Position numbers and translations under genes: made by a program
Origin: Gammaproteobacteria bacterium
GTDB taxonomy: Bacteria; Pseudomonadota; Gammaproteobacteria; Steroidobacterales; Steroidobacteraceae
DNA length: 64,000 bases
NCBI GenBank assembly: GCA_010027845.1
Contig: RGUL01000005.1
Location: forward strand, 1 to 64,000
Direction: 5' to 3'
Shown: piece after piece, positions 1-64,000 of the stretch
Position numbering within the stretch: the stretch's first letter is position 1
How the letters are laid out: each line of letters begins with the position of its first letter
The notes under the pieces: model-generated
Database searches by the model: none
What the model was told of the DNA's origin: nothing
Seen by the model: only the letters and a program-made list of their open reading frames with translations

Positions 1-428
1 GTACCCGCGCCGTGCCGGTCACCGAGTACGATGCCGCGTTGTCGCGCCTCATCGACGACATGTTCGAAACCATGTACGCGGCTCCCGGAATCGGGCTTGC
101 CGCCTCGCAGGTCGATGTCCATCGCCAGCTCATCGTCATGGACTGCAGCGCCGATCGCAGCGAGCCTCTGGTGTTCATCAATCCGGAAATTCTCGTCCGC
201 GAGGACGTCGGCGTGATGGAAGAAGGCTGTTTGTCCGTGCCCGGAATCTTTGACGAAGTGGAACGCGCGCAGCGCGTGCGCCTCCGCGCCCACGACCGCG
301 ATGGCAAGCAGTTCGAGTGCGAGCTCGAGGGAATCCGTGCGGTGTGTCTGCAGCACGAGATGGACCATCTCGACGGCAAGTTGTTCGTCGACTATCTGTC
401 GATGCTGAAGCGCGATCGTATCCGTCGC
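1..428 (+). CDS. def: Peptide deformylase, truncated at the window start
   Basis: Removes the formyl group from the N-terminal methionine of new proteins in the cytoplasm. All three family motifs are present in order: [16 protein letters not shown] with the metal-binding Cys, and QHEMDHLDG with the HExxH zinc/iron site. The frame is open at base 1 ([13 protein letters not shown] precedes the first motif), so the true start lies to the left and the GTG at 12 is not it. Recognisable homology ends at LKRDRIRR, near 428. The frame then has no stop until 935, running antisense through mrcA, which is not a normal deformylase end. Identity is certain; the 3' end is not. Confidence 0.9.
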
Positions 429-440
429 ATCGATTTCTTT
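418..440. other. Suspected junction between def and mrcA
   Basis: Two convergent genes meet here and neither has a stop codon. The def frame reads on to 935. The mrcA frame on the other strand reads on to base 1 without a stop. mrcA also lacks the last part of its transpeptidase domain. Simple convergence does not explain this; a deletion, an inversion break or an assembly join does. Confidence 0.65.
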
Positions 441-2366
441 GTTCGTCGCAGACGGTTCTGCAACTGCAGTGTCCGTCGCCGTGCTGGTTTCCGGCGGGTC
501 GCACTCGCGCGCCACGAGACGCGGTGCGGCGCGATAGACGACGTTACCTTGTGGGTCTTCGATACGATCGATGAAATACGGTTCGACGCGATGGCCACCA
601 TTGGCGAACACCGCATAACCGCTGACGACTTGCAGCGGCGTGGCATCCATCGAGCCGAGCGCGAGCGTCAAATTATTGGGCAGGACGTTCTTGTCGAAAC
701 CGAAGCGTGTGGCGTGGTCGATCGCGGCACGCAAACCCATGGTCTTGAGGATGCGAATCGATACCAGATTGCGCGAGGCGACCAGCGCTTCGCGCAGCCG
801 CATCGGCCCGTTGAATTCACGGCTCGAATTTTCCGGACGCCAGGCTTCTTCGAGTCGCGGATCGTCGAACACGAAAGGTGCATCGAGAATCATGCTCGAA
901 GGCGTGAAGCCGTTTTCGAGCGCGGCGGAATATAAGAAGGGTTTGAAGCCCGAGCCCGGTTGGCGCTTCGCCTGCGTCGCCCGATTGAACTTGCCGGCGG
1001 TCCGATCAAAATAATCGAAGCCACCGACGAGTGCGGCGATGCCGCCGTCGACGGGCGAGAGCGCGACCAGCGCGGCAGCGGCCTCTGGCACTTGCACGAG
1101 TTCGGCCTTGCCGTTCGCCGCGAGTACGTAAACGACGTCACCAGCCGTCACGACTTCGGCAGCACGTTTCGGATACGGTCCCATGCGTTCGCCGTTCTTG
1201 CGTCGTGCCCACGCGAGCGACGACCAGTCGAGCGTGACGCGACCGCTACCGCGCACGTAAACGTCGGCGCCGCGTTCGGCAACGCGCGTGACGATCGCCG
1301 GCACGAGTATGCCCGCCGCCGAAAAATCGTCGGCGAGCGCCTCGAGTTGCTCATCGCTTTCGCCGCCTTTGAGGGTGACGCGCGATTTCGCGCCGCGCCA
1401 GCCGTGACGGCGGTCGTAGGCGAGCAGTCCGAGGCGCACGGCGCGATTGGCTGCGGCCTGTAAGCGCGTGTCGATGGTGGTGTAGATGCGATAGCCGCGA
1501 TTTTGTGCATCAGGCGGAATATCTTTGATCTTCAGCAGCGCGATGCGGGCCATTTCGGCGACGTACGGTGCCTCGACTTCGTACCCCGCAGTATGCAGTC
1601 GCGCTTCGACTTTCTCGTTCGCCGCGGCGCGCGCTGCAGCCTCGTCGATGAAGCCCGATTCGCGCATGCGACGCAAAACGTAGCCCCGCCGAACGCGTGA
1701 GCCTTCGGGATCGACGATCGGATTGTGCCGCGAGGGCGCTTGCGGAATACGTGCCAGCGTCGCCGCTTCGGCGAGCGTCAATTGATCGAGCGTCTTACCG
1801 TAATAAAGTTCGGCGGCCGCGGCGACCCCGTAAGCGCGTTTGCCGAAATTGATGACGTTCAAGTAATAGGTGAGGATTTCCTGCTTCGAGAGCTCCTTCT
1901 CCATGCGATAGGTGAGGAACACTTCCTGCAGTTTGCGTCGCCAAGTGCGATCTTGCGTGAGGAACAAATTGCGCGCGGTCTGCATGGTGATGGTGCTCGC
2001 ACCTTGCAGATTGGTACCGGGAATCAAATTCACCAATGCCGAGCGCACGATGCCGGTCAAATCGAAGCCCGAGTGCTGGAAGAATCGATCGTCTTCGGCG
2101 GCGATGAAGGCGTTGCGCACCACGGCGGGAATTTGTTCGTAGCTGACGGGGATGCGACGCTGCTCGCCGATCTGCGCCATCACCTGGCCATTGCGCGCAT
2201 AGATGCGCAGCGGCACTTGCAGGCTGATCTCCTTCATTTGCTCGGCGGTCGGCAGCGACGGCTGCAAGTAGACGTACGCGCCCGAGACGCCGAGGACTGC
2301 GAGTGTGACGAGTGCGAAAAAGGCTGCGGCGATGCGCGGCAGCGCGTGACGGGGGACGGATTTCAC
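430..2366 (-). CDS. mrcA: Penicillin-binding protein 1A, 3' end missing
   Basis: Bifunctional peptidoglycan glycosyltransferase/transpeptidase anchored in the inner membrane. The GTG start at 2366 gives a short cytoplasmic tail and one membrane segment (about residues 9-30). The GT51 domain follows with [24 protein letters not shown] and [17 protein letters not shown]. The transpeptidase domain keeps SGFK (SxxK, in [12 protein letters not shown]) and SRN (SxN). The KTG box and roughly the last 200 residues expected for the family are absent: after [15 protein letters not shown] and a Cys-containing linker the frame runs into antisense def with no stop. It is divergent from aroK, as in many gammaproteobacteria. 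As written, the transpeptidase would be inactive. Confidence 0.85.
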
Positions 2367-2437
2367 GACCTGAGGATGTTACCGGAACGGCGGTTCGCCG
2401 GCGCGGTGCGGGGTCGCTAAACTGTGCGCCTTTCCCC

Positions 2438-2965
2438 ATGTCCACACCCAGAAACATCTTTCTCGTCGGGCCGATGGGCTCGGGCAAAACCGCTGTGGGC
2501 AAACAACTCGCGCGGCTGCTCGGCGTGCCCTTCGTCGACTCAGACGCCGAGGTCGAGCGTCGCACCGGAGCCGACATTCCGCTGATCTTCGAGAAGGAGG
2601 GTGAAGCCGGATTCCGCGAGCGGGAACGTGACGTGATCGCCGAACTCACGACGCGCGTCGGCATCGTGCTCTCGACCGGTGGCGGCGCGATCCTCAAAGA
2701 GGAGAATCGCGCAGCGCTGACCGCGCGAGGTGTGGTGGTGTATCTCGAGACGTCGATCGCGCAACAAGCGGCGCGGGTACGCGATGGCGCGAATCGACCC
2801 ATGCTGGCGGGTCAAGATACGACCCAGCGACTCACAGAATTGATGGCCCATCGCGCGCCGCTCTATCGCGGGGCCGCGGCGATCACGGTGCAGACCGACG
2901 GGCGGCGAGTGCGGGACGTGGCCGAAGAGATCCTGCGCGAAGTCGACCGTATACTGCCGCCGTGA
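2438..2965 (+). CDS. aroK: Shikimate kinase
   Basis: Phosphorylates shikimate with ATP in the chorismate pathway. The protein is 175 residues, normal for the family. The Walker A loop GPMGSGKTAVG is at residues 11-21, followed by the shikimate-binding DSDAEVERR and the STGGGA motif. The ATG at 2438 is chosen because the family begins with a few residues before the IFLVGPMG strand; the frame is open further upstream without homology. The 71-base gap to mrcA must hold both divergent promoters. The stop overlaps the aroB start by four bases (GTGA). Confidence 0.95.
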   Translation: MSTPRNIFLVGPMGSGKTAVGKQLARLLGVPFVDSDAEVERRTGADIPLIFEKEGEAGFRERERDVIAELTTRVGIVLSTGGGAILKEENRAALTARGVVVYLETSIAQQAARVRDGANRPMLAGQDTTQRLTELMAHRAPLYRGAAAITVQTDGRRVRDVAEEILREVDRILPP

Positions 2966-4050
2966 CCGACACGCTACAAAAACTCGAAGTCGCACTCGGT
3001 GCGCGCAGCTATCCGATCGTGATCGGTGCGGGTGTATCACAGGACGCCGCCGCACTTGCCGCATTGGTCGGGCAACGCAAGATCGCGCTCGTCACCAACA
3101 CTGTGGTCGCACCGCTGCATGCGGATATCGTCGAACGCGCGCTCGGTGCCACCGTGGTGCGTATCGTGCTGCCCGATGGCGAAGTGCATAAAACGCTGGA
3201 CAACGTCGCGCGCATCATCGACGTGCTGGTGGCGAATCGTTTCGGTCGCGACGATTTGTTGGTCGCACTCGGTGGCGGCGTGGTCGGCGACATGACGGGC
3301 TTCGCCGCCGCTTGTTACCAACGCGGTATCGACTTCGTGCAAATTCCGACCACGTTGCTCGCGCAGGTCGATTCTTCGGTCGGCGGCAAGACCGGGGTGA
3401 ACCATCCCGGCGGCAAAAATTTGATCGGCGCGTTCCACCAGCCGCGAGCAGTGTTGGCCGATACGGCACTGCTGCGTACGTTACCCGCGCGCGAACTGCG
3501 GGCCGGGCTCGCCGAGGTGATAAAATACGGCTTGATCTGCGATCCCGACTTCTTTGCGTGGCTAGAGGCCAACGCCGCTGCGCTGCTCGCACTTGAACCC
3601 GCTGCGCTCGCGCATGCGATCCGTCGCTCCTGTGAAATCAAAGCCGCGATCGTCGCGCGCGACGAGCACGAGCGCGGCGATCGTGCGCTGCTGAATCTCG
3701 GCCACACGTTCGGTCACGCGATCGAAACCGTGACGGGCTATGAAACCTGGCTGCACGGCGAGGCGATCGGTGCGGGCCTCGCGATGGCAGCGCACATGTC
3801 AGTCGCAGCCGGACTTTTGAGCGCTGCCGAGTCGGCGCGCATCGAACGCGTGTTGCAAGCGTTCGGTTTACGGACTTCCGCTGCGCCCGAAGTTGCCGGC
3901 GATGCGGCACGCGCTGCGATGAATCTCGACAAAAAAGTTCAAGCGGGCCGCATCCGCTTCATTCTGATGCGGGGCATCGGCCGCGCCTTCGTGACCGCCG
4001 ATTGGCCCGAAGACGCTCTCGCCGCGACGCTCGCGGCACGCTTCTCGTGA
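2962..4050 (+). CDS. aroB: 3-dehydroquinate synthase
   Basis: NAD- and metal-dependent cyclisation of DAHP to 3-dehydroquinate, the second step of the shikimate pathway. The protein is 362 residues, full length. Seen: GGGVVGDMTGFAAA, the PTTLLAQVDSSVGGKTGVN block, and metal-ligand segments around EVIKYG, LNLGHTFGHAIE and LHGEAIG. It starts at GTG 2962 inside the aroK stop (GTGA) and ends in a second GTGA overlap with dgt, so aroK-aroB-dgt should be one coupled transcript. Confidence 0.96.
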   Translation: MTDTLQKLEVALGARSYPIVIGAGVSQDAAALAALVGQRKIALVTNTVVAPLHADIVERALGATVVRIVLPDGEVHKTLDNVARIIDVLVANRFGRDDLLVALGGGVVGDMTGFAAACYQRGIDFVQIPTTLLAQVDSSVGGKTGVNHPGGKNLIGAFHQPRAVLADTALLRTLPARELRAGLAEVIKYGLICDPDFFAWLEANAAALLALEPAALAHAIRRSCEIKAAIVARDEHERGDRALLNLGHTFGHAIETVTGYETWLHGEAIGAGLAMAAHMSVAAGLLSAAESARIERVLQAFGLRTSAAPEVAGDAARAAMNLDKKVQAGRIRFILMRGIGRAFVTADWPEDALAATLAARFS

Positions 4051-5234
4051 GCGAACTTAAGACCGACAAGTTTGCGAACGACCCGGCCGCAACCGGTCAC
4101 CGCGCGGTACTCGCGCCGTGGGCCGCGCACGATGCGCGCAGTCGTGGCCGACGCTACGCCGAACCACCGCCCGACTATCGTGGCGAATTCCAGCGCGATC
4201 GTGACCGCATCATCCACTCGAACGCGTTCCGCCGACTGGTCTACAAAACCCAAGTGTTCGTGAATCACGAAGGCGATTTGTACCGCACTCGCGTCACGCA
4301 CTCGTTAGAGGTGGCACAAATCGGCCGCACCATCGCCGCGGCGTTGGGTTTGCACGAGACGCTGACCGAGGCGATTTGCCTCGCGCACGATCTCGGCCAC
4401 ACGCCGTTCGGGCATGCCGGACAGGATGCGCTCAACGAGTGCATGCGCGACTACGGCGGTTTCGAACACAACCTGCAATCGTTACGCGTAGTCGATCTTC
4501 TCGAAGAGCGTTACGCGGAATTTCCCGGACTGAATCTCACCTTCGAGACCCGTGAGGGCATCCTCAAGCATTGTTCGGCGACTAACGCGCGTGAGCTCGG
4601 CGAGATCGGCGAGCGATTTTTGAAACGCGAGCAACCGGGGTTGGAGGCGCAGTTGGCGAATCTTGCTGACGAAATCGCCTATAACAACCACGACGTCGAC
4701 GATGGCCTGCGTTCCGGACTGATCGATCTTGCGCAACTCGACGCCGTGCCGCTGTTCGCTCGCGAGCACCGCGCGGTCGTCGCCGCTTACCCGAACGCCA
4801 CCGCGCGCCGGCAGACGCACGAGACCATACGGCGCATGATCAATCGGGTGGTCGTCGACGTCATCACTGCGACGCGTGCGCGGATCGCTGCCGCTGCGCT
4901 GCGTGATATCGACGACGTGCGTCGGCAGAGCGCGTCGCTCGTCGCGATGAGCGACGCCGTGCGTGTCGAGCACCGCGAACTCAAAAATTTCTTGAACGAA
5001 CACCTTTATCGCCATGAGCGTGTGCTCGGCATGACCACGAAGTCGAGGCGCGTGTTGCGGGAGTTGTTCGCGGCGTTTCTCGCCGATGTCGATTTATTGC
5101 CGGCTGAACATCGCGCAGCGGCGTTAGAAGCCGAATTGAAATTAGGGGCTGCGGGCCGCGCGCGTGTGGTCGCCGATTACGTCGCCGGTATGACCGATCG
5201 TTTCGCGCTCGGCGAACACCAACGATTACTCTAA
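4047..5234 (+). CDS. dgt: Deoxyguanosinetriphosphate triphosphohydrolase-like protein
   Basis: HD-domain enzyme that hydrolyses dNTPs to deoxynucleoside and triphosphate. It is 395 residues from GTG 4047. The metal site is visible as H in RVTHSLEVAQIGR, HD in AHDLGHTPFGHAG, and a downstream D in LADEIAYNNHDVDDG. The C-terminal ISP1-C-like helices (RHERVLGMTTKSRRV) are present. The GTG overlapping the aroB stop is preferred over the open frame from 4002, which would extend 45 bases into aroB without homology. The stop overlaps that of fadD on the other strand by four bases. Confidence 0.93.
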   Translation: MSELKTDKFANDPAATGHRAVLAPWAAHDARSRGRRYAEPPPDYRGEFQRDRDRIIHSNAFRRLVYKTQVFVNHEGDLYRTRVTHSLEVAQIGRTIAAALGLHETLTEAICLAHDLGHTPFGHAGQDALNECMRDYGGFEHNLQSLRVVDLLEERYAEFPGLNLTFETREGILKHCSATNARELGEIGERFLKREQPGLEAQLANLADEIAYNNHDVDDGLRSGLIDLAQLDAVPLFAREHRAVVAAYPNATARRQTHETIRRMINRVVVDVITATRARIAAAALRDIDDVRRQSASLVAMSDAVRVEHRELKNFLNEHLYRHERVLGMTTKSRRVLRELFAAFLADVDLLPAEHRAAALEAELKLGAAGRARVVADYVAGMTDRFALGEHQRLL

Positions 5235-6904
5235 AGTTTTGCAGCCTCGTCGCGGAGTTCGCGGCGCAGGATCTTGCCGACGTTGGTCTTGGGCAGTTCC
5301 TTGCGGAAGTAAATGTGACGCGGAACTTTGTAGCCGGTGAGTTGGCCGCGACAGTGCTCGATCAACGCCTCGGCGGTCAGCGTCGGGTCTTTGCGCACGA
5401 TGAACAGTGCGACCACTTCGCCCGAATGCGGATCTGACTTGGCCACTGCAGCTGCCTCGAGCACACCCGGGTGTGTCACGGCGACGCCCTCGATCTCGTT
5501 CGGGTATACGTTGAAGCCCGACACGTTGATCATGTCTTTCTTGCGATCTTCGATGTAGACGAAGCCGCTTTCGTCCATGCGCCCGATGTCGCCGGTGCGT
5601 AGCCAGCCGTCCGGCAACATCACGCGCGCGGTTTCGTCGGGGCGTTTGTAATAGCCCTGCATCACTTGCGGGCCGCGAACGCAGATTTCGCCGACTTGGC
5701 CGATCGGTAGCATATTGCCCGCGTCGTCTGCGATACCGATCTCGGTCGAAGAGATCGGCAAGCCGATCGAATCGTTGAAATCCAGATCGACGGGGTTGAT
5801 GCACGCCGCGGGAGAAGTTTCGGTGAGCCCCCAGGCTTGGGTGAGGATGCAGCCCGTGACCTTCTTCCATTGCTCGGCGACGGTGCGCTGCACGGCCATG
5901 CCGCCGCCTAGCGACACGCGCAACTTCGAAAAATCGACACTCTCGAACCCGGGAGTGTTCAACAGCGCATTGAACAAAGTATTCACGCCGCTGATGTAGG
6001 TGAACGGGTACCGCTTCAATTCTTTGACGAAGCCGGGAAAATCGCGCGGATTGGTGATGAGGATGTTGGTCCAGCCGAGACGCACGAACAGTAGGCAATT
6101 CGCCGTCAGTGCGAAGATGTGATAGAGCGGCAGCGCCGTGATCGCGATGGCGTGATCACCGTGCGGGAACGCCGGTTCGGTCCATGCGCTCGATTGCAAC
6201 ACGTTGGCGATCATGTTGCCGTGACTCAGCATCGCGCCTTTCGACACGCCGGTCGTGCCGCCGGTGTACTGCAAAAACGCCAGATCGGCGTGCCCAAGGG
6301 TTTCGCGACGTAACTCGAGGCCACCGCCGAGTTGCAAAGTTTCGTGGAAGCGCACGGCGCCCGGCAGGTGATAGGACGGCACTTGCTTACGCACGTGACG
6401 CACCACGAAATCGACGATCGCACCTTTGGGGAAGCCCAACAAATCACCGACGCTGGTCACGACGACTTTACGTATCGGAGTGCGCGCGATCACCTCTTGC
6501 AATACGTGGGCGAAGTTTTCGAGGATGACGATGATCTCGGCACCCGAATCGTTGAGCTGATGCTCGAGTTCGCGCGTGGTGTAGAGCGGATTGGTGTTGA
6601 CCACGACGCCACCGGCGCGCAACACGCCGAGCAACGCGATCGGATATTGGAGCACGTTCGGCAGCATGATCGCGACGCGATCACCACGTTCGAGCCTGGC
6701 GTGTTGTTGCAGCCAGGCGCCGAAGGCCGCTGATTGCACGTCGAGATCGGCATAGGTGATCGCTCGGCCCATCTGGACGTAGGCGTCACGGGTCGGAAAT
6801 TCTGCGAACGCCTCTTCGGCAAGTTGTACCAGCGACTGGTAGCGGTCGACGTCGATGTTGGCTGGGACGCCAGCCGGATAATGTGCGAGCCAAGGTTTAG
6901 ACAT
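5231..6904 (-). CDS. fadD: Long-chain fatty acid-CoA ligase
   Basis: Activates fatty acids to acyl-CoA at the inner membrane for beta-oxidation. It is 557 residues and closely follows the E. coli FadD pattern from the N-terminus (WLAHYPAGVPANIDVDRYQSL) to the C-terminus (NVGKILRRELRDEA). The ATP/AMP motif YTGGTTGVSKGAML and the FACS signature around DGWLRTGDIGRMDESGF are intact, with the DRKKDMI hinge lysines. It is convergent with dgt and has its own promoter facing tesA. Function in this cell probably links to the acyl-CoA dehydrogenase at 18185 and the propionyl-CoA genes at 53880-61142 (inference). Confidence 0.95.
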   Translation of the reverse strand: MSKPWLAHYPAGVPANIDVDRYQSLVQLAEEAFAEFPTRDAYVQMGRAITYADLDVQSAAFGAWLQQHARLERGDRVAIMLPNVLQYPIALLGVLRAGGVVVNTNPLYTTRELEHQLNDSGAEIIVILENFAHVLQEVIARTPIRKVVVTSVGDLLGFPKGAIVDFVVRHVRKQVPSYHLPGAVRFHETLQLGGGLELRRETLGHADLAFLQYTGGTTGVSKGAMLSHGNMIANVLQSSAWTEPAFPHGDHAIAITALPLYHIFALTANCLLFVRLGWTNILITNPRDFPGFVKELKRYPFTYISGVNTLFNALLNTPGFESVDFSKLRVSLGGGMAVQRTVAEQWKKVTGCILTQAWGLTETSPAACINPVDLDFNDSIGLPISSTEIGIADDAGNMLPIGQVGEICVRGPQVMQGYYKRPDETARVMLPDGWLRTGDIGRMDESGFVYIEDRKKDMINVSGFNVYPNEIEGVAVTHPGVLEAAAVAKSDPHSGEVVALFIVRKDPTLTAEALIEHCRGQLTGYKVPRHIYFRKELPKTNVGKILRRELRDEAAKL

Positions 6905-6913
6905 GCGGGAACT

Positions 6914-7576
6914 CTAGCCCTTGCTCGCGCGTCGAAGCAATGGCACTAACGTCGGCCAGACCGCATCGAGCATCGCCGGCTGTGCGGCGGCGGTGGGATG
7001 CAGCCCGTCGTCTTGGATCATTCCCGGTTGCAGCGCGATGCGTTCGAGGAAGAACGGCACGAATGCGACACGATATTTTTTGGCGAGCGCGGCATAGGTC
7101 GCCTCGAAGCCCGCCGCATAGCGCGCGCCGTAATTCGGCGGCATCTTCATGCCGAGCAACAGCACGGCCGCACCGCTCGCACGTGCGATGTCGATCGAGC
7201 GTTCGAGATTCGCGCGCGAGGTTTCAAGTGGTAAACCGCGCAGGCCGTCGTTACCACCGAGCTCGATGACGACGATCGCCGGGCGATGCAGTTCGAGCGC
7301 GCGTGGCAGCCTTGCGAGCCCGCCGGTGGTGGTTTCGCCGCTGACGCTGGCATTGACGACGCGGTGCCCGTAACCTTGCGTGCGCAAACGCGCTTGTAGC
7401 AGTGCGACCCAACCTTCGCCGTTGGCGAGGCCGTAACCCGCACTGATGCTATCGCCGAGCACGAGGATCGCAGGCGCTGTCGTGGGCGTGCTCGCCGGCG
7501 CAGCGGCCAGTGCAACACTGCTCACGCACGCCGTCAGCAAAGAAACGAAGGAACGTCTCGCTTTGAACACCGACAT
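6914..7576 (-). CDS. tesA: Multifunctional acyl-CoA thioesterase I / lysophospholipase L1 (SGNH hydrolase)
   Basis: Exported GDSL/SGNH esterase. The ATG at 7576 gives [10 protein letters not shown] followed by a signal peptide ending ALAAAPA, then block [13 protein letters not shown] (catalytic Ser), block III GGND (Asn), and block V DGLHP (Asp and His). The mature size fits E. coli TesA. The longer open frame back to 7759 has no signal or homology and is rejected. The gene is divergent from ybbA and the two start codons overlap, so the tesA promoter must lie inside ybbA. Confidence 0.92.
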
Positions 7577-8243
7577 CGTCCTCGAGGCCATCGCACTCGA
7601 CAAGGAGGTTAGCAGTCCCGAAGGGTCGCTCGCCATTGTACGCAGCGTGGATTTTCGCGTGCGTGCCGGCGACTCGGTCGCGATCGTCGGTGCATCGGGC
7701 GCTGGTAAATCGACGTTACTCGCCCTACTCGCCGGGCTCGACTTACCGACGCGTGGCACGGTGCGACTCGCAGGCGAAGATTTGACGCGTCTTGACGAAG
7801 ATGGCCGTGCGCGGTTGCGCGCGGCACGCGTTGGCTTCGTCTTTCAATCGTTCCATCTGGTGCAAGCGTTGACGGCACTCGAGAACGTGATGTTGCCACT
7901 CGAGCTTGCGGGTCGCAGTGATGCACGCCGCGCCGCACGCGATGCACTCGAGCGCGTCGGACTCGGTGCGCGCACGGGTCACTACCCACGCCAACTGTCG
8001 GGTGGTGAACAACAGCGTGTCGCTATCGCCCGCGCGTTCGTCACACATCCGGCGGTGTTGTTCGCCGACGAGCCCACCGGCAATCTCGACACGACGACCG
8101 GCTCGCGCATCGCCGATCTGTTGTTCGATCTCAATGCCACCGAACGCACGACGCTAGTGCTCGTCACGCACGACCGCGCACTCGCAGGGCGTTGTGCGCA
8201 TCTTTGGGTGATGGAGGCGGGTCGCTTGGTGCAGGAGTCGTGA
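7563..8243 (+). CDS. ybbA: ABC transporter ATPase, YbbA family
   Basis: ATP-binding subunit of an FtsX-type ABC system of the LolD/MacB branch. Walker [12 protein letters not shown]-loop FVFQSFHLV, signature [15 protein letters not shown] and Walker [13 protein letters not shown] are all intact. The TTG at 7563 is chosen because it begins the protein exactly where E. coli YbbA begins ([12 protein letters not shown] aligns with its first strand), and GAAGGA lies about 10 bases before it. The open frame from 7446 is antisense to tesA. The stop is one base before ybbP. Confidence 0.92.
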
Positions 8244-8244
8244 C

Positions 8245-10740
8245 ATGAGCACGCGGGTGCTCACGCTCGCCGGCCGCCTGCTCGCGCGCGAATGGCGTTC
8301 GGGTGAACTCGGCGTATTGTTGTTGGCGTTGATCGTCGCAGTCGCCGCACTCACGGGCGTCGGATTTTTGGTCGATCGCATCGAGCGCAGTGTCGCGCTG
8401 CGTGCCAATGAAGTGCTCGCCGCAGATTTACGCATCGAATCGCAAAATCCGCCCGCGAACGACTACGAATTCGAAGCACAGCGACGCGGCCTCGTCACCG
8501 CGCGCAACACGACGATCTTGAGCGTGGTCTACGCCGCCGAACGCAGCCAACTCGCCAACGTTCGCGCGGTGTCGGCGGCCTATCCTTTGCGCGGTCGCGT
8601 CGGCGTCGGTCGCGAGGCCTTCGGTGACGTGACCGAATTGGTCGGCGCACCGGCTGCGGGCGAAGCCTGGCCCGACTCGAAATTACTCGCCGCGCTTGGT
8701 CTGCAACTCGGCGATACGCTCGATCTCGGCGCCGCGCGCCTGAAAGTCACGCGCGTGTTGCTCAACCGACCCGATCAAGGCGGTGCGTTCGGTGATCTCG
8801 CGCCAACCATGTTGGTCGCACTCGACGATTTACCCGCGACGCGCTTGCTGCAGCCGGGCTCGCGCGCCGGGCACGCATTGCTGATCGCTGGTGAGCCGGC
8901 GACTGTGGCCGCTTACGAAACCTGGCTCGCGGCACGCAAACAGCCCGGTGAGCGATTACGCGACGTGCGCGAGGCGAGTCCGCAGATTCAAAGCGCGATC
9001 GATCGTGCCGGTCGCTTCCTCGGGCTCGCGAGTCTGGTGGCCGTGTTGTTGTGCGCCGTCGCAGTGGCGATGGCTGCGCGTCGGTACGTGCAGCGACATC
9101 TCGATGCCGTCGCACTCATGAAAACTTTGGGTGCGACGCGCAACTTCACGCTCGCCGTGAGTTTGCTGCAGTTATGTGCGATCGGTATCGCGGCGGTGGT
9201 GCTCGGCGCCACGGTGGGTTTCGCTGCACAGGAATGGCTGCTGCGCTTGTTGCGCGGTTTATTACAAACCGATTTGCCGGCGGCAGGCTGGGGCCCGCTC
9301 GCGCTCGGATTTTTGACTGCGATCACTTTGTTGGCGGGTTTCGCATTGCCGCCGCTGCTGCAACTGGCGCGAGTGCCGGCGATGCGCGTGCTGCGTCGCG
9401 ACGTCGGTGCGCCGGCGCCGGTGCTGTGGCTCGCGTTCGCACCGGCGGTCGCCGCCATCGTTTTTTTGGTTTATTGGGTATTACGCGATCTGCGGTTGTT
9501 CGCTGGTTTCGTCGCCGGGCTCGGCCTATATCTCGCCCTGCTCGCGGCCTGCGGCTTCGTGTTGGTACAACTCGTCGCGCGCTTGCGCGGCGGCGTCGGT
9601 GTCTCGTGGCGGTATGGTCTTGCGAACCTCGCGCGGCGCCGCGCCGACAGCATCGTCCAATTGGTCGCATTCGGCATGGGCATCATGGTGCTGCTGTTGC
9701 TCGCCGTGGTGCGTGACGATTTGCTCGCCGACTGGCGACGCAGTCTGCCCACCGATCTGCCGAACTATTTCTTCATCAACATCCCGAAAGAAGATCGTGC
9801 GACGTTCATGAGCGAGCTCACGGCGCAAGGGGCGCGCACCTCGCGTGCATTGCCGATGATTCGTGCGCGACTGATCGCCGTCAACGATCGGCCGGCTAAC
9901 GCCATGCGTAGCAAGGACCCGCGCGGCGAAGGTTTTGCGCGACGTGACCAAAACATCACTTGGCAAGCGGACTTGGGTGACGACAACACGCTCGTCGAGG
10001 GTCGCTGGTGGACCGAGGCCGATCGCGGTCGTGCGTTGGTCTCGATATCCACCGAATATCGCGACGGACTCGGTTTGAAGCTCGGGGATCGCATGCGCTT
10101 CGACGTTGCCGGCGAGGAAATCGAAGCGACGGTCGCGAGCATTCGCAAGATCAAATGGGACAGTTTCCAGCCGAATTTCTTTTTGGTCTTCGCGCCGGGT
10201 GTGCTCGACGACGTGGCTGGCACTTGGATGACCTCGGCATATTTTCCTGGCGATACCGCGCGGCGCGTCACCGGCATCGTGCGCAAATTCCCGAGCGTCT
10301 CGGTGTTCGACCTCGGTGAGATTTTGAAGCAGGTGCGGTCGGTGGTCGATCAAGCGGCGTTCGCTGTGCAGAGCGTGTTCGTGTTCACGCTGTTCGCGGG
10401 GCTGGTCGTATTGCTCGCAGCGGTGCAAGCGACGCGCGACGAGCGACGTTACGAAGGCGCGATGCTGCGGACGCTCGGCGCGCCACGCGCGGTCGTCACG
10501 CGCGGCATCGTCACGGAATTCGCGGTGCTCGGAACGCTCGCCGGCGCACTCGCTGCGGCGGGTGCCTCGTTCGCCGGTTGGTGGTTGGCAGCGCGCTTGC
10601 TCGAGGTGCGCTACGACCCCGATCCACGCGTTTGGTTGGTGGGAATCGTCGGCGGTGGCGTGTTGGTGGCGACCAGCGGCTGGCTCGCCACGCGCGGCGT
10701 GTTGCGTCAGCCGCCGGCGGCGACTTTGCGCGCGCCGTAA
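8245..10740 (+). CDS. ybbP: ABC transporter permease, YbbP family
   Basis: Large inner-membrane permease (831 residues) with two FtsX/MacB-type transmembrane halves. A first helix (about 22-42) precedes a periplasmic domain, three helices follow near residues 255-370, a second set lies at about 390-490, and a second extracytoplasmic domain ends in three C-terminal helices. It partners YbbA; together with TesA this set has unknown substrate, with lipid or fatty-acid release from the membrane as the usual proposal. The 3' end overlaps the convergent tetR by 34 bases. Confidence 0.9.
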   Translation: MSTRVLTLAGRLLAREWRSGELGVLLLALIVAVAALTGVGFLVDRIERSVALRANEVLAADLRIESQNPPANDYEFEAQRRGLVTARNTTILSVVYAAERSQLANVRAVSAAYPLRGRVGVGREAFGDVTELVGAPAAGEAWPDSKLLAALGLQLGDTLDLGAARLKVTRVLLNRPDQGGAFGDLAPTMLVALDDLPATRLLQPGSRAGHALLIAGEPATVAAYETWLAARKQPGERLRDVREASPQIQSAIDRAGRFLGLASLVAVLLCAVAVAMAARRYVQRHLDAVALMKTLGATRNFTLAVSLLQLCAIGIAAVVLGATVGFAAQEWLLRLLRGLLQTDLPAAGWGPLALGFLTAITLLAGFALPPLLQLARVPAMRVLRRDVGAPAPVLWLAFAPAVAAIVFLVYWVLRDLRLFAGFVAGLGLYLALLAACGFVLVQLVARLRGGVGVSWRYGLANLARRRADSIVQLVAFGMGIMVLLLLAVVRDDLLADWRRSLPTDLPNYFFINIPKEDRATFMSELTAQGARTSRALPMIRARLIAVNDRPANAMRSKDPRGEGFARRDQNITWQADLGDDNTLVEGRWWTEADRGRALVSISTEYRDGLGLKLGDRMRFDVAGEEIEATVASIRKIKWDSFQPNFFLVFAPGVLDDVAGTWMTSAYFPGDTARRVTGIVRKFPSVSVFDLGEILKQVRSVVDQAAFAVQSVFVFTLFAGLVVLLAAVQATRDERRYEGAMLRTLGAPRAVVTRGIVTEFAVLGTLAGALAAAGASFAGWWLAARLLEVRYDPDPRVWLVGIVGGGVLVATSGWLATRGVLRQPPAATLRAP

Positions 10741-11357
10741 GCGCGTAAGAATATTTTGACGTGCTCGTCGATCAAGGCGGGCACGGCGAGCGGGCGGCAG
10801 CGTGTACCGCCGAGATCGTGCTGATGTAACAGCGCGAGTAACACCGGCGAGAGCAACATCAAAGCTGCATGACGCGTGTCACCGTCGAGCATGTCGCCGC
10901 GCGTGACGTGATGTTGTAGGCGTTGTTCGAGCGCCTGCAAGGTCGGTTCGAGTACGTCGACTAGATAATCGAGTGCGGTGGCACGATTGCGCAATCCTTC
11001 GGCCAGACCGATGCGGTGCAACAGTCCGACCGTGTCGCCGGACCATGCTTTGACGACCCGCGTCAAAAATTCGTGCAAAGAAAACTCGAACGTCACCGTA
11101 TCGGCGAGCGCTTCGCGCGTGCGCTCAAGATGACGCTGCCCGCCCTGCAAGTAGTGCGCGAACACGGCTTTGATCAAGGCGTCGCGCGAGCCGAAGTAGT
11201 GGCGCAGGGTGGCGACGCTGACGCCGCAGGCGAGCGCGAGTTCGCGAAAGCTCGGGGAGTTGCCGGTCTGGAGGGCGAGCCTGTCCTTGGCTCTGGCGAT
11301 GAGCGCGTTCCGTCGCTCGACGAACTGTGCGTTCCTTGCTCCGAGTGTTCTCGACAT
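10707..11357 (-). CDS. TetR-family transcriptional regulator
   Basis: The protein is 216 residues with an N-terminal helix-turn-helix (SFRELALACGVSVATLRHYF, about residues 38-57), typical of TetR proteins, and a helical ligand-binding C-terminal part. It is divergent from the export operon at 11463-14639, so it most likely represses that operon and itself through the inverted repeat in the shared 105-base gap. The inducer is unknown. The last 34 bases overlap ybbP. Confidence 0.88.
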   Translation of the reverse strand: MSRTLGARNAQFVERRNALIARAKDRLALQTGNSPSFRELALACGVSVATLRHYFGSRDALIKAVFAHYLQGGQRHLERTREALADTVTFEFSLHEFLTRVVKAWSGDTVGLLHRIGLAEGLRNRATALDYLVDVLEPTLQALEQRLQHHVTRGDMLDGDTRHAALMLLSPVLLALLHQHDLGGTRCRPLAVPALIDEHVKIFLRAYGARKVAAGG

Positions 11358-11377
11358 CCGCCATCCTCCCGACCGGC

Positions 11378-11413
11378 TTGCATAATTTAAACCAACCGTT
11401 ATAGAATAAGCAA
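11378..11413. promoter_or_regulatory. Candidate TetR operator between regulator and export operon
   Basis: An imperfect inverted repeat has outer arms TTGCATAATT and GAATAAGCAA. Inside lies AAACCAACCGTTATAG, whose GGTT/AACC half-sites resemble those of the palindrome at 28383. The TATAGA at 11400-11405 could be the -10 box of the export operon, so binding here would block it. This AT-rich island stands out from its surroundings. The site is inferred from symmetry only. Confidence 0.45.
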
Positions 11414-11462
11414 CTCAGGACTACGGTCCTCCCGACCAATCGCCCCAAGGACGAGGCGCAAC

Positions 11463-12605
11463 ATGGCTTTCGACGCACGAGAACCCCGCGGATTTCTGAG
11501 CCGGCACCGCTACCCGGTGCTCGGCGTGCTGGTGGTCGCCATCGGTGGCTACGGGTACTACAAATCCACCCGACCCGTGCCGGTCGGTGTGGTCGAGGCA
11601 CGGCAGGGCCCCGCCGAGCGCGTGCTCGCGATCACCGGCCGCACGCGCCCCCAGGTCACCGTCACCATCGTCCCCAAGGTGCCGGGCCAGGTCGTTCGGC
11701 TCGCCAAAGAAGAAGGCGACTCCGTAAAGGCCGGCGAACTGCTGGTGCAACTCGAATCCGACGCGCCGCGCGCCGCGGTCGACGAAATCGCCTCGAAAGT
11801 CAGCTTGCAGCAACGTGCGGTGGCCGAAGCCGAACGTAATTACGCTCGTCTGCAACAACTGCGCGAGCGCGGCATCGCCACCGCCAAAGAATTCGACGCA
11901 TCGAAATTCGAACTCGATCAAGCGCGATTGTCGTTGCAGAGTCTCGACGCCACGCGGCGCCAGGCGAGCGCGAAACTGCGCGACAACACGATCGTCTCGC
12001 CGGTCGATGGCGTGGTGCTTGCACGTCCCGTCGACCGCGGCCAAGTGGTCGGCCAAAATACGGTCATCTACGAACTCGCACCGCTCTCTGATGTCGAGGT
12101 CGAAGCAGACGTCGACGAGCAATTTCTCGCCGAAGTACGCGAAGGCCAAAAAGCCGACGTGCTGATCGCGGGGCGCAGCGAGCCGTTGCCCGCCACCCTG
12201 TATTACGTCTCGCCGAAAGTGGATACGCGCACCGGCGGCGCAAAAGTCCGACTGCGACTCGATCGCAAAATCGCCGACTTGCGTTCGGGCGTGACCGCCG
12301 ACGTCAATTTGATCATCGAGCGACGCGCCGATGCGATCACCGTCGCGCGCAGCGCGATCTTGGGACGCGACAAAAACGCGCGCGTGTTGCTCGTCAAGAA
12401 TGGTGTCGTCGATCCCGCGCCGGTCAAGTTCCTCGAGTGGCCGAGCGAGCGAGTGATCGTGCTCTCCGGTCTGACGCCCGGCGCGCAATTATTGGCAGCG
12501 CCGCGCCCCGATCTGATCGGCCAGCGCGTGGCACCGACCAAAGATCTGGCGGCCGTGCCCGGCGGCCCACGACCGCGCGGTTCGGACGCGCGCAAAGCGC
12601 TTTGA
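11463..12605 (+). CDS. Periplasmic adaptor (HlyD/MacA type) of an ABC export system
   Basis: Membrane-fusion protein of 380 residues. An N-terminal membrane anchor (about 17-36) is followed by a lipoyl-like half (VPKVPGQVVRLAKEEGDSV), a long alpha-hairpin with coiled-coil pattern (about 115-170), the second lipoyl half (NTIVSPVDGVVLARPVDRGQ), and beta-barrel and membrane-proximal domains. It leads a three-gene operon with the permease 10 bases downstream. The set looks like MacA plus separate MacB parts; an outer-membrane factor is not encoded here. Confidence 0.88.
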   Translation: MAFDAREPRGFLSRHRYPVLGVLVVAIGGYGYYKSTRPVPVGVVEARQGPAERVLAITGRTRPQVTVTIVPKVPGQVVRLAKEEGDSVKAGELLVQLESDAPRAAVDEIASKVSLQQRAVAEAERNYARLQQLRERGIATAKEFDASKFELDQARLSLQSLDATRRQASAKLRDNTIVSPVDGVVLARPVDRGQVVGQNTVIYELAPLSDVEVEADVDEQFLAEVREGQKADVLIAGRSEPLPATLYYVSPKVDTRTGGAKVRLRLDRKIADLRSGVTADVNLIIERRADAITVARSAILGRDKNARVLLVKNGVVDPAPVKFLEWPSERVIVLSGLTPGAQLLAAPRPDLIGQRVAPTKDLAAVPGGPRPRGSDARKAL

Positions 12606-12615
12606 GGTCGGCGGC

Positions 12616-13824
12616 ATGCGTTTCGATCTGAAGGTCGCGCTGCGCTATTTGCTATCTAATCGCCTGCAGTCGGCGTTGCTGATCGGTGGCGTCGCGATCG
12701 CGGTCACGGTGTTCACCTTCAACGCCGCGCTGATCAACGGTCTCGCGGAGTTTCAAATCGACCGCGTGGTCGGCAGTTCTGCGCACGTGGTGATCGAACC
12801 TGCGAAACCTGCGCCACGCATCGTGACCGCACCTGCTGGCACCGAACGCCTAGTGGTGTCACAGCGCGCGCTCGAGCGCCGCGAACAGATCAAGCAATGG
12901 CGTAGCGTCGAACGCATTATCGATACGCTGCCCGGCGTAACGGGTGTTTCGTACAACATCAACGGTACCGGTCTCGTCACGCGCGGCCAACAAACGCTGC
13001 CGGTCACGCTCAAAGGTGTCGAACCGTCGCGCCTGGCGGCGATCGCGCCCATCGATCGCAACATCGTCGAGGGCGAGCCACGCCTCGGCCTCAACGACGT
13101 CTTGATCGGTCGCAAACTCGCGAACGATCTCGGTATCAAAGTCGGGCAGCCGATCTTCATCACCAGTAACCAAGGGCGAGAGCGTACGCTCACCGTCCGG
13201 GGTCTATACGCGACCGGTGTCGACAGCCTCGATGCACGACTTGCCTACGTGAATCTCGACACTGCGCGGGTGATGTTCGATCTGCCCGAGGGGCTCACCG
13301 AGATCGAACTAAAACTCGCCGATATCTATGCGGCGCGCGCCGTCGCCAAACAATTGGCCGATACGACCGGGCTCGAAGTGACGGCATGGATGGACAAAAA
13401 TCAGCGCTTGCGCGAAGCACTCGAAGGCCAGGGTAGCTCCGGCAGCATCATCAAAATGTTCACGCTGATCACGATTGTGGTGGGTGTCGCGAGTGCGCTG
13501 CTGCTCACGACGTTCCGACGCCGACCTGAGATCGGCATCATGCGTTCGTTCGGCATCTCGCAGCGTTTCGTCTTGTCGGTGTTCATGTTGCAAGGCGCAT
13601 TGATCGGAATCTTAGGCTCGCTCGCCGGTTGCTTTATGGGCTGGGGATTCAGCTACCTACTCGCACAAGCCGGTAAATCGAGCGGTCGTGCACTGCCCGT
13701 CGATCCCAGTCTCGGGCAATACGACGTCGCCTTGTTACTCGCAGCGGCCGCGAGCGTCGCTGCGGCGTTGTGGCCGGCGCGTTCCGCTTCGCGCATCGAT
13801 CCGGTGGAGGCGATCTCGCAATGA
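12616..13824 (+). CDS. ABC transporter permease, MacB/LolC-E type
   Basis: The protein is 402 residues with the family plan: one N-terminal transmembrane helix (about 16-38), a large periplasmic domain, then three helices in the C-terminal 130 residues, and the coupling motif FRRRPEIGIMRSFG between the second and third helices. The adaptor is upstream and the ATPase overlaps its stop (ATGA), so it is the membrane core of a tripartite exporter. The substrate is unknown: lipoprotein, lipid, peptide or drug are all possible. Confidence 0.88.
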   Translation: MRFDLKVALRYLLSNRLQSALLIGGVAIAVTVFTFNAALINGLAEFQIDRVVGSSAHVVIEPAKPAPRIVTAPAGTERLVVSQRALERREQIKQWRSVERIIDTLPGVTGVSYNINGTGLVTRGQQTLPVTLKGVEPSRLAAIAPIDRNIVEGEPRLGLNDVLIGRKLANDLGIKVGQPIFITSNQGRERTLTVRGLYATGVDSLDARLAYVNLDTARVMFDLPEGLTEIELKLADIYAARAVAKQLADTTGLEVTAWMDKNQRLREALEGQGSSGSIIKMFTLITIVVGVASALLLTTFRRRPEIGIMRSFGISQRFVLSVFMLQGALIGILGSLAGCFMGWGFSYLLAQAGKSSGRALPVDPSLGQYDVALLLAAAASVAAALWPARSASRIDPVEAISQ

Positions 13825-14639
13825 CTGCGCCACTGCTCGAAGTCGATGGTCTACGCAAAGTATTCGTCGACGAAGAATTCGAAACCCCGGTGCTCAAGGG
13901 TGTGACCTTCGCGTTGCAGCGCGGCGAGATGGTCGCGATGCTCGGCCCCTCCGGCAGCGGCAAAAGTACCCTGTTGTCGATTCTCGGCACTTTGATGCGT
14001 CCGACCTCGGGTAGCTTTCGTATGCTCGGTCGCGAGCTCACGGCGCTGCGCGAAGCGGAATTGTCCGACTTCCGCAATCAACAGATCGGTTTCATCTTTC
14101 AATATCACCACTTGCTGCCGGATTTCAGCGCGCTCGAAAACGTTCTATTCCCGCACGCGGGTCGTTTGTGGCGCGAGACGCGCGCCGGTCGGGAACGCGC
14201 GGCGATGTTGCTCGAGAGAGTCGGTCTCGCCGAGCGCATGCACTACCGCGCCACTCGACTATCGGGCGGCCAAAAGCAACGCGTCGCGATCGCTCGTGCA
14301 CTCATGAATCAACCGGCCTTGGTGCTTGCCGACGAGCCGACCGGCAATCTCGATCGCGAGAATGCCGATCAGGCTTTCGCGTTGATGACGGAGATTCAGC
14401 GCGAAACCGGCACGACGTTTTTGTTGTCGACACACGATCGCGAACTCGCCGAGCGTTGCGAGCGACGCATCTACATTCAGGGCGGTGTGGTGGTCGATGC
14501 GCCGACGAGCGCTGCGCTCGGCACCTCGCCGGCGATATCTGCGCGACAACCGTTGCGCATGGTGCCGGGCGAGGTCGTCGCGGTGGTCGATCGCACGTCT
14601 AATACGACACGCGACGACGGCGACCGCCGTCTCGCTTAA
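13821..14639 (+). CDS. ABC transporter ATPase, LolD/MacB type
   Basis: The protein is 272 residues. Walker A LGPSGSGKST, Q-loop FIFQYHHLL, signature [15 protein letters not shown], Walker [13 protein letters not shown] and the H-loop STHDREL are complete. The ATG at 13821 overlaps the permease stop by four bases, so the longer frame from 13770 is rejected. About 45 residues after the usual end of LolD-like ATPases form a low-complexity tail with no recognised domain. Confidence 0.92.
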   Translation: MTAPLLEVDGLRKVFVDEEFETPVLKGVTFALQRGEMVAMLGPSGSGKSTLLSILGTLMRPTSGSFRMLGRELTALREAELSDFRNQQIGFIFQYHHLLPDFSALENVLFPHAGRLWRETRAGRERAAMLLERVGLAERMHYRATRLSGGQKQRVAIARALMNQPALVLADEPTGNLDRENADQAFALMTEIQRETGTTFLLSTHDRELAERCERRIYIQGGVVVDAPTSAALGTSPAISARQPLRMVPGEVVAVVDRTSNTTRDDGDRRLA

Positions 14640-14645
14640 GACGAA

Positions 14646-15662
<1,017 letters not shown>

Positions 15663-15666
15663 GAAC

Positions 15667-16173
15667 TCAATATCCGCCTAAGAAATCCTGCTTGCCGATG
15701 TCGACACCGACACCGCGCAGCAAGGCGTAGGTAGTGGTGAGGTGGAAATAGAAGTTCGGGATCGTCCACTTGCGGATGAACGGCAGACCGTCCATTTCGA
15801 GCGTACGCGTGCGCAGCGGCAGCGTGATCTTGCGCTGTTCGGCGCCTTCCATCTGCGCCGGCGTCAACGTTTTCAAGTAGTCGATCGTCTTGGAGATGCG
15901 GCCTTGCAGTTCGGCCAGCGTCTTCTCGGTGTCTTCGAAGCGCGGTGGCTCGACGCCGGCCAAGCGTGCGCAGCTGTTCTTGGCGAAATCGCAGGTCAGC
16001 ATGACTTGTCGCGCGAGCGTGAACATGTCCGGCGTGACGCGCAGACCTTCAAGCACGCCCGGTTCGATTTTCTTGGCCTCGGCATGAGCGGCCGCCTTGC
16101 CGAGTATGTTCGACAGATTACCGAGCATGTGGATGAAGGGCTCGGTGGTCATCGCGTGTACGGACAGAGACAT
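15667..16173 (-). CDS. DUF1993 family protein
   Basis: A 168-residue all-helical protein of the DUF1993 family, distantly related to DinB-like bundles, function unknown. Seen: a conserved N-terminal [17 protein letters not shown] segment, DMFTLARQV, and a C-terminal [20 protein letters not shown]. The ATG at 16173 shares one base with the stop of the DUF1838 gene (TGATG), so it is translationally coupled to it. The long frame back to 16836 is a shadow of that gene. Confidence 0.85.
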
Positions 16174-17117
16174 CACTTCTTCTCCTTGGCTTTGGCGCGC
16201 TGCGCGTCGATCCACTGCTTCGTGACCGTCCAGGTGGTCCCGTTGGGGCGTGGATCGCCGAGCGGCGGCGGTTCGAGATATTGCGGGTAGCGAGTCTGCA
16301 GGATTTGCATCAACTTCGGCGGAATACGCTTGCGGTCGAAAGTGCTGTAGCCCGTCGCGTTGAAGATCATCAGGCCCTGGCGGTCGCCCATCCGCATCCA
16401 CGGCAGCAGTTTCGAGATCCGTTGCCAGGAGATGCGCGACTCGCTGATGCGGGTTTTCTTGGCATCCATGAAGTCGGCGGCGCGATAGAAGGTGTTGAAG
16501 ATTTCCATCGCGTGGTACTGACCGCCGACGTAGTCTTGATAATCGCCAGCCAGCGGATTCGTGTAGAACAACGGCACTTCGCTGACGTCGACCAGCAGGT
16601 CGTCGTACTGCCGCAGCGCGATGCGCGCCGGCTTGCCGTCGGCGCCGATCGCGAACCGTGGCTCGCGCATGTTCACCGGGTCGTTGGCTACGTGCACCAC
16701 CTCGACCGTTTCGCCGGTCCAAGGGTTCTTCCATTGATCGATGATCTCGCCGGTCGCGGGGTCGAGGTACACCATGATCTCGCGCGAGATCGAACGATAG
16801 CCGTCGCCACGCACCGGGTCTTTGTGCCGCTCGCACTGGCGCGTGTTGATGCCGACGACGTCGAAGATGTGACGATCTTTTTCACCGGCGATGCGGCTGT
16901 ACATACGCCCTTCCCACATGCCGAAACGGGTCACGCCTTGCTCGGTCGTGCCGCACGTCGTCTTCATGTTCCACACCAACGCCTCGGCACCCTCGCGCAC
17001 TGCGGCCGGGCCCAAAAAATCATCGGCGGCGAACGCGACGGCGGGCACGCTCAATAGCCATGCGGTGGCCTGCAGCGCGAGGCGTAGGAAAGGTCTATGG
17101 CTGGTTGCGATCGACAT
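16173..17117 (-). CDS. Secreted DUF1838 family protein
   Basis: The protein is 314 residues with an N-terminal signal peptide (LALQATAWLLSVPAVAFAA), then a conserved region characteristic of DUF1838: WNMKTTCGTTEQG, EGRMYSRI, MVYLDPATGEI, WKNPWTGE. Its function is unknown. The ATG at 17117 puts the signal peptide at the very start; the frame upstream to 17198 has no support. It is coupled to the DUF1993 gene and divergent from the LysR regulator, which may control it. Confidence 0.83.
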   Translation of the reverse strand: MSIATSHRPFLRLALQATAWLLSVPAVAFAADDFLGPAAVREGAEALVWNMKTTCGTTEQGVTRFGMWEGRMYSRIAGEKDRHIFDVVGINTRQCERHKDPVRGDGYRSISREIMVYLDPATGEIIDQWKNPWTGETVEVVHVANDPVNMREPRFAIGADGKPARIALRQYDDLLVDVSEVPLFYTNPLAGDYQDYVGGQYHAMEIFNTFYRAADFMDAKKTRISESRISWQRISKLLPWMRMGDRQGLMIFNATGYSTFDRKRIPPKLMQILQTRYPQYLEPPPLGDPRPNGTTWTVTKQWIDAQRAKAKEKK

Positions 17118-17199
17118 GAAACCCCCATGAACAAAAACCCATCTTAACGGATGGTGGTACGCGGATTGGCCGCCTGATGCACCGCGGCCACTAGACACT

Positions 17200-17224
17200 T
17201 TTGATTTATATTTGCAACAATATT
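17200..17224. promoter_or_regulatory. AT-rich candidate LysR binding region
   Basis: An AT-rich patch in the 136-base gap between the DUF1838 gene and the LysR gene holds the inverted repeat ATATT-N6-AATAT (17208-17223). LysR-type regulators usually bind such a site between themselves and a divergent target. The TTG at 17212 falls inside it, arguing against that codon as the start of the regulator. Confidence 0.4.
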
Positions 17225-17253
17225 ACCAGTTCATCCCATCATTGGCGGGTCAT

Positions 17254-18159
17254 ATGAGTCAAATTTGGGCTCCGGCACAGATGGCGACGTTCGCCAAGGT
17301 GGTCGATTTGAACGGCTTCACGGCGGCTGCTCGGGCGCTGAAAGTGCCCAAGGCGAGCGTCAGTCGGGCGATCGCCGAACTCGAGACCGCCCTCGGGTTG
17401 AAGCTCATGACCCGTACCACGCGACGCCTGAAATTAACCCCCGCCGGCGAGCAACTGCTGCCGCATTGCCGCGCCATCGTGGAGGCCGTCGAGCGAGTGC
17501 GACAACGTGCCGCCGAACTCGGTTTGCAACGCCAAGGTCCGCTGCGCGTGCTGGCCGATACGACCTACGGGCGGGTGTTGCTCGCACCCTTGGTGCCACG
17601 CTTTTTGGAACGCTTTCCGCAGGTACCGCTCGAGGTCGAACTCGGTGAGCCGGAGCGCGAAGCCGAATTCGACGTCACCATCCGCGCCGGTGGCGAGGTC
17701 GGTGCGGATCGCATCGCCAAAGTGTTGGGCGCACCGCCGGCCATCTTGTGCGCGAGTCCGGCGTACCTGCAAAAGAGCGGCGCGATCCCCGCGACGCCCG
17801 AAGATCTCGAACGCCACGAGTTGTTGATGCCCGATGCGGGTGCCGGTCCGATCCAGGTATTGCGTCTGGCCAACGGCGCGCGCCGTGCCGAATTGTCGCT
17901 ACGACCGAAACTCGCGGTGAACGACCCCGCCTTGCTGCACGCGGCGGTTGCGGCCGGTCTCGGCATCGGCCTGCTGCCGGAGTTTCTCTGCCGCGCCGGC
18001 ATCGCGGCGCAAAAACTCAAGCGCGTGCTGCCGGATTGGACGCCGCCCGAGCAGGCACCGCTCTGCGCGATCTACCCCGCTGCGCTCGCCGAGGATCAAC
18101 GCGTGTTGGCGCTGGTCGATTTTCTCGCCGCCAACGTCGTTCCGGCGCTCAAAGGCTGA
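17254..18159 (+). CDS. LysR-family transcriptional regulator
   Basis: The protein is 301 residues. The winged helix is at the N-terminus (MATFAKVVDLNGFTAAARALKVPKASVSRAIAELE in pieces), then a linker and a periplasmic-binding-like effector domain (ADTTYGRVLLAPLVPRFLERF, VTIRAGGEVGADRIAKVLG, GIGLLPEF). It resembles the group with a short DNA-binding start MSQIWAPAQM, so the ATG at 17254 is preferred over the in-frame TTG at 17212. It is divergent from DUF1838-DUF1993 and 25 bases upstream of the acyl-CoA dehydrogenase; either could be its target. Confidence 0.88.
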   Translation: MSQIWAPAQMATFAKVVDLNGFTAAARALKVPKASVSRAIAELETALGLKLMTRTTRRLKLTPAGEQLLPHCRAIVEAVERVRQRAAELGLQRQGPLRVLADTTYGRVLLAPLVPRFLERFPQVPLEVELGEPEREAEFDVTIRAGGEVGADRIAKVLGAPPAILCASPAYLQKSGAIPATPEDLERHELLMPDAGAGPIQVLRLANGARRAELSLRPKLAVNDPALLHAAVAAGLGIGLLPEFLCRAGIAAQKLKRVLPDWTPPEQAPLCAIYPAALAEDQRVLALVDFLAANVVPALKG

Positions 18160-18184
18160 CGCGTCACGTTAAAATTACGCGGCT

Positions 18185-19969
18185 ATGTACCGCGCCCCCC
18201 TCAAGGACCTGCGATTCGTGCTGCACGAGCTGATCGGCGAAGCCGCGCTGCAAGCCTGTCCGCCACACGCCGAATATTCCCTCGAGCTCGCCGATGCGGT
18301 GCTCGACGAGGCGGCGAAATTCGCCGAAAACGTCCTCGATCCACTTTATAAATCGGGTGATCGCGACGGTGCTCGTTGGACGCCCGATGGTGTCGTCGGC
18401 GCGCCGGGCTTCAAAAGCGCGTACCAGCAATATGTCGAGGGTGGCTGGCCGGCGTTGCGCGCGGCGAGTCGTTGGGGCGGCCAGGGGATGCCCACCGTGC
18501 TCGGTACCGCCGTCGAAGAAATCTGGGCCGGCTCGAATCTCGCCTTTAAACTTTGTCCGATGCTGACGCAGGGCGCGATCGAAGCGCTCGAACACTACGG
18601 CAGCGGTGCCCAGCAGGAAAAATTCCTGCCGAAGATGGTGAGCGGTGAATGGACCGGCACCATGAATCTCACCGAGCCGCAGGCGGGCAGCGATCTCGCG
18701 GCGATCCGCACGCGAGCGGTCGCCGACGGTGCGAATCATCGCCTGTTCGGTCAAAAGATTTTCATCACCTACGGCGATCACGATTTCACCAGCAACACGA
18801 TCCATCTCGTGTTGGCGCGCATCGACGGTGCGCCGGCGGGCGTCAAAGGTATTTCGATGTTCATCGTGCCGAAGATGTTGGTGAATGACGACGGTACGCT
18901 CGGTGCGCGCAACGACGTGCACTGCATCTCCATCGAACACAAACTCGGCATCCACGCGAGCCCGACTTGCGTGATGGCTTTCGGCCAAAAAGACGGGGCG
19001 ATCGGGCATCTGGTCGGTGAAGCCGGACGCGGTCTCGAATACATGTTCGTGATGATGAACGCGGCGCGTTTGTCGGTCGGGCTCGAAGGTTATGCCGTCG
19101 CCGACCGCGCCTATCAACAAGCCGCTGAATGGGCGCGCACGCGCGTGCAGGGCAAACCGCCGGTCGCCGCGCCTGCGGGTCCGCTGCCGATCGCGCATCA
19201 CCCCGACGTCAAACGCATGTTGCTGACCATGAAATCGCAGACCGAAGCGTTGCGGGCCGTCGCGCTGCATGCCGCTTGGCAACTCGATCTCGGTGCTCAT
19301 CACCCCGATGCCGCGGCACGCGCCGCGGCACAAGCGCGCGGTGATCTTTTGATCCCACTCGTCAAAGGTTGTAGCACCGAAGCCGGCATCGACCTCGCGT
19401 CGCTAGGCATTCAAATCCACGGTGGCATGGGCTTCGTCGAAGAGACCGGCGCCGCTCAACCCTACCGCGACGTGCGCATCACGACGATCTACGAAGGCAC
19501 GACGGGCATTCAGTCCAACGATTTCGTCGGTCGTAAGATCGGTCGCGATCGTGGTGCCGCGCTCGCGGCGCTAGTGATCGAGATGCGGCGTGATCTCGCC
19601 GCGGTTTCCGCAGGTGATGCGACGGTCGCGGCTGCGGCGGCGGCGACGCTCGAATCGATTGACGCACTCGAGGCTGCCACGCGTAAGATTCTCGAATCGC
19701 TGGCCTCGGAGCCGGCGCGCGCGCTCGCCGTTTCGGTGCCGTTCATGCGCCTCGCCGGCCACGTGGTCGCCGGCTGGCAACTCGTCAAAGCGGCAGATAT
19801 CGCGGCGCGCCGACTCGCCGCCGCCGCTGCCGATCGCGATTTCCTGCGCGGCAAAGTCGCTTCCGCGGCGTTTCACGCGACGCACGTGTTACCGCAAGCA
19901 CACGCGCTCGCGCGCGTGGTTGAGCACGGCGCGAATAGCGTGCTCGGCGCCGACGTCGCGCTGTTCTGA
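18185..19969 (+). CDS. Acyl-CoA dehydrogenase, DmdC type
   Basis: FAD-dependent dehydrogenation of an acyl-CoA. It is 594 residues, longer than classical ACADs. The order is the small N-terminal acyl-CoA dehydrogenase helix domain (YRAPLKDLRFVLHEL), the N and middle domains (TMNLTEPQAGSDL), the C-terminal ACAD domain with catalytic Glu in IYEGTTGIQSNDF, and an extra C-terminal helical domain of about 120 residues. This plan is that of 3-methylmercaptopropionyl-CoA dehydrogenases (DmdC) and related long- or branched-chain enzymes. True substrate is not determinable here. There is no strong ribosome site before ATG 18185. Confidence 0.88.
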   Translation: MYRAPLKDLRFVLHELIGEAALQACPPHAEYSLELADAVLDEAAKFAENVLDPLYKSGDRDGARWTPDGVVGAPGFKSAYQQYVEGGWPALRAASRWGGQGMPTVLGTAVEEIWAGSNLAFKLCPMLTQGAIEALEHYGSGAQQEKFLPKMVSGEWTGTMNLTEPQAGSDLAAIRTRAVADGANHRLFGQKIFITYGDHDFTSNTIHLVLARIDGAPAGVKGISMFIVPKMLVNDDGTLGARNDVHCISIEHKLGIHASPTCVMAFGQKDGAIGHLVGEAGRGLEYMFVMMNAARLSVGLEGYAVADRAYQQAAEWARTRVQGKPPVAAPAGPLPIAHHPDVKRMLLTMKSQTEALRAVALHAAWQLDLGAHHPDAAARAAAQARGDLLIPLVKGCSTEAGIDLASLGIQIHGGMGFVEETGAAQPYRDVRITTIYEGTTGIQSNDFVGRKIGRDRGAALAALVIEMRRDLAAVSAGDATVAAAAAATLESIDALEAATRKILESLASEPARALAVSVPFMRLAGHVVAGWQLVKAADIAARRLAAAAADRDFLRGKVASAAFHATHVLPQAHALARVVEHGANSVLGADVALF

Positions 19970-19993
19970 ATCGCGCCCTTGTAGGCGAAACCG

Positions 19994-20299
19994 TTATACC
20001 GGTCGGTGAATCTCGTAATCGACCGAGCGTCGCTCGGTCGCGAGTGCCTTCACTTGCGGTACGACCTCGAGGTGCAGTGGATGACGCTGATAGCCCTCGA
20101 GTGCTGCAAGATCGACAAACTCGCTATAGAGCACTACATCGGACGCATTCGCATCCTCGACGACGTTGTGACCGACCTCGATCGCGAGCAGGCCCGGAAT
20201 TCGGCCGCGTAGGCCTTCGAGTAATTCTTTGATGCGCGCCGCGTTCGTCGCCTTGGACGGCTGATCTTTGATGCGCCAAAAAACGATGTGTTTGATCAT
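19994..20299 (-). CDS. Dabb (stress-responsive A/B barrel) domain protein
   Basis: A small ferredoxin-like dimeric-barrel protein of about 101 residues, function unknown in most bacteria. Typical features are IKHIVFWRIKD at the start, the central IPGLLAIEVGHNVV strand, and the end strand YQRHPLHLEVV. ATG 20299 is chosen because GGAA lies just upstream and the family starts MIKHxVxF; an ATG five codons earlier (20314) has no ribosome site. It lies between convergent ACAD and the photolyase and may be read from the oxyR-phrB transcript. Confidence 0.82.
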   Translation of the reverse strand: MIKHIVFWRIKDQPSKATNAARIKELLEGLRGRIPGLLAIEVGHNVVEDANASDVVLYSEFVDLAALEGYQRHPLHLEVVPQVKALATERRSVDYEIHRPV

Positions 20300-20329
20300 G
20301 TCGTATTCCGTCATTTAAAAACGAGATGC

Positions 20330-21769
20330 TCAGTTGCCGCTGCGCAAGGCTTGCCACGCGGCGAGCGCCGCTTCGCGCGACTCTTTCAGATCGACGATGG
20401 GATGCGGGTAGTCGCGACCGAGCATAACTCCCGCGGCGGCGAGCGCTGCGGGCTTAGCTTCCCAGGGCGCATGGAGATCTTCGCCGGACAATTTTGCGAG
20501 TTCGGGCACCCAGCGCCGCACGTAATCGCCGGCTGCATCGAACTTGAGCCCTTGGCTCACCGGATTGAACACCCGAAAATAGGGTGCAGCATCGGCACCG
20601 CAGCCTGCAGTCCATTGCCAGCCGAGCGTGTTGCTCGCGAGATCCGCATCGACCAAGGTGTCCCAAAACCAACGCGCGCCATGCAACCAGTGCAGCCGTA
20701 AATTTTTGACCAAAAACGACGCGACGATCATCCGGACTCGGTTGTGCATCCAACCGGTCGCCCAAAGCTCACGCATGCCGGCATCCACCATCGGTATTCC
20801 GGTGCGTCCGCGGCGCCATGCTTCGAGAGCCGTAGAATCCGTACGCCATTCGAATCGCGTGTACTCACCGCGCAACGGCTCGGTCGGCGTGCGCGGAAAG
20901 TGATAGAGCAGGTGATAGCCGAACTCGCGCCAACCGACCTCGGCCATGAAGTGCGAGCCGCGCCATTTGCTCGCGATGTGCCAAATTTGCCGCGGACCGA
21001 TTTCGCCGAAGTGCAGATGCGGCGACAGCCGGGAGGTGCCGCGTATGCCCGGCAAATTACGCGCGTCGCTGTAATCGACGACCGCGGCCCGCAAAAACTC
21101 TTCGAGATTCGCCGCCGCGCCGGCTTCGCCCGGATGCCACTCGCGAGCCATTCGTTCGTACCAACGGATGCTTGGCATCAATTCGAGCTCGGCGAGCTGC
21201 TTCGACTTCGGCCATCGCGTCGGTGTCGGGATTTTTTTCGGCGCCGGATCGGGTTCGGGCAACGCCAGCTTGGCGGAGCTCGTTTTCCAGTACGGCGTGA
21301 ACACTTGGAACGGCTTGCCACTTTGGTTTTGCACGTCCCAAGGCTCGGTGAGCAGCGCGGCATTGAAGCTGCGAATCTCGACGCCCTCGGCGCGCAGCGT
21401 ATCTTTGATGTGTCCATCGCGGGCGATCGCGAGCGGCTCGTAGCGCCGGCTCCAATACACGGCCGTCGCACCGGTTTCTCGCAACAGCTCGCGCAACACG
21501 ACTAGGGCCCCACCGCCCGCTGCCGAACTTTGGGGCGCGCAGCGCAAGATCAAACGCGAGCCACGCGCTTCGAGATCGCGTTGTAAAGCAGTCAGTGATT
21601 GGTGCAGCCACCAACGTGTCGCGCCGCCCGGCGCCCACTCGCCGTCGTCCTCGGGGCTCCAGATGAATACCGGGATTACCGCGGCATCGCGTTCAATGGC
21701 AGCCACCAACGCGGGATGGTCGGTGAGTCGCAGATCCTGTCGTAACCAAAGTAACGTCGCGTGATTCAT
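20330..21769 (-). CDS. phrB: Deoxyribodipyrimidine photolyase
   Basis: Blue-light enzyme that splits cyclobutane pyrimidine dimers. It is 479 residues, full length. The N-terminal antenna-binding Rossmann domain starts LLWLRQDLRLTDHPAL. The C-terminal FAD domain carries GTSRLSPHLHFGEI, WREFGYHLLYHFP, GMRELWATGWMHNRVRM and TLGWQW, with the tryptophan chain in place. ATG 21769 shares ATGA with the oxyR stop, so it is coupled to oxyR; the longer frame to 22060 is antisense-type shadow within oxyR. Confidence 0.95.
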   Translation of the reverse strand: MNHATLLWLRQDLRLTDHPALVAAIERDAAVIPVFIWSPEDDGEWAPGGATRWWLHQSLTALQRDLEARGSRLILRCAPQSSAAGGGALVVLRELLRETGATAVYWSRRYEPLAIARDGHIKDTLRAEGVEIRSFNAALLTEPWDVQNQSGKPFQVFTPYWKTSSAKLALPEPDPAPKKIPTPTRWPKSKQLAELELMPSIRWYERMAREWHPGEAGAAANLEEFLRAAVVDYSDARNLPGIRGTSRLSPHLHFGEIGPRQIWHIASKWRGSHFMAEVGWREFGYHLLYHFPRTPTEPLRGEYTRFEWRTDSTALEAWRRGRTGIPMVDAGMRELWATGWMHNRVRMIVASFLVKNLRLHWLHGARWFWDTLVDADLASNTLGWQWTAGCGADAAPYFRVFNPVSQGLKFDAAGDYVRRWVPELAKLSGEDLHAPWEAKPAALAAAGVMLGRDYPHPIVDLKESREAALAAWQALRSGN

Positions 21770-22662
21770 AGCGCATGCTCCGCAATCACTTTGCCGACTG
21801 CCGCGATCGCGACGGTGCGTGCACTGCTCTTGCGCCAGATCGCGCCGATGGTGCGCGTCGGTGTGGGTTTGACGAACGGTTTGACGATCAATCCACGCAC
21901 GTGGGCATATGCACCGCGGGTGGCGAGTTCGGGTAATAAGGTGAGACCCGAGCCGGCCGCCACCATTTGTCGCAGGGTCTCGATGCTGGTGGCGCGGAAG
22001 TCCTGCTTTTCGTTGACGCTGATGCGTCCGCAGACGTCGAGCGCTTGATCGCGCAAGCAATGCCCATCCTCGAGCAAAAGCAGCGTCACGTCGGCGAGAT
22101 CGTCGACCTTGATCGATTTCTTCGCAGTGAGCGCATGCTGGTCGGGCATCGCCACCATGAACGGCTCGTCGTACAAACGCCGTGACTCGAGACCGTCAGG
22201 CTCGACCGGTAACGCCAGTACACCCATGTCGATCTCGCCGGCGTGCAATTTCTCGAGCATCGGTGCGGTTTGATATTCGTACAGCATCAATTCGAGTCGC
22301 GGCAGTGCCTTGTGCAATTTCGCTGCGACGAACGGCAGCAAGTACGGACCGATGGTCGGTAGGAACGCAACGCGCAGACGGCCGGCGAGTGGATCGCGAT
22401 GAGCGCGGGCGATTTCCACGACCTCGTTACTCGCTTCGACGATTCGCCGTGCGCGCGCGACAATTTCTGCACCGGCAGGCGTGAGTAGCGCGTTGCGCGG
22501 CTGTCGTTCGACCAGCGGCACGCCGAGATAGTCCTCGAGTTTCTTCAATTGCGCCGAGAGTGTCGGTTGGCTGACGAAGCAGCGTTCGGCGGCCTTGCCG
22601 AAGTGTCCGGTGTCGGCCACCGCGATCAGATAGCGCAAGTCCTTGAGCTTGATGTCTGCCAT
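21766..22662 (-). CDS. oxyR: Peroxide-sensing LysR regulator OxyR
   Basis: Redox-switched activator, 298 residues. The DNA-binding domain is DLRYLIAVADTGHFGKAAER. The two redox cysteines sit in EDGHCLRDQALDVC, matching Cys199 and Cys208 of the E. coli protein, followed by FRATSIETLRQMVAAGSGLTLLP. ATG 22662 begins the known N-terminus; the long frame to 23160 is a shadow of ahpC. It is divergent from ahpC, with an operator-like array between them, and overlaps phrB downstream. Confidence 0.95.
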   Translation of the reverse strand: MADIKLKDLRYLIAVADTGHFGKAAERCFVSQPTLSAQLKKLEDYLGVPLVERQPRNALLTPAGAEIVARARRIVEASNEVVEIARAHRDPLAGRLRVAFLPTIGPYLLPFVAAKLHKALPRLELMLYEYQTAPMLEKLHAGEIDMGVLALPVEPDGLESRRLYDEPFMVAMPDQHALTAKKSIKVDDLADVTLLLLEDGHCLRDQALDVCGRISVNEKQDFRATSIETLRQMVAAGSGLTLLPELATRGAYAHVRGLIVKPFVKPTPTRTIGAIWRKSSARTVAIAAVGKVIAEHAL

Positions 22663-22677
22663 GACGATCCTTCGTCG

Positions 22678-22714
22678 ATTTACGAAATCTATCGAAATCA
22701 TCGCATCAATCGAT
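22678..22714. promoter_or_regulatory. Candidate OxyR operator between oxyR and ahpC
   Basis: Four quarter-sites with exact seven-base spacing: ATTT-N7-CTAT-N7-ATCG-N7-CGAT. The OxyR consensus is ATAG-N7-CTAT-N7-ATAG-N7-CTAT, so 12 of 16 defined bases match, with the second quarter perfect. It lies 15 bases from the oxyR start and 63 bases upstream of the ahpC start, the right place for oxyR autoregulation and ahpC activation. Confidence 0.6.
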
Positions 22715-22777
22715 TGGAGTGTCGAGCCGCCGGTCGGCAACATGCCGTCCATTCCAACCTCGCTTAAGGAGCGACAC

Positions 22778-23317
22778 ATGATCTCGATCGGACAAAAATT
22801 CCCGCAGTTCGCGTTGACCGGCGTCGTCTCGAACGACATCGCCACGGCGTTCAAGCCCTTCGACAACGCCAGTGCCGGCGGCAAGTGGCAGGTCGTATTC
22901 TTTTGGCCGAAGGATTTCACCTTCGTCTGTCCGACCGAAATCGCCGCCTTCGGTAAGTTGAACAAGGAATTCAGCGCGCGTGACGCGCAAGTGTATGGCG
23001 TGAGCACCGATAGCGAATTCGTGCACCTGGCCTGGCGTAGCAGCAAGTCGGAACTCAAAGATCTGCCGTTCCCGATGCTCTCGGACATCAAGCGCGATCT
23101 GTCGCAGGCGCTCGGCATTCTCGACGTCGACGCCGGTGTCGCGCAGCGCGCGACCTTCATCGTCGACCCGCAGGGCGTCGTGCGCTTCGTCTACGTCACC
23201 GACCTTAACGTCGGCCGTTCGCCGGAAGAAGTGCTACGCGTGCTCGATGCGTTGCAGACCGACGAACTGTGCCCCTGCAACTGGAAGCAAGGCGACGACA
23301 CGCTGAAGGCTGCTTGA
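22778..23317 (+). CDS. ahpC: Alkyl hydroperoxide reductase subunit C (peroxiredoxin)
   Basis: A 2-Cys peroxiredoxin of 179 residues that reduces H2O2, organic peroxides and peroxynitrite. The peroxidatic Cys is in DFTFVCPTE and the resolving Cys in DELCPCNWKQGD. AAGGAG lies seven bases before ATG 22778; the open frame from 22643 is upstream leader. With ahpD 30 bases downstream rather than ahpF, the likely reductant is AhpD/dihydrolipoamide, as in the Mycobacterium-type system (inference). Confidence 0.95.
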   Translation: MISIGQKFPQFALTGVVSNDIATAFKPFDNASAGGKWQVVFFWPKDFTFVCPTEIAAFGKLNKEFSARDAQVYGVSTDSEFVHLAWRSSKSELKDLPFPMLSDIKRDLSQALGILDVDAGVAQRATFIVDPQGVVRFVYVTDLNVGRSPEEVLRVLDALQTDELCPCNWKQGDDTLKAA

Positions 23318-23347
23318 CTCGCCACCATTTCTTAGACGGAGAGCCCT

Positions 23348-23911
23348 ATGGCCATCGACGATATCCGTGACGCACTGCCGGACTATGCCCGCGATTTGCG
23401 GTTGAACCTCGGCAGCGTACTCACCGTACAAGGCGCACCGGGTCTGACGTCGCAGCAAATTTGGGGCACGGCACTCGCCGCTGCGATCGCTGCGCGCAAC
23501 CTCGCGTTCGCGCAGACGATCGAGCACGCGGCGCGTGCCGAACTCGACGCTACCCAGATCGACGGCGCGAAAGCGGCCGCAGCGATCATGGCGATGAACA
23601 ACATCTACTACCGCTTCGTGCATTTGGTCGGTGATGCCGACTATCAAACCATGCCCGCACGGTTGCGGATGAACGTCATCGGTAATCCCGGCATCGACAA
23701 AATCGATTTCGAGATTTATTCGCTCGCCGTATCGGCGGTGAACGGTTGTGGGCTGTGCATCGAAGCGCACGAAAAGCAGCTGCGAAAACACGAGGTTTCG
23801 CGCGAAGCCATCCAAAGTGCGATTCGCATCGCCGCCGTCGTGCATGCCGTGGCGGTGACGTTAGAGGCGGCGCAGTCGACGGCTGCCGCCGGCGTGGCCG
23901 ACGCGGCCTGA
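23348..23911 (+). CDS. ahpD: AhpD-family alkylhydroperoxidase / AhpC reductase
   Basis: The protein is 187 residues and all helical. The catalytic CxxC with its downstream His is seen as CGLCIEAHEKQL, preceded by the conserved SLAVSAVNG. A second family block, AAAAIMAMNNIYYRFVHL, is also present. It follows ahpC by 30 bases with a GGAG ribosome site and should share its OxyR-controlled transcript. Confidence 0.93.
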   Translation: MAIDDIRDALPDYARDLRLNLGSVLTVQGAPGLTSQQIWGTALAAAIAARNLAFAQTIEHAARAELDATQIDGAKAAAAIMAMNNIYYRFVHLVGDADYQTMPARLRMNVIGNPGIDKIDFEIYSLAVSAVNGCGLCIEAHEKQLRKHEVSREAIQSAIRIAAVVHAVAVTLEAAQSTAAAGVADAA

Positions 23912-23997
23912 ATCGCTGACGAAACTACGGATCCGCGGGAGGCGGTCGGCGCTGATATTCTCCGTGCCCATCCCCCCTCACCGAGACGAGGCCTGAC

Positions 23998-24324
23998 ATG
24001 TCCTCCCGCGCATTCGACAAAACCGCCTACGTCGTCGTCTGTCGCGACGGCCCGCAAGGGGATGCGGTGCGTGCGGCCTACACGCCGCAACATATGCAAT
24101 ACATCGAAACCGTGCTCGGCGATCTGAACGTCGCAGGCCCTCTTTACGATGACGCAGCGCAAAAGCCGATCGGCAGTTTGTACTGTCTACACACTTCGAG
24201 TCTCGCTCGGGCGCGCGAGATCATCGAAAACGACCCGTATCATCGGCACGGCGCGTTCGCGAGCGTCGAATATTTTCCGCATCTGCCCGCTGCGGGCAAA
24301 TATATCGGCGGCAAAATTTGGTGA
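23998..24324 (+). CDS. YciI-like (YCII domain) protein
   Basis: A 108-residue single-domain protein of the YciI family, a dimeric ferredoxin-like fold related to muconolactone isomerase. Typical elements are AAYTPQHMQYIE with the conserved His, GPLYDD, GSLYCLHTSSLARAREII and the NDPYHRHGAFASVEYFP block. Its activity is unknown. It lies 86 bases after ahpD on the same strand, so it might be part of the peroxide operon, but the gap allows its own promoter. Confidence 0.85.
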   Translation: MSSRAFDKTAYVVVCRDGPQGDAVRAAYTPQHMQYIETVLGDLNVAGPLYDDAAQKPIGSLYCLHTSSLARAREIIENDPYHRHGAFASVEYFPHLPAAGKYIGGKIW

Positions 24325-24326
24325 GC

Positions 24327-24350
24327 GTGAGCGCCCGCGCGGGCGGTCAC
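24327..24350. terminator. Candidate bidirectional hairpin between YciI gene and RND pump gene
   Basis: A perfect 14-base palindrome CGCCCGCGCGGGCG (24332-24345), extended by GTGA/TCAC on either side with one mismatch, sits between two convergent genes and overlaps the pump's stop codon. There is no T-tract, so factor-independent termination is uncertain, but position and stability fit a shared terminator stem. Confidence 0.45.
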
Positions 24351-27260
24351 TCGGTCGTGGCGCCCAACAAGCGATCGACGAGGCGCGTCATGTGGCCGCT
24401 AGGCTTGGTACGACGCGCCACCAAAGAATAGACGGCCGGCACCACCAGCAGTGTGAGACACACCGACAACAGCGTGCCGTAGAAGACTACGATACCGATC
24501 GGTTTGCGTTGCTCGGCGCCAGCGCCGGTCGCGAGTAGGAACGGGATCGCGCCGAACGCGGTGCATAAGCTCGTCATCAACACCGGCCGTAGCCGAGTCG
24601 CTGCGGCTTTGACGATCGCTTCGCGAAATTCCATGCCGCGATCGCGCAATTGATTGGCGAATTCGACGATCAACACACCGTTTTTCGCGGCGATACCGAT
24701 CAACATGATCACGGCGATCTGGCTGTAAATATTGATGCTCATGCCGTGCAACTTAAGACCGAACACCGCCCCGAGTAGCGCCAGTGGCACGGTGGTCATG
24801 ATGATGGCCGGGTGCACGAAGCTCTCGAATTGCGCAGCGAGTACCAAGAATACGATCAGCACCGCGAACAGCAGCGTGACCCAAAGTTGTCCGCCACTAC
24901 GCACGTAGTCCGCCGACTCGCCGTCCCACATCAAGGTCGCACCGGGCGGCAATTCTTTGCGCACCGTGGTTTCGAACCACTTCACCGCCTCGCCCATGGT
25001 GTAATCCTCGGCGAGATTGGCCGTGACCTTCACCGACCGCAGACGATCGAAACGGCTGAGCGTCGTCGGCGTTGCAACTTCGTTGAGACGCACGATGCTG
25101 GCGAGCGGGACAATCTCGCCGCTGCGATCGGAACGCACCGTGAGATTGGTCAGATCGGTGGTGGTGGCGCGCTCGTCGGCCCGACCTTGCAAGATCACGT
25201 TGTATTCGCGGCCACGATCGATGAACGTGGTGACGATGCGCGATCCGAGCATCGTCTCGAGCGTACGGCCGACGGTCTGTAACGAAACGCCGAGGTCGGC
25301 AGCTTTGTCGCGGTCGATGGCGACACGAATCTGCGGCTTACGCGGTTTGTACGATTGGTCGACGCCGATCAAACCCGGATTGCTTTCGGCGAGCGTGGCT
25401 AGTTTTGCCGACCACTCGCCGAGTTGTTCGTAGTCCGGTCCGCCGATCACCGCTTGCACCGGTGAACCCCAGCCGCCGCGTAACGCATTCGGTATGGCGG
25501 TGTTGGTGCGCACGCCCTGTAGCGTGCCGAGTTGCTTGGTGAGCGACGCGGCAATTTCTTTGGCGCCGCGCTTGCGTTCCGACCACGGAGCGTCGGTGTA
25601 TTCGAAGCTCGCACCCTCGGGGGCTTGCAGTGTGACGAACAGTCGGCCGATGTCTTGCGACGGCGCGAATTCTTCCGGCAAAAATTTGAACGTCACCCCA
25701 CCGACGACACTGAGTCCGGCGACGATGCCGACGATCAGCAGCGGCCGCTGCATGACGTGCCGCAAGTCCGACTCGTAACGCGCCGAGAGCTTCTTGAAAA
25801 ACTGCTCGACGAGTTTCGCGAATTTGCCGTGCTGCATTTCGCGCTCGGGCGGCAAGCGCGAAGCGAGCATCGGCGTCAGCGTCAAAGCAATCAGTGCCGA
25901 GAACAGCACGGCGGCGGCCAGTGTCAAACCGAACTCGCGGAATAAACGTCCGAGATCACCCGGCAGGAAGGAAATCGGCACGAACACCGTGACGAGCGTC
26001 AGCGTCGTGGCGACGACGGCGAAGCCGATCTCGCGACTGCCGCGTACCGCGGCGACTAAGGGCGGTTCGTCGAATTCGGCGCGACGGTGGATGTTTTCGA
26101 GTACCACGATCGAGTCGTCGACGACGAGCCCGATCGCCAGCACGATGCCGAGCAGCGTGATGACGTTGATGGAATAGCCGAGCACGTTGATGGCGATACA
26201 CGCAGCGATCACCGATACGGGAATGGTGATGGCGGGAATGAACGTTGCGCGCAGCGTGCCGAGGAAGCCGTAGATCACCACCAACACCGAAATGAAGGCG
26301 AACAACACGGCGATCAGCACTTCACGAATCGCCGCTTCGATCGACACACCGTTATCGACGTTGATGACGAGTGCCGCGCCTTTCGGTAACCCCTCACGTA
26401 GACGATCGACTTCGTGTCGAACGCCACGTACCACTTCGAGAACGTTCGCTTTCGATTGCGCTTCGATGCCGATGCCGACGCCGGCTCGACCGTTGGTGCG
26501 CAGTAAAGAGCGATCGGACTCCGGTCCGATCCGAATTTCTGCCACATCGCCCAGACGAGTGACTCGGCCGTCCGCGCTGCGCCCGATGACGAGACGACGA
26601 AAGTCCTCTTCGGTGTCGAGACCGATTTCGGTGCGCAAAGAAAATTCGCGGGTGCGCGATTCGAGTCGACCGGCCGGTAATTGCACCCTGACGATCGAGC
26701 CAGATACGCATGGCGGCGCGCCGACCGCCGGTCAGCGCGGCGCGTGATACGCCTGGCACGGTCGACAACCGATCGACGATGTAACGCTCGGCATAGTCGG
26801 TCACTTCGAGCGGCGTCATTTGATCGGAGTTGAAACTCAGATTCATGACGGGCTCGGCAGACGAGTCCGACTTGACGATTTGCGGGGGATCGACTTCTTT
26901 TGGCAATTGCCCCAACACGCGCGCGATACGATCGCGTACGTCGTTCGCAGCGGCATCGATATCACGATCACTGTCGAATTCGATGCGAATCGACGATCGT
27001 TCCTCTTCGCTATCGGACTCCAGCTTGAGAATGCCCTCGATGCCGGCGACGCGATCCTCGATCGCCTGCGTGACCTTGTTTTCGACCACGCTCGCCGAGG
27101 CGCCGCGATAGGTGGTGCTGATCGACACCACGGGCCGCGAAATATCCGGGTATTCGCGCAGCGCGAGCCGCTCGAGCGCAACCACGCCGAAGATCACCAG
27201 CATCATGCTGAACACCGATGCGAACACCGGGCGGCGGATGCACAGTTCCGAAATATTCAT
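24347..27260 (-). pseudogene. RND efflux pump inner-membrane subunit, frameshifted
   Basis: AcrB-superfamily proton/drug antiporter. The first part, ATG 27260 to about 26690, reads MNISELCIRRPVFASVFSM through the porter domain to AAMRIWLDRQ. The rest, about 26686 to 24347, continues in another frame from VQLPAGRLESRTREFS through the transmembrane helices to the end. The stretch of about 20 residues that normally joins these (the ALAARxLTVxDVExALRxEN segment) is missing; about 59 bases appear deleted, which also shifts the frame. All other regions look intact and under coding constraint. It starts in an ATGA overlap with its adaptor gene. It is either a recent pseudogene or a sequence error. 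Confidence 0.88.
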
Positions 27261-28321
27261 GAGCGCGGTTTCGCGACCACCTTGCCGCCGTCGCGTACGC
27301 GCTGCGTGCCCTCGACGATGACGTCGTCGGTGTCGGCGAGCCCTGTAACGATCGCCACTCGACCCGGCTCACGGCCACCGAGCTTCAATTCTTTGCGGAC
27401 CGCTTTGCCGTCGACGACCACGAATACGTAGTTGCGGCCTTGCTCGGGCACTAGTGCTTCTTCGGGCAACAATAAGGTCGGCCGTTGTTTGCCGCGCACT
27501 GTGACCGTCATGAACAGGCCCGGACGCAATGCCCCGTCGGCATTCGGTAAATCGGCGCGTACCGCGATCGAACGCGTCGCCGGATCGATCCGCGAGTCGA
27601 TGGCGGTGATTTTGCCGCGGAACACGCGATCGCCGAGCCCCTCGGTGCGGGCCTCGACGGGTAAGCCGGCCGCGAGTTCCGCGAGAAAAGTTTGCGGTAG
27701 CGTGAATTCGAGTTTGACGCTCGAGGCATCGTCGAGCGTGGTGATCACCGTACCAGGATTCACCAACGAGCCGAGGCTCACGCGACGCAAGCCCGTCGTA
27801 CCGGCGAACGGCGCTCGGATCACCGTGTCGTCGAGCCGCGACCGTGCTGCTGCGACCCGCGCCTCGGCGGTTTTGACGTTGGTCTCGAGTTGGTCGAGTT
27901 GTGCGCGCGACAACGCTTGCGTGACCGATAGGTCGCGACCGCGATTGCGTTGATTGCGGCTCTCGGCCAGCTGCGCTTGTGCTTCGACGAGCGCAGCTTC
28001 GGTTTGCGCGCGATCGAGTTCGACGAGTACCGTGCCCGCTGCGACGCGCTGACCTTCGTTGAATCGGATCGCCGTGATCGTGTTGGCACTTTTGGAGGTG
28101 ATCACCACGGACTCGCGCGCGAGCGCGGTACCGACGGCTTCGAGAGAGCTGCCGAAATCACGGCGCTCGGGACGCACGGTGGCCACTTGGGCGGGTGGCG
28201 GACCGCCACGACCCATGGGTTTGTCGGCCACGTCTTTCGGCTTTTCGCCCTTCGAACAGCCGGCGACGGCCAAAAGCGTCAGAACGAGGGCGGGCAGGGC
28301 GATGCGCAGGCGAACGGGCAT
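27257..28321 (-). CDS. RND efflux periplasmic adaptor lipoprotein
   Basis: Membrane-fusion protein of 354 residues. The signal peptide ends in a lipobox (LLAVAGCSKG), so it should be anchored to the inner membrane by lipid. Then come the lipoyl half (ANTITAIRFNEGQRVAAG), a helical hairpin (about residues 105-165), the second lipoyl half (TVIRAPFAGTTGLRRVSLGS), beta-barrel and membrane-proximal domains. ATG 28321 is chosen for the signal peptide; the frame continues upstream through the 2-hydroxyacid dehydrogenase. A palindrome at 28383 lies 62 bases upstream. No outer-membrane channel gene is adjacent. Confidence 0.92.
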   Translation of the reverse strand: MPVRLRIALPALVLTLLAVAGCSKGEKPKDVADKPMGRGGPPPAQVATVRPERRDFGSSLEAVGTALARESVVITSKSANTITAIRFNEGQRVAAGTVLVELDRAQTEAALVEAQAQLAESRNQRNRGRDLSVTQALSRAQLDQLETNVKTAEARVAAARSRLDDTVIRAPFAGTTGLRRVSLGSLVNPGTVITTLDDASSVKLEFTLPQTFLAELAAGLPVEARTEGLGDRVFRGKITAIDSRIDPATRSIAVRADLPNADGALRPGLFMTVTVRGKQRPTLLLPEEALVPEQGRNYVFVVVDGKAVRKELKLGGREPGRVAIVTGLADTDDVIVEGTQRVRDGGKVVAKPRS

Positions 28322-28382
28322 GGTCGAAATCCGGGGAAAAGTCCCTCGTATCGTGAGGGAGCGATGTTTCATTTTAACGTAA

Positions 28383-28398
28383 TTAACCGTTTGGTTAA
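28383..28398. promoter_or_regulatory. Palindromic operator candidate upstream of the RND operon
   Basis: A perfect inverted repeat TTAACC-GTTT-GGTTAA lies in the AT-rich gap before the adaptor gene. Such palindromes are typical TetR-family repressor sites for efflux operons. No TetR gene is adjacent; the nearest is at 10707-11357, whose own gap contains related AACC/GGTT half-sites. Confidence 0.55.
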
Positions 28399-28419
28399 CG
28401 AATTCCCCGTCAAGGATCG

Positions 28420-29356
28420 TCAAGTGACCCGGCCACGACGGCCTCCGGCTAGAAAATCCCTGACGTTCGCCGCCATTTCGTCCAGGCAACGCTGCCGTGA
28501 TTCGCGCGCCGCCCAGGCGGTATGCGGCGTCACGATCAAATTGGGCAGATCTGGTGCGAACAACGGGCTGCCGTCGACCGTCGATCGCCGCACCGCCGAG
28601 TCGTCCGGCACGCAACGCGCTCGCTAACGCTTCGACGTCAACCAGTGCACCGCGTGCGGTATTGATCAACACCGCGTCGCGTTTCATCAAAGAAATTTCG
28701 CGCGCGCCGATCATGCCGGTGGTGCGTTCGTTCACCGGGCAATGCAGCGTGACCACATCCGCAGTCGCGAGTAATTCGGCGAGCGGCACCCGGCCCTCGA
28801 TATGCGCGGCACCGATACGATCGGCGACGATGACGCGCATGCCGAGCGCCGTTTCACAGGCCTGCGCGACCGCTTTGCCAAGCACACCCCAACCGACGAC
28901 GCCCAGCGTACGCCCGCCGAGTTCGCGGATCGGATGACGCAAAATCGTGAAGTGCGGACTTGAGGCCCAGGTGCCGTCGATGGCATCGCGCGAATAGTCA
29001 GCGAAGCGGTGCGTGAGCGCGAGCAGTACGCCGAGCACGTGTTGCACGACCGACGGCGTGCAATAGTCGCGGATATTGCAGACTGCGACGCCACGTTCAC
29101 GTGCGGCCTCGAGGTCGACGTTGTTCGTGCCGGTCGCTGCGAGCGCGATCAGCCGCAAAGATTTCGCGCCGACGATCAAATCGCGGGTGAGCTTCAGTTT
29201 GTTGAGCAGCACGATTTCGCAATCTGCGATCCGCTCGGCGACTTCGTCTTGGCGCGTCGCGTCGTGCAACACTAGACCCGGCGTCGCGGCTTGCAACGCG
29301 CCCGGATCGAGATCACCGACACTGACGGTCGAATAGTCGAGAAAGACGCTTTTCAA
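28420..29356 (-). pseudogene. D-2-hydroxyacid dehydrogenase, frameshifted
   Basis: NAD-dependent 2-hydroxyacid dehydrogenase (glycerate/hydroxypyruvate reductase-like). The first frame, TTG 29356 to about 28595, covers the catalytic domain (IALAATGTNNVDLEAA) and nucleotide motif GVVGWGVLGKAVA, then NTARGALVDVEALASAL and GRLGGAAID. The rest reads in another frame, VDGSPLFAPDLPNLIVTPH with catalytic His, to the stop at 28420. About seven residues (the VLxxEPP segment) are missing, consistent with loss of about 20 bases near 28593. The TTG start overlaps the MaoC stop. The catalytic Arg and Glu regions are present in the first frame. Confidence 0.85.
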
Positions 29357-29844
29357 AACATCAACCGCATCACGCTTTCTGCGATGCAAGCCGGTTTCGG
29401 TTGCCCGTCGATTTCGGCGGTGTATTGCTCGGTGATTTGTAGTGCATTCGGCGCGACGGCTTCTACTTTGAGGAGCGTGAAACGTCCACGAATGCGAGAG
29501 TCGACGCGCACCGGATTCGGGAAGCGCACTTTATTCAAACCGTAATTAATCACGTTTTTGACGCCCGGCGCCACGGGCGTATCTGACGACACGAGACCGC
29601 GCAACAGCGTGTGCAAAGAAAGTGTGAGATAGCCGTGGGCGATCGGAGCGCCGTATGGCGACTCGCGGCGTGCGCGCTCGACGTCGACGTGGATCCATTG
29701 CGGGTCGCCCGTCGCATCGGCGAACGCGTCGATGCGCGACTGCATGATCGGCTGCCAGTCGCTCAAGTGCACCTCTTGACCGACGCGCGCAGCGAGGGCG
29801 GTCAGAGCCGCCGCCGCCGCGCTCGTCAGGACGATTTCGCTCAC
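29353..29844 (-). CDS. MaoC-like (R)-specific enoyl-CoA hydratase
   Basis: Hot-dog-fold protein of 163 residues. The hydratase motif is clear: FADATGDPQWIHVD with the catalytic Asp and His, followed by APIAHGYLTLSL. It probably hydrates a trans-2-enoyl-CoA. Start and stop both overlap neighbours (ATGA with the nitrilase relative, TTGA with the dehydrogenase), so it sits in the middle of a coupled operon. The actual substrate is unknown. Confidence 0.9.
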   Translation of the reverse strand: MSEIVLTSAAAAALTALAARVGQEVHLSDWQPIMQSRIDAFADATGDPQWIHVDVERARRESPYGAPIAHGYLTLSLHTLLRGLVSSDTPVAPGVKNVINYGLNKVRFPNPVRVDSRIRGRFTLLKVEAVAPNALQITEQYTAEIDGQPKPACIAESVMRLMF

Positions 29845-31019
29845 GATTTTCCGGCCATGCGCTTGCGGACCACCTCACCAGCTTCTTGGTAGTTAGCCGG
29901 TAGTTTTTCGAGGAATGCGTTCGGACCGAACACCGGCTGATATTGCTGCAGTACCGGCAGCAGCAGTGCCATCGGCAGTTCCTGCACGCGACGCGTCTTG
30001 CGGAACGAGGCGATCGGAATCGTCGCCCGCACGATTTCTTCGTGATGATTTTCGGTTTTCGCGAGTACCGTGCCACGCGGATCGACGATCACCGTTCCTT
30101 CGTCGCGTGTACCCGAGCCTTCGGCGAAGCCGATGTTGTCCGGCGACACCGAATTGCCGACGCCCACCGTGTACAGCCGACCCTGACGCGCGGTTTGAAT
30201 CGCCGACTCGGCGTTGCTGCCGCCCGTCACCGAAAGCACGATGATTTCGGCGCCTTTGAGACCGAGGCAGGTGTAGAGCAGCGGTTCGTTGCCTACCGCG
30301 GTGGTCGCAATGTTGCCGATGTCGGTGCGCGCCACGGGCATGGTTGCATCCCAACCGTACATCTCGACATAGCGGTCGAGCACGTCGTAAATCGTAGTGC
30401 CGATCAGCGCACCGTCACCGAACAGGCCCAAAATATTTCGTGCCTTCCATTGCTTACTGACGATGTTGCCGTCCGGACCGACGATCACGGACATGTTGAT
30501 GACGTGATCCGGCCAGTCTTTTTCTTTGGCGTAGCAACCGAAGGAGATGTAACAACCGTAGCGCTTGGCGCGCTCGCCGATCGCGGCGACTTCCGGTCCC
30601 GGCAACTCGAAAGCGATCTGGTTGAGTTCTTTGCGATTCCAAGGTTGAAAGCCCTGCACCGGGAATTCGTGCATGCAGATGAGGTCGACTTTCGAGCCCC
30701 AACGACGTTCGTAATTCCATTCTTCGGGCGAGTTTTGGGCTAGATCGATTAGCCGTAACACGCGATCGAGATTGCGCTTGGTCGTTTTCGCTTTGTCGCG
30801 CAAGTCGATCGACATCAAGCGCGATTGAATCGCCGCGACGTTGATGGTCTCTTGGCGCAGCGGCACCATGTCGTAGACGCCGCGTTTCGAAACGGCGACC
30901 GGCGTGACGGCTGGCGTGGCGGCAGCGACTGGCTCGGATGTCGTCGCTGCTGCGGCGACGCCGACCGCGGCCGCACCCGTGAGCAGCCGACGTCGATCAA
31001 GTTTGGTTTTACCGTTCAT
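29841..31019 (-). CDS. Tat-exported nitrilase-superfamily protein lacking the catalytic Cys
   Basis: The protein is 392 residues. The N-terminus KLDRRRLLTGAAAVG is a twin-arginine signal followed by an Ala-rich stretch. The carbon-nitrogen hydrolase fold is recognisable: Glu118 in MHEFPVQGF, Lys192 in KQWKARN, then GLKGAEIIVLSVTGG. The place of the nucleophilic Cys (normally ICYD or ICDD before this last motif) reads NIATTAVGNEP, with no Cys. So it is an inactive, binding or altered enzyme of the amidase/formamidase branch, if my alignment is right. It overlaps both neighbours by four bases (ATGA). Confidence 0.82.
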   Translation of the reverse strand: MNGKTKLDRRRLLTGAAAVGVAAAATTSEPVAAATPAVTPVAVSKRGVYDMVPLRQETINVAAIQSRLMSIDLRDKAKTTKRNLDRVLRLIDLAQNSPEEWNYERRWGSKVDLICMHEFPVQGFQPWNRKELNQIAFELPGPEVAAIGERAKRYGCYISFGCYAKEKDWPDHVINMSVIVGPDGNIVSKQWKARNILGLFGDGALIGTTIYDVLDRYVEMYGWDATMPVARTDIGNIATTAVGNEPLLYTCLGLKGAEIIVLSVTGGSNAESAIQTARQGRLYTVGVGNSVSPDNIGFAEGSGTRDEGTVIVDPRGTVLAKTENHHEEIVRATIPIASFRKTRRVQELPMALLLPVLQQYQPVFGPNAFLEKLPANYQEAGEVVRKRMAGKS

Positions 31020-32125
31020 TTCTTCCCCCTAGATTGCTTCGGTCCGAGATCGAGTGACGTGACGTCCATGACGTGCAGTTGCAGGCCTTGCATGAAGCCG
31101 ACGCCGGGACCCGCGCTACGCGAACTGGTCCACACCATTTTACGGCCATCTGGCGAGATAGCGGGAAAGCCGTCGAAACCCTCGTCGAACGTGATGCGCT
31201 TCGGCGGCGTCTTACCGTCGAGGTAGCCTAAATAAACTTCCCAATTACGTTGGGTTTCGGCACGTACGAATAAAAAATGCTCGCCGTCGGGTGTCGGATA
31301 AGGTGCCCAGTTCATGTCGTGCGTGAAGGTGCGAGTCTTGCGATCGGTGCCATCTTTCTTGATGGTGTAAATGGTCATCGGCGTCGGCTTGAGATCGTAT
31401 TCCGACGCTTTCCATGCGCGAAAGATGATGGTCTCGTTATCGGGCAGGAAATAGGGTGCGCCTTCTTGATCGTCATCGGTGAAGGTCAGTTGCCGCTCGC
31501 CGGTGCCGTCGGCTTTCATGATCCAAAGATCCATGTTGCCGTCGGTCATGCGACCGAACACGATCCACTTGCCGTCCGGCGATACGGTCACCTCGGCTTC
31601 GTATTGCGTGTTATTGGTCAGGCGCGTGACGTTCTTCCCCTCACGATCGGAGGTGTAAAGCTCCGACCCTTGCGGATAGTTACGCCAATCCGACCAATTG
31701 CCGAGCGGCATGTCGAGATGATCGCGGATCGAAGTCCAGATCAATTTTTTTCCGTCTGGGAAAAAGTACGAGCAAGCATCCCAGCCCTTGTCGTTGATGA
31801 GCACGACGTCGGTGCCGGCGTCGGTGAAAGTTTTGGTCAAAAACCCCGCCAAGCCACGCGGACTTTTGACGGCTAGCGGACTTTTTACTTGTGCGATCAG
31901 ATGCTCGCTGTCCGGGCCGTAATACGATTCGGCGGCTTCGCCGATATTCGGAATCACCCAGGACGGCATCTCGCCCTCTTTGGTCGTGATGGTCACGCCG
32001 CTGGGTGGAACGACCGGCGCCAACCCTTTAGCCGTGACCGATGTCGGTGTCGTGACACCGATCAGCAGCGTGGTCAGCGCCAAAAAGCCTGCACGCCGCG
32101 ATTCTGAATTGCGAACTATTCTCAT
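31016..32125 (-). CDS. Secreted TolB/PD40-type beta-propeller protein
   Basis: The protein is 369 residues with a signal peptide (GFLALTTLLIGVTTPTSVTA). The body is a run of PD40/TolB-like blades: YFFPDGKKLIWTSIRD, VSPDGKWIVFGR, DLWIMKADGTGERQLT, YFLPDNETIIFRAW, YPTPDGEHFLFVR and ISPDGRKMVWTSSR. Such proteins bind partners or substrates in the periplasm. It is the first gene of the minus-strand operon toward the nitrilase relative, and divergent from the TonB-dependent receptor. ATG 32125 is chosen for the signal peptide. Confidence 0.85.
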   Translation of the reverse strand: MRIVRNSESRRAGFLALTTLLIGVTTPTSVTAKGLAPVVPPSGVTITTKEGEMPSWVIPNIGEAAESYYGPDSEHLIAQVKSPLAVKSPRGLAGFLTKTFTDAGTDVVLINDKGWDACSYFFPDGKKLIWTSIRDHLDMPLGNWSDWRNYPQGSELYTSDREGKNVTRLTNNTQYEAEVTVSPDGKWIVFGRMTDGNMDLWIMKADGTGERQLTFTDDDQEGAPYFLPDNETIIFRAWKASEYDLKPTPMTIYTIKKDGTDRKTRTFTHDMNWAPYPTPDGEHFLFVRAETQRNWEVYLGYLDGKTPPKRITFDEGFDGFPAISPDGRKMVWTSSRSAGPGVGFMQGLQLHVMDVTSLDLGPKQSRGKK

Positions 32126-32155
32126 TCCAACCCCCCGCTCATTACGGTCAGTTTT

Positions 32156-32193
32156 GACGTTATGCCGATCCGTCTCTTCCGTCCCGACGTTAT
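32156..32193. promoter_or_regulatory. Direct repeats in the PD40/receptor divergent promoter region
   Basis: Two copies of GACGTTAT (32156-32163 and 32186-32193) lie exactly 30 bases apart, about three helical turns, in the 132-base gap between divergent genes. The second is followed by AG, giving CTATAAC on the minus strand, a plausible -10 box. They could be sites for an activator shared by both operons. Based only on repeat and spacing. Confidence 0.35.
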
Positions 32194-32257
32194 AGCGGGT
32201 AGGTTTGGCATAGCACCTCTCAAAATTCAATACCGGTGCATGACAGGGGAGCACTCC

Positions 32258-34855
32258 ATGAAATCGACTCGAATTCGTTCACACGTGACCGTCGCGGTGC
32301 TGGCATCGCTGGCAACCGGGTTAACGGCTACGACTGCGTACGCCCAGAGCAAAGGCGACGACGGCTTGGCCTTGCAAGAAATCGTCGTCACCGCCCGCAA
32401 GGCGGCAGAGCGACTGCTCGACGTGCCGCTCGCGATCACCGCGATTTCGGCCGAAGCGATCGAACAAAAAGGCATTCGTAACCTCGACGACGTCGCGGCG
32501 GCGACGCCCGGTTTGACCTTTTCGGACGTGCAAGCCGGCTTCTTACCCGTGCCCGTCATTCGCGGTTTCGCGCCGATCGACGTGCGTGGCGAGAACAACG
32601 CGGCAGTGTTCGTCGACGGGGTGTTCGTCTCGGGCAAAGAAGGTTTGAACTTCAATCAAACCGATCTCGAGCGGATCGAAGTCATCAAAGGCCCGCAAGC
32701 TGCGCTCTATGGCCGAAATTCGTTTAGCGGCGCCATCAACTACGTGACCGCAAAGCCGGGCAACGTGGCCAAAGGTAAAGCCGAAGTGCAAGTCGGCTCC
32801 AGCGGCAAGCGCCTAGTGTCCGGTTCCTGGAGCGGCCCGCTGATCGACGGAACGTTAAAAGGGCGTATCGCGATTTCGTACGACAACTTCGATGGTTCGT
32901 ACGACAACCAATACTCCGGGCTCGGGCGCCGCTCCGACATCGGTGGCTACGAATATCAATCGGCGCAGGGCACTCTGTATTGGACGCCCGCTGATTCTTT
33001 CGAAGCGGAACTGCAGGCCTATATCTCCAACGACGTCGTGGGCAACTCCGCGATCAGCCCGGTGACCGCGAACTGCGAAAACACCAATTCTTTGTTGTCG
33101 GTGCAATCACCGGTGCCGGCGGCCGGATACCTCAACTATTGCGGCACGTTTCCGGCCGTTGGTCGCAACGGACTGTCCGCCGTGCCGCAGGCGACCGGCA
33201 ACAAACGTGACATCGAACGCGCCCACTTAAACCTGACTTGGAAGACGGGTTTCGGCACGCTGACGTCGCTCACTGGCTATTCGAAAGTCGGTCAAGGATT
33301 TTTGGTCGACGGCTCGCGCAACTCGGGCGAGACCGTACCGTTCGTGTACATCGCGCGGCCTGCGGCCGGACTCGCGACGCTGGTACCGGGTACGTTCTTC
33401 GGAGGCGAACAAAAGACGATCCGTACCGGCCTCTATCAAATCGGTGGTGGCGGTGTAACCGAGGAGCTCAGCACCGAGCTGCGGCTCTCGAGCAATACCG
33501 ATCAAAAAGCTCGTTGGGCTGTGGGTGGATATTTCTACGAAACCAAAACGCACGGCGGTAACGACGGCGTGCGAGCGACGCAACCGCTGCCGGCCGATTT
33601 CTATGCTTTCTGTCTATCGTGCCGCAGCGCTGCGGCGTTCGGTCGACCGACCTTGATCTACGATCCGGCGAACGATCCCGCTGCGACGGGCGGTGTCGAT
33701 ACGACGGGCTTCAAGAATTGGTTCGTCAATCCGACCGGTGACGCGATCTTCACCGACACGTATCGCAACAAGGTCAATGCCAGTTCGGCGTTCGCTTCGC
33801 TCGAATACGACTTCACCGAGAGCGTGAAGGGTCGTCTCGAGGGTCGCTACACCGACGAAAAGAAAGCGTTCAACAATCTGTTGACGTCACGCACCGGCAG
33901 TAAATCTTGGGGCTTGAAAAACTGGCGTACGACGCTCGATTACAAACCCGATGTCGATACGACGATCTACGGCTCGTTCGCGCACGCCGAAAAGAGCGGT
34001 AACGTCGCCGCTGCGACGGTTCAGTTCGTGTCCGACCCGACCGCCGCGAACGTACCGATCCTCACCGCCTTCGATCCCGAGAAGAACAACGCACTCGAAC
34101 TCGGCATCAAGCACGAATTACTCGATCGTCGCGTCTATCTCGACTTCGATATCTATCAGAGCAAGTGGAAGAACATCGTCATTCCACAAATCCGTACCGA
34201 AGTCGTCGATCCGCGCTCAGGTAATGTCAGCGCGATCCGCTCGCCGACGGCTTTCAACGTCAATGCCGGCGATGCGACGATTCGCGGTGCGGAATTCTCG
34301 GTGAACGCGCGCGTCACGGATCGTGTCGATGGCAGCTTCGGCGTTTCCTACACCGACGCCAAGTACGACCGAGCCCGCGTCGACTCGTTCAAAAACTTCC
34401 CGTCGTTCTCGCCGACCGGCGACATTTCGGGCAAGCAGATTCTGCGTACCTCACCCTGGCAGTTGTCCGCGAGCCTCGGTTACACCGCGCCGCTCGCCGA
34501 CAACAAGGCTTGGTTCGTGCGAGGTGATCTCTCGTATCGGGATAAGCAGTTCGCGGATGCGACCAATGAGGCGATCACGCCCGATCAAACGAAACTCAAT
34601 ATGTCGATCGGTGTGCAAGCAAAGCAGTGGACCGTCGAACTGTGGGGCCGCAACCTCACCAATGAGGATGGCCCGACCGGCGCCTACCGTGACGTCTATT
34701 TCGGCAATGCACTGCCCGACGGCACGTTCTTCCGCACGCCGACCGGCACGACGCCGGCCGGAAGCGGCGGCAAGAGCACGTTCTTTCCGTGGCGTTACAG
34801 CGTTTCGTACCCGACGCTGCGCGAGTTTGGCGTCACCGCGCGCTATAAATTCTGA
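32258..34855 (+). CDS. TonB-dependent outer-membrane receptor
   Basis: The protein is 865 residues. A signal peptide (ASLATGLTATTAYAQ) precedes a plug domain: LQEIVVTARKAAERLLDVPL near the TonB box region, then VPVIRGFAP, VFVDGVFVSG and the ERIEVIKGPQAALYGRN block. The 22-strand barrel ends with GVTARYKF and a terminal Phe, as expected for outer-membrane insertion. AGGGGAG precedes ATG 32258. It belongs to the large group of receptors of unknown ligand common in oligotrophic and degrader proteobacteria. No haem FRAP/NPDL box was seen. The ChaN-PDZ gene starts two bases after its stop. Confidence 0.93.
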   Translation: MKSTRIRSHVTVAVLASLATGLTATTAYAQSKGDDGLALQEIVVTARKAAERLLDVPLAITAISAEAIEQKGIRNLDDVAAATPGLTFSDVQAGFLPVPVIRGFAPIDVRGENNAAVFVDGVFVSGKEGLNFNQTDLERIEVIKGPQAALYGRNSFSGAINYVTAKPGNVAKGKAEVQVGSSGKRLVSGSWSGPLIDGTLKGRIAISYDNFDGSYDNQYSGLGRRSDIGGYEYQSAQGTLYWTPADSFEAELQAYISNDVVGNSAISPVTANCENTNSLLSVQSPVPAAGYLNYCGTFPAVGRNGLSAVPQATGNKRDIERAHLNLTWKTGFGTLTSLTGYSKVGQGFLVDGSRNSGETVPFVYIARPAAGLATLVPGTFFGGEQKTIRTGLYQIGGGGVTEELSTELRLSSNTDQKARWAVGGYFYETKTHGGNDGVRATQPLPADFYAFCLSCRSAAAFGRPTLIYDPANDPAATGGVDTTGFKNWFVNPTGDAIFTDTYRNKVNASSAFASLEYDFTESVKGRLEGRYTDEKKAFNNLLTSRTGSKSWGLKNWRTTLDYKPDVDTTIYGSFAHAEKSGNVAAATVQFVSDPTAANVPILTAFDPEKNNALELGIKHELLDRRVYLDFDIYQSKWKNIVIPQIRTEVVDPRSGNVSAIRSPTAFNVNAGDATIRGAEFSVNARVTDRVDGSFGVSYTDAKYDRARVDSFKNFPSFSPTGDISGKQILRTSPWQLSASLGYTAPLADNKAWFVRGDLSYRDKQFADATNEAITPDQTKLNMSIGVQAKQWTVELWGRNLTNEDGPTGAYRDVYFGNALPDGTFFRTPTGTTPAGSGGKSTFFPWRYSVSYPTLREFGVTARYKF

Positions 34856-34857
34856 TC

Positions 34858-36102
34858 GTGATCCGGCGCGGTCTGTCGACGCGCCGCGTGCTCGCTATCA
34901 CACTGCTCGCCGGTCTGTTGACCGGCGGGCAGTGGGCGATGGCAGAGACCGTGCGGCCGTACGAACATCTGCAAATCGGTGATCCGGCGCGGCGCACTCG
35001 CCTTGCACGAGTTGAGCTCGACACGATCACCGACACCGCCTCGGGCCAGCAGATCGGCGCCGCCGCGCTCGCCGAGAAACTCCGTGACGTGCGTGTGCTG
35101 TTCGTCGGCGAAGAGCACACCAACGGCGAATTTCATCGCGTCCAACTCGCCGCAATCGCTGCGCTGCATGCAGCCGGCCGTAAAGTGATACTCGGTCTAG
35201 AAATGTTTCCGTGGGACCCGCAACCGGCGCTCGACCGCTGGAGTCGCGGCGAACTGACCGAAACGCAATTTCTCGACGAGTCACGTTGGTACGAAGTCTG
35301 GTCACATCACTTCGGCCACTACCGTGAAATCTTCGCCTTCGCGCGCGATAACCGCCTACGTATCGTCGGCTTGAACGCACCGCGCGAGGTGGTGCGCGAC
35401 GTGCGCGCCAAAGGTTTCGATGTGCTCTCCCCGGAGATCCGTAGTCGAATGCCGCCGACCGTCGATCTCGGCAACACCGAACATCGTGCCTTAGTGCAGT
35501 CTTATTTCGATGCCGACGATCCCCTGCACGCGAAAATGACTGCCGAGCAGCAAGAAGGCGTGTACCGCGCACAAGTGGCTTGGGATGCGTCGATGGGTTG
35601 GCAAGCGGGTCAAGCCTTATCAAGCCCGAGTGATCCACGCGAAATTGTCGTCGTGCTGATCGGTGGCGGCCATGTCGCCTATGGTCTCGGCGCCGAGCGT
35701 CAACTGCGTTCAAGCTTCAAAGGCCAAACCGCGACACTGATACCGGTGACGGTTTCCAGTGGTGCGAAGCGAACCGAAGTCAGCGCCGCCTATGCCAATT
35801 TTCTTTGGGGCGTACCGCAAACGGCACAACCGACGTTGCCGGTACTCGGTGTGTCGCTGATGGGCCGCATCGGCAAGGAGCCCACCAAAGTCATTCAAAT
35901 CGAAACGGGCTCCACCGCAGATCTCGCCGGCGTGAAAGTCGGTGACATCTTGCGCGAGCTCGATGGGGCGAAGATCGACGGCACGGCCGCCCTGCAACGC
36001 AAGATCGGAGACTATCGATGGGGCGATTCGGCCAAATTGCGCCTCGAGCGCGACACCCAATCTTTGACGCTACCGATCGATTTCCGTCGTCGTACGGACT
36101 GA
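34858..36102 (+). CDS. Exported ChaN-like protein with C-terminal PDZ domain
   Basis: The protein is 414 residues from GTG 34858, with a signal peptide (VLAITLLAGLLTGGQWAMA). The ChaN/EreA-like domain shows VLFVGEEHTNGEFHRVQL, VILGLEMFPWD, the WYEVWSHHFGHYREIF block and VVLIGGGHVAYGLG. ChaN proteins bind haem or act in iron uptake. The last 90 or so residues form a PDZ domain (GVSLMGRIGKEPTKVIQIETGSTADLAGVKVGD in pieces), typical of proteins that hold peptide ends. It lies tightly between the receptor and the double peptidase. Confidence 0.85.
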   Translation: MIRRGLSTRRVLAITLLAGLLTGGQWAMAETVRPYEHLQIGDPARRTRLARVELDTITDTASGQQIGAAALAEKLRDVRVLFVGEEHTNGEFHRVQLAAIAALHAAGRKVILGLEMFPWDPQPALDRWSRGELTETQFLDESRWYEVWSHHFGHYREIFAFARDNRLRIVGLNAPREVVRDVRAKGFDVLSPEIRSRMPPTVDLGNTEHRALVQSYFDADDPLHAKMTAEQQEGVYRAQVAWDASMGWQAGQALSSPSDPREIVVVLIGGGHVAYGLGAERQLRSSFKGQTATLIPVTVSSGAKRTEVSAAYANFLWGVPQTAQPTLPVLGVSLMGRIGKEPTKVIQIETGSTADLAGVKVGDILRELDGAKIDGTAALQRKIGDYRWGDSAKLRLERDTQSLTLPIDFRRRTD

Positions 36103-39100
36103 TGCGCATCATTCGGCGCACGCTTTGCGCCGCACTCGTTTCATGTTGGGCGGTCGCCGTGCAAGCGGCGGGTGATCCGCACTATTCGCTCACCGCAACG
36201 CTCGAGCCCGCTACCCACGGCCTCACGGTGCAGGCCAGCATCACCTTACCGCCGGCCACCTCGGATCGTGTCATTGAATTTTTACTCGCCGCACCGCTCG
36301 AAATCGTCGCCGCCGAGCCCGCGGTAGAAAAGTTGCCGATCGAGGGAGTACGTGCTTTCGCCGGCATCAACGGCTCTTCTGCGGCGATCGTCGGTACCGG
36401 CCACGCCGCCCGCTATCGAGTACGCGTTGCGGCCGGGGCGACGCGTATCGCTTTGCGTTATCGCGGCGCAATCGACTTCACGTTCGATTCGCCGGCGCAG
36501 GAATACGCGCGCGGGTTCAATGAGACGGCTGGCACGATCCGCAGCGAGGGTGTGTACCTCGCCGGCAGCACCCTTTGGTACCCCTACCTCGGCGAGACCT
36601 TGTTTACGTTCGACTTGGAGGCGCACGGCCCGGACGGTTGGCAGCTCGTGAGCCCGGGCAGCGGCAGTGCGCGCGATGCGTCCGGTCATGCGCGTTGGCG
36701 CAGTACGACGCCGGTCGACGAACTGCACATCGTCGGTGGTGCGCTCACTCGATATTCCCGGCAAGCGGGCGCAGTGAGCGCCGAAGTGTTCCTGCGTCAG
36801 CCCGACGATGCATTGGCGGCGAAATATTTGGAAGCGACTGCGCGTAACCTCGAAATGTATCGCACGCTCATCGGTCCATATCCTTACGAAAAATTCGCTC
36901 TCGTCGAAAATTTTTGGGAGACCGGTTACGGCATGCCGAGCTTCACGTTGCTCGGGTCGCAGATCATCCGGTTTCCGTTCATTCTCACGTCGTCGTACCC
37001 GCACGAAATCCTCCACAACTGGTGGGGTAACGGTGTGTTCGTCGACTATGCGAGCGGTAACTGGTGTGAAGGACTGACGGCATATCTTGCCGACCATCTA
37101 TACAAAGAGCAGCAGGGTCAGGGTGCGGAGTACCGCCGCGATACGCTGAAAAAGTATCGTGATTTCGTGCGCGATGCGCAGGACTTTCCGCTTTCGAAAT
37201 TTCTTTCGCGACACAGTCCGTCCACCGAAGCAGTCGGTTACGGCAAGGCCTTGATGCTCGATCACATGCTACGCCGCAAAGTCGGCGATGCGGCCTACGT
37301 ACGTGGGCTGCAGCGCTTCTATCGTGAACGACGTGGTCAGCGCGCGAGCTTCGACGACCTTGCAAGAGCGCACGGTGCCGCGGCGAACGTCGACTTGCTA
37401 CCGATGGTTTCGCAATGGGTGAACCGTGTCGGCGCTCCCGAACTACGCGTCACCGACGTACGTGTCGCCGCAGTCAAAGACACCGAAAAGTCGGCATATG
37501 TTTTGCGCGGCGTGTTGCGCCAGGTGCAAAACGCTGCGCCGTTCGCAATCGACGTGCCGGTCGTGGTGCGAACCGATCGTGGCGTGCAGCAACACACCAT
37601 TGCCGTACGCGATCGGGTGACGGAGTTCGAATTGCGCAGCGAAACCAAGCCGCTCGCACTCGAAGTTGATCCCGAATTCGACGTCTTTCGTTTCCTCGAT
37701 GCGCGTGAAACGGCACCGTCGCTCAGTCAAATGTTCGGCGATTCGGAAGTTCTCGCGGTGTTGCCGGCGAAGGCTGATGCGGCGACGACTCGAGCGTTAC
37801 GGGGCATGCTCGAGTTTTGGGGCGGTGGTGGCGCGCAAAAAATTCGGACTATCACCGATGTCGAAGCCAAACGATTACCGGCTGATCGAGCCGTATGGAT
37901 TCTCGGCCGCGATAACGCTTTAGCCGCGAACTTGTTTGCGAGCGATGCCGCGACCGGCTACGTAAGCGAACCACAAGGGCTGCGTGTCGGCGGCGAGACC
38001 TTGCCGTTCGCCGGCCGCGCCAATGTCATCGTGCGTCGTCATCCACGAAATCCTGCCAAAGCGGTCGCGTGGGTCACTCTAGATTCGATCGCTGCTGCTG
38101 CGGGACTCGCGCGTAAGTTGCCGCATTACGGTAAGTATTCTTGGCTCGCGTTCGCAGGCGACGAACCCACGAACGTCGCCAAAGGTGAATGGCCCGCTGC
38201 CGATTCGCCGCTGCGGGTCGATTTGCGCGCACTGCAGGAGCGCACGGCGATTTTGCCCATGGCCGGTTATCCGCGACGCGACGCGCTCGCGCGGTTGCCC
38301 GCCGTGTTCGACGATGCGGCCTTAGCGACGCATGTTCGTTGGCTCGCCGATCCGTTGCGCGAGGGTCGTGGTCTCGGTAGCGCAGGATCGGACGCAGCGG
38401 CGACTTACGTTGCCGAGGCGTTCAAAAGAGCCGGGTTGCAACCCGTCGATGCGCAAGGTTGGTTTCAGGATTTCGACTACGCGCCGAGTGGTGCGCAGAA
38501 ATCTTTGCCGCTACGTAACGTCGTCGGTGTGTTACGTGGCAGCAACCCGCAGTATGCGGGTCAGGCGATTATTGTCTCTGCGCACTACGATCATCTGGGT
38601 CGAAATGGACCGGGTGTTCGTGTCGCCGAGATCGGACAAATACACCCTGGAGCCGATGACAACGCGAGCGGTGTCGCCGTGCTGCTCGAATTGGCGCGTG
38701 CGCTCGCCGCCGCCGGCGCACCGGAGCGAACGATTTTGTTCGTCGCATTCGCCGGTGAAGAGGCGGGCTTGCAGGGCTCGAAGTGGTTCGTGGCTCATCC
38801 GCGCGGCGTGCCGCTCGAGGGCATTCGAGCGGTCGTGAACCTCGATACGGTCGGTCGACTCGGTCGCGGAGAATTGTCCGTGCTCGCCACCGGCACGGCG
38901 AGTGAATGGCAGCACGTGTTTCGGGGCATCACTTTCTCGACCGGCATCGCGATCAAAAATATTCCCGGTGCAGCGCAGTCTTCGGACCAACAAAGCTTCA
39001 TCGAACACGGAATTCCCGGTGTGCAACTCTTCACGGCGGCACATCTCGATTATCACCGACCGACCGACACGGCCGACCGCATCGACTTCGACGGTCTGGT

Positions 39101-39485
39101 AAAAGTCGCCACGGTCGCGCGCGAGGCGATCGACTATCTTGCGCAACGTTCCGCGCCACTCACGATCACCATCGAGCGATCGGGTGGTGAAGCTTCAAGT
39201 CCCGCCGCCACCAGTGACCCGCGTCGTGTCTCGTTCGGACTCGTACCCGATTACGCCCATCGAGGTGCCGGCGTGCGTGCTGAATCGGTAGTGCCCGCGT
39301 CCCCGGCAGCCCGCGCCGGTCTCGAAGCGGGCGATCTCGTGTTGTCGCTGGATGGTGTCGCGGTCGAAGGACTCGGCGCGTTTTCGGATGCACTCAAGCA
39401 GCACGGAGCGGGCGATCGCATCGTGACCCGTGTCCGTCGTGGTGCGCGTGACTTCACCGTGACCGTGGAACTCGTCGCACGATGA
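36102..39485 (+). CDS. Exported M1-like / M28 double metallopeptidase with PDZ domain
   Basis: The protein is 1127 residues with a signal peptide (LCAALVSCWAVAVQAAG). The first half is an M1-type gluzincin: HEILH at 301-305 and Glu323 in WCEGLTAY, with GYGMPSFTLLG where classic enzymes have GAMEN. The spacing to the third ligand is 17 residues, one less than classic M1. The second half is an M28 aminopeptidase with both zinc sites: SAHYDHLG (His828, Asp830), GADDNASG, EEAGLQGS, NLDTVGR and HLDYHRPTDT. The last 90 residues are a PDZ domain. The ATG shares a base with the ChaN stop (TGATG). Two peptidase active centres in one polypeptide suggest stepwise peptide digestion in the periplasm. Confidence 0.88.
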   Translation: MRIIRRTLCAALVSCWAVAVQAAGDPHYSLTATLEPATHGLTVQASITLPPATSDRVIEFLLAAPLEIVAAEPAVEKLPIEGVRAFAGINGSSAAIVGTGHAARYRVRVAAGATRIALRYRGAIDFTFDSPAQEYARGFNETAGTIRSEGVYLAGSTLWYPYLGETLFTFDLEAHGPDGWQLVSPGSGSARDASGHARWRSTTPVDELHIVGGALTRYSRQAGAVSAEVFLRQPDDALAAKYLEATARNLEMYRTLIGPYPYEKFALVENFWETGYGMPSFTLLGSQIIRFPFILTSSYPHEILHNWWGNGVFVDYASGNWCEGLTAYLADHLYKEQQGQGAEYRRDTLKKYRDFVRDAQDFPLSKFLSRHSPSTEAVGYGKALMLDHMLRRKVGDAAYVRGLQRFYRERRGQRASFDDLARAHGAAANVDLLPMVSQWVNRVGAPELRVTDVRVAAVKDTEKSAYVLRGVLRQVQNAAPFAIDVPVVVRTDRGVQQHTIAVRDRVTEFELRSETKPLALEVDPEFDVFRFLDARETAPSLSQMFGDSEVLAVLPAKADAATTRALRGMLEFWGGGGAQKIRTITDVEAKRLPADRAVWILGRDNALAANLFASDAATGYVSEPQGLRVGGETLPFAGRANVIVRRHPRNPAKAVAWVTLDSIAAAAGLARKLPHYGKYSWLAFAGDEPTNVAKGEWPAADSPLRVDLRALQERTAILPMAGYPRRDALARLPAVFDDAALATHVRWLADPLREGRGLGSAGSDAAATYVAEAFKRAGLQPVDAQGWFQDFDYAPSGAQKSLPLRNVVGVLRGSNPQYAGQAIIVSAHYDHLGRNGPGVRVAEIGQIHPGADDNASGVAVLLELARALAAAGAPERTILFVAFAGEEAGLQGSKWFVAHPRGVPLEGIRAVVNLDTVGRLGRGELSVLATGTASEWQHVFRGITFSTGIAIKNIPGAAQSSDQQSFIEHGIPGVQLFTAAHLDYHRPTDTADRIDFDGLVKVATVAREAIDYLAQRSAPLTITIERSGGEASSPAATSDPRRVSFGLVPDYAHRGAGVRAESVVPASPAARAGLEAGDLVLSLDGVAVEGLGAFSDALKQHGAGDRIVTRVRRGARDFTVTVELVAR

Positions 39486-39500
39486 GTTAGGCTGCGCGGT

Positions 39501-39659
39501 ATGTCGTTACCGCCGATCGAAGACGTTCGCAGCCTAGTCGAGGTCCGCATTCCGCCGCGTCCGGTGCCGCTGCGCAAACGTTTATTTTGGCGGCTCGTTT
39601 TCGTACTGGTGAAGTTTTCCGCCGGCCGCGCCTTACTTGGGCGCCTCATCGCCCGTTGA
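39501..39659 (+). CDS. Small basic protein, unknown
   Basis: A 52-residue frame between the double peptidase (15 bases upstream) and the permease (12 bases downstream), on the same strand. It is proline-rich at the start (IPPRPVPLRKR), then hydrophobic and basic (LFWRLVFVLVKFSAGRALL), suggesting a membrane-associated amphipathic helix. No family is recognised. The tight operon position and codon use like its neighbours support it, but no clear ribosome site is seen. Confidence 0.45.
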   Translation: MSLPPIEDVRSLVEVRIPPRPVPLRKRLFWRLVFVLVKFSAGRALLGRLIAR

Positions 39660-39671
39660 TCGGAGTTTTCG

Positions 39672-40112
39672 ATGCCTTGGTTACCCGCAGTGCTCACCTT
39701 CGTCGCCGGATCCGGGCTCGTCGTGCAAGTCGCGATGAACATGGCGGTCACCCGTGCCCTCGGTAACGGCGCACTCGCCGTCCTGGTCAATTTTTCGGTC
39801 GGTACGGTGGCGCTCTGTTGTTTGCTGCTCGCGACCCGCACGAATTTGCCGACGCGCGAACAACTGCTTGCGGTGCCGGTTTGGGCCTGGGCCGGCGGTT
39901 TACTCGGCGCCTTATACGTCTCGACTGCGAATTTCGCCGGACCGCGACTCGGCGCGTTGTTGCTGCTGACGCTCGCCGTTTCCGGTCAAATGTTAGCGGC
40001 GATCGTGGTCGACCACTACGGTCTGCTCGGTTACGCCGTACAGCCGGCGAGTCCCCAGCGCCTGATCGGCGCCGCGTTATTGTTGGGCGGTTTGTTGTTG
40101 ATCGCGCGTTGA
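39672..40112 (+). CDS. YdcZ-type (DMT superfamily) small permease
   Basis: The protein is 146 residues with five hydrophobic helices. The family pattern is clear: AVLTFVAGSGLVVQVAMNM at the start, ALAVLVNFSVGTVAL, GGLLGALYVSTANFAGPRLG and the end helix RLIGAALLLGGLLLIAR. YdcZ/DUF606 proteins are half-size drug/metabolite transporters of unknown substrate. A GGAG lies about nine bases before the ATG. The 3' end overlaps the convergent zur gene by 36 bases. Confidence 0.87.
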   Translation: MPWLPAVLTFVAGSGLVVQVAMNMAVTRALGNGALAVLVNFSVGTVALCCLLLATRTNLPTREQLLAVPVWAWAGGLLGALYVSTANFAGPRLGALLLLTLAVSGQMLAAIVVDHYGLLGYAVQPASPQRLIGAALLLGGLLLIAR

Positions 40113-40589
40113 CGCCGCGCAGCGCTCGCAAACACCTTTGACCTCAAGGGTCGCCGGCTCGATACGAAAGCCGAGTTCGCGCGAGCGCGCCGCTAATGCA
40201 CGCCCGATCGCCGAATCGACGATCTCGAGCGCACGATGACATTCACGACAGACGAAGAATTGCGCAACGTGTGCCTGCAGCGGCGTGTCGCAACCCATGA
40301 AAGCGTTCAAAGAATCGATACGATGTACGAGGCCGGCGTCGATGAGAAACTCGAGCGCGCGGTATACGGTCGGCGGCGCTGCTTTGTCACGCTCTTTGGC
40401 GAGTTCTGCGAGGATTTGATACGCACCGATCGGCTCGTGCGCGCGCCAGACGATCTCGAGCACGCGGCGCCGCACTGGTGTCAGGTTCAGGCCGCGCGCG
40501 TTACAGAGCTCGTCTGCGTTGCGCAACGCGACGTCGATGCATGCGTCGTGGTCGTGCGTATGCTGCGTCGCGGATCGCAAATCGGTCAT
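40077..40589 (-). CDS. zur: Zinc uptake regulator Zur (Fur family)
   Basis: The protein is 170 residues. The winged helix (NLTPVRRRVLEIVWRAHEPIGAY, PPTVYRALEFLIDAGLVHRI in pieces) is followed by a dimerisation domain with the structural Zn site as C-R-E-C-H and C-E-R-C, typical of Zur. The N-terminus is His/Asp-rich (THDHDAC). It is divergent, with a 25-base gap, from a CobW-type metal GTPase, supporting zinc rather than iron or peroxide sensing. The gap contains GTTACGTTATCAT, a weak match to a Zur box. Confidence 0.9.
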   Translation of the reverse strand: MTDLRSATQHTHDHDACIDVALRNADELCNARGLNLTPVRRRVLEIVWRAHEPIGAYQILAELAKERDKAAPPTVYRALEFLIDAGLVHRIDSLNAFMGCDTPLQAHVAQFFVCRECHRALEIVDSAIGRALAARSRELGFRIEPATLEVKGVCERCAASTRDQQQTAQQ

Positions 40590-40614
40590 GGGGTTACGTT
40601 ATCATGCCGCCCCT

Positions 40615-42042
40615 ATGGCAACCACGGATCGGGTACCCGTCACCGTCCTGACGGGATTTCTGGGCTCGGGTAAGACCACGCTGCTCAATCGCATCCTCTC
40701 CGAAAATCACGGCAAGCGTATCGCCGTGATCGAGAACGAATTCGGTGAGGTCGGTGTCGACCATCAATTGGTGATCGGTGCCGAGGAAGAGATCTTCGAG
40801 ACTAATAATGGCTGTATTTGCTGCACGGTGCGCGGCGACCTGCTACGCATCCTCGGCCAACTGTTGAAGCGTCGCGACAAGTTCGACTACATCATCGTCG
40901 AGACCACCGGCATGGCCGATCCCGGTCCGGTGGCGCAGACCTTTTTTCTCGACGACGAATTCAAAGATCGGTTTTCGTTGGATGCGATCATCACGCTGGT
41001 CGATGCGCGGCACATCGAAAAACACCTCGACGAGATGCAAGAGCCCGGTGAACAGGTTGCGTTCGCCGACGTCATCCTGCTCAATAAAACCGACCTCGTC
41101 GGTGCCGCCGAACTAGAGCGCATCGAACGCCGCATCCGCGCCATCAACTCGACCGCCAAGCTGCATCGCACCCAACAGGCCGACGTGCCGATCGCCGACG
41201 TGCTCGATGTCGGTGCGTTCGATCTGGAACGAGCACTCGCCGTTGATGCCGATTTTTTGCAGCCGCAATATCCGTTCGAGTGGGCAGGCGCGTATCGACT
41301 GCCCGCTGGACGTCATGCGCTGTGCATCGGTGATGCGCATCATGCGCATGATCATCATGACCATGCACACCATGACCACGCGCATCACGATCACGGTCAT
41401 GATCATCACGACCACGACCATCACGCTCATGCCCACGAGGGCGGGCTCGGCGTGGTGTTACTACCGATCGCTGCGGCCGACGCCACCGCACTCGATGCAG
41501 CGGTCGAAACCGCGGTGCGCGTGTTCGCCGAAGACCCGGTGTCGGTCGCGTGCGAAGGCCAGCTCGCGCCCGGCAACGCGCTCTATCGTATCGACGTCGG
41601 TCACGACGGTGCGCACTTCGATCTCGCGATCGAAAGCTCCGGTGCATATGCGATTTTTTGTGAGCACGCGCCGGCGGAGTTCAACCTACGGATCACCGGC
41701 GCGCAACCGGTCGCCGAGCGGCCGTTCGCATCGCATCACCACGATGAAGAAATTTCCTCGATCGGTTTGACCGACGAGCGTCCGTTGGACGCCAAAAAAG
41801 TGAACGATTGGTTTTCGTACCTGCTGCAGAGTCGCGGCGCAGACATCTTCCGTATGAAAGGTGTGTTGAACATCGCAGGAGAGCCACGCCGTTATGTGTT
41901 CCACGGCGTGCACATGATGTTCGACGGTAAGCTCGAACGGCCGTGGGCCGCGAGCGCTGCGCGCCGTAATACTTTGGTGTTCATCGGCCGCAAGCTCGAT
42001 CGAGCCGAACTCGAGGCGGGTTTCGCCTCTTGCGTGGCGTGA
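40615..42042 (+). CDS. CobW/ZNG1-family zinc metallochaperone GTPase
   Basis: GTP-dependent metal chaperone of the COG0523 group, 475 residues. The Walker A GFLGSGKTTLLN is at the N-terminus, then NEFGEVGVD, the metal-binding CxCC in NGCICCTVRGDL, ETTGMADPGP, and the guanine motif LLNKTDLV. A His/Asp-rich loop separates it from the C-terminal CobW domain (RMKGVLNIAGEPRRYVFHGV). ATG 40615 starts the known N-terminus; the open frame from 40519 overlaps zur. Likely repressed by Zur and used to hand Zn2+ to clients under limitation (inference from family and position). Confidence 0.92.
   Translation: MATTDRVPVTVLTGFLGSGKTTLLNRILSENHGKRIAVIENEFGEVGVDHQLVIGAEEEIFETNNGCICCTVRGDLLRILGQLLKRRDKFDYIIVETTGMADPGPVAQTFFLDDEFKDRFSLDAIITLVDARHIEKHLDEMQEPGEQVAFADVILLNKTDLVGAAELERIERRIRAINSTAKLHRTQQADVPIADVLDVGAFDLERALAVDADFLQPQYPFEWAGAYRLPAGRHALCIGDAHHAHDHHDHAHHDHAHHDHGHDHHDHDHHAHAHEGGLGVVLLPIAAADATALDAAVETAVRVFAEDPVSVACEGQLAPGNALYRIDVGHDGAHFDLAIESSGAYAIFCEHAPAEFNLRITGAQPVAERPFASHHHDEEISSIGLTDERPLDAKKVNDWFSYLLQSRGADIFRMKGVLNIAGEPRRYVFHGVHMMFDGKLERPWAASAARRNTLVFIGRKLDRAELEAGFASCVA
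41332..41439 (+). repeat. His/Asp-rich coding repeat in the CobW GTPase
   Basis: Codes residues 240-275 of the metallochaperone. Of these 36 residues 20 are His and 8 Asp, in HDH and HHDH repeats; the DNA is a run of CAT/CAC and GAT/GAC codons. Similar loops in this family bind several zinc ions. Its length is likely to vary between strains through slippage. Confidence 0.9.
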
Positions 42043-43067
42043 AAGCACCGAGCGCCATCCTCGAGCCGCGCGGCAGCGTTCGGCTCGACGACTACCTCGT
42101 CGATATCGCATGGTCGACCGACTCGCGTCGACTCGCGATCGCGGGCGGCGAAGGCAAAGTCGCGTTGGCTGCGTTCGACGGCTCGAAAGTCACGGCGCGC
42201 GAAATCGGCAGCCACGGTATGGGTGCGCTGGCCGTTGCGTGGCAGCCGCGCGGCGACACGTTCGTCAGTAGCGGGCAAGATTCCGCGCTCGTCGCTTGGG
42301 ACGGCATTGACGGCACCGAACTTCATCGCGTTCGTCCGGCGATGGCGTGGACCGAGTGTCTCACCTACAGCCCGGATGGCACTCGGCTCGCGACCGCTGC
42401 GGGGAAACAAATATTTCTTTGGTCGTCGGCGCTCGAGCCGATGGCGAAGCTCGCGCCGCAGTCGCACGCGATCGCGGCACTCGCATTCGATCGTGCAGGT
42501 CGCGATCTCGCCGCAGCGTCGCAAGGTGGCATCACCTTGTATCGCGAGTCACCACAACCGCAGCAACGACGGCTCGAATGGTCGGCGGCCTGTCTCACCA
42601 CGGCCTTCAGTCCGAACGGGCGGGTGATCGCCACGGGCACGCAAGACGGCTCGGTGCACTTTTGGTATCTCGCCGACGGTCGCGACTCGCAGATGCGTGG
42701 TTATCCGGCAAAAGTCGCCGTAACCGTGTGGACCCACGATTCGCGTTATTTGGCGACCATCGCCGGCGACACGCTCGTTGCTTGGGACTTCGGCGGCAAG
42801 GGACCGGAAGGGTCGCGCCCGGTGCAGTTGCGCGGCCACACCGATCGCATCGAATGTCTCGCGGCGCAACCCGGCGGCAACCATCTCGTATCGGGCGGTT
42901 GCGATTGGCGCGTGTCGCTGTGGCTGCCGGGCAAGTCGCCGCAGGCGCTCGATGCACACCTAATGGACTCCGAGCCGTCACGCATCGTTTGGTCGCCCGA
43001 CGGTCGTTACGTTGCGGTCGGCGAGCGCAAGGGCAAACTCTCGATCTTCGAGCTCGTCCGTCTTTGA
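42039..43067 (+). CDS. WD40 beta-propeller protein
   Basis: The protein is 342 residues, from GTG 42039 which overlaps the CobW stop (GTGA); a TTG at 42030 is also possible. About seven WD40-type blades fill the protein, for example VDIAWSTDSRRLAIAGG, LTYSPDGTRLATAA, TAFSPNGRVIATGTQDGSVHFW and IVWSPDGRYVAVGERKGKLSIF. No signal peptide, so cytoplasmic. The coupling to a zinc metallochaperone suggests it is a client, scaffold or partner in zinc homeostasis. Confidence 0.88.
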   Translation: MKAPSAILEPRGSVRLDDYLVDIAWSTDSRRLAIAGGEGKVALAAFDGSKVTAREIGSHGMGALAVAWQPRGDTFVSSGQDSALVAWDGIDGTELHRVRPAMAWTECLTYSPDGTRLATAAGKQIFLWSSALEPMAKLAPQSHAIAALAFDRAGRDLAAASQGGITLYRESPQPQQRRLEWSAACLTTAFSPNGRVIATGTQDGSVHFWYLADGRDSQMRGYPAKVAVTVWTHDSRYLATIAGDTLVAWDFGGKGPEGSRPVQLRGHTDRIECLAAQPGGNHLVSGGCDWRVSLWLPGKSPQALDAHLMDSEPSRIVWSPDGRYVAVGERKGKLSIFELVRL

Positions 43068-43089
43068 AATCTGCCGGATAGCCGCGGCG

Positions 43090-43106
43090 AGAGCGCGCGC
43101 TCTTTG
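43090..43106 (+). terminator. Candidate terminator after the CobW-WD40 operon
   Basis: A perfect 14-base palindrome AGAGCGCGCGCTCT is followed by TTTG, 23 bases after the WD40 stop. Stem of seven pairs, G+C-rich, with only a short T run. Position fits transcription end before the M20 gene. Confidence 0.45.
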
Positions 43107-43167
43107 CTCTGCCGCGCAGGCTGCGTTAGCGTATCGACCTACCTCGTTGGTTCACTCGGAGATTCGC

Positions 43168-44481
43168 ATGCGCCGCATCGTCCCTCAGCTATTGCTTGCC
43201 GCCGCCGTCATCGGCGCCACCGTCGCCACTGCGGCCGAAGATTTCACCGCACGGGCGGTATCCGCGCTGGAGCCGGTGCAAGGACGCATCATCGATTGGC
43301 GGCGCGACTTCCATCAAAACCCGGAACTGTCGAATCGCGAATTCCGCACTTCGAAAATCGTCGCCGAACATTTAAAGAAGCTCGGCTTGCAAGTCGAGAC
43401 CGGGGTCGCGAAAACCGGTGTCGTCGGCATCCTCAAAGGTGGAAAGCCCGGTCCGACGATCGCGTTGCGTGCCGACATGGATGCACTGCCGGTGGTCGAG
43501 CGCACCGACGTGCCTTTCAAATCGACGGTGACGTCCACCTACCGCGGCGAGACGGTCGGCGTTATGCACGCTTGCGGCCACGATTCGCATACGGCGATTT
43601 TGATGGGTGTCGCGCAAGCCTTCGTCGCGGTGCGCGAGCAGTTGCCGGGGACGATCGTATTTTTGTTCCAGCCCGCCGAAGAAGGCGCGCCTGAGGGCGA
43701 AGAGGGCGGCGCATCTTTGATGCTCAAAGAAGGCGTGTTCGATCGTCACAAACCCGAAGTTGCGTTCGGTTTACACGTGATGTCGGCGATGCGTACCGGC
43801 GAAATCGGCTATCGCGGCGGCCCGATGATGGCCGCTTCGGATGCCTATCAAATCGTTGTCAAAGGTCGGCAAACGCACGGCTCGCGTCCTTGGGGCGGTA
43901 TCGACCCCGTGGTCGTGTCGGCACAAATCATCGAAGCGCTACAGACGATCGTGAGCCGACAGATCGACATTACCGTGCTGCCTGCGGTGGTCTCGGTCGG
44001 CGCGATCAAAGGCGGCATACGCAACAACATCATTCCCGATGAAATCGAGATGATCGGCACGATTCGCACCTTCGATCAATTGCAGCGGGCCGACATCATC
44101 AAGCGCATGAAGCGTACCGTCGACGGCATCGCCGCCGCGAACGGCACGACGGCGACGTTCACGCTCGATCCGCGCGGTAATCCTGTGACGGCGAACGATC
44201 CCGATCTCACGCGCCGAACGTTGCCGTCGTTGCAGCGAGTCGTGGGAGCGCAGAACGTGAAGCCGCTACCACTGGTGACGGGCGCCGAAGATTTCGCGTT
44301 CTTCGCGCAGCGCGTGCCGAGCTTCTTCTATATCGTCGGTATCACGCCGCCCGATCGTAATCCGATCACCGCACCGTCCAACCACGCGCCCGATTTCTAC
44401 ATCGACGAGACCGGCATTCCGATCGCTGCGCGCACTTTAGTGACGGTCGCCGCCGACTACCTCTCGGGCGTGACGCGTTAA
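43168..44481 (+). CDS. Secreted M20-family amidohydrolase
   Basis: The protein is 437 residues with a signal peptide (LLLAAAVIGATVATA). M20D (hippurate/IAA-amino-acid hydrolase-like) features are clear: DFHQNPELSNREF, LRADMDALPV, MHACGHDSHTAILMG, QPAEEG with catalytic Glu, and GAEDFAFFAQRVPS. It should cleave an N-acyl or N-carbamoyl amino acid in the periplasm. ATG 43168 is chosen for the signal; the open frame from 43012 overlaps the WD40 gene. The stop overlaps iorB's on the other strand by four bases. Confidence 0.92.
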   Translation: MRRIVPQLLLAAAVIGATVATAAEDFTARAVSALEPVQGRIIDWRRDFHQNPELSNREFRTSKIVAEHLKKLGLQVETGVAKTGVVGILKGGKPGPTIALRADMDALPVVERTDVPFKSTVTSTYRGETVGVMHACGHDSHTAILMGVAQAFVAVREQLPGTIVFLFQPAEEGAPEGEEGGASLMLKEGVFDRHKPEVAFGLHVMSAMRTGEIGYRGGPMMAASDAYQIVVKGRQTHGSRPWGGIDPVVVSAQIIEALQTIVSRQIDITVLPAVVSVGAIKGGIRNNIIPDEIEMIGTIRTFDQLQRADIIKRMKRTVDGIAAANGTTATFTLDPRGNPVTANDPDLTRRTLPSLQRVVGAQNVKPLPLVTGAEDFAFFAQRVPSFFYIVGITPPDRNPITAPSNHAPDFYIDETGIPIAARTLVTVAADYLSGVTR

Positions 44482-46622
44482 GCGAGCGACGCCGCGATCG
44501 GTAAACGCCGAATTCGTTGACCGGTCGCGGCGTGGATCGCGGCGCAAACCGCCGGCGCGATCGGCGGCGTGCCCGGCTCGCCGAGTCCGCCGAGCGGGCC
44601 GTCGCTCTCGACGATGTGCACGTCGATCTGCGGCACTTCGCTCATGCGTAGCACCGGATAGTCGGTGAAATTGCCCTGTACCGCGCGACCTTTGTCGATG
44701 GTGATTTCACCGGCGAGTGCCGCCGAGAGGCCGTAGATCACGGCGCTTTGCACTTGTGCGACCACCTGATCGGGATTGATCGCAAAACCGCAGTCGATGG
44801 CGCAAGTGACCCGGTGCACGCGGACGTTGCGGCCCTCGACCGAAACTTCCGCGACTTCGGCCACGATGCTGCCGAAGCTCTCGTGCAAAGCGATGCCGTG
44901 ATGACGGCCCGCAGGCAGCGGTTGTCCCCAACCGGCATTCTTCGCTGCGGCATCGAGCACGGCGAGCGCACGCGGCTGAGTCGCGAGCAATTCGCGACGG
45001 AAGGCATAGCCGTCTTGACCGGCGAGCGTTGCGAGCTCGTCGACGACGCCGTTGACTACGAAGCCGTGTATCGAATTGCCGACCGAGCGCCACCAAAGAT
45101 TGGTCACGACTTCGTCGGTGTCGTGCGATTCGACGCGTAAGTTCTGGAAACCGTAAAGCGTATTCGCCGCGCCCTCGAAACTCGACGGGTCGAAGCCGAG
45201 TTTGTCGATGATCGGTTTGCCGATGGGTGATTGTTTGAGCACCGGCTTGCCGACGACCGTTTGGTGATAGAAGAGAGGCTTACCGTCCGCGGTGAGTCCG
45301 GCGCGCACGCGACTGATGCTGTAGGGACGATAAAAGCCGCCGCGCATATCGTCTTCGCGCGTCCACACGACGTGCACGGGTCGACCGACACCGTTGGCAA
45401 CGTGCGCCGCTTCGACGGTAAAGTCGGAGTGCGTACTCGCACGGCGACCGAATCCGCCACCCAAAAATTGGGTGTGTAGTTCGACGTTCGCCGGTGGAAT
45501 GCCCAGTGCTTGCGCGACCAGATTCAAATCTTGCGATTGGTTCTGCGTGCCGACCCACAGTGTGCAGCGACCGTCTTTGACGAGTGCTGCAGCATTCATC
45601 GGCTCCATGCAGGCGTGGGCGAGGTAAGGAAGTTCGTATTCAACGTCAATTTTGCGCGCCGCGTTGGCGAGCGCATTTTTGACGTTGCCGACGTCCTTGC
45701 CGACGGTGCCGGGTTTCGCGGCCAGGCCGCGCCATTCGGCACGTAGGCTCGCGGTCGAAACGTTTTGGCCGGCGCTCTCGTCCCATTCGACTTGCAGCGC
45801 TTCACGACCTTTCAGTGCCGCCCAAGTGTTTTCCGCGATCACCGCGACACCACTCGGCACTTGTTTAACGTCGACGACGCCCTTTACGGCGCGTGCACGC
45901 GTCGCATCGAAGGATTTGACCTTGGCACCGAAACTCGGCGCGCGGGCGATTACGGCCTTCAGCATCTCGGGCGGTTGCACGTCGGAGCCGAATACTGCGC
46001 GCCCGGTGACTTTGACGACGTTATCGAGCCGCTTTTGCGGCTTGCCGACGTATTTGAAGCTGCCACGATCTTTGAGTTTGACGTTTTCTTTGGCAGGTAC
46101 CGGCAACTTCGCGGCGTCTTCTGCCAGCGAGGCGTAGGTCGCGCGCCGACCGCCGTTGCGTTCGACCACCGTGCCATCGTCAGTCGCGAGCGACTCGACG
46201 GGCACTTTCCAGCGCGCCGCCGCCGCCGACACCAACATTGTGCGCGCGGTGGCACCCATCAGACGCATCTGGTCGTAGGTGGAGATCGTGCTCATGCTGC
46301 CACCCGTGAACTGCATTTTGAGGAACGGGTGGTTGAAGGCTGGATCGACGGGCGCGAATTCGATCGTGAGTCGCTGTGGGTTCACGTCGAGCTCTTCGGC
46401 CAAAGTCATCGGCATGCCGGTGTAGATGCCTTGACCCATCTCGGCTTTGCCGAGCGTCATGGTGAAACTACCGTCGGTGCCGATGCGGACGAAAGCATTA
46501 GGCTTGAAGTCGAAGGGCGGCTTGCGATGCCCGAGTAATCGCGGCGCTACGACTACGCCGACGGTCGTGCCCGCAGCGACTACGCCGATACCGATCAAAA
46601 ATGCGCGACGATTGGTGCTCAT
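44478..46622 (-). CDS. iorB: Molybdenum hydroxylase large subunit (isoquinoline 1-oxidoreductase beta type)
   Basis: Xanthine-dehydrogenase-family catalytic subunit, 714 residues. The N-terminus [20 protein letters not shown] resembles a Tat signal/anchor, so it acts in the periplasm. Cofactor-binding blocks are seen: [49 protein letters not shown], and the catalytic Glu in [14 protein letters not shown]. The type resembles IorB and aldehyde-oxidising relatives; substrate cannot be told. It overlaps iorA by ATGA. Confidence 0.9.
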
Positions 46623-47089
46623 GCGGCACCGCCGTTGCGCTTGATCTCGGCCGCGCGCTTGATCGCCGCACGGATGCGCGGATAAGTGCCACAACGACAA
46701 ATGTTGCCGTCCATCGCGGCGTCGATGTCTGCGTCGGTCGGATTGGCGTTCGACTCGACCAGCGCGACCGCCGACATGATTTGGCCGGACTGACAGTAGC
46801 CGCATTGCACGACGTCGAGTTCGATCCAGGCGCGCTGCACCGGGTGATCACCTTTGACGCCCAAGCTTTCGATCGTGGCGATCTTTGCGTTCGCCACCGA
46901 CGACACCGGCGTGACGCAGGAGCGCACGGGCTGACCGTCGACGTGCACGGTGCAGGCGCCGCATGCTGCCACACCGCAACCGTATTTCGTACCGGTGAGT
47001 TTCAGCAGATCGCGCAAGGCCCACAACAGGGGCATTTCCGGATCGGCATCGATTTGACGGGACTGACCGTTGACGTTGAGCGTGATCAA
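46619..47089 (-). CDS. iorA: Molybdenum hydroxylase [2Fe-2S] subunit
   Basis: The protein is 156 residues with two clusters. The plant-type ferredoxin motif is C-G-V-A-A-C-G-A-C, and the second cluster uses [11 protein letters not shown] and [14 protein letters not shown]. It passes electrons from the molybdopterin site to an acceptor; no FAD subunit is present, as in the IorAB type. ATG 47089. It is upstream of and overlaps iorB. No cytochrome partner is encoded nearby. Confidence 0.93.
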
Positions 47090-47145
47090 GGGATTTCTCC
47101 GGTTAAGATGCCGACAATATACCCAACTTGCGGGTCACCGGTCGT

Positions 47146-48567
47146 GTGCCGGGGGTTGATCGATTGGAACTCGAGTTCTTCGGCGCAGCGGGGGAGGTCA
47201 CCGGGTCGTGTCACGTGTTGCACGTGGCGGGCCGTCGCGTGTTGCTCGATTGTGGTCTGATCCAAGGCGGACACGATGCCGCCGAACGGAATCGACGCCC
47301 CTTTCCGTTCGCCGCGCACGACATTGATGCCGTTTTGTTGAGTCACGCACACATCGATCATTGCGGTCGATTGCCGCTGCTCGTACAACGCGGTTTTCGG
47401 GGCCCGATCTACACCAACGCTGCGTGCCGCGATCTGTTACCGATTTTGCTGCGCGACACCGCCGAACTCGCCGCGCGCGACGCCGAACGCAGCAATCGTT
47501 GGCGCGATCCGCAACAGCCGCCCGTCGTGCCCTTGTTTAATTCGGACGACGTTGACGAAACGTTAGAACGCATCCGCACGCTGCGTTACGACGAGCGGAC
47601 GAAAATTTTTCCGGGTCTCGAAGTGTGCGCGCGCGATGCCGGGCATATCTTAGGATCTTCCAGTCTGGAACTCTGGTGCACGGAAGGTTCGCTCGCCCGT
47701 AAAATCGTCTTCAGCGGTGACCTCGGCCAATACGACTCGCCGATCTTGCAAGACCCACATCGTTTCGAAACTGCCGATCTAGTTTTGATGGAATGTACGT
47801 ACGGCGAGCGTCTGCATCGCGATCGTGCGGCGACGGTGCGCGAACTCGGCGATATCATCGCTGCTGCGGGTCACGATCGGGGTAACGTATTGATCCCGGC
47901 ATTCGCGATCGGCCGCAGCCAAGAACTACTGTATCTCCTCGGCAAAAATTTCGATGCTTGGCAGTTACAGCGCTGGCAAATATTTCTCGATAGCCCGATG
48001 GCGATCGAAGCGAGCACGGTTTATTGGCGACACGCAGAGCGCTACGACGCAGAGGCGTTGCGGATGCGTGCGGCGTTCACCGCGATGCCGGTGCTGACGA
48101 ATCTGCACCTTTGTCGAACGCCCGACGAGTCGCGCGCCATCAACGCCTTACGCTCGCATGCGCTGGTGATCGCCGGCAGCGGCATGTGTAACGGCGGTCG
48201 AATACTGCATCACCTCGCGCACAACCTTGAACGACACGAATGTCACGTCGTGATCACCGGCTTCCAGGCGCCGGGCACGCTCGGGCGGGCGCTCGTCGAT
48301 CGTGCGCCGTTCGTGCGCATTCACGGCCACTCCATCCGCGTCGCGGCCAAAGTGCACACCTTGGGTGGGCTTTCGGCGCACGGTGATCAGGATGACCTCT
48401 TGAAATGGTATGAAAGCTTCGGTGATCGCCCGCCGGTTTGCCTGGTGCACGGCGAGCCACGCTCCGCCGCTGCGTTGCGTGCCAAACTCGAGTCGCGGGG
48501 TAGCCGCGCGCGAGTGGCCGCCGCCGGTGATCGACTCGATCTCGCGACTATGGAGATTTCGCAATGA
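47146..48567 (+). CDS. Metallo-beta-lactamase/beta-CASP nuclease (CPSF-like)
   Basis: About 473 residues. The metal motif SHAHIDHCGRLP follows GAAGEVTGSCHVL near the start; SGDLGQYDSPIL and MECTYGERLH carry later ligands. The beta-CASP and RMMBL parts end the protein (VITGFQAPGTLGRALVD, HTLGGLSAHGDQDDL). Such proteins are RNA endo/exonucleases of the CPSF73/YSH1 or RNase J group. Start uncertain: GTG 47146 chosen, with TTG 47128 and TTG 47164 possible; 47164 begins MELEFFGAAGEV, close to the family start. First gene of a six-gene operon. Confidence 0.88.
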   Translation: MPGVDRLELEFFGAAGEVTGSCHVLHVAGRRVLLDCGLIQGGHDAAERNRRPFPFAAHDIDAVLLSHAHIDHCGRLPLLVQRGFRGPIYTNAACRDLLPILLRDTAELAARDAERSNRWRDPQQPPVVPLFNSDDVDETLERIRTLRYDERTKIFPGLEVCARDAGHILGSSSLELWCTEGSLARKIVFSGDLGQYDSPILQDPHRFETADLVLMECTYGERLHRDRAATVRELGDIIAAAGHDRGNVLIPAFAIGRSQELLYLLGKNFDAWQLQRWQIFLDSPMAIEASTVYWRHAERYDAEALRMRAAFTAMPVLTNLHLCRTPDESRAINALRSHALVIAGSGMCNGGRILHHLAHNLERHECHVVITGFQAPGTLGRALVDRAPFVRIHGHSIRVAAKVHTLGGLSAHGDQDDLLKWYESFGDRPPVCLVHGEPRSAAALRAKLESRGSRARVAAAGDRLDLATMEISQ

Positions 48568-49358
48568 ATGCTACGACCAATCGAATTCGTCGCTCGATAT
48601 CTTTGGCTGTGCTCGCCGTGCTGCTGCCCGCGGCGATCTTCGTGAGTGATGCGGTGCATGCAGCGTCGACTGCTGGGCGTGTGCTCGTCGTCGGTGCGAC
48701 GGGCGGCACCGGTCGAGAAGTCGTGCAACAAGCGCGCGCCAAAGGGTACAAAGTTCGCGCCTTGGTGCGCGACGCGGACAAAGCCCGGACGTTGCTCGGT
48801 AGCGACGTCGAACTCGTGGTGGGCGATGTACGCACCGACGGTACATTCGAACGCGCCGTCAAAGGTGTCGACTACGTCGTCTCGGCGCTCGGTTCGAATA
48901 GTCGCAACGACCCGACCAACAAACCGGAGGCGATCGACTACGGTGCGGTGAAATCACTCGCGGCTGCGGCCGCCGCTGCCAAGGTCAAACAAATCGTGTT
49001 GGTGTCGTCGATCGGCGTGACCGATCCGAATGCGCCCCTAAATCGGATGTTCGACAACATCTTGCTGTGGAAATTCAAAGGCGAGGAGGCCGTGCGCGGC
49101 TCGGGCGTGGCGTACACGATCGTCCGGCCGGGCGGTCTGACGAACGACGCCGGCGGTCAACGGCGCATCAAAACTACGCAAGGCGATCCGCGCGGTGCCG
49201 GTGGCCGTATTCCACGGGCCGACGTCGCTGCGATTTGCGTGAATGCACTCGGCCGTCGCGATGCCGAGCGACGAACTTTCGAAGTCGTCTCCGACGAGGC
49301 TCAAGGCACTGTCGATTGGAATACGTTCTTCGCCGGACTAACCGCCGATGCTCGCTGA
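48564..49358 (+). CDS. NAD(P)-binding Rossmann protein with a signal peptide
   Basis: The protein is 264 residues of the NmrA/atypical SDR type. VLVVGATGGTGREVVQQA is the nucleotide loop, followed by VVGDVRTDGTFERAV, VLVSSIGVTDPNAPLN and YTIVRPGGL. Before it sits a convincing signal peptide or anchor (ISLAVLAVLLPAAIFVSDAVHA), odd for a cofactor-using enzyme. A start at an internal codon would remove the signal, but the ATGA overlap with the nuclease stop favours ATG 48564. The 3' end overlaps the translocase gene by 11 bases. Confidence 0.85.
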   Translation: MNATTNRIRRSISLAVLAVLLPAAIFVSDAVHAASTAGRVLVVGATGGTGREVVQQARAKGYKVRALVRDADKARTLLGSDVELVVGDVRTDGTFERAVKGVDYVVSALGSNSRNDPTNKPEAIDYGAVKSLAAAAAAAKVKQIVLVSSIGVTDPNAPLNRMFDNILLWKFKGEEAVRGSGVAYTIVRPGGLTNDAGGQRRIKTTQGDPRGAGGRIPRADVAAICVNALGRRDAERRTFEVVSDEAQGTVDWNTFFAGLTADAR

Positions 49359-50643
49359 CGGCGGATTTTTGCAGCGCCAGTTGGCGCGTCTCGCGAAGGT
49401 CGAGCCGCGCGAAACCGGCGCCGTGTTGGCGTCGTTCTTTTTATTCTTCTTCGTGCTCGGTAGTTATTTCGCCGTGCGACCGGTGCGCGAGACCATCGCC
49501 ACCCTGCTCGGTCGCGAGCGCGTCGCCGATCTTTGGTTGTACACCGCGTTATTTTCGATTGCGATCGTGCCGATCTACGGTTGGTTGGTCGCGCGCGTGC
49601 GACGCGGTGTGCTGCTTCCGGCGATTTACGGCGGTGTCGCACTGATCCTCGCCGGCATCGGCTCGTCGTTGCAGATCGACGAGGGTAATCTCGGTATCGG
49701 CGCATTCTTTTACGTTTGGATCAGCGTCTTGAATTTGATGCTGGTGTCGGTGTTCTGGAGCTTCCTGCTCGAGATGTTCGATTCGGAGCAAGCTAAACGC
49801 TTGTTCGGTTTCGTTGCTGCCGGTGGCACGCTGGGCGCTTTGATCGGTCCGTTCACCGCCGGCATGTTGGTCGATCGTATCGGTAATGCCGGCGTGCTTT
49901 ATCTCGGCGCCGCGGGATTCTTGGGCGCCATCGTCTGTCAGCGGGTGTTGATCAAAATTTGGAATCGCGACGGTAGTGGTCGCGAAAACGCATCCGATGC
50001 GCCGCGCACCGATCACGGTCTGGGCGGCAATCCGTTTGCGGGCATCGCCATCGTCTTGCGCTCACCCTATCTGCTCGGAATCGCGCTGTTCGTCGTTTTG
50101 CTATCGGCGGTCAACACCTTCCTTTATTTTGAGCAGTTGCGCATCGTCAGCGATTCGTTCACCGACACCAAGCAGCGCACCGAGATGTTCGCGACCATCG
50201 ATTTCACCGTGCAGTCGCTGACCATCGTCTCGCAGCTGTTTCTCACTGGCCGCATCGCCTCCGCGCTCGGCGTGCGCAGTTTGCTCACCTTCGTGCCGGT
50301 GGTGATGATCTTGGGGTTCGCGTTGCTGTCGGTGTTCAACGTCTTCGGCATGATCGCGACTCTGCTGGTCGTGCGTCGCTTTGGTGAATACTCCTTCATC
50401 CGTCCCGGACGCGAAATGCTTTGGAGCCGGCTCGATACCGAGACGAAGTACAAAGCCAAAAGTTTCGTCGACGTGCCCGTCTATCGCGCTGCCGACTATG
50501 TCGGTGCGCAGGCAAAAACTGCGATCGACGCGATGGGGACCTCGCCCGCAGGTGCGGCCTTGATCGGCTCTGCGCTCGCGGCGATTTGGGCGGTCAATGG
50601 TTGGCTGCTCGGGCGTCGGCACGATTCGAATGGGGGTAACTAA
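49348..50643 (+). CDS. NTP/NDP translocase-like membrane transporter
   Basis: The protein is 431 residues with about twelve hydrophobic helices. It resembles the ATP/ADP carrier family of intracellular bacteria and plastids and its free-living relatives: FFLFFFVLGSYFAVRPVRETIATLLG in pieces, NLMLVSVFWSFLLEMFDSEQAKRLFG and VRRFGEYSFIRPGREMLW are distinctive. Transport of nucleotides is not proven for relatives in free-living bacteria. Start and stop overlap or nearly touch the neighbours, so it is co-translated with them. Confidence 0.85.
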   Translation: MLADGGFLQRQLARLAKVEPRETGAVLASFFLFFFVLGSYFAVRPVRETIATLLGRERVADLWLYTALFSIAIVPIYGWLVARVRRGVLLPAIYGGVALILAGIGSSLQIDEGNLGIGAFFYVWISVLNLMLVSVFWSFLLEMFDSEQAKRLFGFVAAGGTLGALIGPFTAGMLVDRIGNAGVLYLGAAGFLGAIVCQRVLIKIWNRDGSGRENASDAPRTDHGLGGNPFAGIAIVLRSPYLLGIALFVVLLSAVNTFLYFEQLRIVSDSFTDTKQRTEMFATIDFTVQSLTIVSQLFLTGRIASALGVRSLLTFVPVVMILGFALLSVFNVFGMIATLLVVRRFGEYSFIRPGREMLWSRLDTETKYKAKSFVDVPVYRAADYVGAQAKTAIDAMGTSPAGAALIGSALAAIWAVNGWLLGRRHDSNGGN

Positions 50644-50645
50644 AA

Positions 50646-51980
50646 ATGAGCGATAACGAAAATAAATCGAACTGGTTTCACGTCGACGAGACCCAAGAGG
50701 CGCAGAGCGCCGATAGCCCGCACGCACCGTTGCGCGACGATCAGCGTCGCGATGCACTGCCGCTGCTAACGCTGGCATTCGGTTGGGGCTTTTTGGTGAC
50801 CGGACTTTTGGTCGGCAGTTCGTTGGGTTCGGGGCTGTATTTTCCGGACCTGCTGCGCAATGCGATGTGGGGCAACATCGTCAATTTCGTGGTCGGCGGT
50901 TTGGTCGGGTACATGGGTTACCAAACCGCTTGTAACAGCGGACTGCTGTATCGCCTCACCTACGGCAATGTCGGTGCATATTTGCCGGTGTTGTTTCTCG
51001 CGGCGCTTACGATCGGCTGGCAAGGCATCGTGGTCGGTGCGTTCGGCTTGACGTGGTCCGGTAGTTTCGACAGCCCGCTCTTCTATCCGATCGCGCTGTT
51101 CGCCGGCGTGCTCTACACCTTGACCACACTCTACGGCGTGAAGGGGCTGGAGAAAGTGGCCGTCCCTTCGACCGTGATACTCGCGCTCGTCGGGTTATAT
51201 GCCGCTTGGTTTAACGTCGATAAAGCGGGCGGATGGGAGGCGTTTTTGGCGCTGTCTAAAACGGCCGCCACGAAAAAACCGCTCAGCGATACGGATGCCA
51301 TCAACATCGTGATCGGTTCATGGGTCGTCGGTGGCGTGGTGATGGCGGAGTACACGCGTTTCGCGCGCCAAGCCTGGGTCGCGATCGCGATTCCTTTCGT
51401 GGTGCTCGTAGCGACGCAGATCTTTCTGCAAGTCATCGGCGCGATGGGCGGCATCGTCTCCGGCAATTTCGATTTCAGCGCGTATCTCATGACAGCGGGC
51501 GTGGTGGTCGGCACCATCGGACTCGTCGCCATGAGTCTCGCGCTGTGGACGACCGGCGATACGAACCTTTATTTGCCGGCGATCCAAACGGCGAGCGTGT
51601 TCCACTTGCCGAAGCGCGTCACCATCATCGTGTGCGGCGCCATCGGCACCGTACTCGGGCTCGGTATCTACCAGCATTTCATGGACTGGATCGACCAGAT
51701 CGCGAATCTCGTTCCGCCGCTCATCGGGCCGATCATCGTCGACTACTACATCTTCCACGGCCGGCATTACGACACGTCGGCGCTCGCAGAATTACCGGCG
51801 TGGAATCCCGTCGCCGTGCTGTCGTTCGCTGCCGGTATCGTCGCGGCGTATGCGTACACGCCGTCTTGGATGGCATCGGGCTTGTGGGGCTTGCTCGTCT
51901 CGATGGGCGCCTACCTCGTATTGTTCGGCGGTGCACGGATATTCGGCATCCGTCTCGGATACTCGAAAGTTCGCGGCTAA
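50646..51980 (+). CDS. NCS1-type (cytosine permease-like) transporter
   Basis: The protein is 444 residues with twelve hydrophobic segments. The NCS1 nucleobase:cation symporter pattern is seen: FGWGFLVTGLLVGSSLGSGL near the first helix, TYGNVGAYLPVLF, FGLTWSG, VMAEYTRFARQ, MDWIDQIANLVPPLIGPI and DYYIFHGRHY. It is CodB-like; the substrate could be cytosine or another base. It starts three bases after the translocase stop and its TAA shares a base with the next ATG. Confidence 0.87.
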   Translation: MSDNENKSNWFHVDETQEAQSADSPHAPLRDDQRRDALPLLTLAFGWGFLVTGLLVGSSLGSGLYFPDLLRNAMWGNIVNFVVGGLVGYMGYQTACNSGLLYRLTYGNVGAYLPVLFLAALTIGWQGIVVGAFGLTWSGSFDSPLFYPIALFAGVLYTLTTLYGVKGLEKVAVPSTVILALVGLYAAWFNVDKAGGWEAFLALSKTAATKKPLSDTDAINIVIGSWVVGGVVMAEYTRFARQAWVAIAIPFVVLVATQIFLQVIGAMGGIVSGNFDFSAYLMTAGVVVGTIGLVAMSLALWTTGDTNLYLPAIQTASVFHLPKRVTIIVCGAIGTVLGLGIYQHFMDWIDQIANLVPPLIGPIIVDYYIFHGRHYDTSALAELPAWNPVAVLSFAAGIVAAYAYTPSWMASGLWGLLVSMGAYLVLFGGARIFGIRLGYSKVRG

Positions 51981-52900
51981 TGTTGCGTGTAGCGGTAATC
52001 GCTCTGCTCGCATGCGCCGCACTGTGCGTGGTGCCGGCGCGTGCTGATGACGTGAGTGCTGCGCAGCGCCGTGCCGCTTTGGAACTTTTGAATGCCGTCG
52101 CGAGCGGCGAGGCCCAAGCGCTGGCGGATGCCGTGCATCCGGACGAGCGCGATCGTGTGCGGGCATCGTTACTCGTAAAGCTGCGCGACGAGGCGAGCCG
52201 TAACGACGACACGCTGCGTGGACGGTTTTTCGGCACCGCTCGGCCGTTGGCCGAAATCGAACGTCTAACCAGCGCGGATTTTTGTACGGTGTTGCTAAAG
52301 CGTACTTTTTGGCGCGGGCGGCCGTTCGAAGACGTCAAAGGTCTGTCAGCGGTGCGCGATGGCGATCTCGTGCACGTGCTCGTCAAAGGACGGCAGGCCA
52401 AAGATCGTGGCAAGACCGAAGTGCTCGCGAGCGTGACGCTGTTGCCCTACGGCAAAGAATGGAAAGCGGCCTGGCCTAGCGAGATCGCCGCGCAACTCGA
52501 AGATCTCGAGTCGAATCGCGGTCGAACGACCCCTTCGGGTGCCGCCGCACCGACGGCCTCGCGGTCGACGGCGAAAAATCCACCCGGCGTGTTGACGTTA
52601 TTGGATGCCGCCGAGAAAGCGCTCGTCGAGAATCGTTGCGACGTCTATTACCGCGAGCACCTCAGCCCGAATTTTCGTAAGACGCAGTCGTCACGGGTGC
52701 TCGACACCTTGATCGCGAGTTGTCGGCGCAGCATCGCCAATCGCGAACTTTTGATCGCAGCCCTGCGCATCGTGCGACCGGCAGCACCGAATTTCGAAGC
52801 CGGCGGAACTCGAGCGGTCTACGATGTGTCTGGACAAGGACTGCCGTTCGATCGTTTTGCGCTCGAACAGGTCGGCGATCGTTGGTACGTCGCAGAGTGA
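51980..52900 (+). CDS. Secreted protein of unknown function
   Basis: The protein is 306 residues with a signal peptide (AVIALLACAALCVVPARA). No family is recognised. The N-terminal part (AAQRRAALELLNAVASGEAQALADAV) and a second segment (AEKALVENRCDVYYREHLSPNFRK) look like weak repeats of a helical unit, each followed by a short beta-rich part. A Ser/Thr/Pro linker (about residues 180-200) separates two domains. It begins on the permease stop (TAATG), so it is in the same operon, and precedes the lipocalin gene by 31 bases. Confidence 0.75.
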   Translation: MLRVAVIALLACAALCVVPARADDVSAAQRRAALELLNAVASGEAQALADAVHPDERDRVRASLLVKLRDEASRNDDTLRGRFFGTARPLAEIERLTSADFCTVLLKRTFWRGRPFEDVKGLSAVRDGDLVHVLVKGRQAKDRGKTEVLASVTLLPYGKEWKAAWPSEIAAQLEDLESNRGRTTPSGAAAPTASRSTAKNPPGVLTLLDAAEKALVENRCDVYYREHLSPNFRKTQSSRVLDTLIASCRRSIANRELLIAALRIVRPAAPNFEAGGTRAVYDVSGQGLPFDRFALEQVGDRWYVAE

Positions 52901-52931
52901 CGAGTTGCCGAACGACGAAAGGAGATCGTCC

Positions 52932-53792
52932 ATGAAATTACGAATTTTGCTGTTTGCTGTCGTCACGGCGCTCGCCGGTTGTGCGGTCTCGCCGGAGAAG
53001 GTGACCGTCCCGGCCGTGAAGCAGGTCGAACTCGCCCGCTTCATGGGTCCGTGGTACGTGATCGCCAATATCCCAACTTTCATCGAAACCGAGGCCTACA
53101 ACGCCGTCGAGTCCTACGAACTGAATCCGGACGGCACGATCCACACCACCTTCACCTTCAACAAGGGCGCGCTCGACGGCCCCCCGAAGAAGTACGAGCC
53201 GAAAGGGTTCGTCGTGCCGGGCACCGGCAACGCCATTTGGGGCATGCGCTTCGTGTGGCCGATCAAGGCCGAGTACGTGATCTCGCACGTGGATGCGACC
53301 TATTCCGAGACCATCATCGCCCGTAGTTCTCGCGATTACGTCTGGATCATGGCGAGAACACCGTCGATCTCCGCCGAACGTTATCAATCCCTGGTCGAAA
53401 AAGTCGGCGCCCTCGGTTACGACGTCGGCAAGTTGCGCAAAGTGCCGCACAACCCGCTGCCAAGCGCAGCGAAAGTGTCGGCCGAGGCCGTGCAGACTCG
53501 TCTGGGATCGGCCGTCGGCGCGCCGGTGCTGCTCGACGTGCGCACTGCGGAGGAGTTCGCGGCCGGCCACCTGCCAGGGGCGAAGAACATCCCCTACGAT
53601 CAAATTCCTAGCCGAATCAAAGAGTTGAAGTCGGCGCAGGATAGCGAAATCGTGGTCTACTGCCGCACCGGCCGACGCGCCGGCATCGCCATCGACACCC
53701 TATTGGGCGCCGGTTTCCGCAAGCTCGGCCACCTCGAAGGTGATTACGAAGCCTGGTCCGCTGCCGGTCGACCGGTGAGCACCAGCCCCTAA
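52932..53792 (+). CDS. Lipocalin-rhodanese fusion lipoprotein
   Basis: The protein is 286 residues. Lipobox TALAGCAVS makes it a lipoprotein. The N-terminal domain is a Blc-type bacterial lipocalin: ARFMGPWYVIANIPTFIE, then EPKGFVVPG and VDATYSETIIARSSRDYVWIMART. After a linker the C-terminal 100 residues form a rhodanese domain: LLDVRTAEEFAAGHLPGAKN and the active site VVYCRTGRRAG. AAAGGAG precedes ATG 52932. It could bind a lipid or peroxidised fatty acid and act on sulfur, but that is inference. The fusion has an intact frame with no sign of joining two genes. Confidence 0.9.
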   Translation: MKLRILLFAVVTALAGCAVSPEKVTVPAVKQVELARFMGPWYVIANIPTFIETEAYNAVESYELNPDGTIHTTFTFNKGALDGPPKKYEPKGFVVPGTGNAIWGMRFVWPIKAEYVISHVDATYSETIIARSSRDYVWIMARTPSISAERYQSLVEKVGALGYDVGKLRKVPHNPLPSAAKVSAEAVQTRLGSAVGAPVLLDVRTAEEFAAGHLPGAKNIPYDQIPSRIKELKSAQDSEIVVYCRTGRRAGIAIDTLLGAGFRKLGHLEGDYEAWSAAGRPVSTSP

Positions 53793-53830
53793 TTCACCTC
53801 TACCTCGGTCGCCGCAGGCCACGAAACTCG

Positions 53831-53846
53831 CGGGGACCCGGCCCCG
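53831..53846 (+). terminator. Hairpin before the methylmalonyl-CoA mutase gene
   Basis: CGGGG-ACCCGG-CCCCG is a perfect five-pair stem directly before the ATG at 53847. It could end transcription from the lipocalin operon or structure the mutase leader. There is no T run. It would hide a ribosome site for ATG 53847, favouring the start at 53880. Confidence 0.35.
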
Positions 53847-53879
53847 ATGAGTAAACTTCTCGTTTTCTCAGGGGCCTGC

Positions 53880-56025
<2,146 letters not shown>

Positions 56026-56039
<14 letters not shown>

Positions 56040-57048
56040 GACCGAAAATGCTGCGTTGAGCGCAGGAGTGATCGCCGGCGAACGTCGTGCGATCGCCAAG
56101 GCGATCACGTTACTCGAGTCGACGCGCACCGATCATCGGCAGCGCGCCGATGCACTGCTGAATTCTTTGCTACCGCGCACCGGTCGATCACTAAGGTTGG
56201 GAATTTCCGGCGTCCCGGGTGTCGGTAAATCGACTTTCATCGAATCGTTCGGCTTATTTTTGATCTCGCAGGGGCACAAAGTGGCGGTGCTCGCGGTCGA
56301 TCCTTCCTCGGGTGTCTCCGGCGGCTCAATCTTGGGCGACAAGACGCGTATGGAACGATTGTCGGTGCACGAGCGGGCCTACATTCGCCCGAGTCCCTCG
56401 TCGGGCGCGCTCGGCGGGGTCGCCGAAAAAACGCGCGAAGCGCTGCTCGTTTGCGAGGCTGCAGGCTACGACGTGGTGATCGTCGAGACCGTCGGCGTCG
56501 GCCAGTCGGAAACCGCGGTCGCCGGTATGACCGACATGTTCGTCTTGCTGCAGTTGCCGAACGCCGGCGACGATCTGCAGGCGATGAAGAAAGGCATCAT
56601 GGAGCTCGCCGACCTCGTGGTGATCAACAAAGCCGATCTCGATCCCGACGCGGCGATGCGCGCCGAAGCGCAGATCATCGGTGCGTTGCGCGTGTTGCAC
56701 CACACCGGGCACCCCGACCACGCCGACGCTGCGCGTTGGCACACCCGAGTCATGCGCGTCAGTGCGTTGAAGGGAGAGGGTCTCGAACAGTTTTGGAGCC
56801 ACGTCGGTGAGTTCCGTCGGCTACGCGAGGCGAGCGGGGAATTGGCGACTCGGCGGCGGCAGCAGGCGCTCACTTGGATGTGGGACGAGATCCATGCACG
56901 ACTCGCTACCGATTTTCGCAGCGATCTAAAAGTCAGGGCGGCACTGCCGCGGATGCTTGAAGAGGTTGCTGCGGCGCGCGTCGCCCCGTCCGTCGCGGCC
57001 CGCGCACTACTCGATCTTTTCGAAACAAACACTCAAAAAATTTCCTGA
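56026..57048 (+). CDS. meaB: Methylmalonyl-CoA mutase-associated GTPase MeaB
   Basis: G-protein chaperone that loads and protects the mutase cobalamin. It is 340 residues from GTG 56026, the usual length; GTG 56020 is also possible and the open frame from 55948 would overlap the mutase far more. Walker [42 protein letters not shown] and the NKAD guanine motif are intact. The C-terminal dimerisation helix ends the protein. The gene overlaps the mutase stop, fitting a role on that enzyme. Confidence 0.94.
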
Positions 57049-57063
57049 GCAAGGAACAAAACC

Positions 57064-58596
57064 ATGCACGACATCATTCAACAACTCGAGAAAAAGCGCG
57101 CTCACGCGCGACTGGGCGGTGGCGAGAAGCGCATCGCAGCGCAGCACGCCAAAGGTAAGCTCACGGCGCGCGAGCGTATCGAGGTGCTGCTCGACGAAGG
57201 TAGCTTCGAAGAGTGGGACATGTTTGTCGAGCACGGCTGTAACGACTTCGGCATGGCTGATCAAAAAATTCCCGGTGATGGCGTCGTCACCGGTCACGGA
57301 TACATCAACGGCCGTTTGGTGTTCGTGTTCAGCCAAGACTTCACCGTTTTCGGGGGCTCTTTGAGCGAGGCTCACGCCGAGAAGATCTGCAAGATTCTCG
57401 AGACCGCCACCAAGGTCGGTGCACCCGTGATCGGCATCAACGATTCGGGCGGTGCACGTATACAAGAAGGCGTCGCGTCGCTCGGCGGTTATGCGGAAGT
57501 CTTTCAGCGCAACGTCACGGCTTCGGGTGTGGTGCCGCAGATCAGCGTGATCATGGGTCCTTGCGCGGGAGGCGCGGTGTACAGCCCCGCACTCACCGAC
57601 TTCATCTTCATGGTGAAGGACAGCTCGTACATGTTCGTCACCGGTCCAGACGTCGTGAAGACCGTTACGCACGAAGAAGTCACCGCCGAAGATCTCGGCG
57701 GTGCGGTCACGCATACCGCGCGCAGCGGCGTCGCCGATCTCGCCTTCGAGAACGATGTCGAGGCGCTGTTGATGGTACGCCGCTTCTTCAACTACCTGCC
57801 ATCCAATAACCGCGAACGCGCACCGCTGCGCGAGGCGGGTGATCCGCCGAACCGTGACGACTATTCGCTCGACACCTTGATTCCCGACAATCCGAACAAG
57901 CCGTACGACATGAAGGAGTTGGTCGAGAAGGTGGTCGACGACGGCGAATTCTTCGAACTCCAACCCGACTACGCCAAAAACATCATCGTCGGCTTCGCCC
58001 GTATGGACGGGCAGGTGGTCGGCATCGTCGCCAATCAGCCCTTGGTGCTCGCAGGCTGTCTCGATATCAAGAGCAGTATCAAAGCCGCGCGTTTCGTGCG
58101 ATTTTGTGACGCGTTCTCGATACCCGTCATCACCTTCGTCGACGTACCGGGCTTCATGCCGGGCACCGCGCAGGAATACGGTGGAATCATCAAGCACGGC
58201 GCGAAACTGCTCTACGCTTATGCAGAATGCACCGTGCCGAAGATCACCGTCATCACGCGCAAGGCCTACGGTGGTGCCTACGACGTCATGGCCTCGAAGC
58301 ACCTGCGCGGCGACGTCAACTTCGCTTGGCCGCATGCGGAAATCGCGGTGATGGGTGCGAAGGGCGCGGTCGAGATCATCTTCCGCGAAGAAAAAAGCGA
58401 TCCGGCAAAACTCGCCGCGCGCGAAGCAGAATACAAGCAAAAATTCGCCAATCCGTTCATCGCGTCGTCACGTGGTTACGTCGACGACGTGATCATGCCG
58501 CACGGCACACGTCGACGAGTCTGCCGTGCGCTGACGCTGCTGCGCGATAAGAAACTCGACGAGCCGTGGCGCAAGCACGGCAACATTCCCCTTTGA
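57064..58596 (+). CDS. pccB: Propionyl-CoA carboxylase beta subunit
   Basis: Carboxyltransferase subunit, 510 residues. The crotonase-fold halves are clear: [37 protein letters not shown], and [20 protein letters not shown] with [15 protein letters not shown]. It matches PccB rather than AccD (no N-terminal zinc finger). It starts 15 bases after meaB and works with pccA 20 bases downstream. ATG 57064. Confidence 0.96.
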
Positions 58597-58616
58597 GTGC
58601 CGCGGAGCAAAGACGC

Positions 58617-60647
58617 ATGTTCAAGAAAATATTGATCGCCAACCGCGGCGAAATCGCTTGTCGAGTCATCAAGACCGCGCGCCGGATGGGCATCGCGACG
58701 GTCGCCGTGTATTCGGAGGCAGACAAGGACGCGCGGCACGTCGAACTCGCCGACGAAGCGGTGTTGCTCGGTCCGGCGCCGTCACGCGAGTCCTATCTCG
58801 TCGCCGATAAAATCATCGCCGCCTGCAAGCAGACCGGCGCCGAAGCGGTGCATCCGGGTTACGGGTTCTTGTCGGAGAACGCCGAGTTTTCGCGCCGGGT
58901 GGAAGAACAGGGCATCGTCTTCATCGGCCCGAAGCACGCATCGATCGCAGCCATGGGCGACAAGATCGCCTCCAAAGAATTGGCTGCGAAGGCGAAGGTC
59001 AACACGATTCCCGGTTACAACAATCCGATCGAATCGCCAGAAAAAGCCGTCGAGATCGCCAAAGGCATCGGCTATCCGGTGATGATCAAGGCGAGCGCCG
59101 GCGGTGGCGGCAAAGGACTGCGGGTTGCCTGGAACGACAAAGAGGCCTTCGAGGGCTTCAGTTCCTGTCGCAATGAGGCACGCAACAGCTTCGGTGACGA
59201 TCGGGTCTTCATCGAAAAGTTCGTCGAAGAGCCACGCCACATCGAAATTCAAGTGCTCGGCGACGGGCATGGCAACTGCGTCTATCTTTGGGAGCGCGAG
59301 TGCTCGATCCAGCGGCGCCACCAAAAAGTGATCGAAGAAGCACCGAGCCCGTTCTTGGACGACAAGACGCGAAAAGCGATGGGCGAGCAGGCCGTCGCAC
59401 TCGCCAAGGCCGTGAACTACGAGAGTGCCGGAACCGTCGAGTTCGTGGTCGGTAAAGACAAAAGTTTTTACTTTCTCGAGATGAACACGCGCCTGCAGGT
59501 GGAACATCCGGTCACCGAATGCATTACCGGCCTTGATCTCGTCGAGCAGATGATCCGGGTCGCCGCCGGACAAAAACTCGCCTTCGGCCAAAAAGACATT
59601 CAGCGCAACGGTTGGGCGATGGAATGTCGTATCAACGCCGAAGATCCGTTCCGTAACTTTCTCCCGTCGACCGGTCGTTTGGTCAAATACCGGCCGCCGG
59701 CGCAAAACATGGAGGCCGCGCAACCGGTGCCCGACGGTGGCGGCGTGCGCGTCGATACCGGCGTGTACGAAGGCGGCGAGATTCCGATGTTTTACGACTC
59801 GATGATCGCCAAATTGATCGTCCACGGACGTGATCGCAACGAGGCGATCGCCCGCATGCGCGAGGCACTCAACGGGTTCGTGATTCGCGGCATCTCGAGC
59901 AACATTCCGTTTCAGGCGGCTTTACTCGCCCATCCGCGTTTCGTGAAGGGCGACTTCAATACCGGTTTCATCGCTGAGCAGTATCCGAAAGGATTTTCGA
60001 TCGAGGCTGTGCCGCACGATCGACCGAGCTTTCTGCTCGCGCTCGCCGCGATCTCGCACCGCCGTATCCGCGAACGTGCCGCAACGCTCGGTGGCCAACG
60101 TCGCGCTCACGAAGTGCGCATTCGCGAGGATTTCGTCGTGGTGTTGTCCGATGGCGAAGGTCGTCGCGACCAAATCCCGGTCGGCGTACGCGATGCCGGC
60201 AAGCTCTATCACGTGAGCATCGCCGGTCAGACCCACGAAATCGGCATCGACAGCCCGTTGCGTGACATCGCTGTGCACGGCACTTTCGACGGCCAGCCGT
60301 TCTGTGCGCAAATCGAACGCTCGGGTTTGGGCTATCGCATCCAGCACAACGGCTCCGGTGTGTATGCACGCGTATTCAACCCGCGTGTCGCACAACTCGA
60401 AGCGTTGATGCCGTTCAAGGCGCCGCCCGATCTTTCCAAAGTATTACTCTCGCCGATGCCGGGCTTGTTGGTCGACGTGGCGGTGCAGGTCGGACAGACG
60501 GTGCGCGCGGGCGAGAAGCTCGCGGCGATCGAGGCGATGAAAATGGAGAACATTTTGTTCGCGCAGCAAGATTGTGTGGTCGACGAAATCGTTGCGAACA
60601 AAGGTGAAAGCCTCGCGGTCGATCAAGTGATCATGAAATTCCGCTGA
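58617..60647 (+). CDS. pccA: Propionyl-CoA carboxylase alpha subunit
   Basis: Biotin carboxylase and biotin carrier in one chain, 676 residues. ILIANRGEIACRVIKTARRMG starts the carboxylase domain; GGGGKGLRVAW and EMNTRLQVEHPVTE are the ATP and catalytic parts. The C-terminal biotinyl domain carries EAMKMENIL with the target lysine. The stretch between (about 480-600) is the BT domain typical of PccA. A GGAG lies about ten bases before ATG 58617; the open frame from 58566 overlaps pccB. Confidence 0.95.
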   Translation: MFKKILIANRGEIACRVIKTARRMGIATVAVYSEADKDARHVELADEAVLLGPAPSRESYLVADKIIAACKQTGAEAVHPGYGFLSENAEFSRRVEEQGIVFIGPKHASIAAMGDKIASKELAAKAKVNTIPGYNNPIESPEKAVEIAKGIGYPVMIKASAGGGGKGLRVAWNDKEAFEGFSSCRNEARNSFGDDRVFIEKFVEEPRHIEIQVLGDGHGNCVYLWERECSIQRRHQKVIEEAPSPFLDDKTRKAMGEQAVALAKAVNYESAGTVEFVVGKDKSFYFLEMNTRLQVEHPVTECITGLDLVEQMIRVAAGQKLAFGQKDIQRNGWAMECRINAEDPFRNFLPSTGRLVKYRPPAQNMEAAQPVPDGGGVRVDTGVYEGGEIPMFYDSMIAKLIVHGRDRNEAIARMREALNGFVIRGISSNIPFQAALLAHPRFVKGDFNTGFIAEQYPKGFSIEAVPHDRPSFLLALAAISHRRIRERAATLGGQRRAHEVRIREDFVVVLSDGEGRRDQIPVGVRDAGKLYHVSIAGQTHEIGIDSPLRDIAVHGTFDGQPFCAQIERSGLGYRIQHNGSGVYARVFNPRVAQLEALMPFKAPPDLSKVLLSPMPGLLVDVAVQVGQTVRAGEKLAAIEAMKMENILFAQQDCVVDEIVANKGESLAVDQVIMKFR

Positions 60648-60665
60648 GCACGACGGAGCAGCGAT

Positions 60666-61142
60666 ATGACGAAGGCTCATACCGAACGCCCGTTCAAGGT
60701 GCTCGGCATTCAGCAAGTGGCGATCGGCGGACCTGACAAAAATCGTCTGCGGACGCTTTGGGTCGATATGCTCGGGCTCGATGTCACCGGGAATTTCGTC
60801 AGCGAACGTGAGAACGTCGACGAAGATATCTGCGCCATGGGGCGCGGCGCGTACAAAGTCGAAGTCGATTTGATGCAACCGCTAGATCCCGAGAAAAAAC
60901 CTGCGGTGCACGCGACACCACTCAATCACATCGGTCTTTGGATCGACGATTTGCCACGCGCGGTGGAGTGGCTCACCGCGCGCGGGGTACGCTTCGCACC
61001 GGGTGGAATCCGCAAGGGCGCCGCTGGCTACGACATCTGTTTTTTGCACCCGAAGGCGAACGACGAATTTCCGATCGCCGGTGAAGGTGTGCTGGTCGAA
61101 CTCGTTCAGGCACCGCCCGAAGTCGTCGCCGCTTTGGGCTGA
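60666..61142 (+). CDS. VOC-family protein, possible methylmalonyl-CoA epimerase
   Basis: A 158-residue protein of the glyoxalase/VOC fold with two repeats ([22 protein letters not shown] and [22 protein letters not shown] in pieces). Position right after pccA makes it a good candidate for the epimerase that converts (S)- to (R)-methylmalonyl-CoA, and metal ligands of that enzyme type (His in LNHIG, Glu in LVELVQ) are present. The sequence is longer than classic epimerases and the N-terminal metal-ligand His seems replaced by Gln, so function is not settled. The 3' end overlaps the convergent DhaL-DegV gene. Confidence 0.75.
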
Positions 61143-62983
61143 GTGTTTCGCACGCGATGTACGGCGACGATCAACGTGCCGGGACCGCCGTGCACGCCGA
61201 CCGCCGGGCCCATATCGGTGAGTGCAGCGAATTCGATCGCCTCGTCACCGAAGCGGTGACGTAGATCTTCGAGTAACGCCGCGCCGGCTGCCGGTAGGTC
61301 GCCGTGCCCGACGAAGATGCGCAATCGTTCCGTACGTCGATCGAAGGACACTCTACGCACGACGAACCGCGCAAAGCGTTCACGCAGGGAACGCGCGCCG
61401 AGCAAGCCACCACCGGCGGCCACGCGTCCACTGGGATCGGTGCACAAGATCACGTTCAACCGTAAAATTTTTGCGATCTTGCCGACGATCGCCGGCACGC
61501 GTCCGCCGCGCACTGCAAAGTCCACGGTCTTGAGCAGTGCAAAAGTTTGAGTGCGCAGCACCGCATCGTGGGCCGCGCGTTCGACCGCATCGAGATCACC
61601 GCCCGCTGCTGCCGCCTCTGCCGCGGCGACCGCCACCAAGCCTTCGCCGGTCGATGCGTTCAAACTGTCGACCACGCGCACCGGCCGTCCTTCGGCCGAT
61701 ACCCGCTGTGCTGCAGTGCGTGCCGCGTTGAATGTGCCGCTGTGACGTGAGGTCAGGTTCACCGAAACGACAGCTTCGTAATGCGAGGCCAAAAATTCGA
61801 AAGTCCGACGGAAATCGCCGGGTGGCGGTTGTGAGGTTTTCGGGTGTTCGGGGTTACGGGCGAGTTCACGATAGAACTCGGCCGGTGTCATGCTGACTTT
61901 GTCGAGATGCGAATGCGTGCCGAAATGAATGCGTGCGGACACCATGTGAATGCCGTAGCGCTCGATGAATTCGTCGGGGATATCAGCACCCGAATCAGTG
62001 GCGACGGCGATCCGTTGTTTGACTGCATGGTGTGAACTGCGTTGTTGCAATCGCATATCGTCGGCTTTCTGCGCACCGACGACGCCGAACTCGCCGGCGA
62101 GCCGGAAGATTTGCTCCGGATCGTCGACGTGTACGTGCACTTTCGCCTTACGTTTGCTGCCGCTGACCACCAGACTCGCGCCGATTGGACCGAGTCGCTC
62201 GCGCAAATGCCGCAGGTCGATATCGGCACCGTCTAGCGCAGTCACGAGGCATTCGGTGCAGAAACGAAAATCCTGAGCGGCGCCGACGGTCGCCTGCACC
62301 ATCACTTCTTCGCCGACGTGCACCGGTGCGCTGACCCGCGACATTTGGCCGGTCTCCAAAAATCGGCCCATGCCCTCCAATACTTCGACGAAGCCTAGCG
62401 CGCCTGCATCGACGACGTTCGCCGTCCGTAATTCCTCGAGTTGCGTGCGCGTTCTATCGAGCGCCGCCCGTACGCCGACCAAAGAATCGCGAAACAGTCG
62501 CGCGAAATCGCCGACACCGTCGCCGAGTTCCGCGCTGGATTGCGCGAACTCGCGCAGCACGGTGAGCAGCGTGCCTTCGCGCGGTTTTGACAAGGCGTCG
62601 CGCGCATAAGCCGCACCGGTCGCGATGCTAGCGACGAAACTGCGAACGTCGATTTTCGCAAGGTGCCCCGCGCTGTCACCGAGCCCGAGCAAAAATTGCG
62701 CGAGGATGGCGCCCGAATTACCGCGCGCGCCGTCGAGCGCCGCGTCGGCCGCACGCAACAGCAATTTTCCGGCGTGAGCGATCGGCTCACGATCGAGCGC
62801 GGCGAGCACCGCTGACAGCGTCATCGACATGTTCGTACCGGTATCGCCGTCGGGCACCGGGAAGACGTTGATCTTGTTGATGTGGTCGGTCTTCTCGAAT
62901 AGGCGATAGATGCCCGCACGCAGCACGTCGGCGAGTTGCAGACCATCTAGGGTGACGAGCGTGGGCGCGACGGCGGTTGTCAT
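61106..62983 (-). CDS. DhaL-DegV fusion (fatty acid kinase FakA-FakB type)
   Basis: The protein is 625 residues. The N-terminal half is a DhaL/Dak2 kinase domain: [19 protein letters not shown] with the Asp ligands for ADP-Mg, and [17 protein letters not shown]; a middle linker ([12 protein letters not shown]) follows as in FakA. The C-terminal half is a DegV fatty-acid-binding domain: [35 protein letters not shown] and [13 protein letters not shown]. In Firmicutes these are separate FakA and FakB proteins that make acyl-phosphate. Here both parts are one chain. Known in other proteobacteria as DegV-family proteins; activity is inferred. Confidence 0.86.
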
Positions 62984-62988
62984 GATGC

Positions 62989-63594
62989 TTAAGGTAGTTC
63001 GGTGCCGACGGTGAATCGCGAACCGCGATACTCCAACACGGTGGCGCGCGCGCTGATAGCCGTGACGCGCAGGCCTTCCCGTGATACGCCACCCTCACCG
63101 AGTTTTTGACCGTTCAAAAATACGAAGCGTGCGGCCGGATTGGGATCGTAGACGTGCAATCCCAAATTCACCTCGGGCACCGATAGTCCGGAGGCGAGCA
63201 AATCGTCACGACTGATGGTCGGCACGCTCGCGACGGCCACCTCGTCGTTCGTCGTCGCGCGCGCGACCGAAACTGCGCCCGCCGCCGGTGACTTCGCTGC
63301 CGCCCGCGGCGGTAGCGCGCGACGACTCGCAGCCGTCGGCGCTACGTTGGGGTCTTCGTCGTCACCATCGACCTCCGCCGCCGCGATCGAGCGTTCGGCT
63401 GCGACGGGTGCTGGCGTCGTGCGCAACAACGCGAACGCTACGACGATGAGATTCACGAGCAGCAAGACGATTAACGCCGGAATCCAGACGCGCGTCGTTC
63501 GGACTCGCTCCCGCGGCGCATCGAACATCGCCGGATGATCGTTGCGCAGTCGCGCACTCTCCGATTTCTTCAGCGCATCGAGGATCGATGACAT
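62989..63594 (-). CDS. gspB: Type II secretion protein GspB
   Basis: The protein is 201 residues. MSSILDALKKSESARL is the conserved cytoplasmic start; one transmembrane helix follows (WIPALIVLLLVNLIVVAFAL), then a Pro/Ala-rich linker, and the GspB C-terminal domain (INLGLHVYDPNPAARFVFLN-like, with GEGGVSREGLRV). In other species it works with GspA to assemble the secretin. No gspA or other gsp gene is in this window. ATG 63594 starts the conserved motif; it precedes the DhaL-DegV gene by five bases. Confidence 0.85.
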   Translation of the reverse strand: MSSILDALKKSESARLRNDHPAMFDAPRERVRTTRVWIPALIVLLLVNLIVVAFALLRTTPAPVAAERSIAAAEVDGDDEDPNVAPTAASRRALPPRAAAKSPAAGAVSVARATTNDEVAVASVPTISRDDLLASGLSVPEVNLGLHVYDPNPAARFVFLNGQKLGEGGVSREGLRVTAISARATVLEYRGSRFTVGTELP

Positions 63595-63643
63595 AGCCGA
63601 AGTATTGCATGCCTCGAGGCCGAGGGGCATATTGCGCCGCATC

Positions 63644-64000
63644 GTGTCGGCGCCGACTTGCATCGAGATTCCTCCATGGCGGGCCGCGAGCATCGGCGAT
63701 GCCCGCCCGTTGGCGCTCGGCGAGGTTGATCTTTGGTTGGCGACGCTCGAGCGCGCCGCGCAATTTGTCGACGGTGAGCCGGTGCTCGACGCAGCCGAAC
63801 GCCTACGGGCCACGGCGATCGCTGATGCCGACGCGCGCTCGCGCTACATCACGACGCGCACGTGGCTGCGCACCCTGCTCGCAAAATATGCGAACGTCGC
63901 GACCGACCAATTAACAATCGACGTCGATACGCACGGCAAGCCCGTGCTGCGCAATCCCGCTGCACCACAATTCAACCTCAGTCATTCGGGCGCCGCACTG
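63644..64000 (+). CDS. 4'-phosphopantetheinyl transferase, partial at the window end
   Basis: Transfers phosphopantetheine from CoA to acyl or peptidyl carrier proteins. The frame runs off the right edge. Sfp-type pattern: GEVDLWLATLERA, LDAAERLRATAIADADARSRYITTR in pieces, then HGKPVL and FNLSHSG at the very end. The GTG at 63644 is chosen (MSAPTCIEIPPWR before the homologous region); it is divergent from gspB with a 49-base gap. The rest of the catalytic region (the Asp/Glu metal ligands) lies beyond the window. Confidence 0.75.
   Translation, partial: MSAPTCIEIPPWRAASIGDARPLALGEVDLWLATLERAAQFVDGEPVLDAAERLRATAIADADARSRYITTRTWLRTLLAKYANVATDQLTIDVDTHGKPVLRNPAAPQFNLSHSGAAL

Follow-up and report, generated by a model that had tools for sequence, protein, structure and literature searches.

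An exported ChaN, double-peptidase and propeller gene set that probably serves peptide breakdown in the cell envelope

Among the described systems closest to the locus reported here, the ChaN/ChaR system of Campylobacter jejuni contains a ChaN protein that we take to be Cj0177 and whose haem ligand is presumably a Tyr; to our knowledge there is no PDZ domain on this ChaN, and neither an M1-M28 nor a PD40 protein belongs to the system. The Tricorn protease and its factors F2 and F3 bring together a PD40-type propeller, PDZ and an M1 peptidase, and SusCD/RagAB systems carry out TonB-linked uptake of oligomers followed by hydrolysis in the envelope. At the level of single proteins, PDZ-ChaN (DUF399) and PDZ-M28 "ZEP" (Zn-dependent exopeptidase) architectures are listed as uncharacterised families in PMC6411480, the accessible part of which makes no mention of a ChaN and M1 pair, an M1-M28-PDZ fusion or a link to PD40. 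A ChaN and M1 pair was not found described in the literature searched, the coverage of which is thin for subscription journals; the DUF399 literature, including PMC6411480, holds none on such a pair by title, and the term "ChaN family lipoprotein" was not found in the literature searched. The initial annotation of this DNA likewise knew of no described system with its set. The exported ChaN and double-peptidase set is apparently undescribed, but widely conserved.

Layout of the locus

The window, i.e. the whole stretch of 64,000 nucleotides analysed, belongs to a gammaproteobacterial MAG and holds the following genes around chaN:

29841..31019, minus strand: putative Tat-type exported carbon-nitrogen hydrolase (PF00795, 2e-14); genus-level neighbour
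31016..32254, minus strand: putative exported PD40 (TolB-like) propeller (PF07676, 9e-30); the ATG at 32125 is the most likely start
32258..34855, plus strand: TonB-dependent receptor (TBDR), 865 aa (Plug PF07715, 2e-19); lineage-level partner
34858..36102, plus strand: putative exported ChaN-PDZ protein, GTG start, 414 aa (PF04187, Cofac_haem_bdg, 9e-55, and PDZ_2)
36102..39485, plus strand: putative exported M1-(middle part)-M28-PDZ protein, ATG at 36102, 1127 aa (PF01433; PF04389, Peptidase_M28, 2e-44; PDZ_2)
39501..39659, plus strand: basic protein of 52 aa with one hydrophobic stretch; genus-level neighbour, outside the module
39672..40112, plus strand: YdcZ-type DMT permease (PF04657, DMT_YdcZ, 1e-34); genus-level neighbour
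40077..40589, minus strand: Zur-like Fur-family regulator (PF01475); genus-level neighbour
40615..42042, plus strand: CobW/COG0523-type GTPase (PF02492, PF07683); genus-level neighbour

The initial annotation was right in placing TBDR, ChaN-PDZ and M1-M28-PDZ end to end, with a gap of 2 bases at the first join and an overlap of 1 base at the second, and in assigning PDZ domains to both soluble proteins, as Pfam detects PDZ_2 in each. By eye, a signal-like N-terminal stretch is found on all four of the PD40, TBDR, ChaN-PDZ and M1-M28-PDZ proteins. The tiny protein and the permease described downstream are present, but the latter is not half-size, because its YdcZ-type match spans positions 2-140 of 140 and it is therefore of normal length for the family. 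Relatives of the 52-aa protein occur in seven loci of the genus, directly adjoining YdcZ in six of them, and were not found in the loci of other genera compared. As the genes downstream of M1-M28 follow only within the genus, the TBDR-to-permease operon was rejected as the conserved unit, and neither the tiny protein nor the permease is retained as a part of the system. On the other flank, the carbon-nitrogen hydrolase gene, whose product shows a twin-arginine at its N-terminus by eye, overlaps the PD40 frame by 4 bases; it is present in 3/51 ChaN loci, every one within the genus, and is retained in five genus loci that lack the module (PD40, ChaN-PDZ and M1-M28-PDZ). These 51 loci, retrieved with ChaN only, leave out four from Mucilaginibacter (L105-L108, 27-30%).

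The Zur-like protein matches the NCBIfam Zur model at 9e-29, below the model cut-off. In the genus, its gene and that of CobW, both passed over in the initial annotation, lie 0.6-1.1 kb downstream of the module, with a conserved TTACGTTATCAT between them, ahead of CobW. Such an arrangement would suit a single zinc response made up of the two zinc peptidases, the Zur-like regulator and the COG0523 GTPase, with the TBDR taking up a zinc-bearing peptide or chelate. We consider this highly improbable, as YdcZ, Zur and CobW accompany ChaN in only 3/51 loci, all from the genus, and persist together in genus genomes without the module; moreover, the receptor promoters compared contain no conserved copy of TTACGTTATCAT, two ACGTTAT matches being seen by eye in the window only. 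A search by eye for Fur/Zur boxes found no element common to the TBDR upstream regions.

Co-occurrence of ChaN, M1 and their partners

The conserved unit is a pair formed by ChaN and an unusual M1 peptidase, not the receptor operon. Across 275 sampled genomes of the class, ChaN was detected in 54 and an M1 of the type with GYGMPS in place of the GxMEN motif in 45, both being present in 41, against 8.8 expected (Fisher 1e-32; the first few candidates per genome were scored, and related genomes are counted more than once in the statistics). The two genes lie within 1.5 kb of each other in 25 of these 41 genomes, and they were found together in 12 of 20 class loci examined, a subset of the 54 ChaN-positive genomes made up of better-scoring loci on long contigs. 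The exported proteolytic set recurs far outside close relatives (41/275 class genomes with ChaN and M1), as was found on searching other genomes in the way the initial annotation had suggested. Within the 51 ChaN loci, M1 or M1-M28 is located no more than 6 kb away in 28, and among 22 genomes whose ChaN locus has no M1 close by, 11 encode M1 or M1-M28 elsewhere (L103, the other half of the L059 locus with a 98% identical overlap of 406 bases, was excluded from this search).

The other 11 of these 22 genomes, 10 of them Acidobacteriota, carry ChaN-PDZ without a close M1. These were counted against the module reading, together with the class genomes with one partner only: ChaN without M1 in 13, and M1 without ChaN at the cut-off in 4, including one (G355) with a weak ChaN-domain gene next door.

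The M1 protein bears the added M28 part in 13 class genomes, including one (G325) in which the gene is cut at the contig end. The fused sequences make up one side of a 98/96 branch in the tree, which fits a single fusion onto the ChaN and M1 pair. A standalone PD40 relative was found in 8/13 genomes with the fused form versus 0/262 others (2e-12); two long multi-domain PD40 hits (G249 and G315) were not scored as standalone, and counting them against the association gives 8/13 versus 2/262 (8e-11). At one syntenic site of the genus, PD40 and ChaN/M1-M28 are jointly present or jointly absent in 11/11 loci (0.002). The divergent PD40 gene, which the initial annotation omitted, thus appears to be a core partner of ChaN/M1-M28; of the gene grouping proposed there, the association of ChaN with M1 stands, whereas the TBDR is separable.

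A TBDR of this subfamily adjoins ChaN in 19/51 loci, these relatives being 37-87% identical. Five genus genomes keep the receptor without ChaN, M1-M28 or PD40, a TBDR of the same kind was found in 0/20 of the class loci examined, and a profile search of the 275 class genomes, of little weight because at most three candidates were scored per genome, recovered the subfamily in its own genome only. Absence from the 20 class loci and survival without the module in the genus make coupling to import the weakest step of the proposal, and the TBDR appears from gene content to be a separable, optional, lineage-level partner. The suggestion of peptide scavenging made in the initial annotation holds insofar as an exported, PDZ-bearing proteolytic set is linked to a TBDR, but not as a fixed union with that receptor.

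These data also bear on envelope quality control, in which the pair would degrade proteins or peptides of the envelope that are misfolded or in excess, an HtrA-like PDZ would read C-terminal tails, and the TBDR would be a neighbour or a client. This would account for the class loci devoid of the receptor, 12 of which hold the pair, for the matches of the ChaN PDZ to the PDZ domains of DegP/DegQ and of the M1-M28 PDZ to HtrA-type models, and for several ChaN relatives that look like lipoproteins by eye. However, neither the added M28 exopeptidase nor the receptor subfamily beside ChaN in 19/51 loci would be needed for house-keeping, and the patchy presence within one genus suits a dispensable trait, so we regard quality control as unlikely.

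Catalytic sites and proposed working

The ChaN domain is matched over its whole length (1-213 of 213). The protein has a Tiki superfamily fold, and the site of those hydrolases consists of E-x-H, a second Glu 28 residues further along and a C-terminal His. Its E85, H87, E115 and H272, corresponding to this 2His/2Glu site, were invariant in an alignment of 10 rows and then in one of 11 rows, six of them new. Bcr135 has a Tiki-type site with H85/E113 at a 28-residue spacing in the accessible text of PMC6254334, and the window protein has the same spacing from H87 to E115, plus H272. ChaN-PDZ therefore matches the site pattern, and is a candidate hydrolase by motif. The motif is no proof of hydrolysis, given that C. 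jejuni ChaN has it too and that the structure of the latter, 2g5g, is by title a haem complex.

The possibility that haem or haemoprotein is scavenged, with the TBDR importing a haemoprotein fragment, the peptidases releasing haem and ChaN binding it, was raised by the initial annotation. The Pfam label of PF04187 denotes a haem-binding uptake family. In favour of haem scavenging, the predicted ChaN-PDZ model (pLDDT 84) matches haem-bound 2g5g, the single solved ChaN found, with Z 23.5 and rmsd 2.9 over 242 aligned residues; in addition, C. jejuni Cj0177 and the TBDR gene Cj0178 are co-induced and classed as iron-uptake genes in the accessible portions of PMC6338021 and PMC11123243. On the other hand, the window ChaN has no Tyr opposite any of the six Tyr in the aligned part of 2g5g (about 15% identity, which makes the alignment uncertain), and neither HemS nor the PF01126 haem oxygenase was found in the MAG, which is 91% complete. 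Inspection by eye upstream of the TBDR revealed no Fur-like box in common, and the receptor scores far under the cut-offs of haem-receptor models, as it does for all other receptor models listed; no substrate class was assigned to it. The haem use previously proposed thus receives no support and is considered very unlikely.

Both active sites of the double peptidase are intact across 20 aligned rows, with invariant H301, E302, H305, E323 and Y380 in M1 (HExxH...E zinc site and catalytic Tyr) and invariant H828, D852, E886, E887, D915 and H985 in M28 (H-D-EE-D-H ligands). In structure comparisons of the predicted model, the M1 part folds like ERAP1/PepN, with low model confidence around the M1 active site (pLDDT below 50 over 270-302), and the M28 part matches BSAP with Z 29.5 and rmsd 2.6 over 257 aligned residues; the middle part (about 540-724) matched no Pfam family. 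The GxMEN exopeptidase motif is absent from M1, being GYGMPS in the window protein and variants of it in relatives, and 17 residues separate the second His of HExxH from E323, compared to 18 between HExxH and Glu in PepN. Both departures were counted against the module reading. Digestion from the end by both enzymes, as first proposed, is suggested for M28 only.

The sequences themselves show the domains, the signal-like N-termini and the intact catalytic residues, and the genes co-occur, adjoin one another and are gained or lost jointly; the exported ChaN, the fused double peptidase and the propeller probably act in peptide breakdown in the cell envelope. We judge it an even call whether the PD40, ChaN-PDZ and M1-M28-PDZ proteins work as a single periplasmic module for peptide degradation that arose from the older ChaN and M1 pair. 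In that module the TBDR, where present, would bring an oligopeptide or peptide-like compound across the outer membrane, the propeller and the PDZ domains would hold or position it, ChaN, cutting peptides instead of binding haem, and the non-standard M1 domain would make the first cuts, M28 would trim N-terminal residues, and products would pass inward through general inner-membrane transporters; we infer the order of these steps, as well as the roles of PDZ and PD40 and the passage of peptides through the receptor. The conserved ChaN-M1 pairing (41/275) suggests that much of the ChaN family has a role in proteolysis. If true, lineages represented here by MAGs alone would gain a module for degrading peptides, in some cases coupled to a TonB receptor.

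Comparison with described systems

The locus resembles C. jejuni ChaN/ChaR (Cj0177-Cj0178) in its ChaN fold and in having a TBDR gene adjacent to chaN, and differs from it in that the Tyr residues of 2g5g are not kept in the low-identity alignment and no sign of iron control was seen by eye. With SusCD/RagAB it would share TonB-linked uptake of oligomers and their subsequent hydrolysis in the envelope; it differs in that the TBDR scores 59.6 bits against a SusC/RagA cut-off of 368.25, and none of the neighbouring genes scanned was recognised as encoding a SusD-like protein. It is also unlike Tricorn, in that Pfam finds no S41 peptidase domain in TBDR, ChaN-PDZ, M1-M28-PDZ or PD40 and the proteins look exported, while sharing with Tricorn and F2/F3 the same kinds of parts, an analogy of working only. 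Tentatively, and with the balance against it, we propose that PDZ-bearing ChaN proteins are Tiki-type peptidases, not haem carriers, which with the GxMEN-less M1 would form an undescribed envelope proteolytic pair extending from Gammaproteobacteria into Acidobacteriota; in one clade the pair would then have gained an M28-PDZ exopeptidase by fusion, together with PD40 and a TonB receptor, to become a machine of tricorn-like parts in the periplasm that may live on imported peptides.

Gene content of the receptor-ChaN-peptidase locus

The host MAG of the window (2.6 Mb, 182 contigs, 91% complete) has as nearest relatives in the named collection MAGs labelled Steroidobacteraceae, Nevskiaceae or Gammaproteobacteria, and from these names "class" in the counts below is taken as Gammaproteobacteria. 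Re-reading of the sequence upheld the coordinates and joins initially annotated for the three central genes, the first two being separated by a 2-base gap and the last two overlapping by 1 base:

32258-34855: TonB-dependent receptor (TBDR; Pfam Plug)
34858-36102: ChaN-PDZ (Pfam ChaN, 9e-55, and PDZ)
36102-39485: M1-M28-PDZ (Pfam M1, M28 at 2e-44, and PDZ)

The permease, described in the initial annotation as half-size, is a full-length YdcZ (PF04657), directly followed by a Zur-like regulator and a CobW-type GTPase. On the opposite flank, divergently oriented, lie genes for an exported PD40 propeller and a Tat-type carbon-nitrogen hydrolase.

A 52-aa frame (39501-39659) is probably a real small protein, since relatives with 35-69% identity occur in seven loci of the genus. 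The gap between the Zur-like and CobW genes (window 40590-40614; loci L042, L043, L044, L048, L050 and L053) holds TTACGTTATCAT in five of the seven sequences and TTAAGTTATCAT in the other two (L048, L053), a possible Zur site. On the minus strand, an RND (AcrB-type) pump gene (24347-27260) is broken into overlapping frames, 26394-27260 and 24347-26686, and thus carries a frame shift in the window copy; the frame at the same position is open for more than 600 aa in relatives L210 and L212. Beside it, a single 710-aa minus-strand frame (27257-29389) joins a 2-hydroxyacid dehydrogenase to an HlyD-type membrane fusion protein, which are separate frames in relatives L210-L214; this is either a genuine fusion or an assembly error.

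Co-occurrence of ChaN, the M1 peptidase and the PD40 propeller

Of 60 near genomes, counting the window's own, 10 have full-length ChaN-PDZ, all of them together with M1-M28; the latter occurs in 12, in some as pieces on separate contigs, and in the remaining two (G012, G013) a contig ends within M1-M28 or just upstream. A 10-row ChaN-PDZ alignment, run against genome contigs, detected 55 loci; 51 of them (L054-L104) were retained. In 23 of these, M1 or M1-M28 lies downstream of ChaN on the same strand, at a distance of no more than 0.6 kb; five more have it within 6 kb. The search for distant M1 copies covered 27 genomes, including five rearranged ones, and was positive in 16; among the 22 further genomes with no M1 nearby, 11 have a copy elsewhere (at least 49% identity), and none was found in the other 11 searched, 10 of them Acidobacteriota. 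YdcZ, Zur and CobW appear in 3/51 loci, as does the carbon-nitrogen hydrolase, all of the window's genus. PD40 is near ChaN in 17/51. An amidohydrolase gene (PF01979) stands directly upstream of PD40-ChaN in L065 (7359-8813) and L068 (7361-8797). Locus L070, on a contig binned as Poribacteria, may be mis-binned, because its flanking genes are shared with gammaproteobacterial locus L067.

In a class sample of 275 genomes spread over 216 genera, ChaN (E ≤1e-20) was detected in 54, the M1 type (E ≤1e-40) in 45 and both in 41, against 8.8 expected (Fisher 1e-32, a value inflated by relatedness among the genomes). The two genes are at most 1.5 kb apart in 25 of the 41, on the same contig but further apart in three, and on different contigs in 13. 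In 20 class loci read, taken from the better-scoring of the 54 ChaN-positive genomes, an M1 gene adjoins ChaN in 12, in either orientation.

Open frames above 1000 aa were present in 12 of the 45 M1 genomes, all with M1, M28 and PDZ parts (the window's own by Pfam), and frames below 850 aa in the other 32; G325, the thirteenth fused genome, has a frame cut at a contig end with M28 visible. The 23 fused domains form one side of a branch (support 98/96) in an M1 tree of 34 domains, which fits a single fusion event; the deep part of the tree is unsure owing to long branches.

A standalone PD40 relative (E ≤1e-30) was found in 8/275 class genomes, all of them fused (8/13 vs 0/262; 2e-12, or 8e-11 with two long multi-domain matches counted as failures). 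It lies in the same locus as the fused gene in five (own genome, G128, G229, G273, G332) and on another contig in three (G177, G220, G351). PD40, ChaN-PDZ and M1-M28-PDZ are called the module below. In a ninth case, G355, M1-M28 is immediately preceded by a 90-aa PD40 fragment, located at a contig end, and immediately followed by a weak ChaN-domain gene. G128 and G220 hold the fused M1-M28-PDZ and PD40, and ChaN was not found in them at the cut-off used.

The receptor and the role of the module

The TBDR subfamily adjoins ChaN in 19/51 loci at >600 bits, and none of the 20 class loci read shows it there. With 32 plug domains in the MAG, such adjacency would be expected by chance at a few per cent per locus. 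At >790 bits the subfamily is present in 16 of the 60 near genomes, 10 with the module and six without. In five of these six (G001, G007, G014, G019, G023) the genus locus, with its TBDR, survives over at least the stretch bounded by the membrane fusion protein and WD40 genes, but lacks PD40, ChaN and M1-M28; ChaN-PDZ and M1-M28 are absent genome-wide. Conversely, PD40 stands beside the TBDR in all six readable module-bearing genus loci (window, G006, G016, G010, G003 and G013, the last having lost ChaN at a contig end with only M1-M28 visible). Since all 11 genus loci agree (0.002), PD40, ChaN and M1-M28 come or go together, though PD40 lies on the receptor's far side. G038 carries its TBDR on a different contig and keeps the remainder of the set. 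In L068 (11580-16481) and L094 (11211-15992), ChaN-PDZ is directly followed by a TBDR of about 1600 aa whose N-terminal 700 aa consist of Ig- and cadherin-like domains.

The strongest rival, itself unlikely, is envelope-protein quality control by the ChaN and M1 pair: across the wider class the pair is found without the window-type TBDR, and HtrA proteases have PDZ domains similar to its own. The best reading, about evenly poised, is an envelope module that would degrade peptides, with the TBDR serving import in the window's lineage; we infer its activity and substrate from the parts, sites and linkage observed.

Active sites and relation to known systems

ChaN keeps E85, H87, E115 and H272 without exception in an alignment of 10 close rows, and again in another of 11 rows that brings in six new, divergent ones. 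Tiki enzymes are described as having a 2His/2Glu site, and the spacing of 28 in the Bcr135 pair H85/E113 recurs in H87/E115 of the window (PMC6254334). For the ChaN-PDZ model (pLDDT 84), the match to Campylobacter jejuni ChaN (2g5g) has Z 23.5; Ere-type proteins score about 13-14, which HtrA chains also attain through the PDZ part. C. jejuni ChaN carries the same motif, so the motif alone cannot separate a hydrolase from a haem binder; the haem use initially proposed is not supported by the evidence gathered. M1 retains the zinc site and Tyr, with GYGMPS in place of GxMEN, and M28 retains all metal ligands (BSAP fold match, Z 29.5); from these residues, the fused protein should pair an ordinary aminopeptidase half with an M1 half that is unusual.

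All parts of the module belong to known kinds. ChaN-PDZ and M28-PDZ are catalogued as single architectures and uncharacterised (PMC6411480). No published description of the ChaN and M1 pair, the M1-M28-PDZ fusion or the PD40 link was found in a search that covered few subscription journals. Cj0177 of C. jejuni we take to be ChaN. As in the window locus, a TBDR gene, Cj0178, lies beside it (Cj0177-Cj0178; PMC6338021, PMC11123243).
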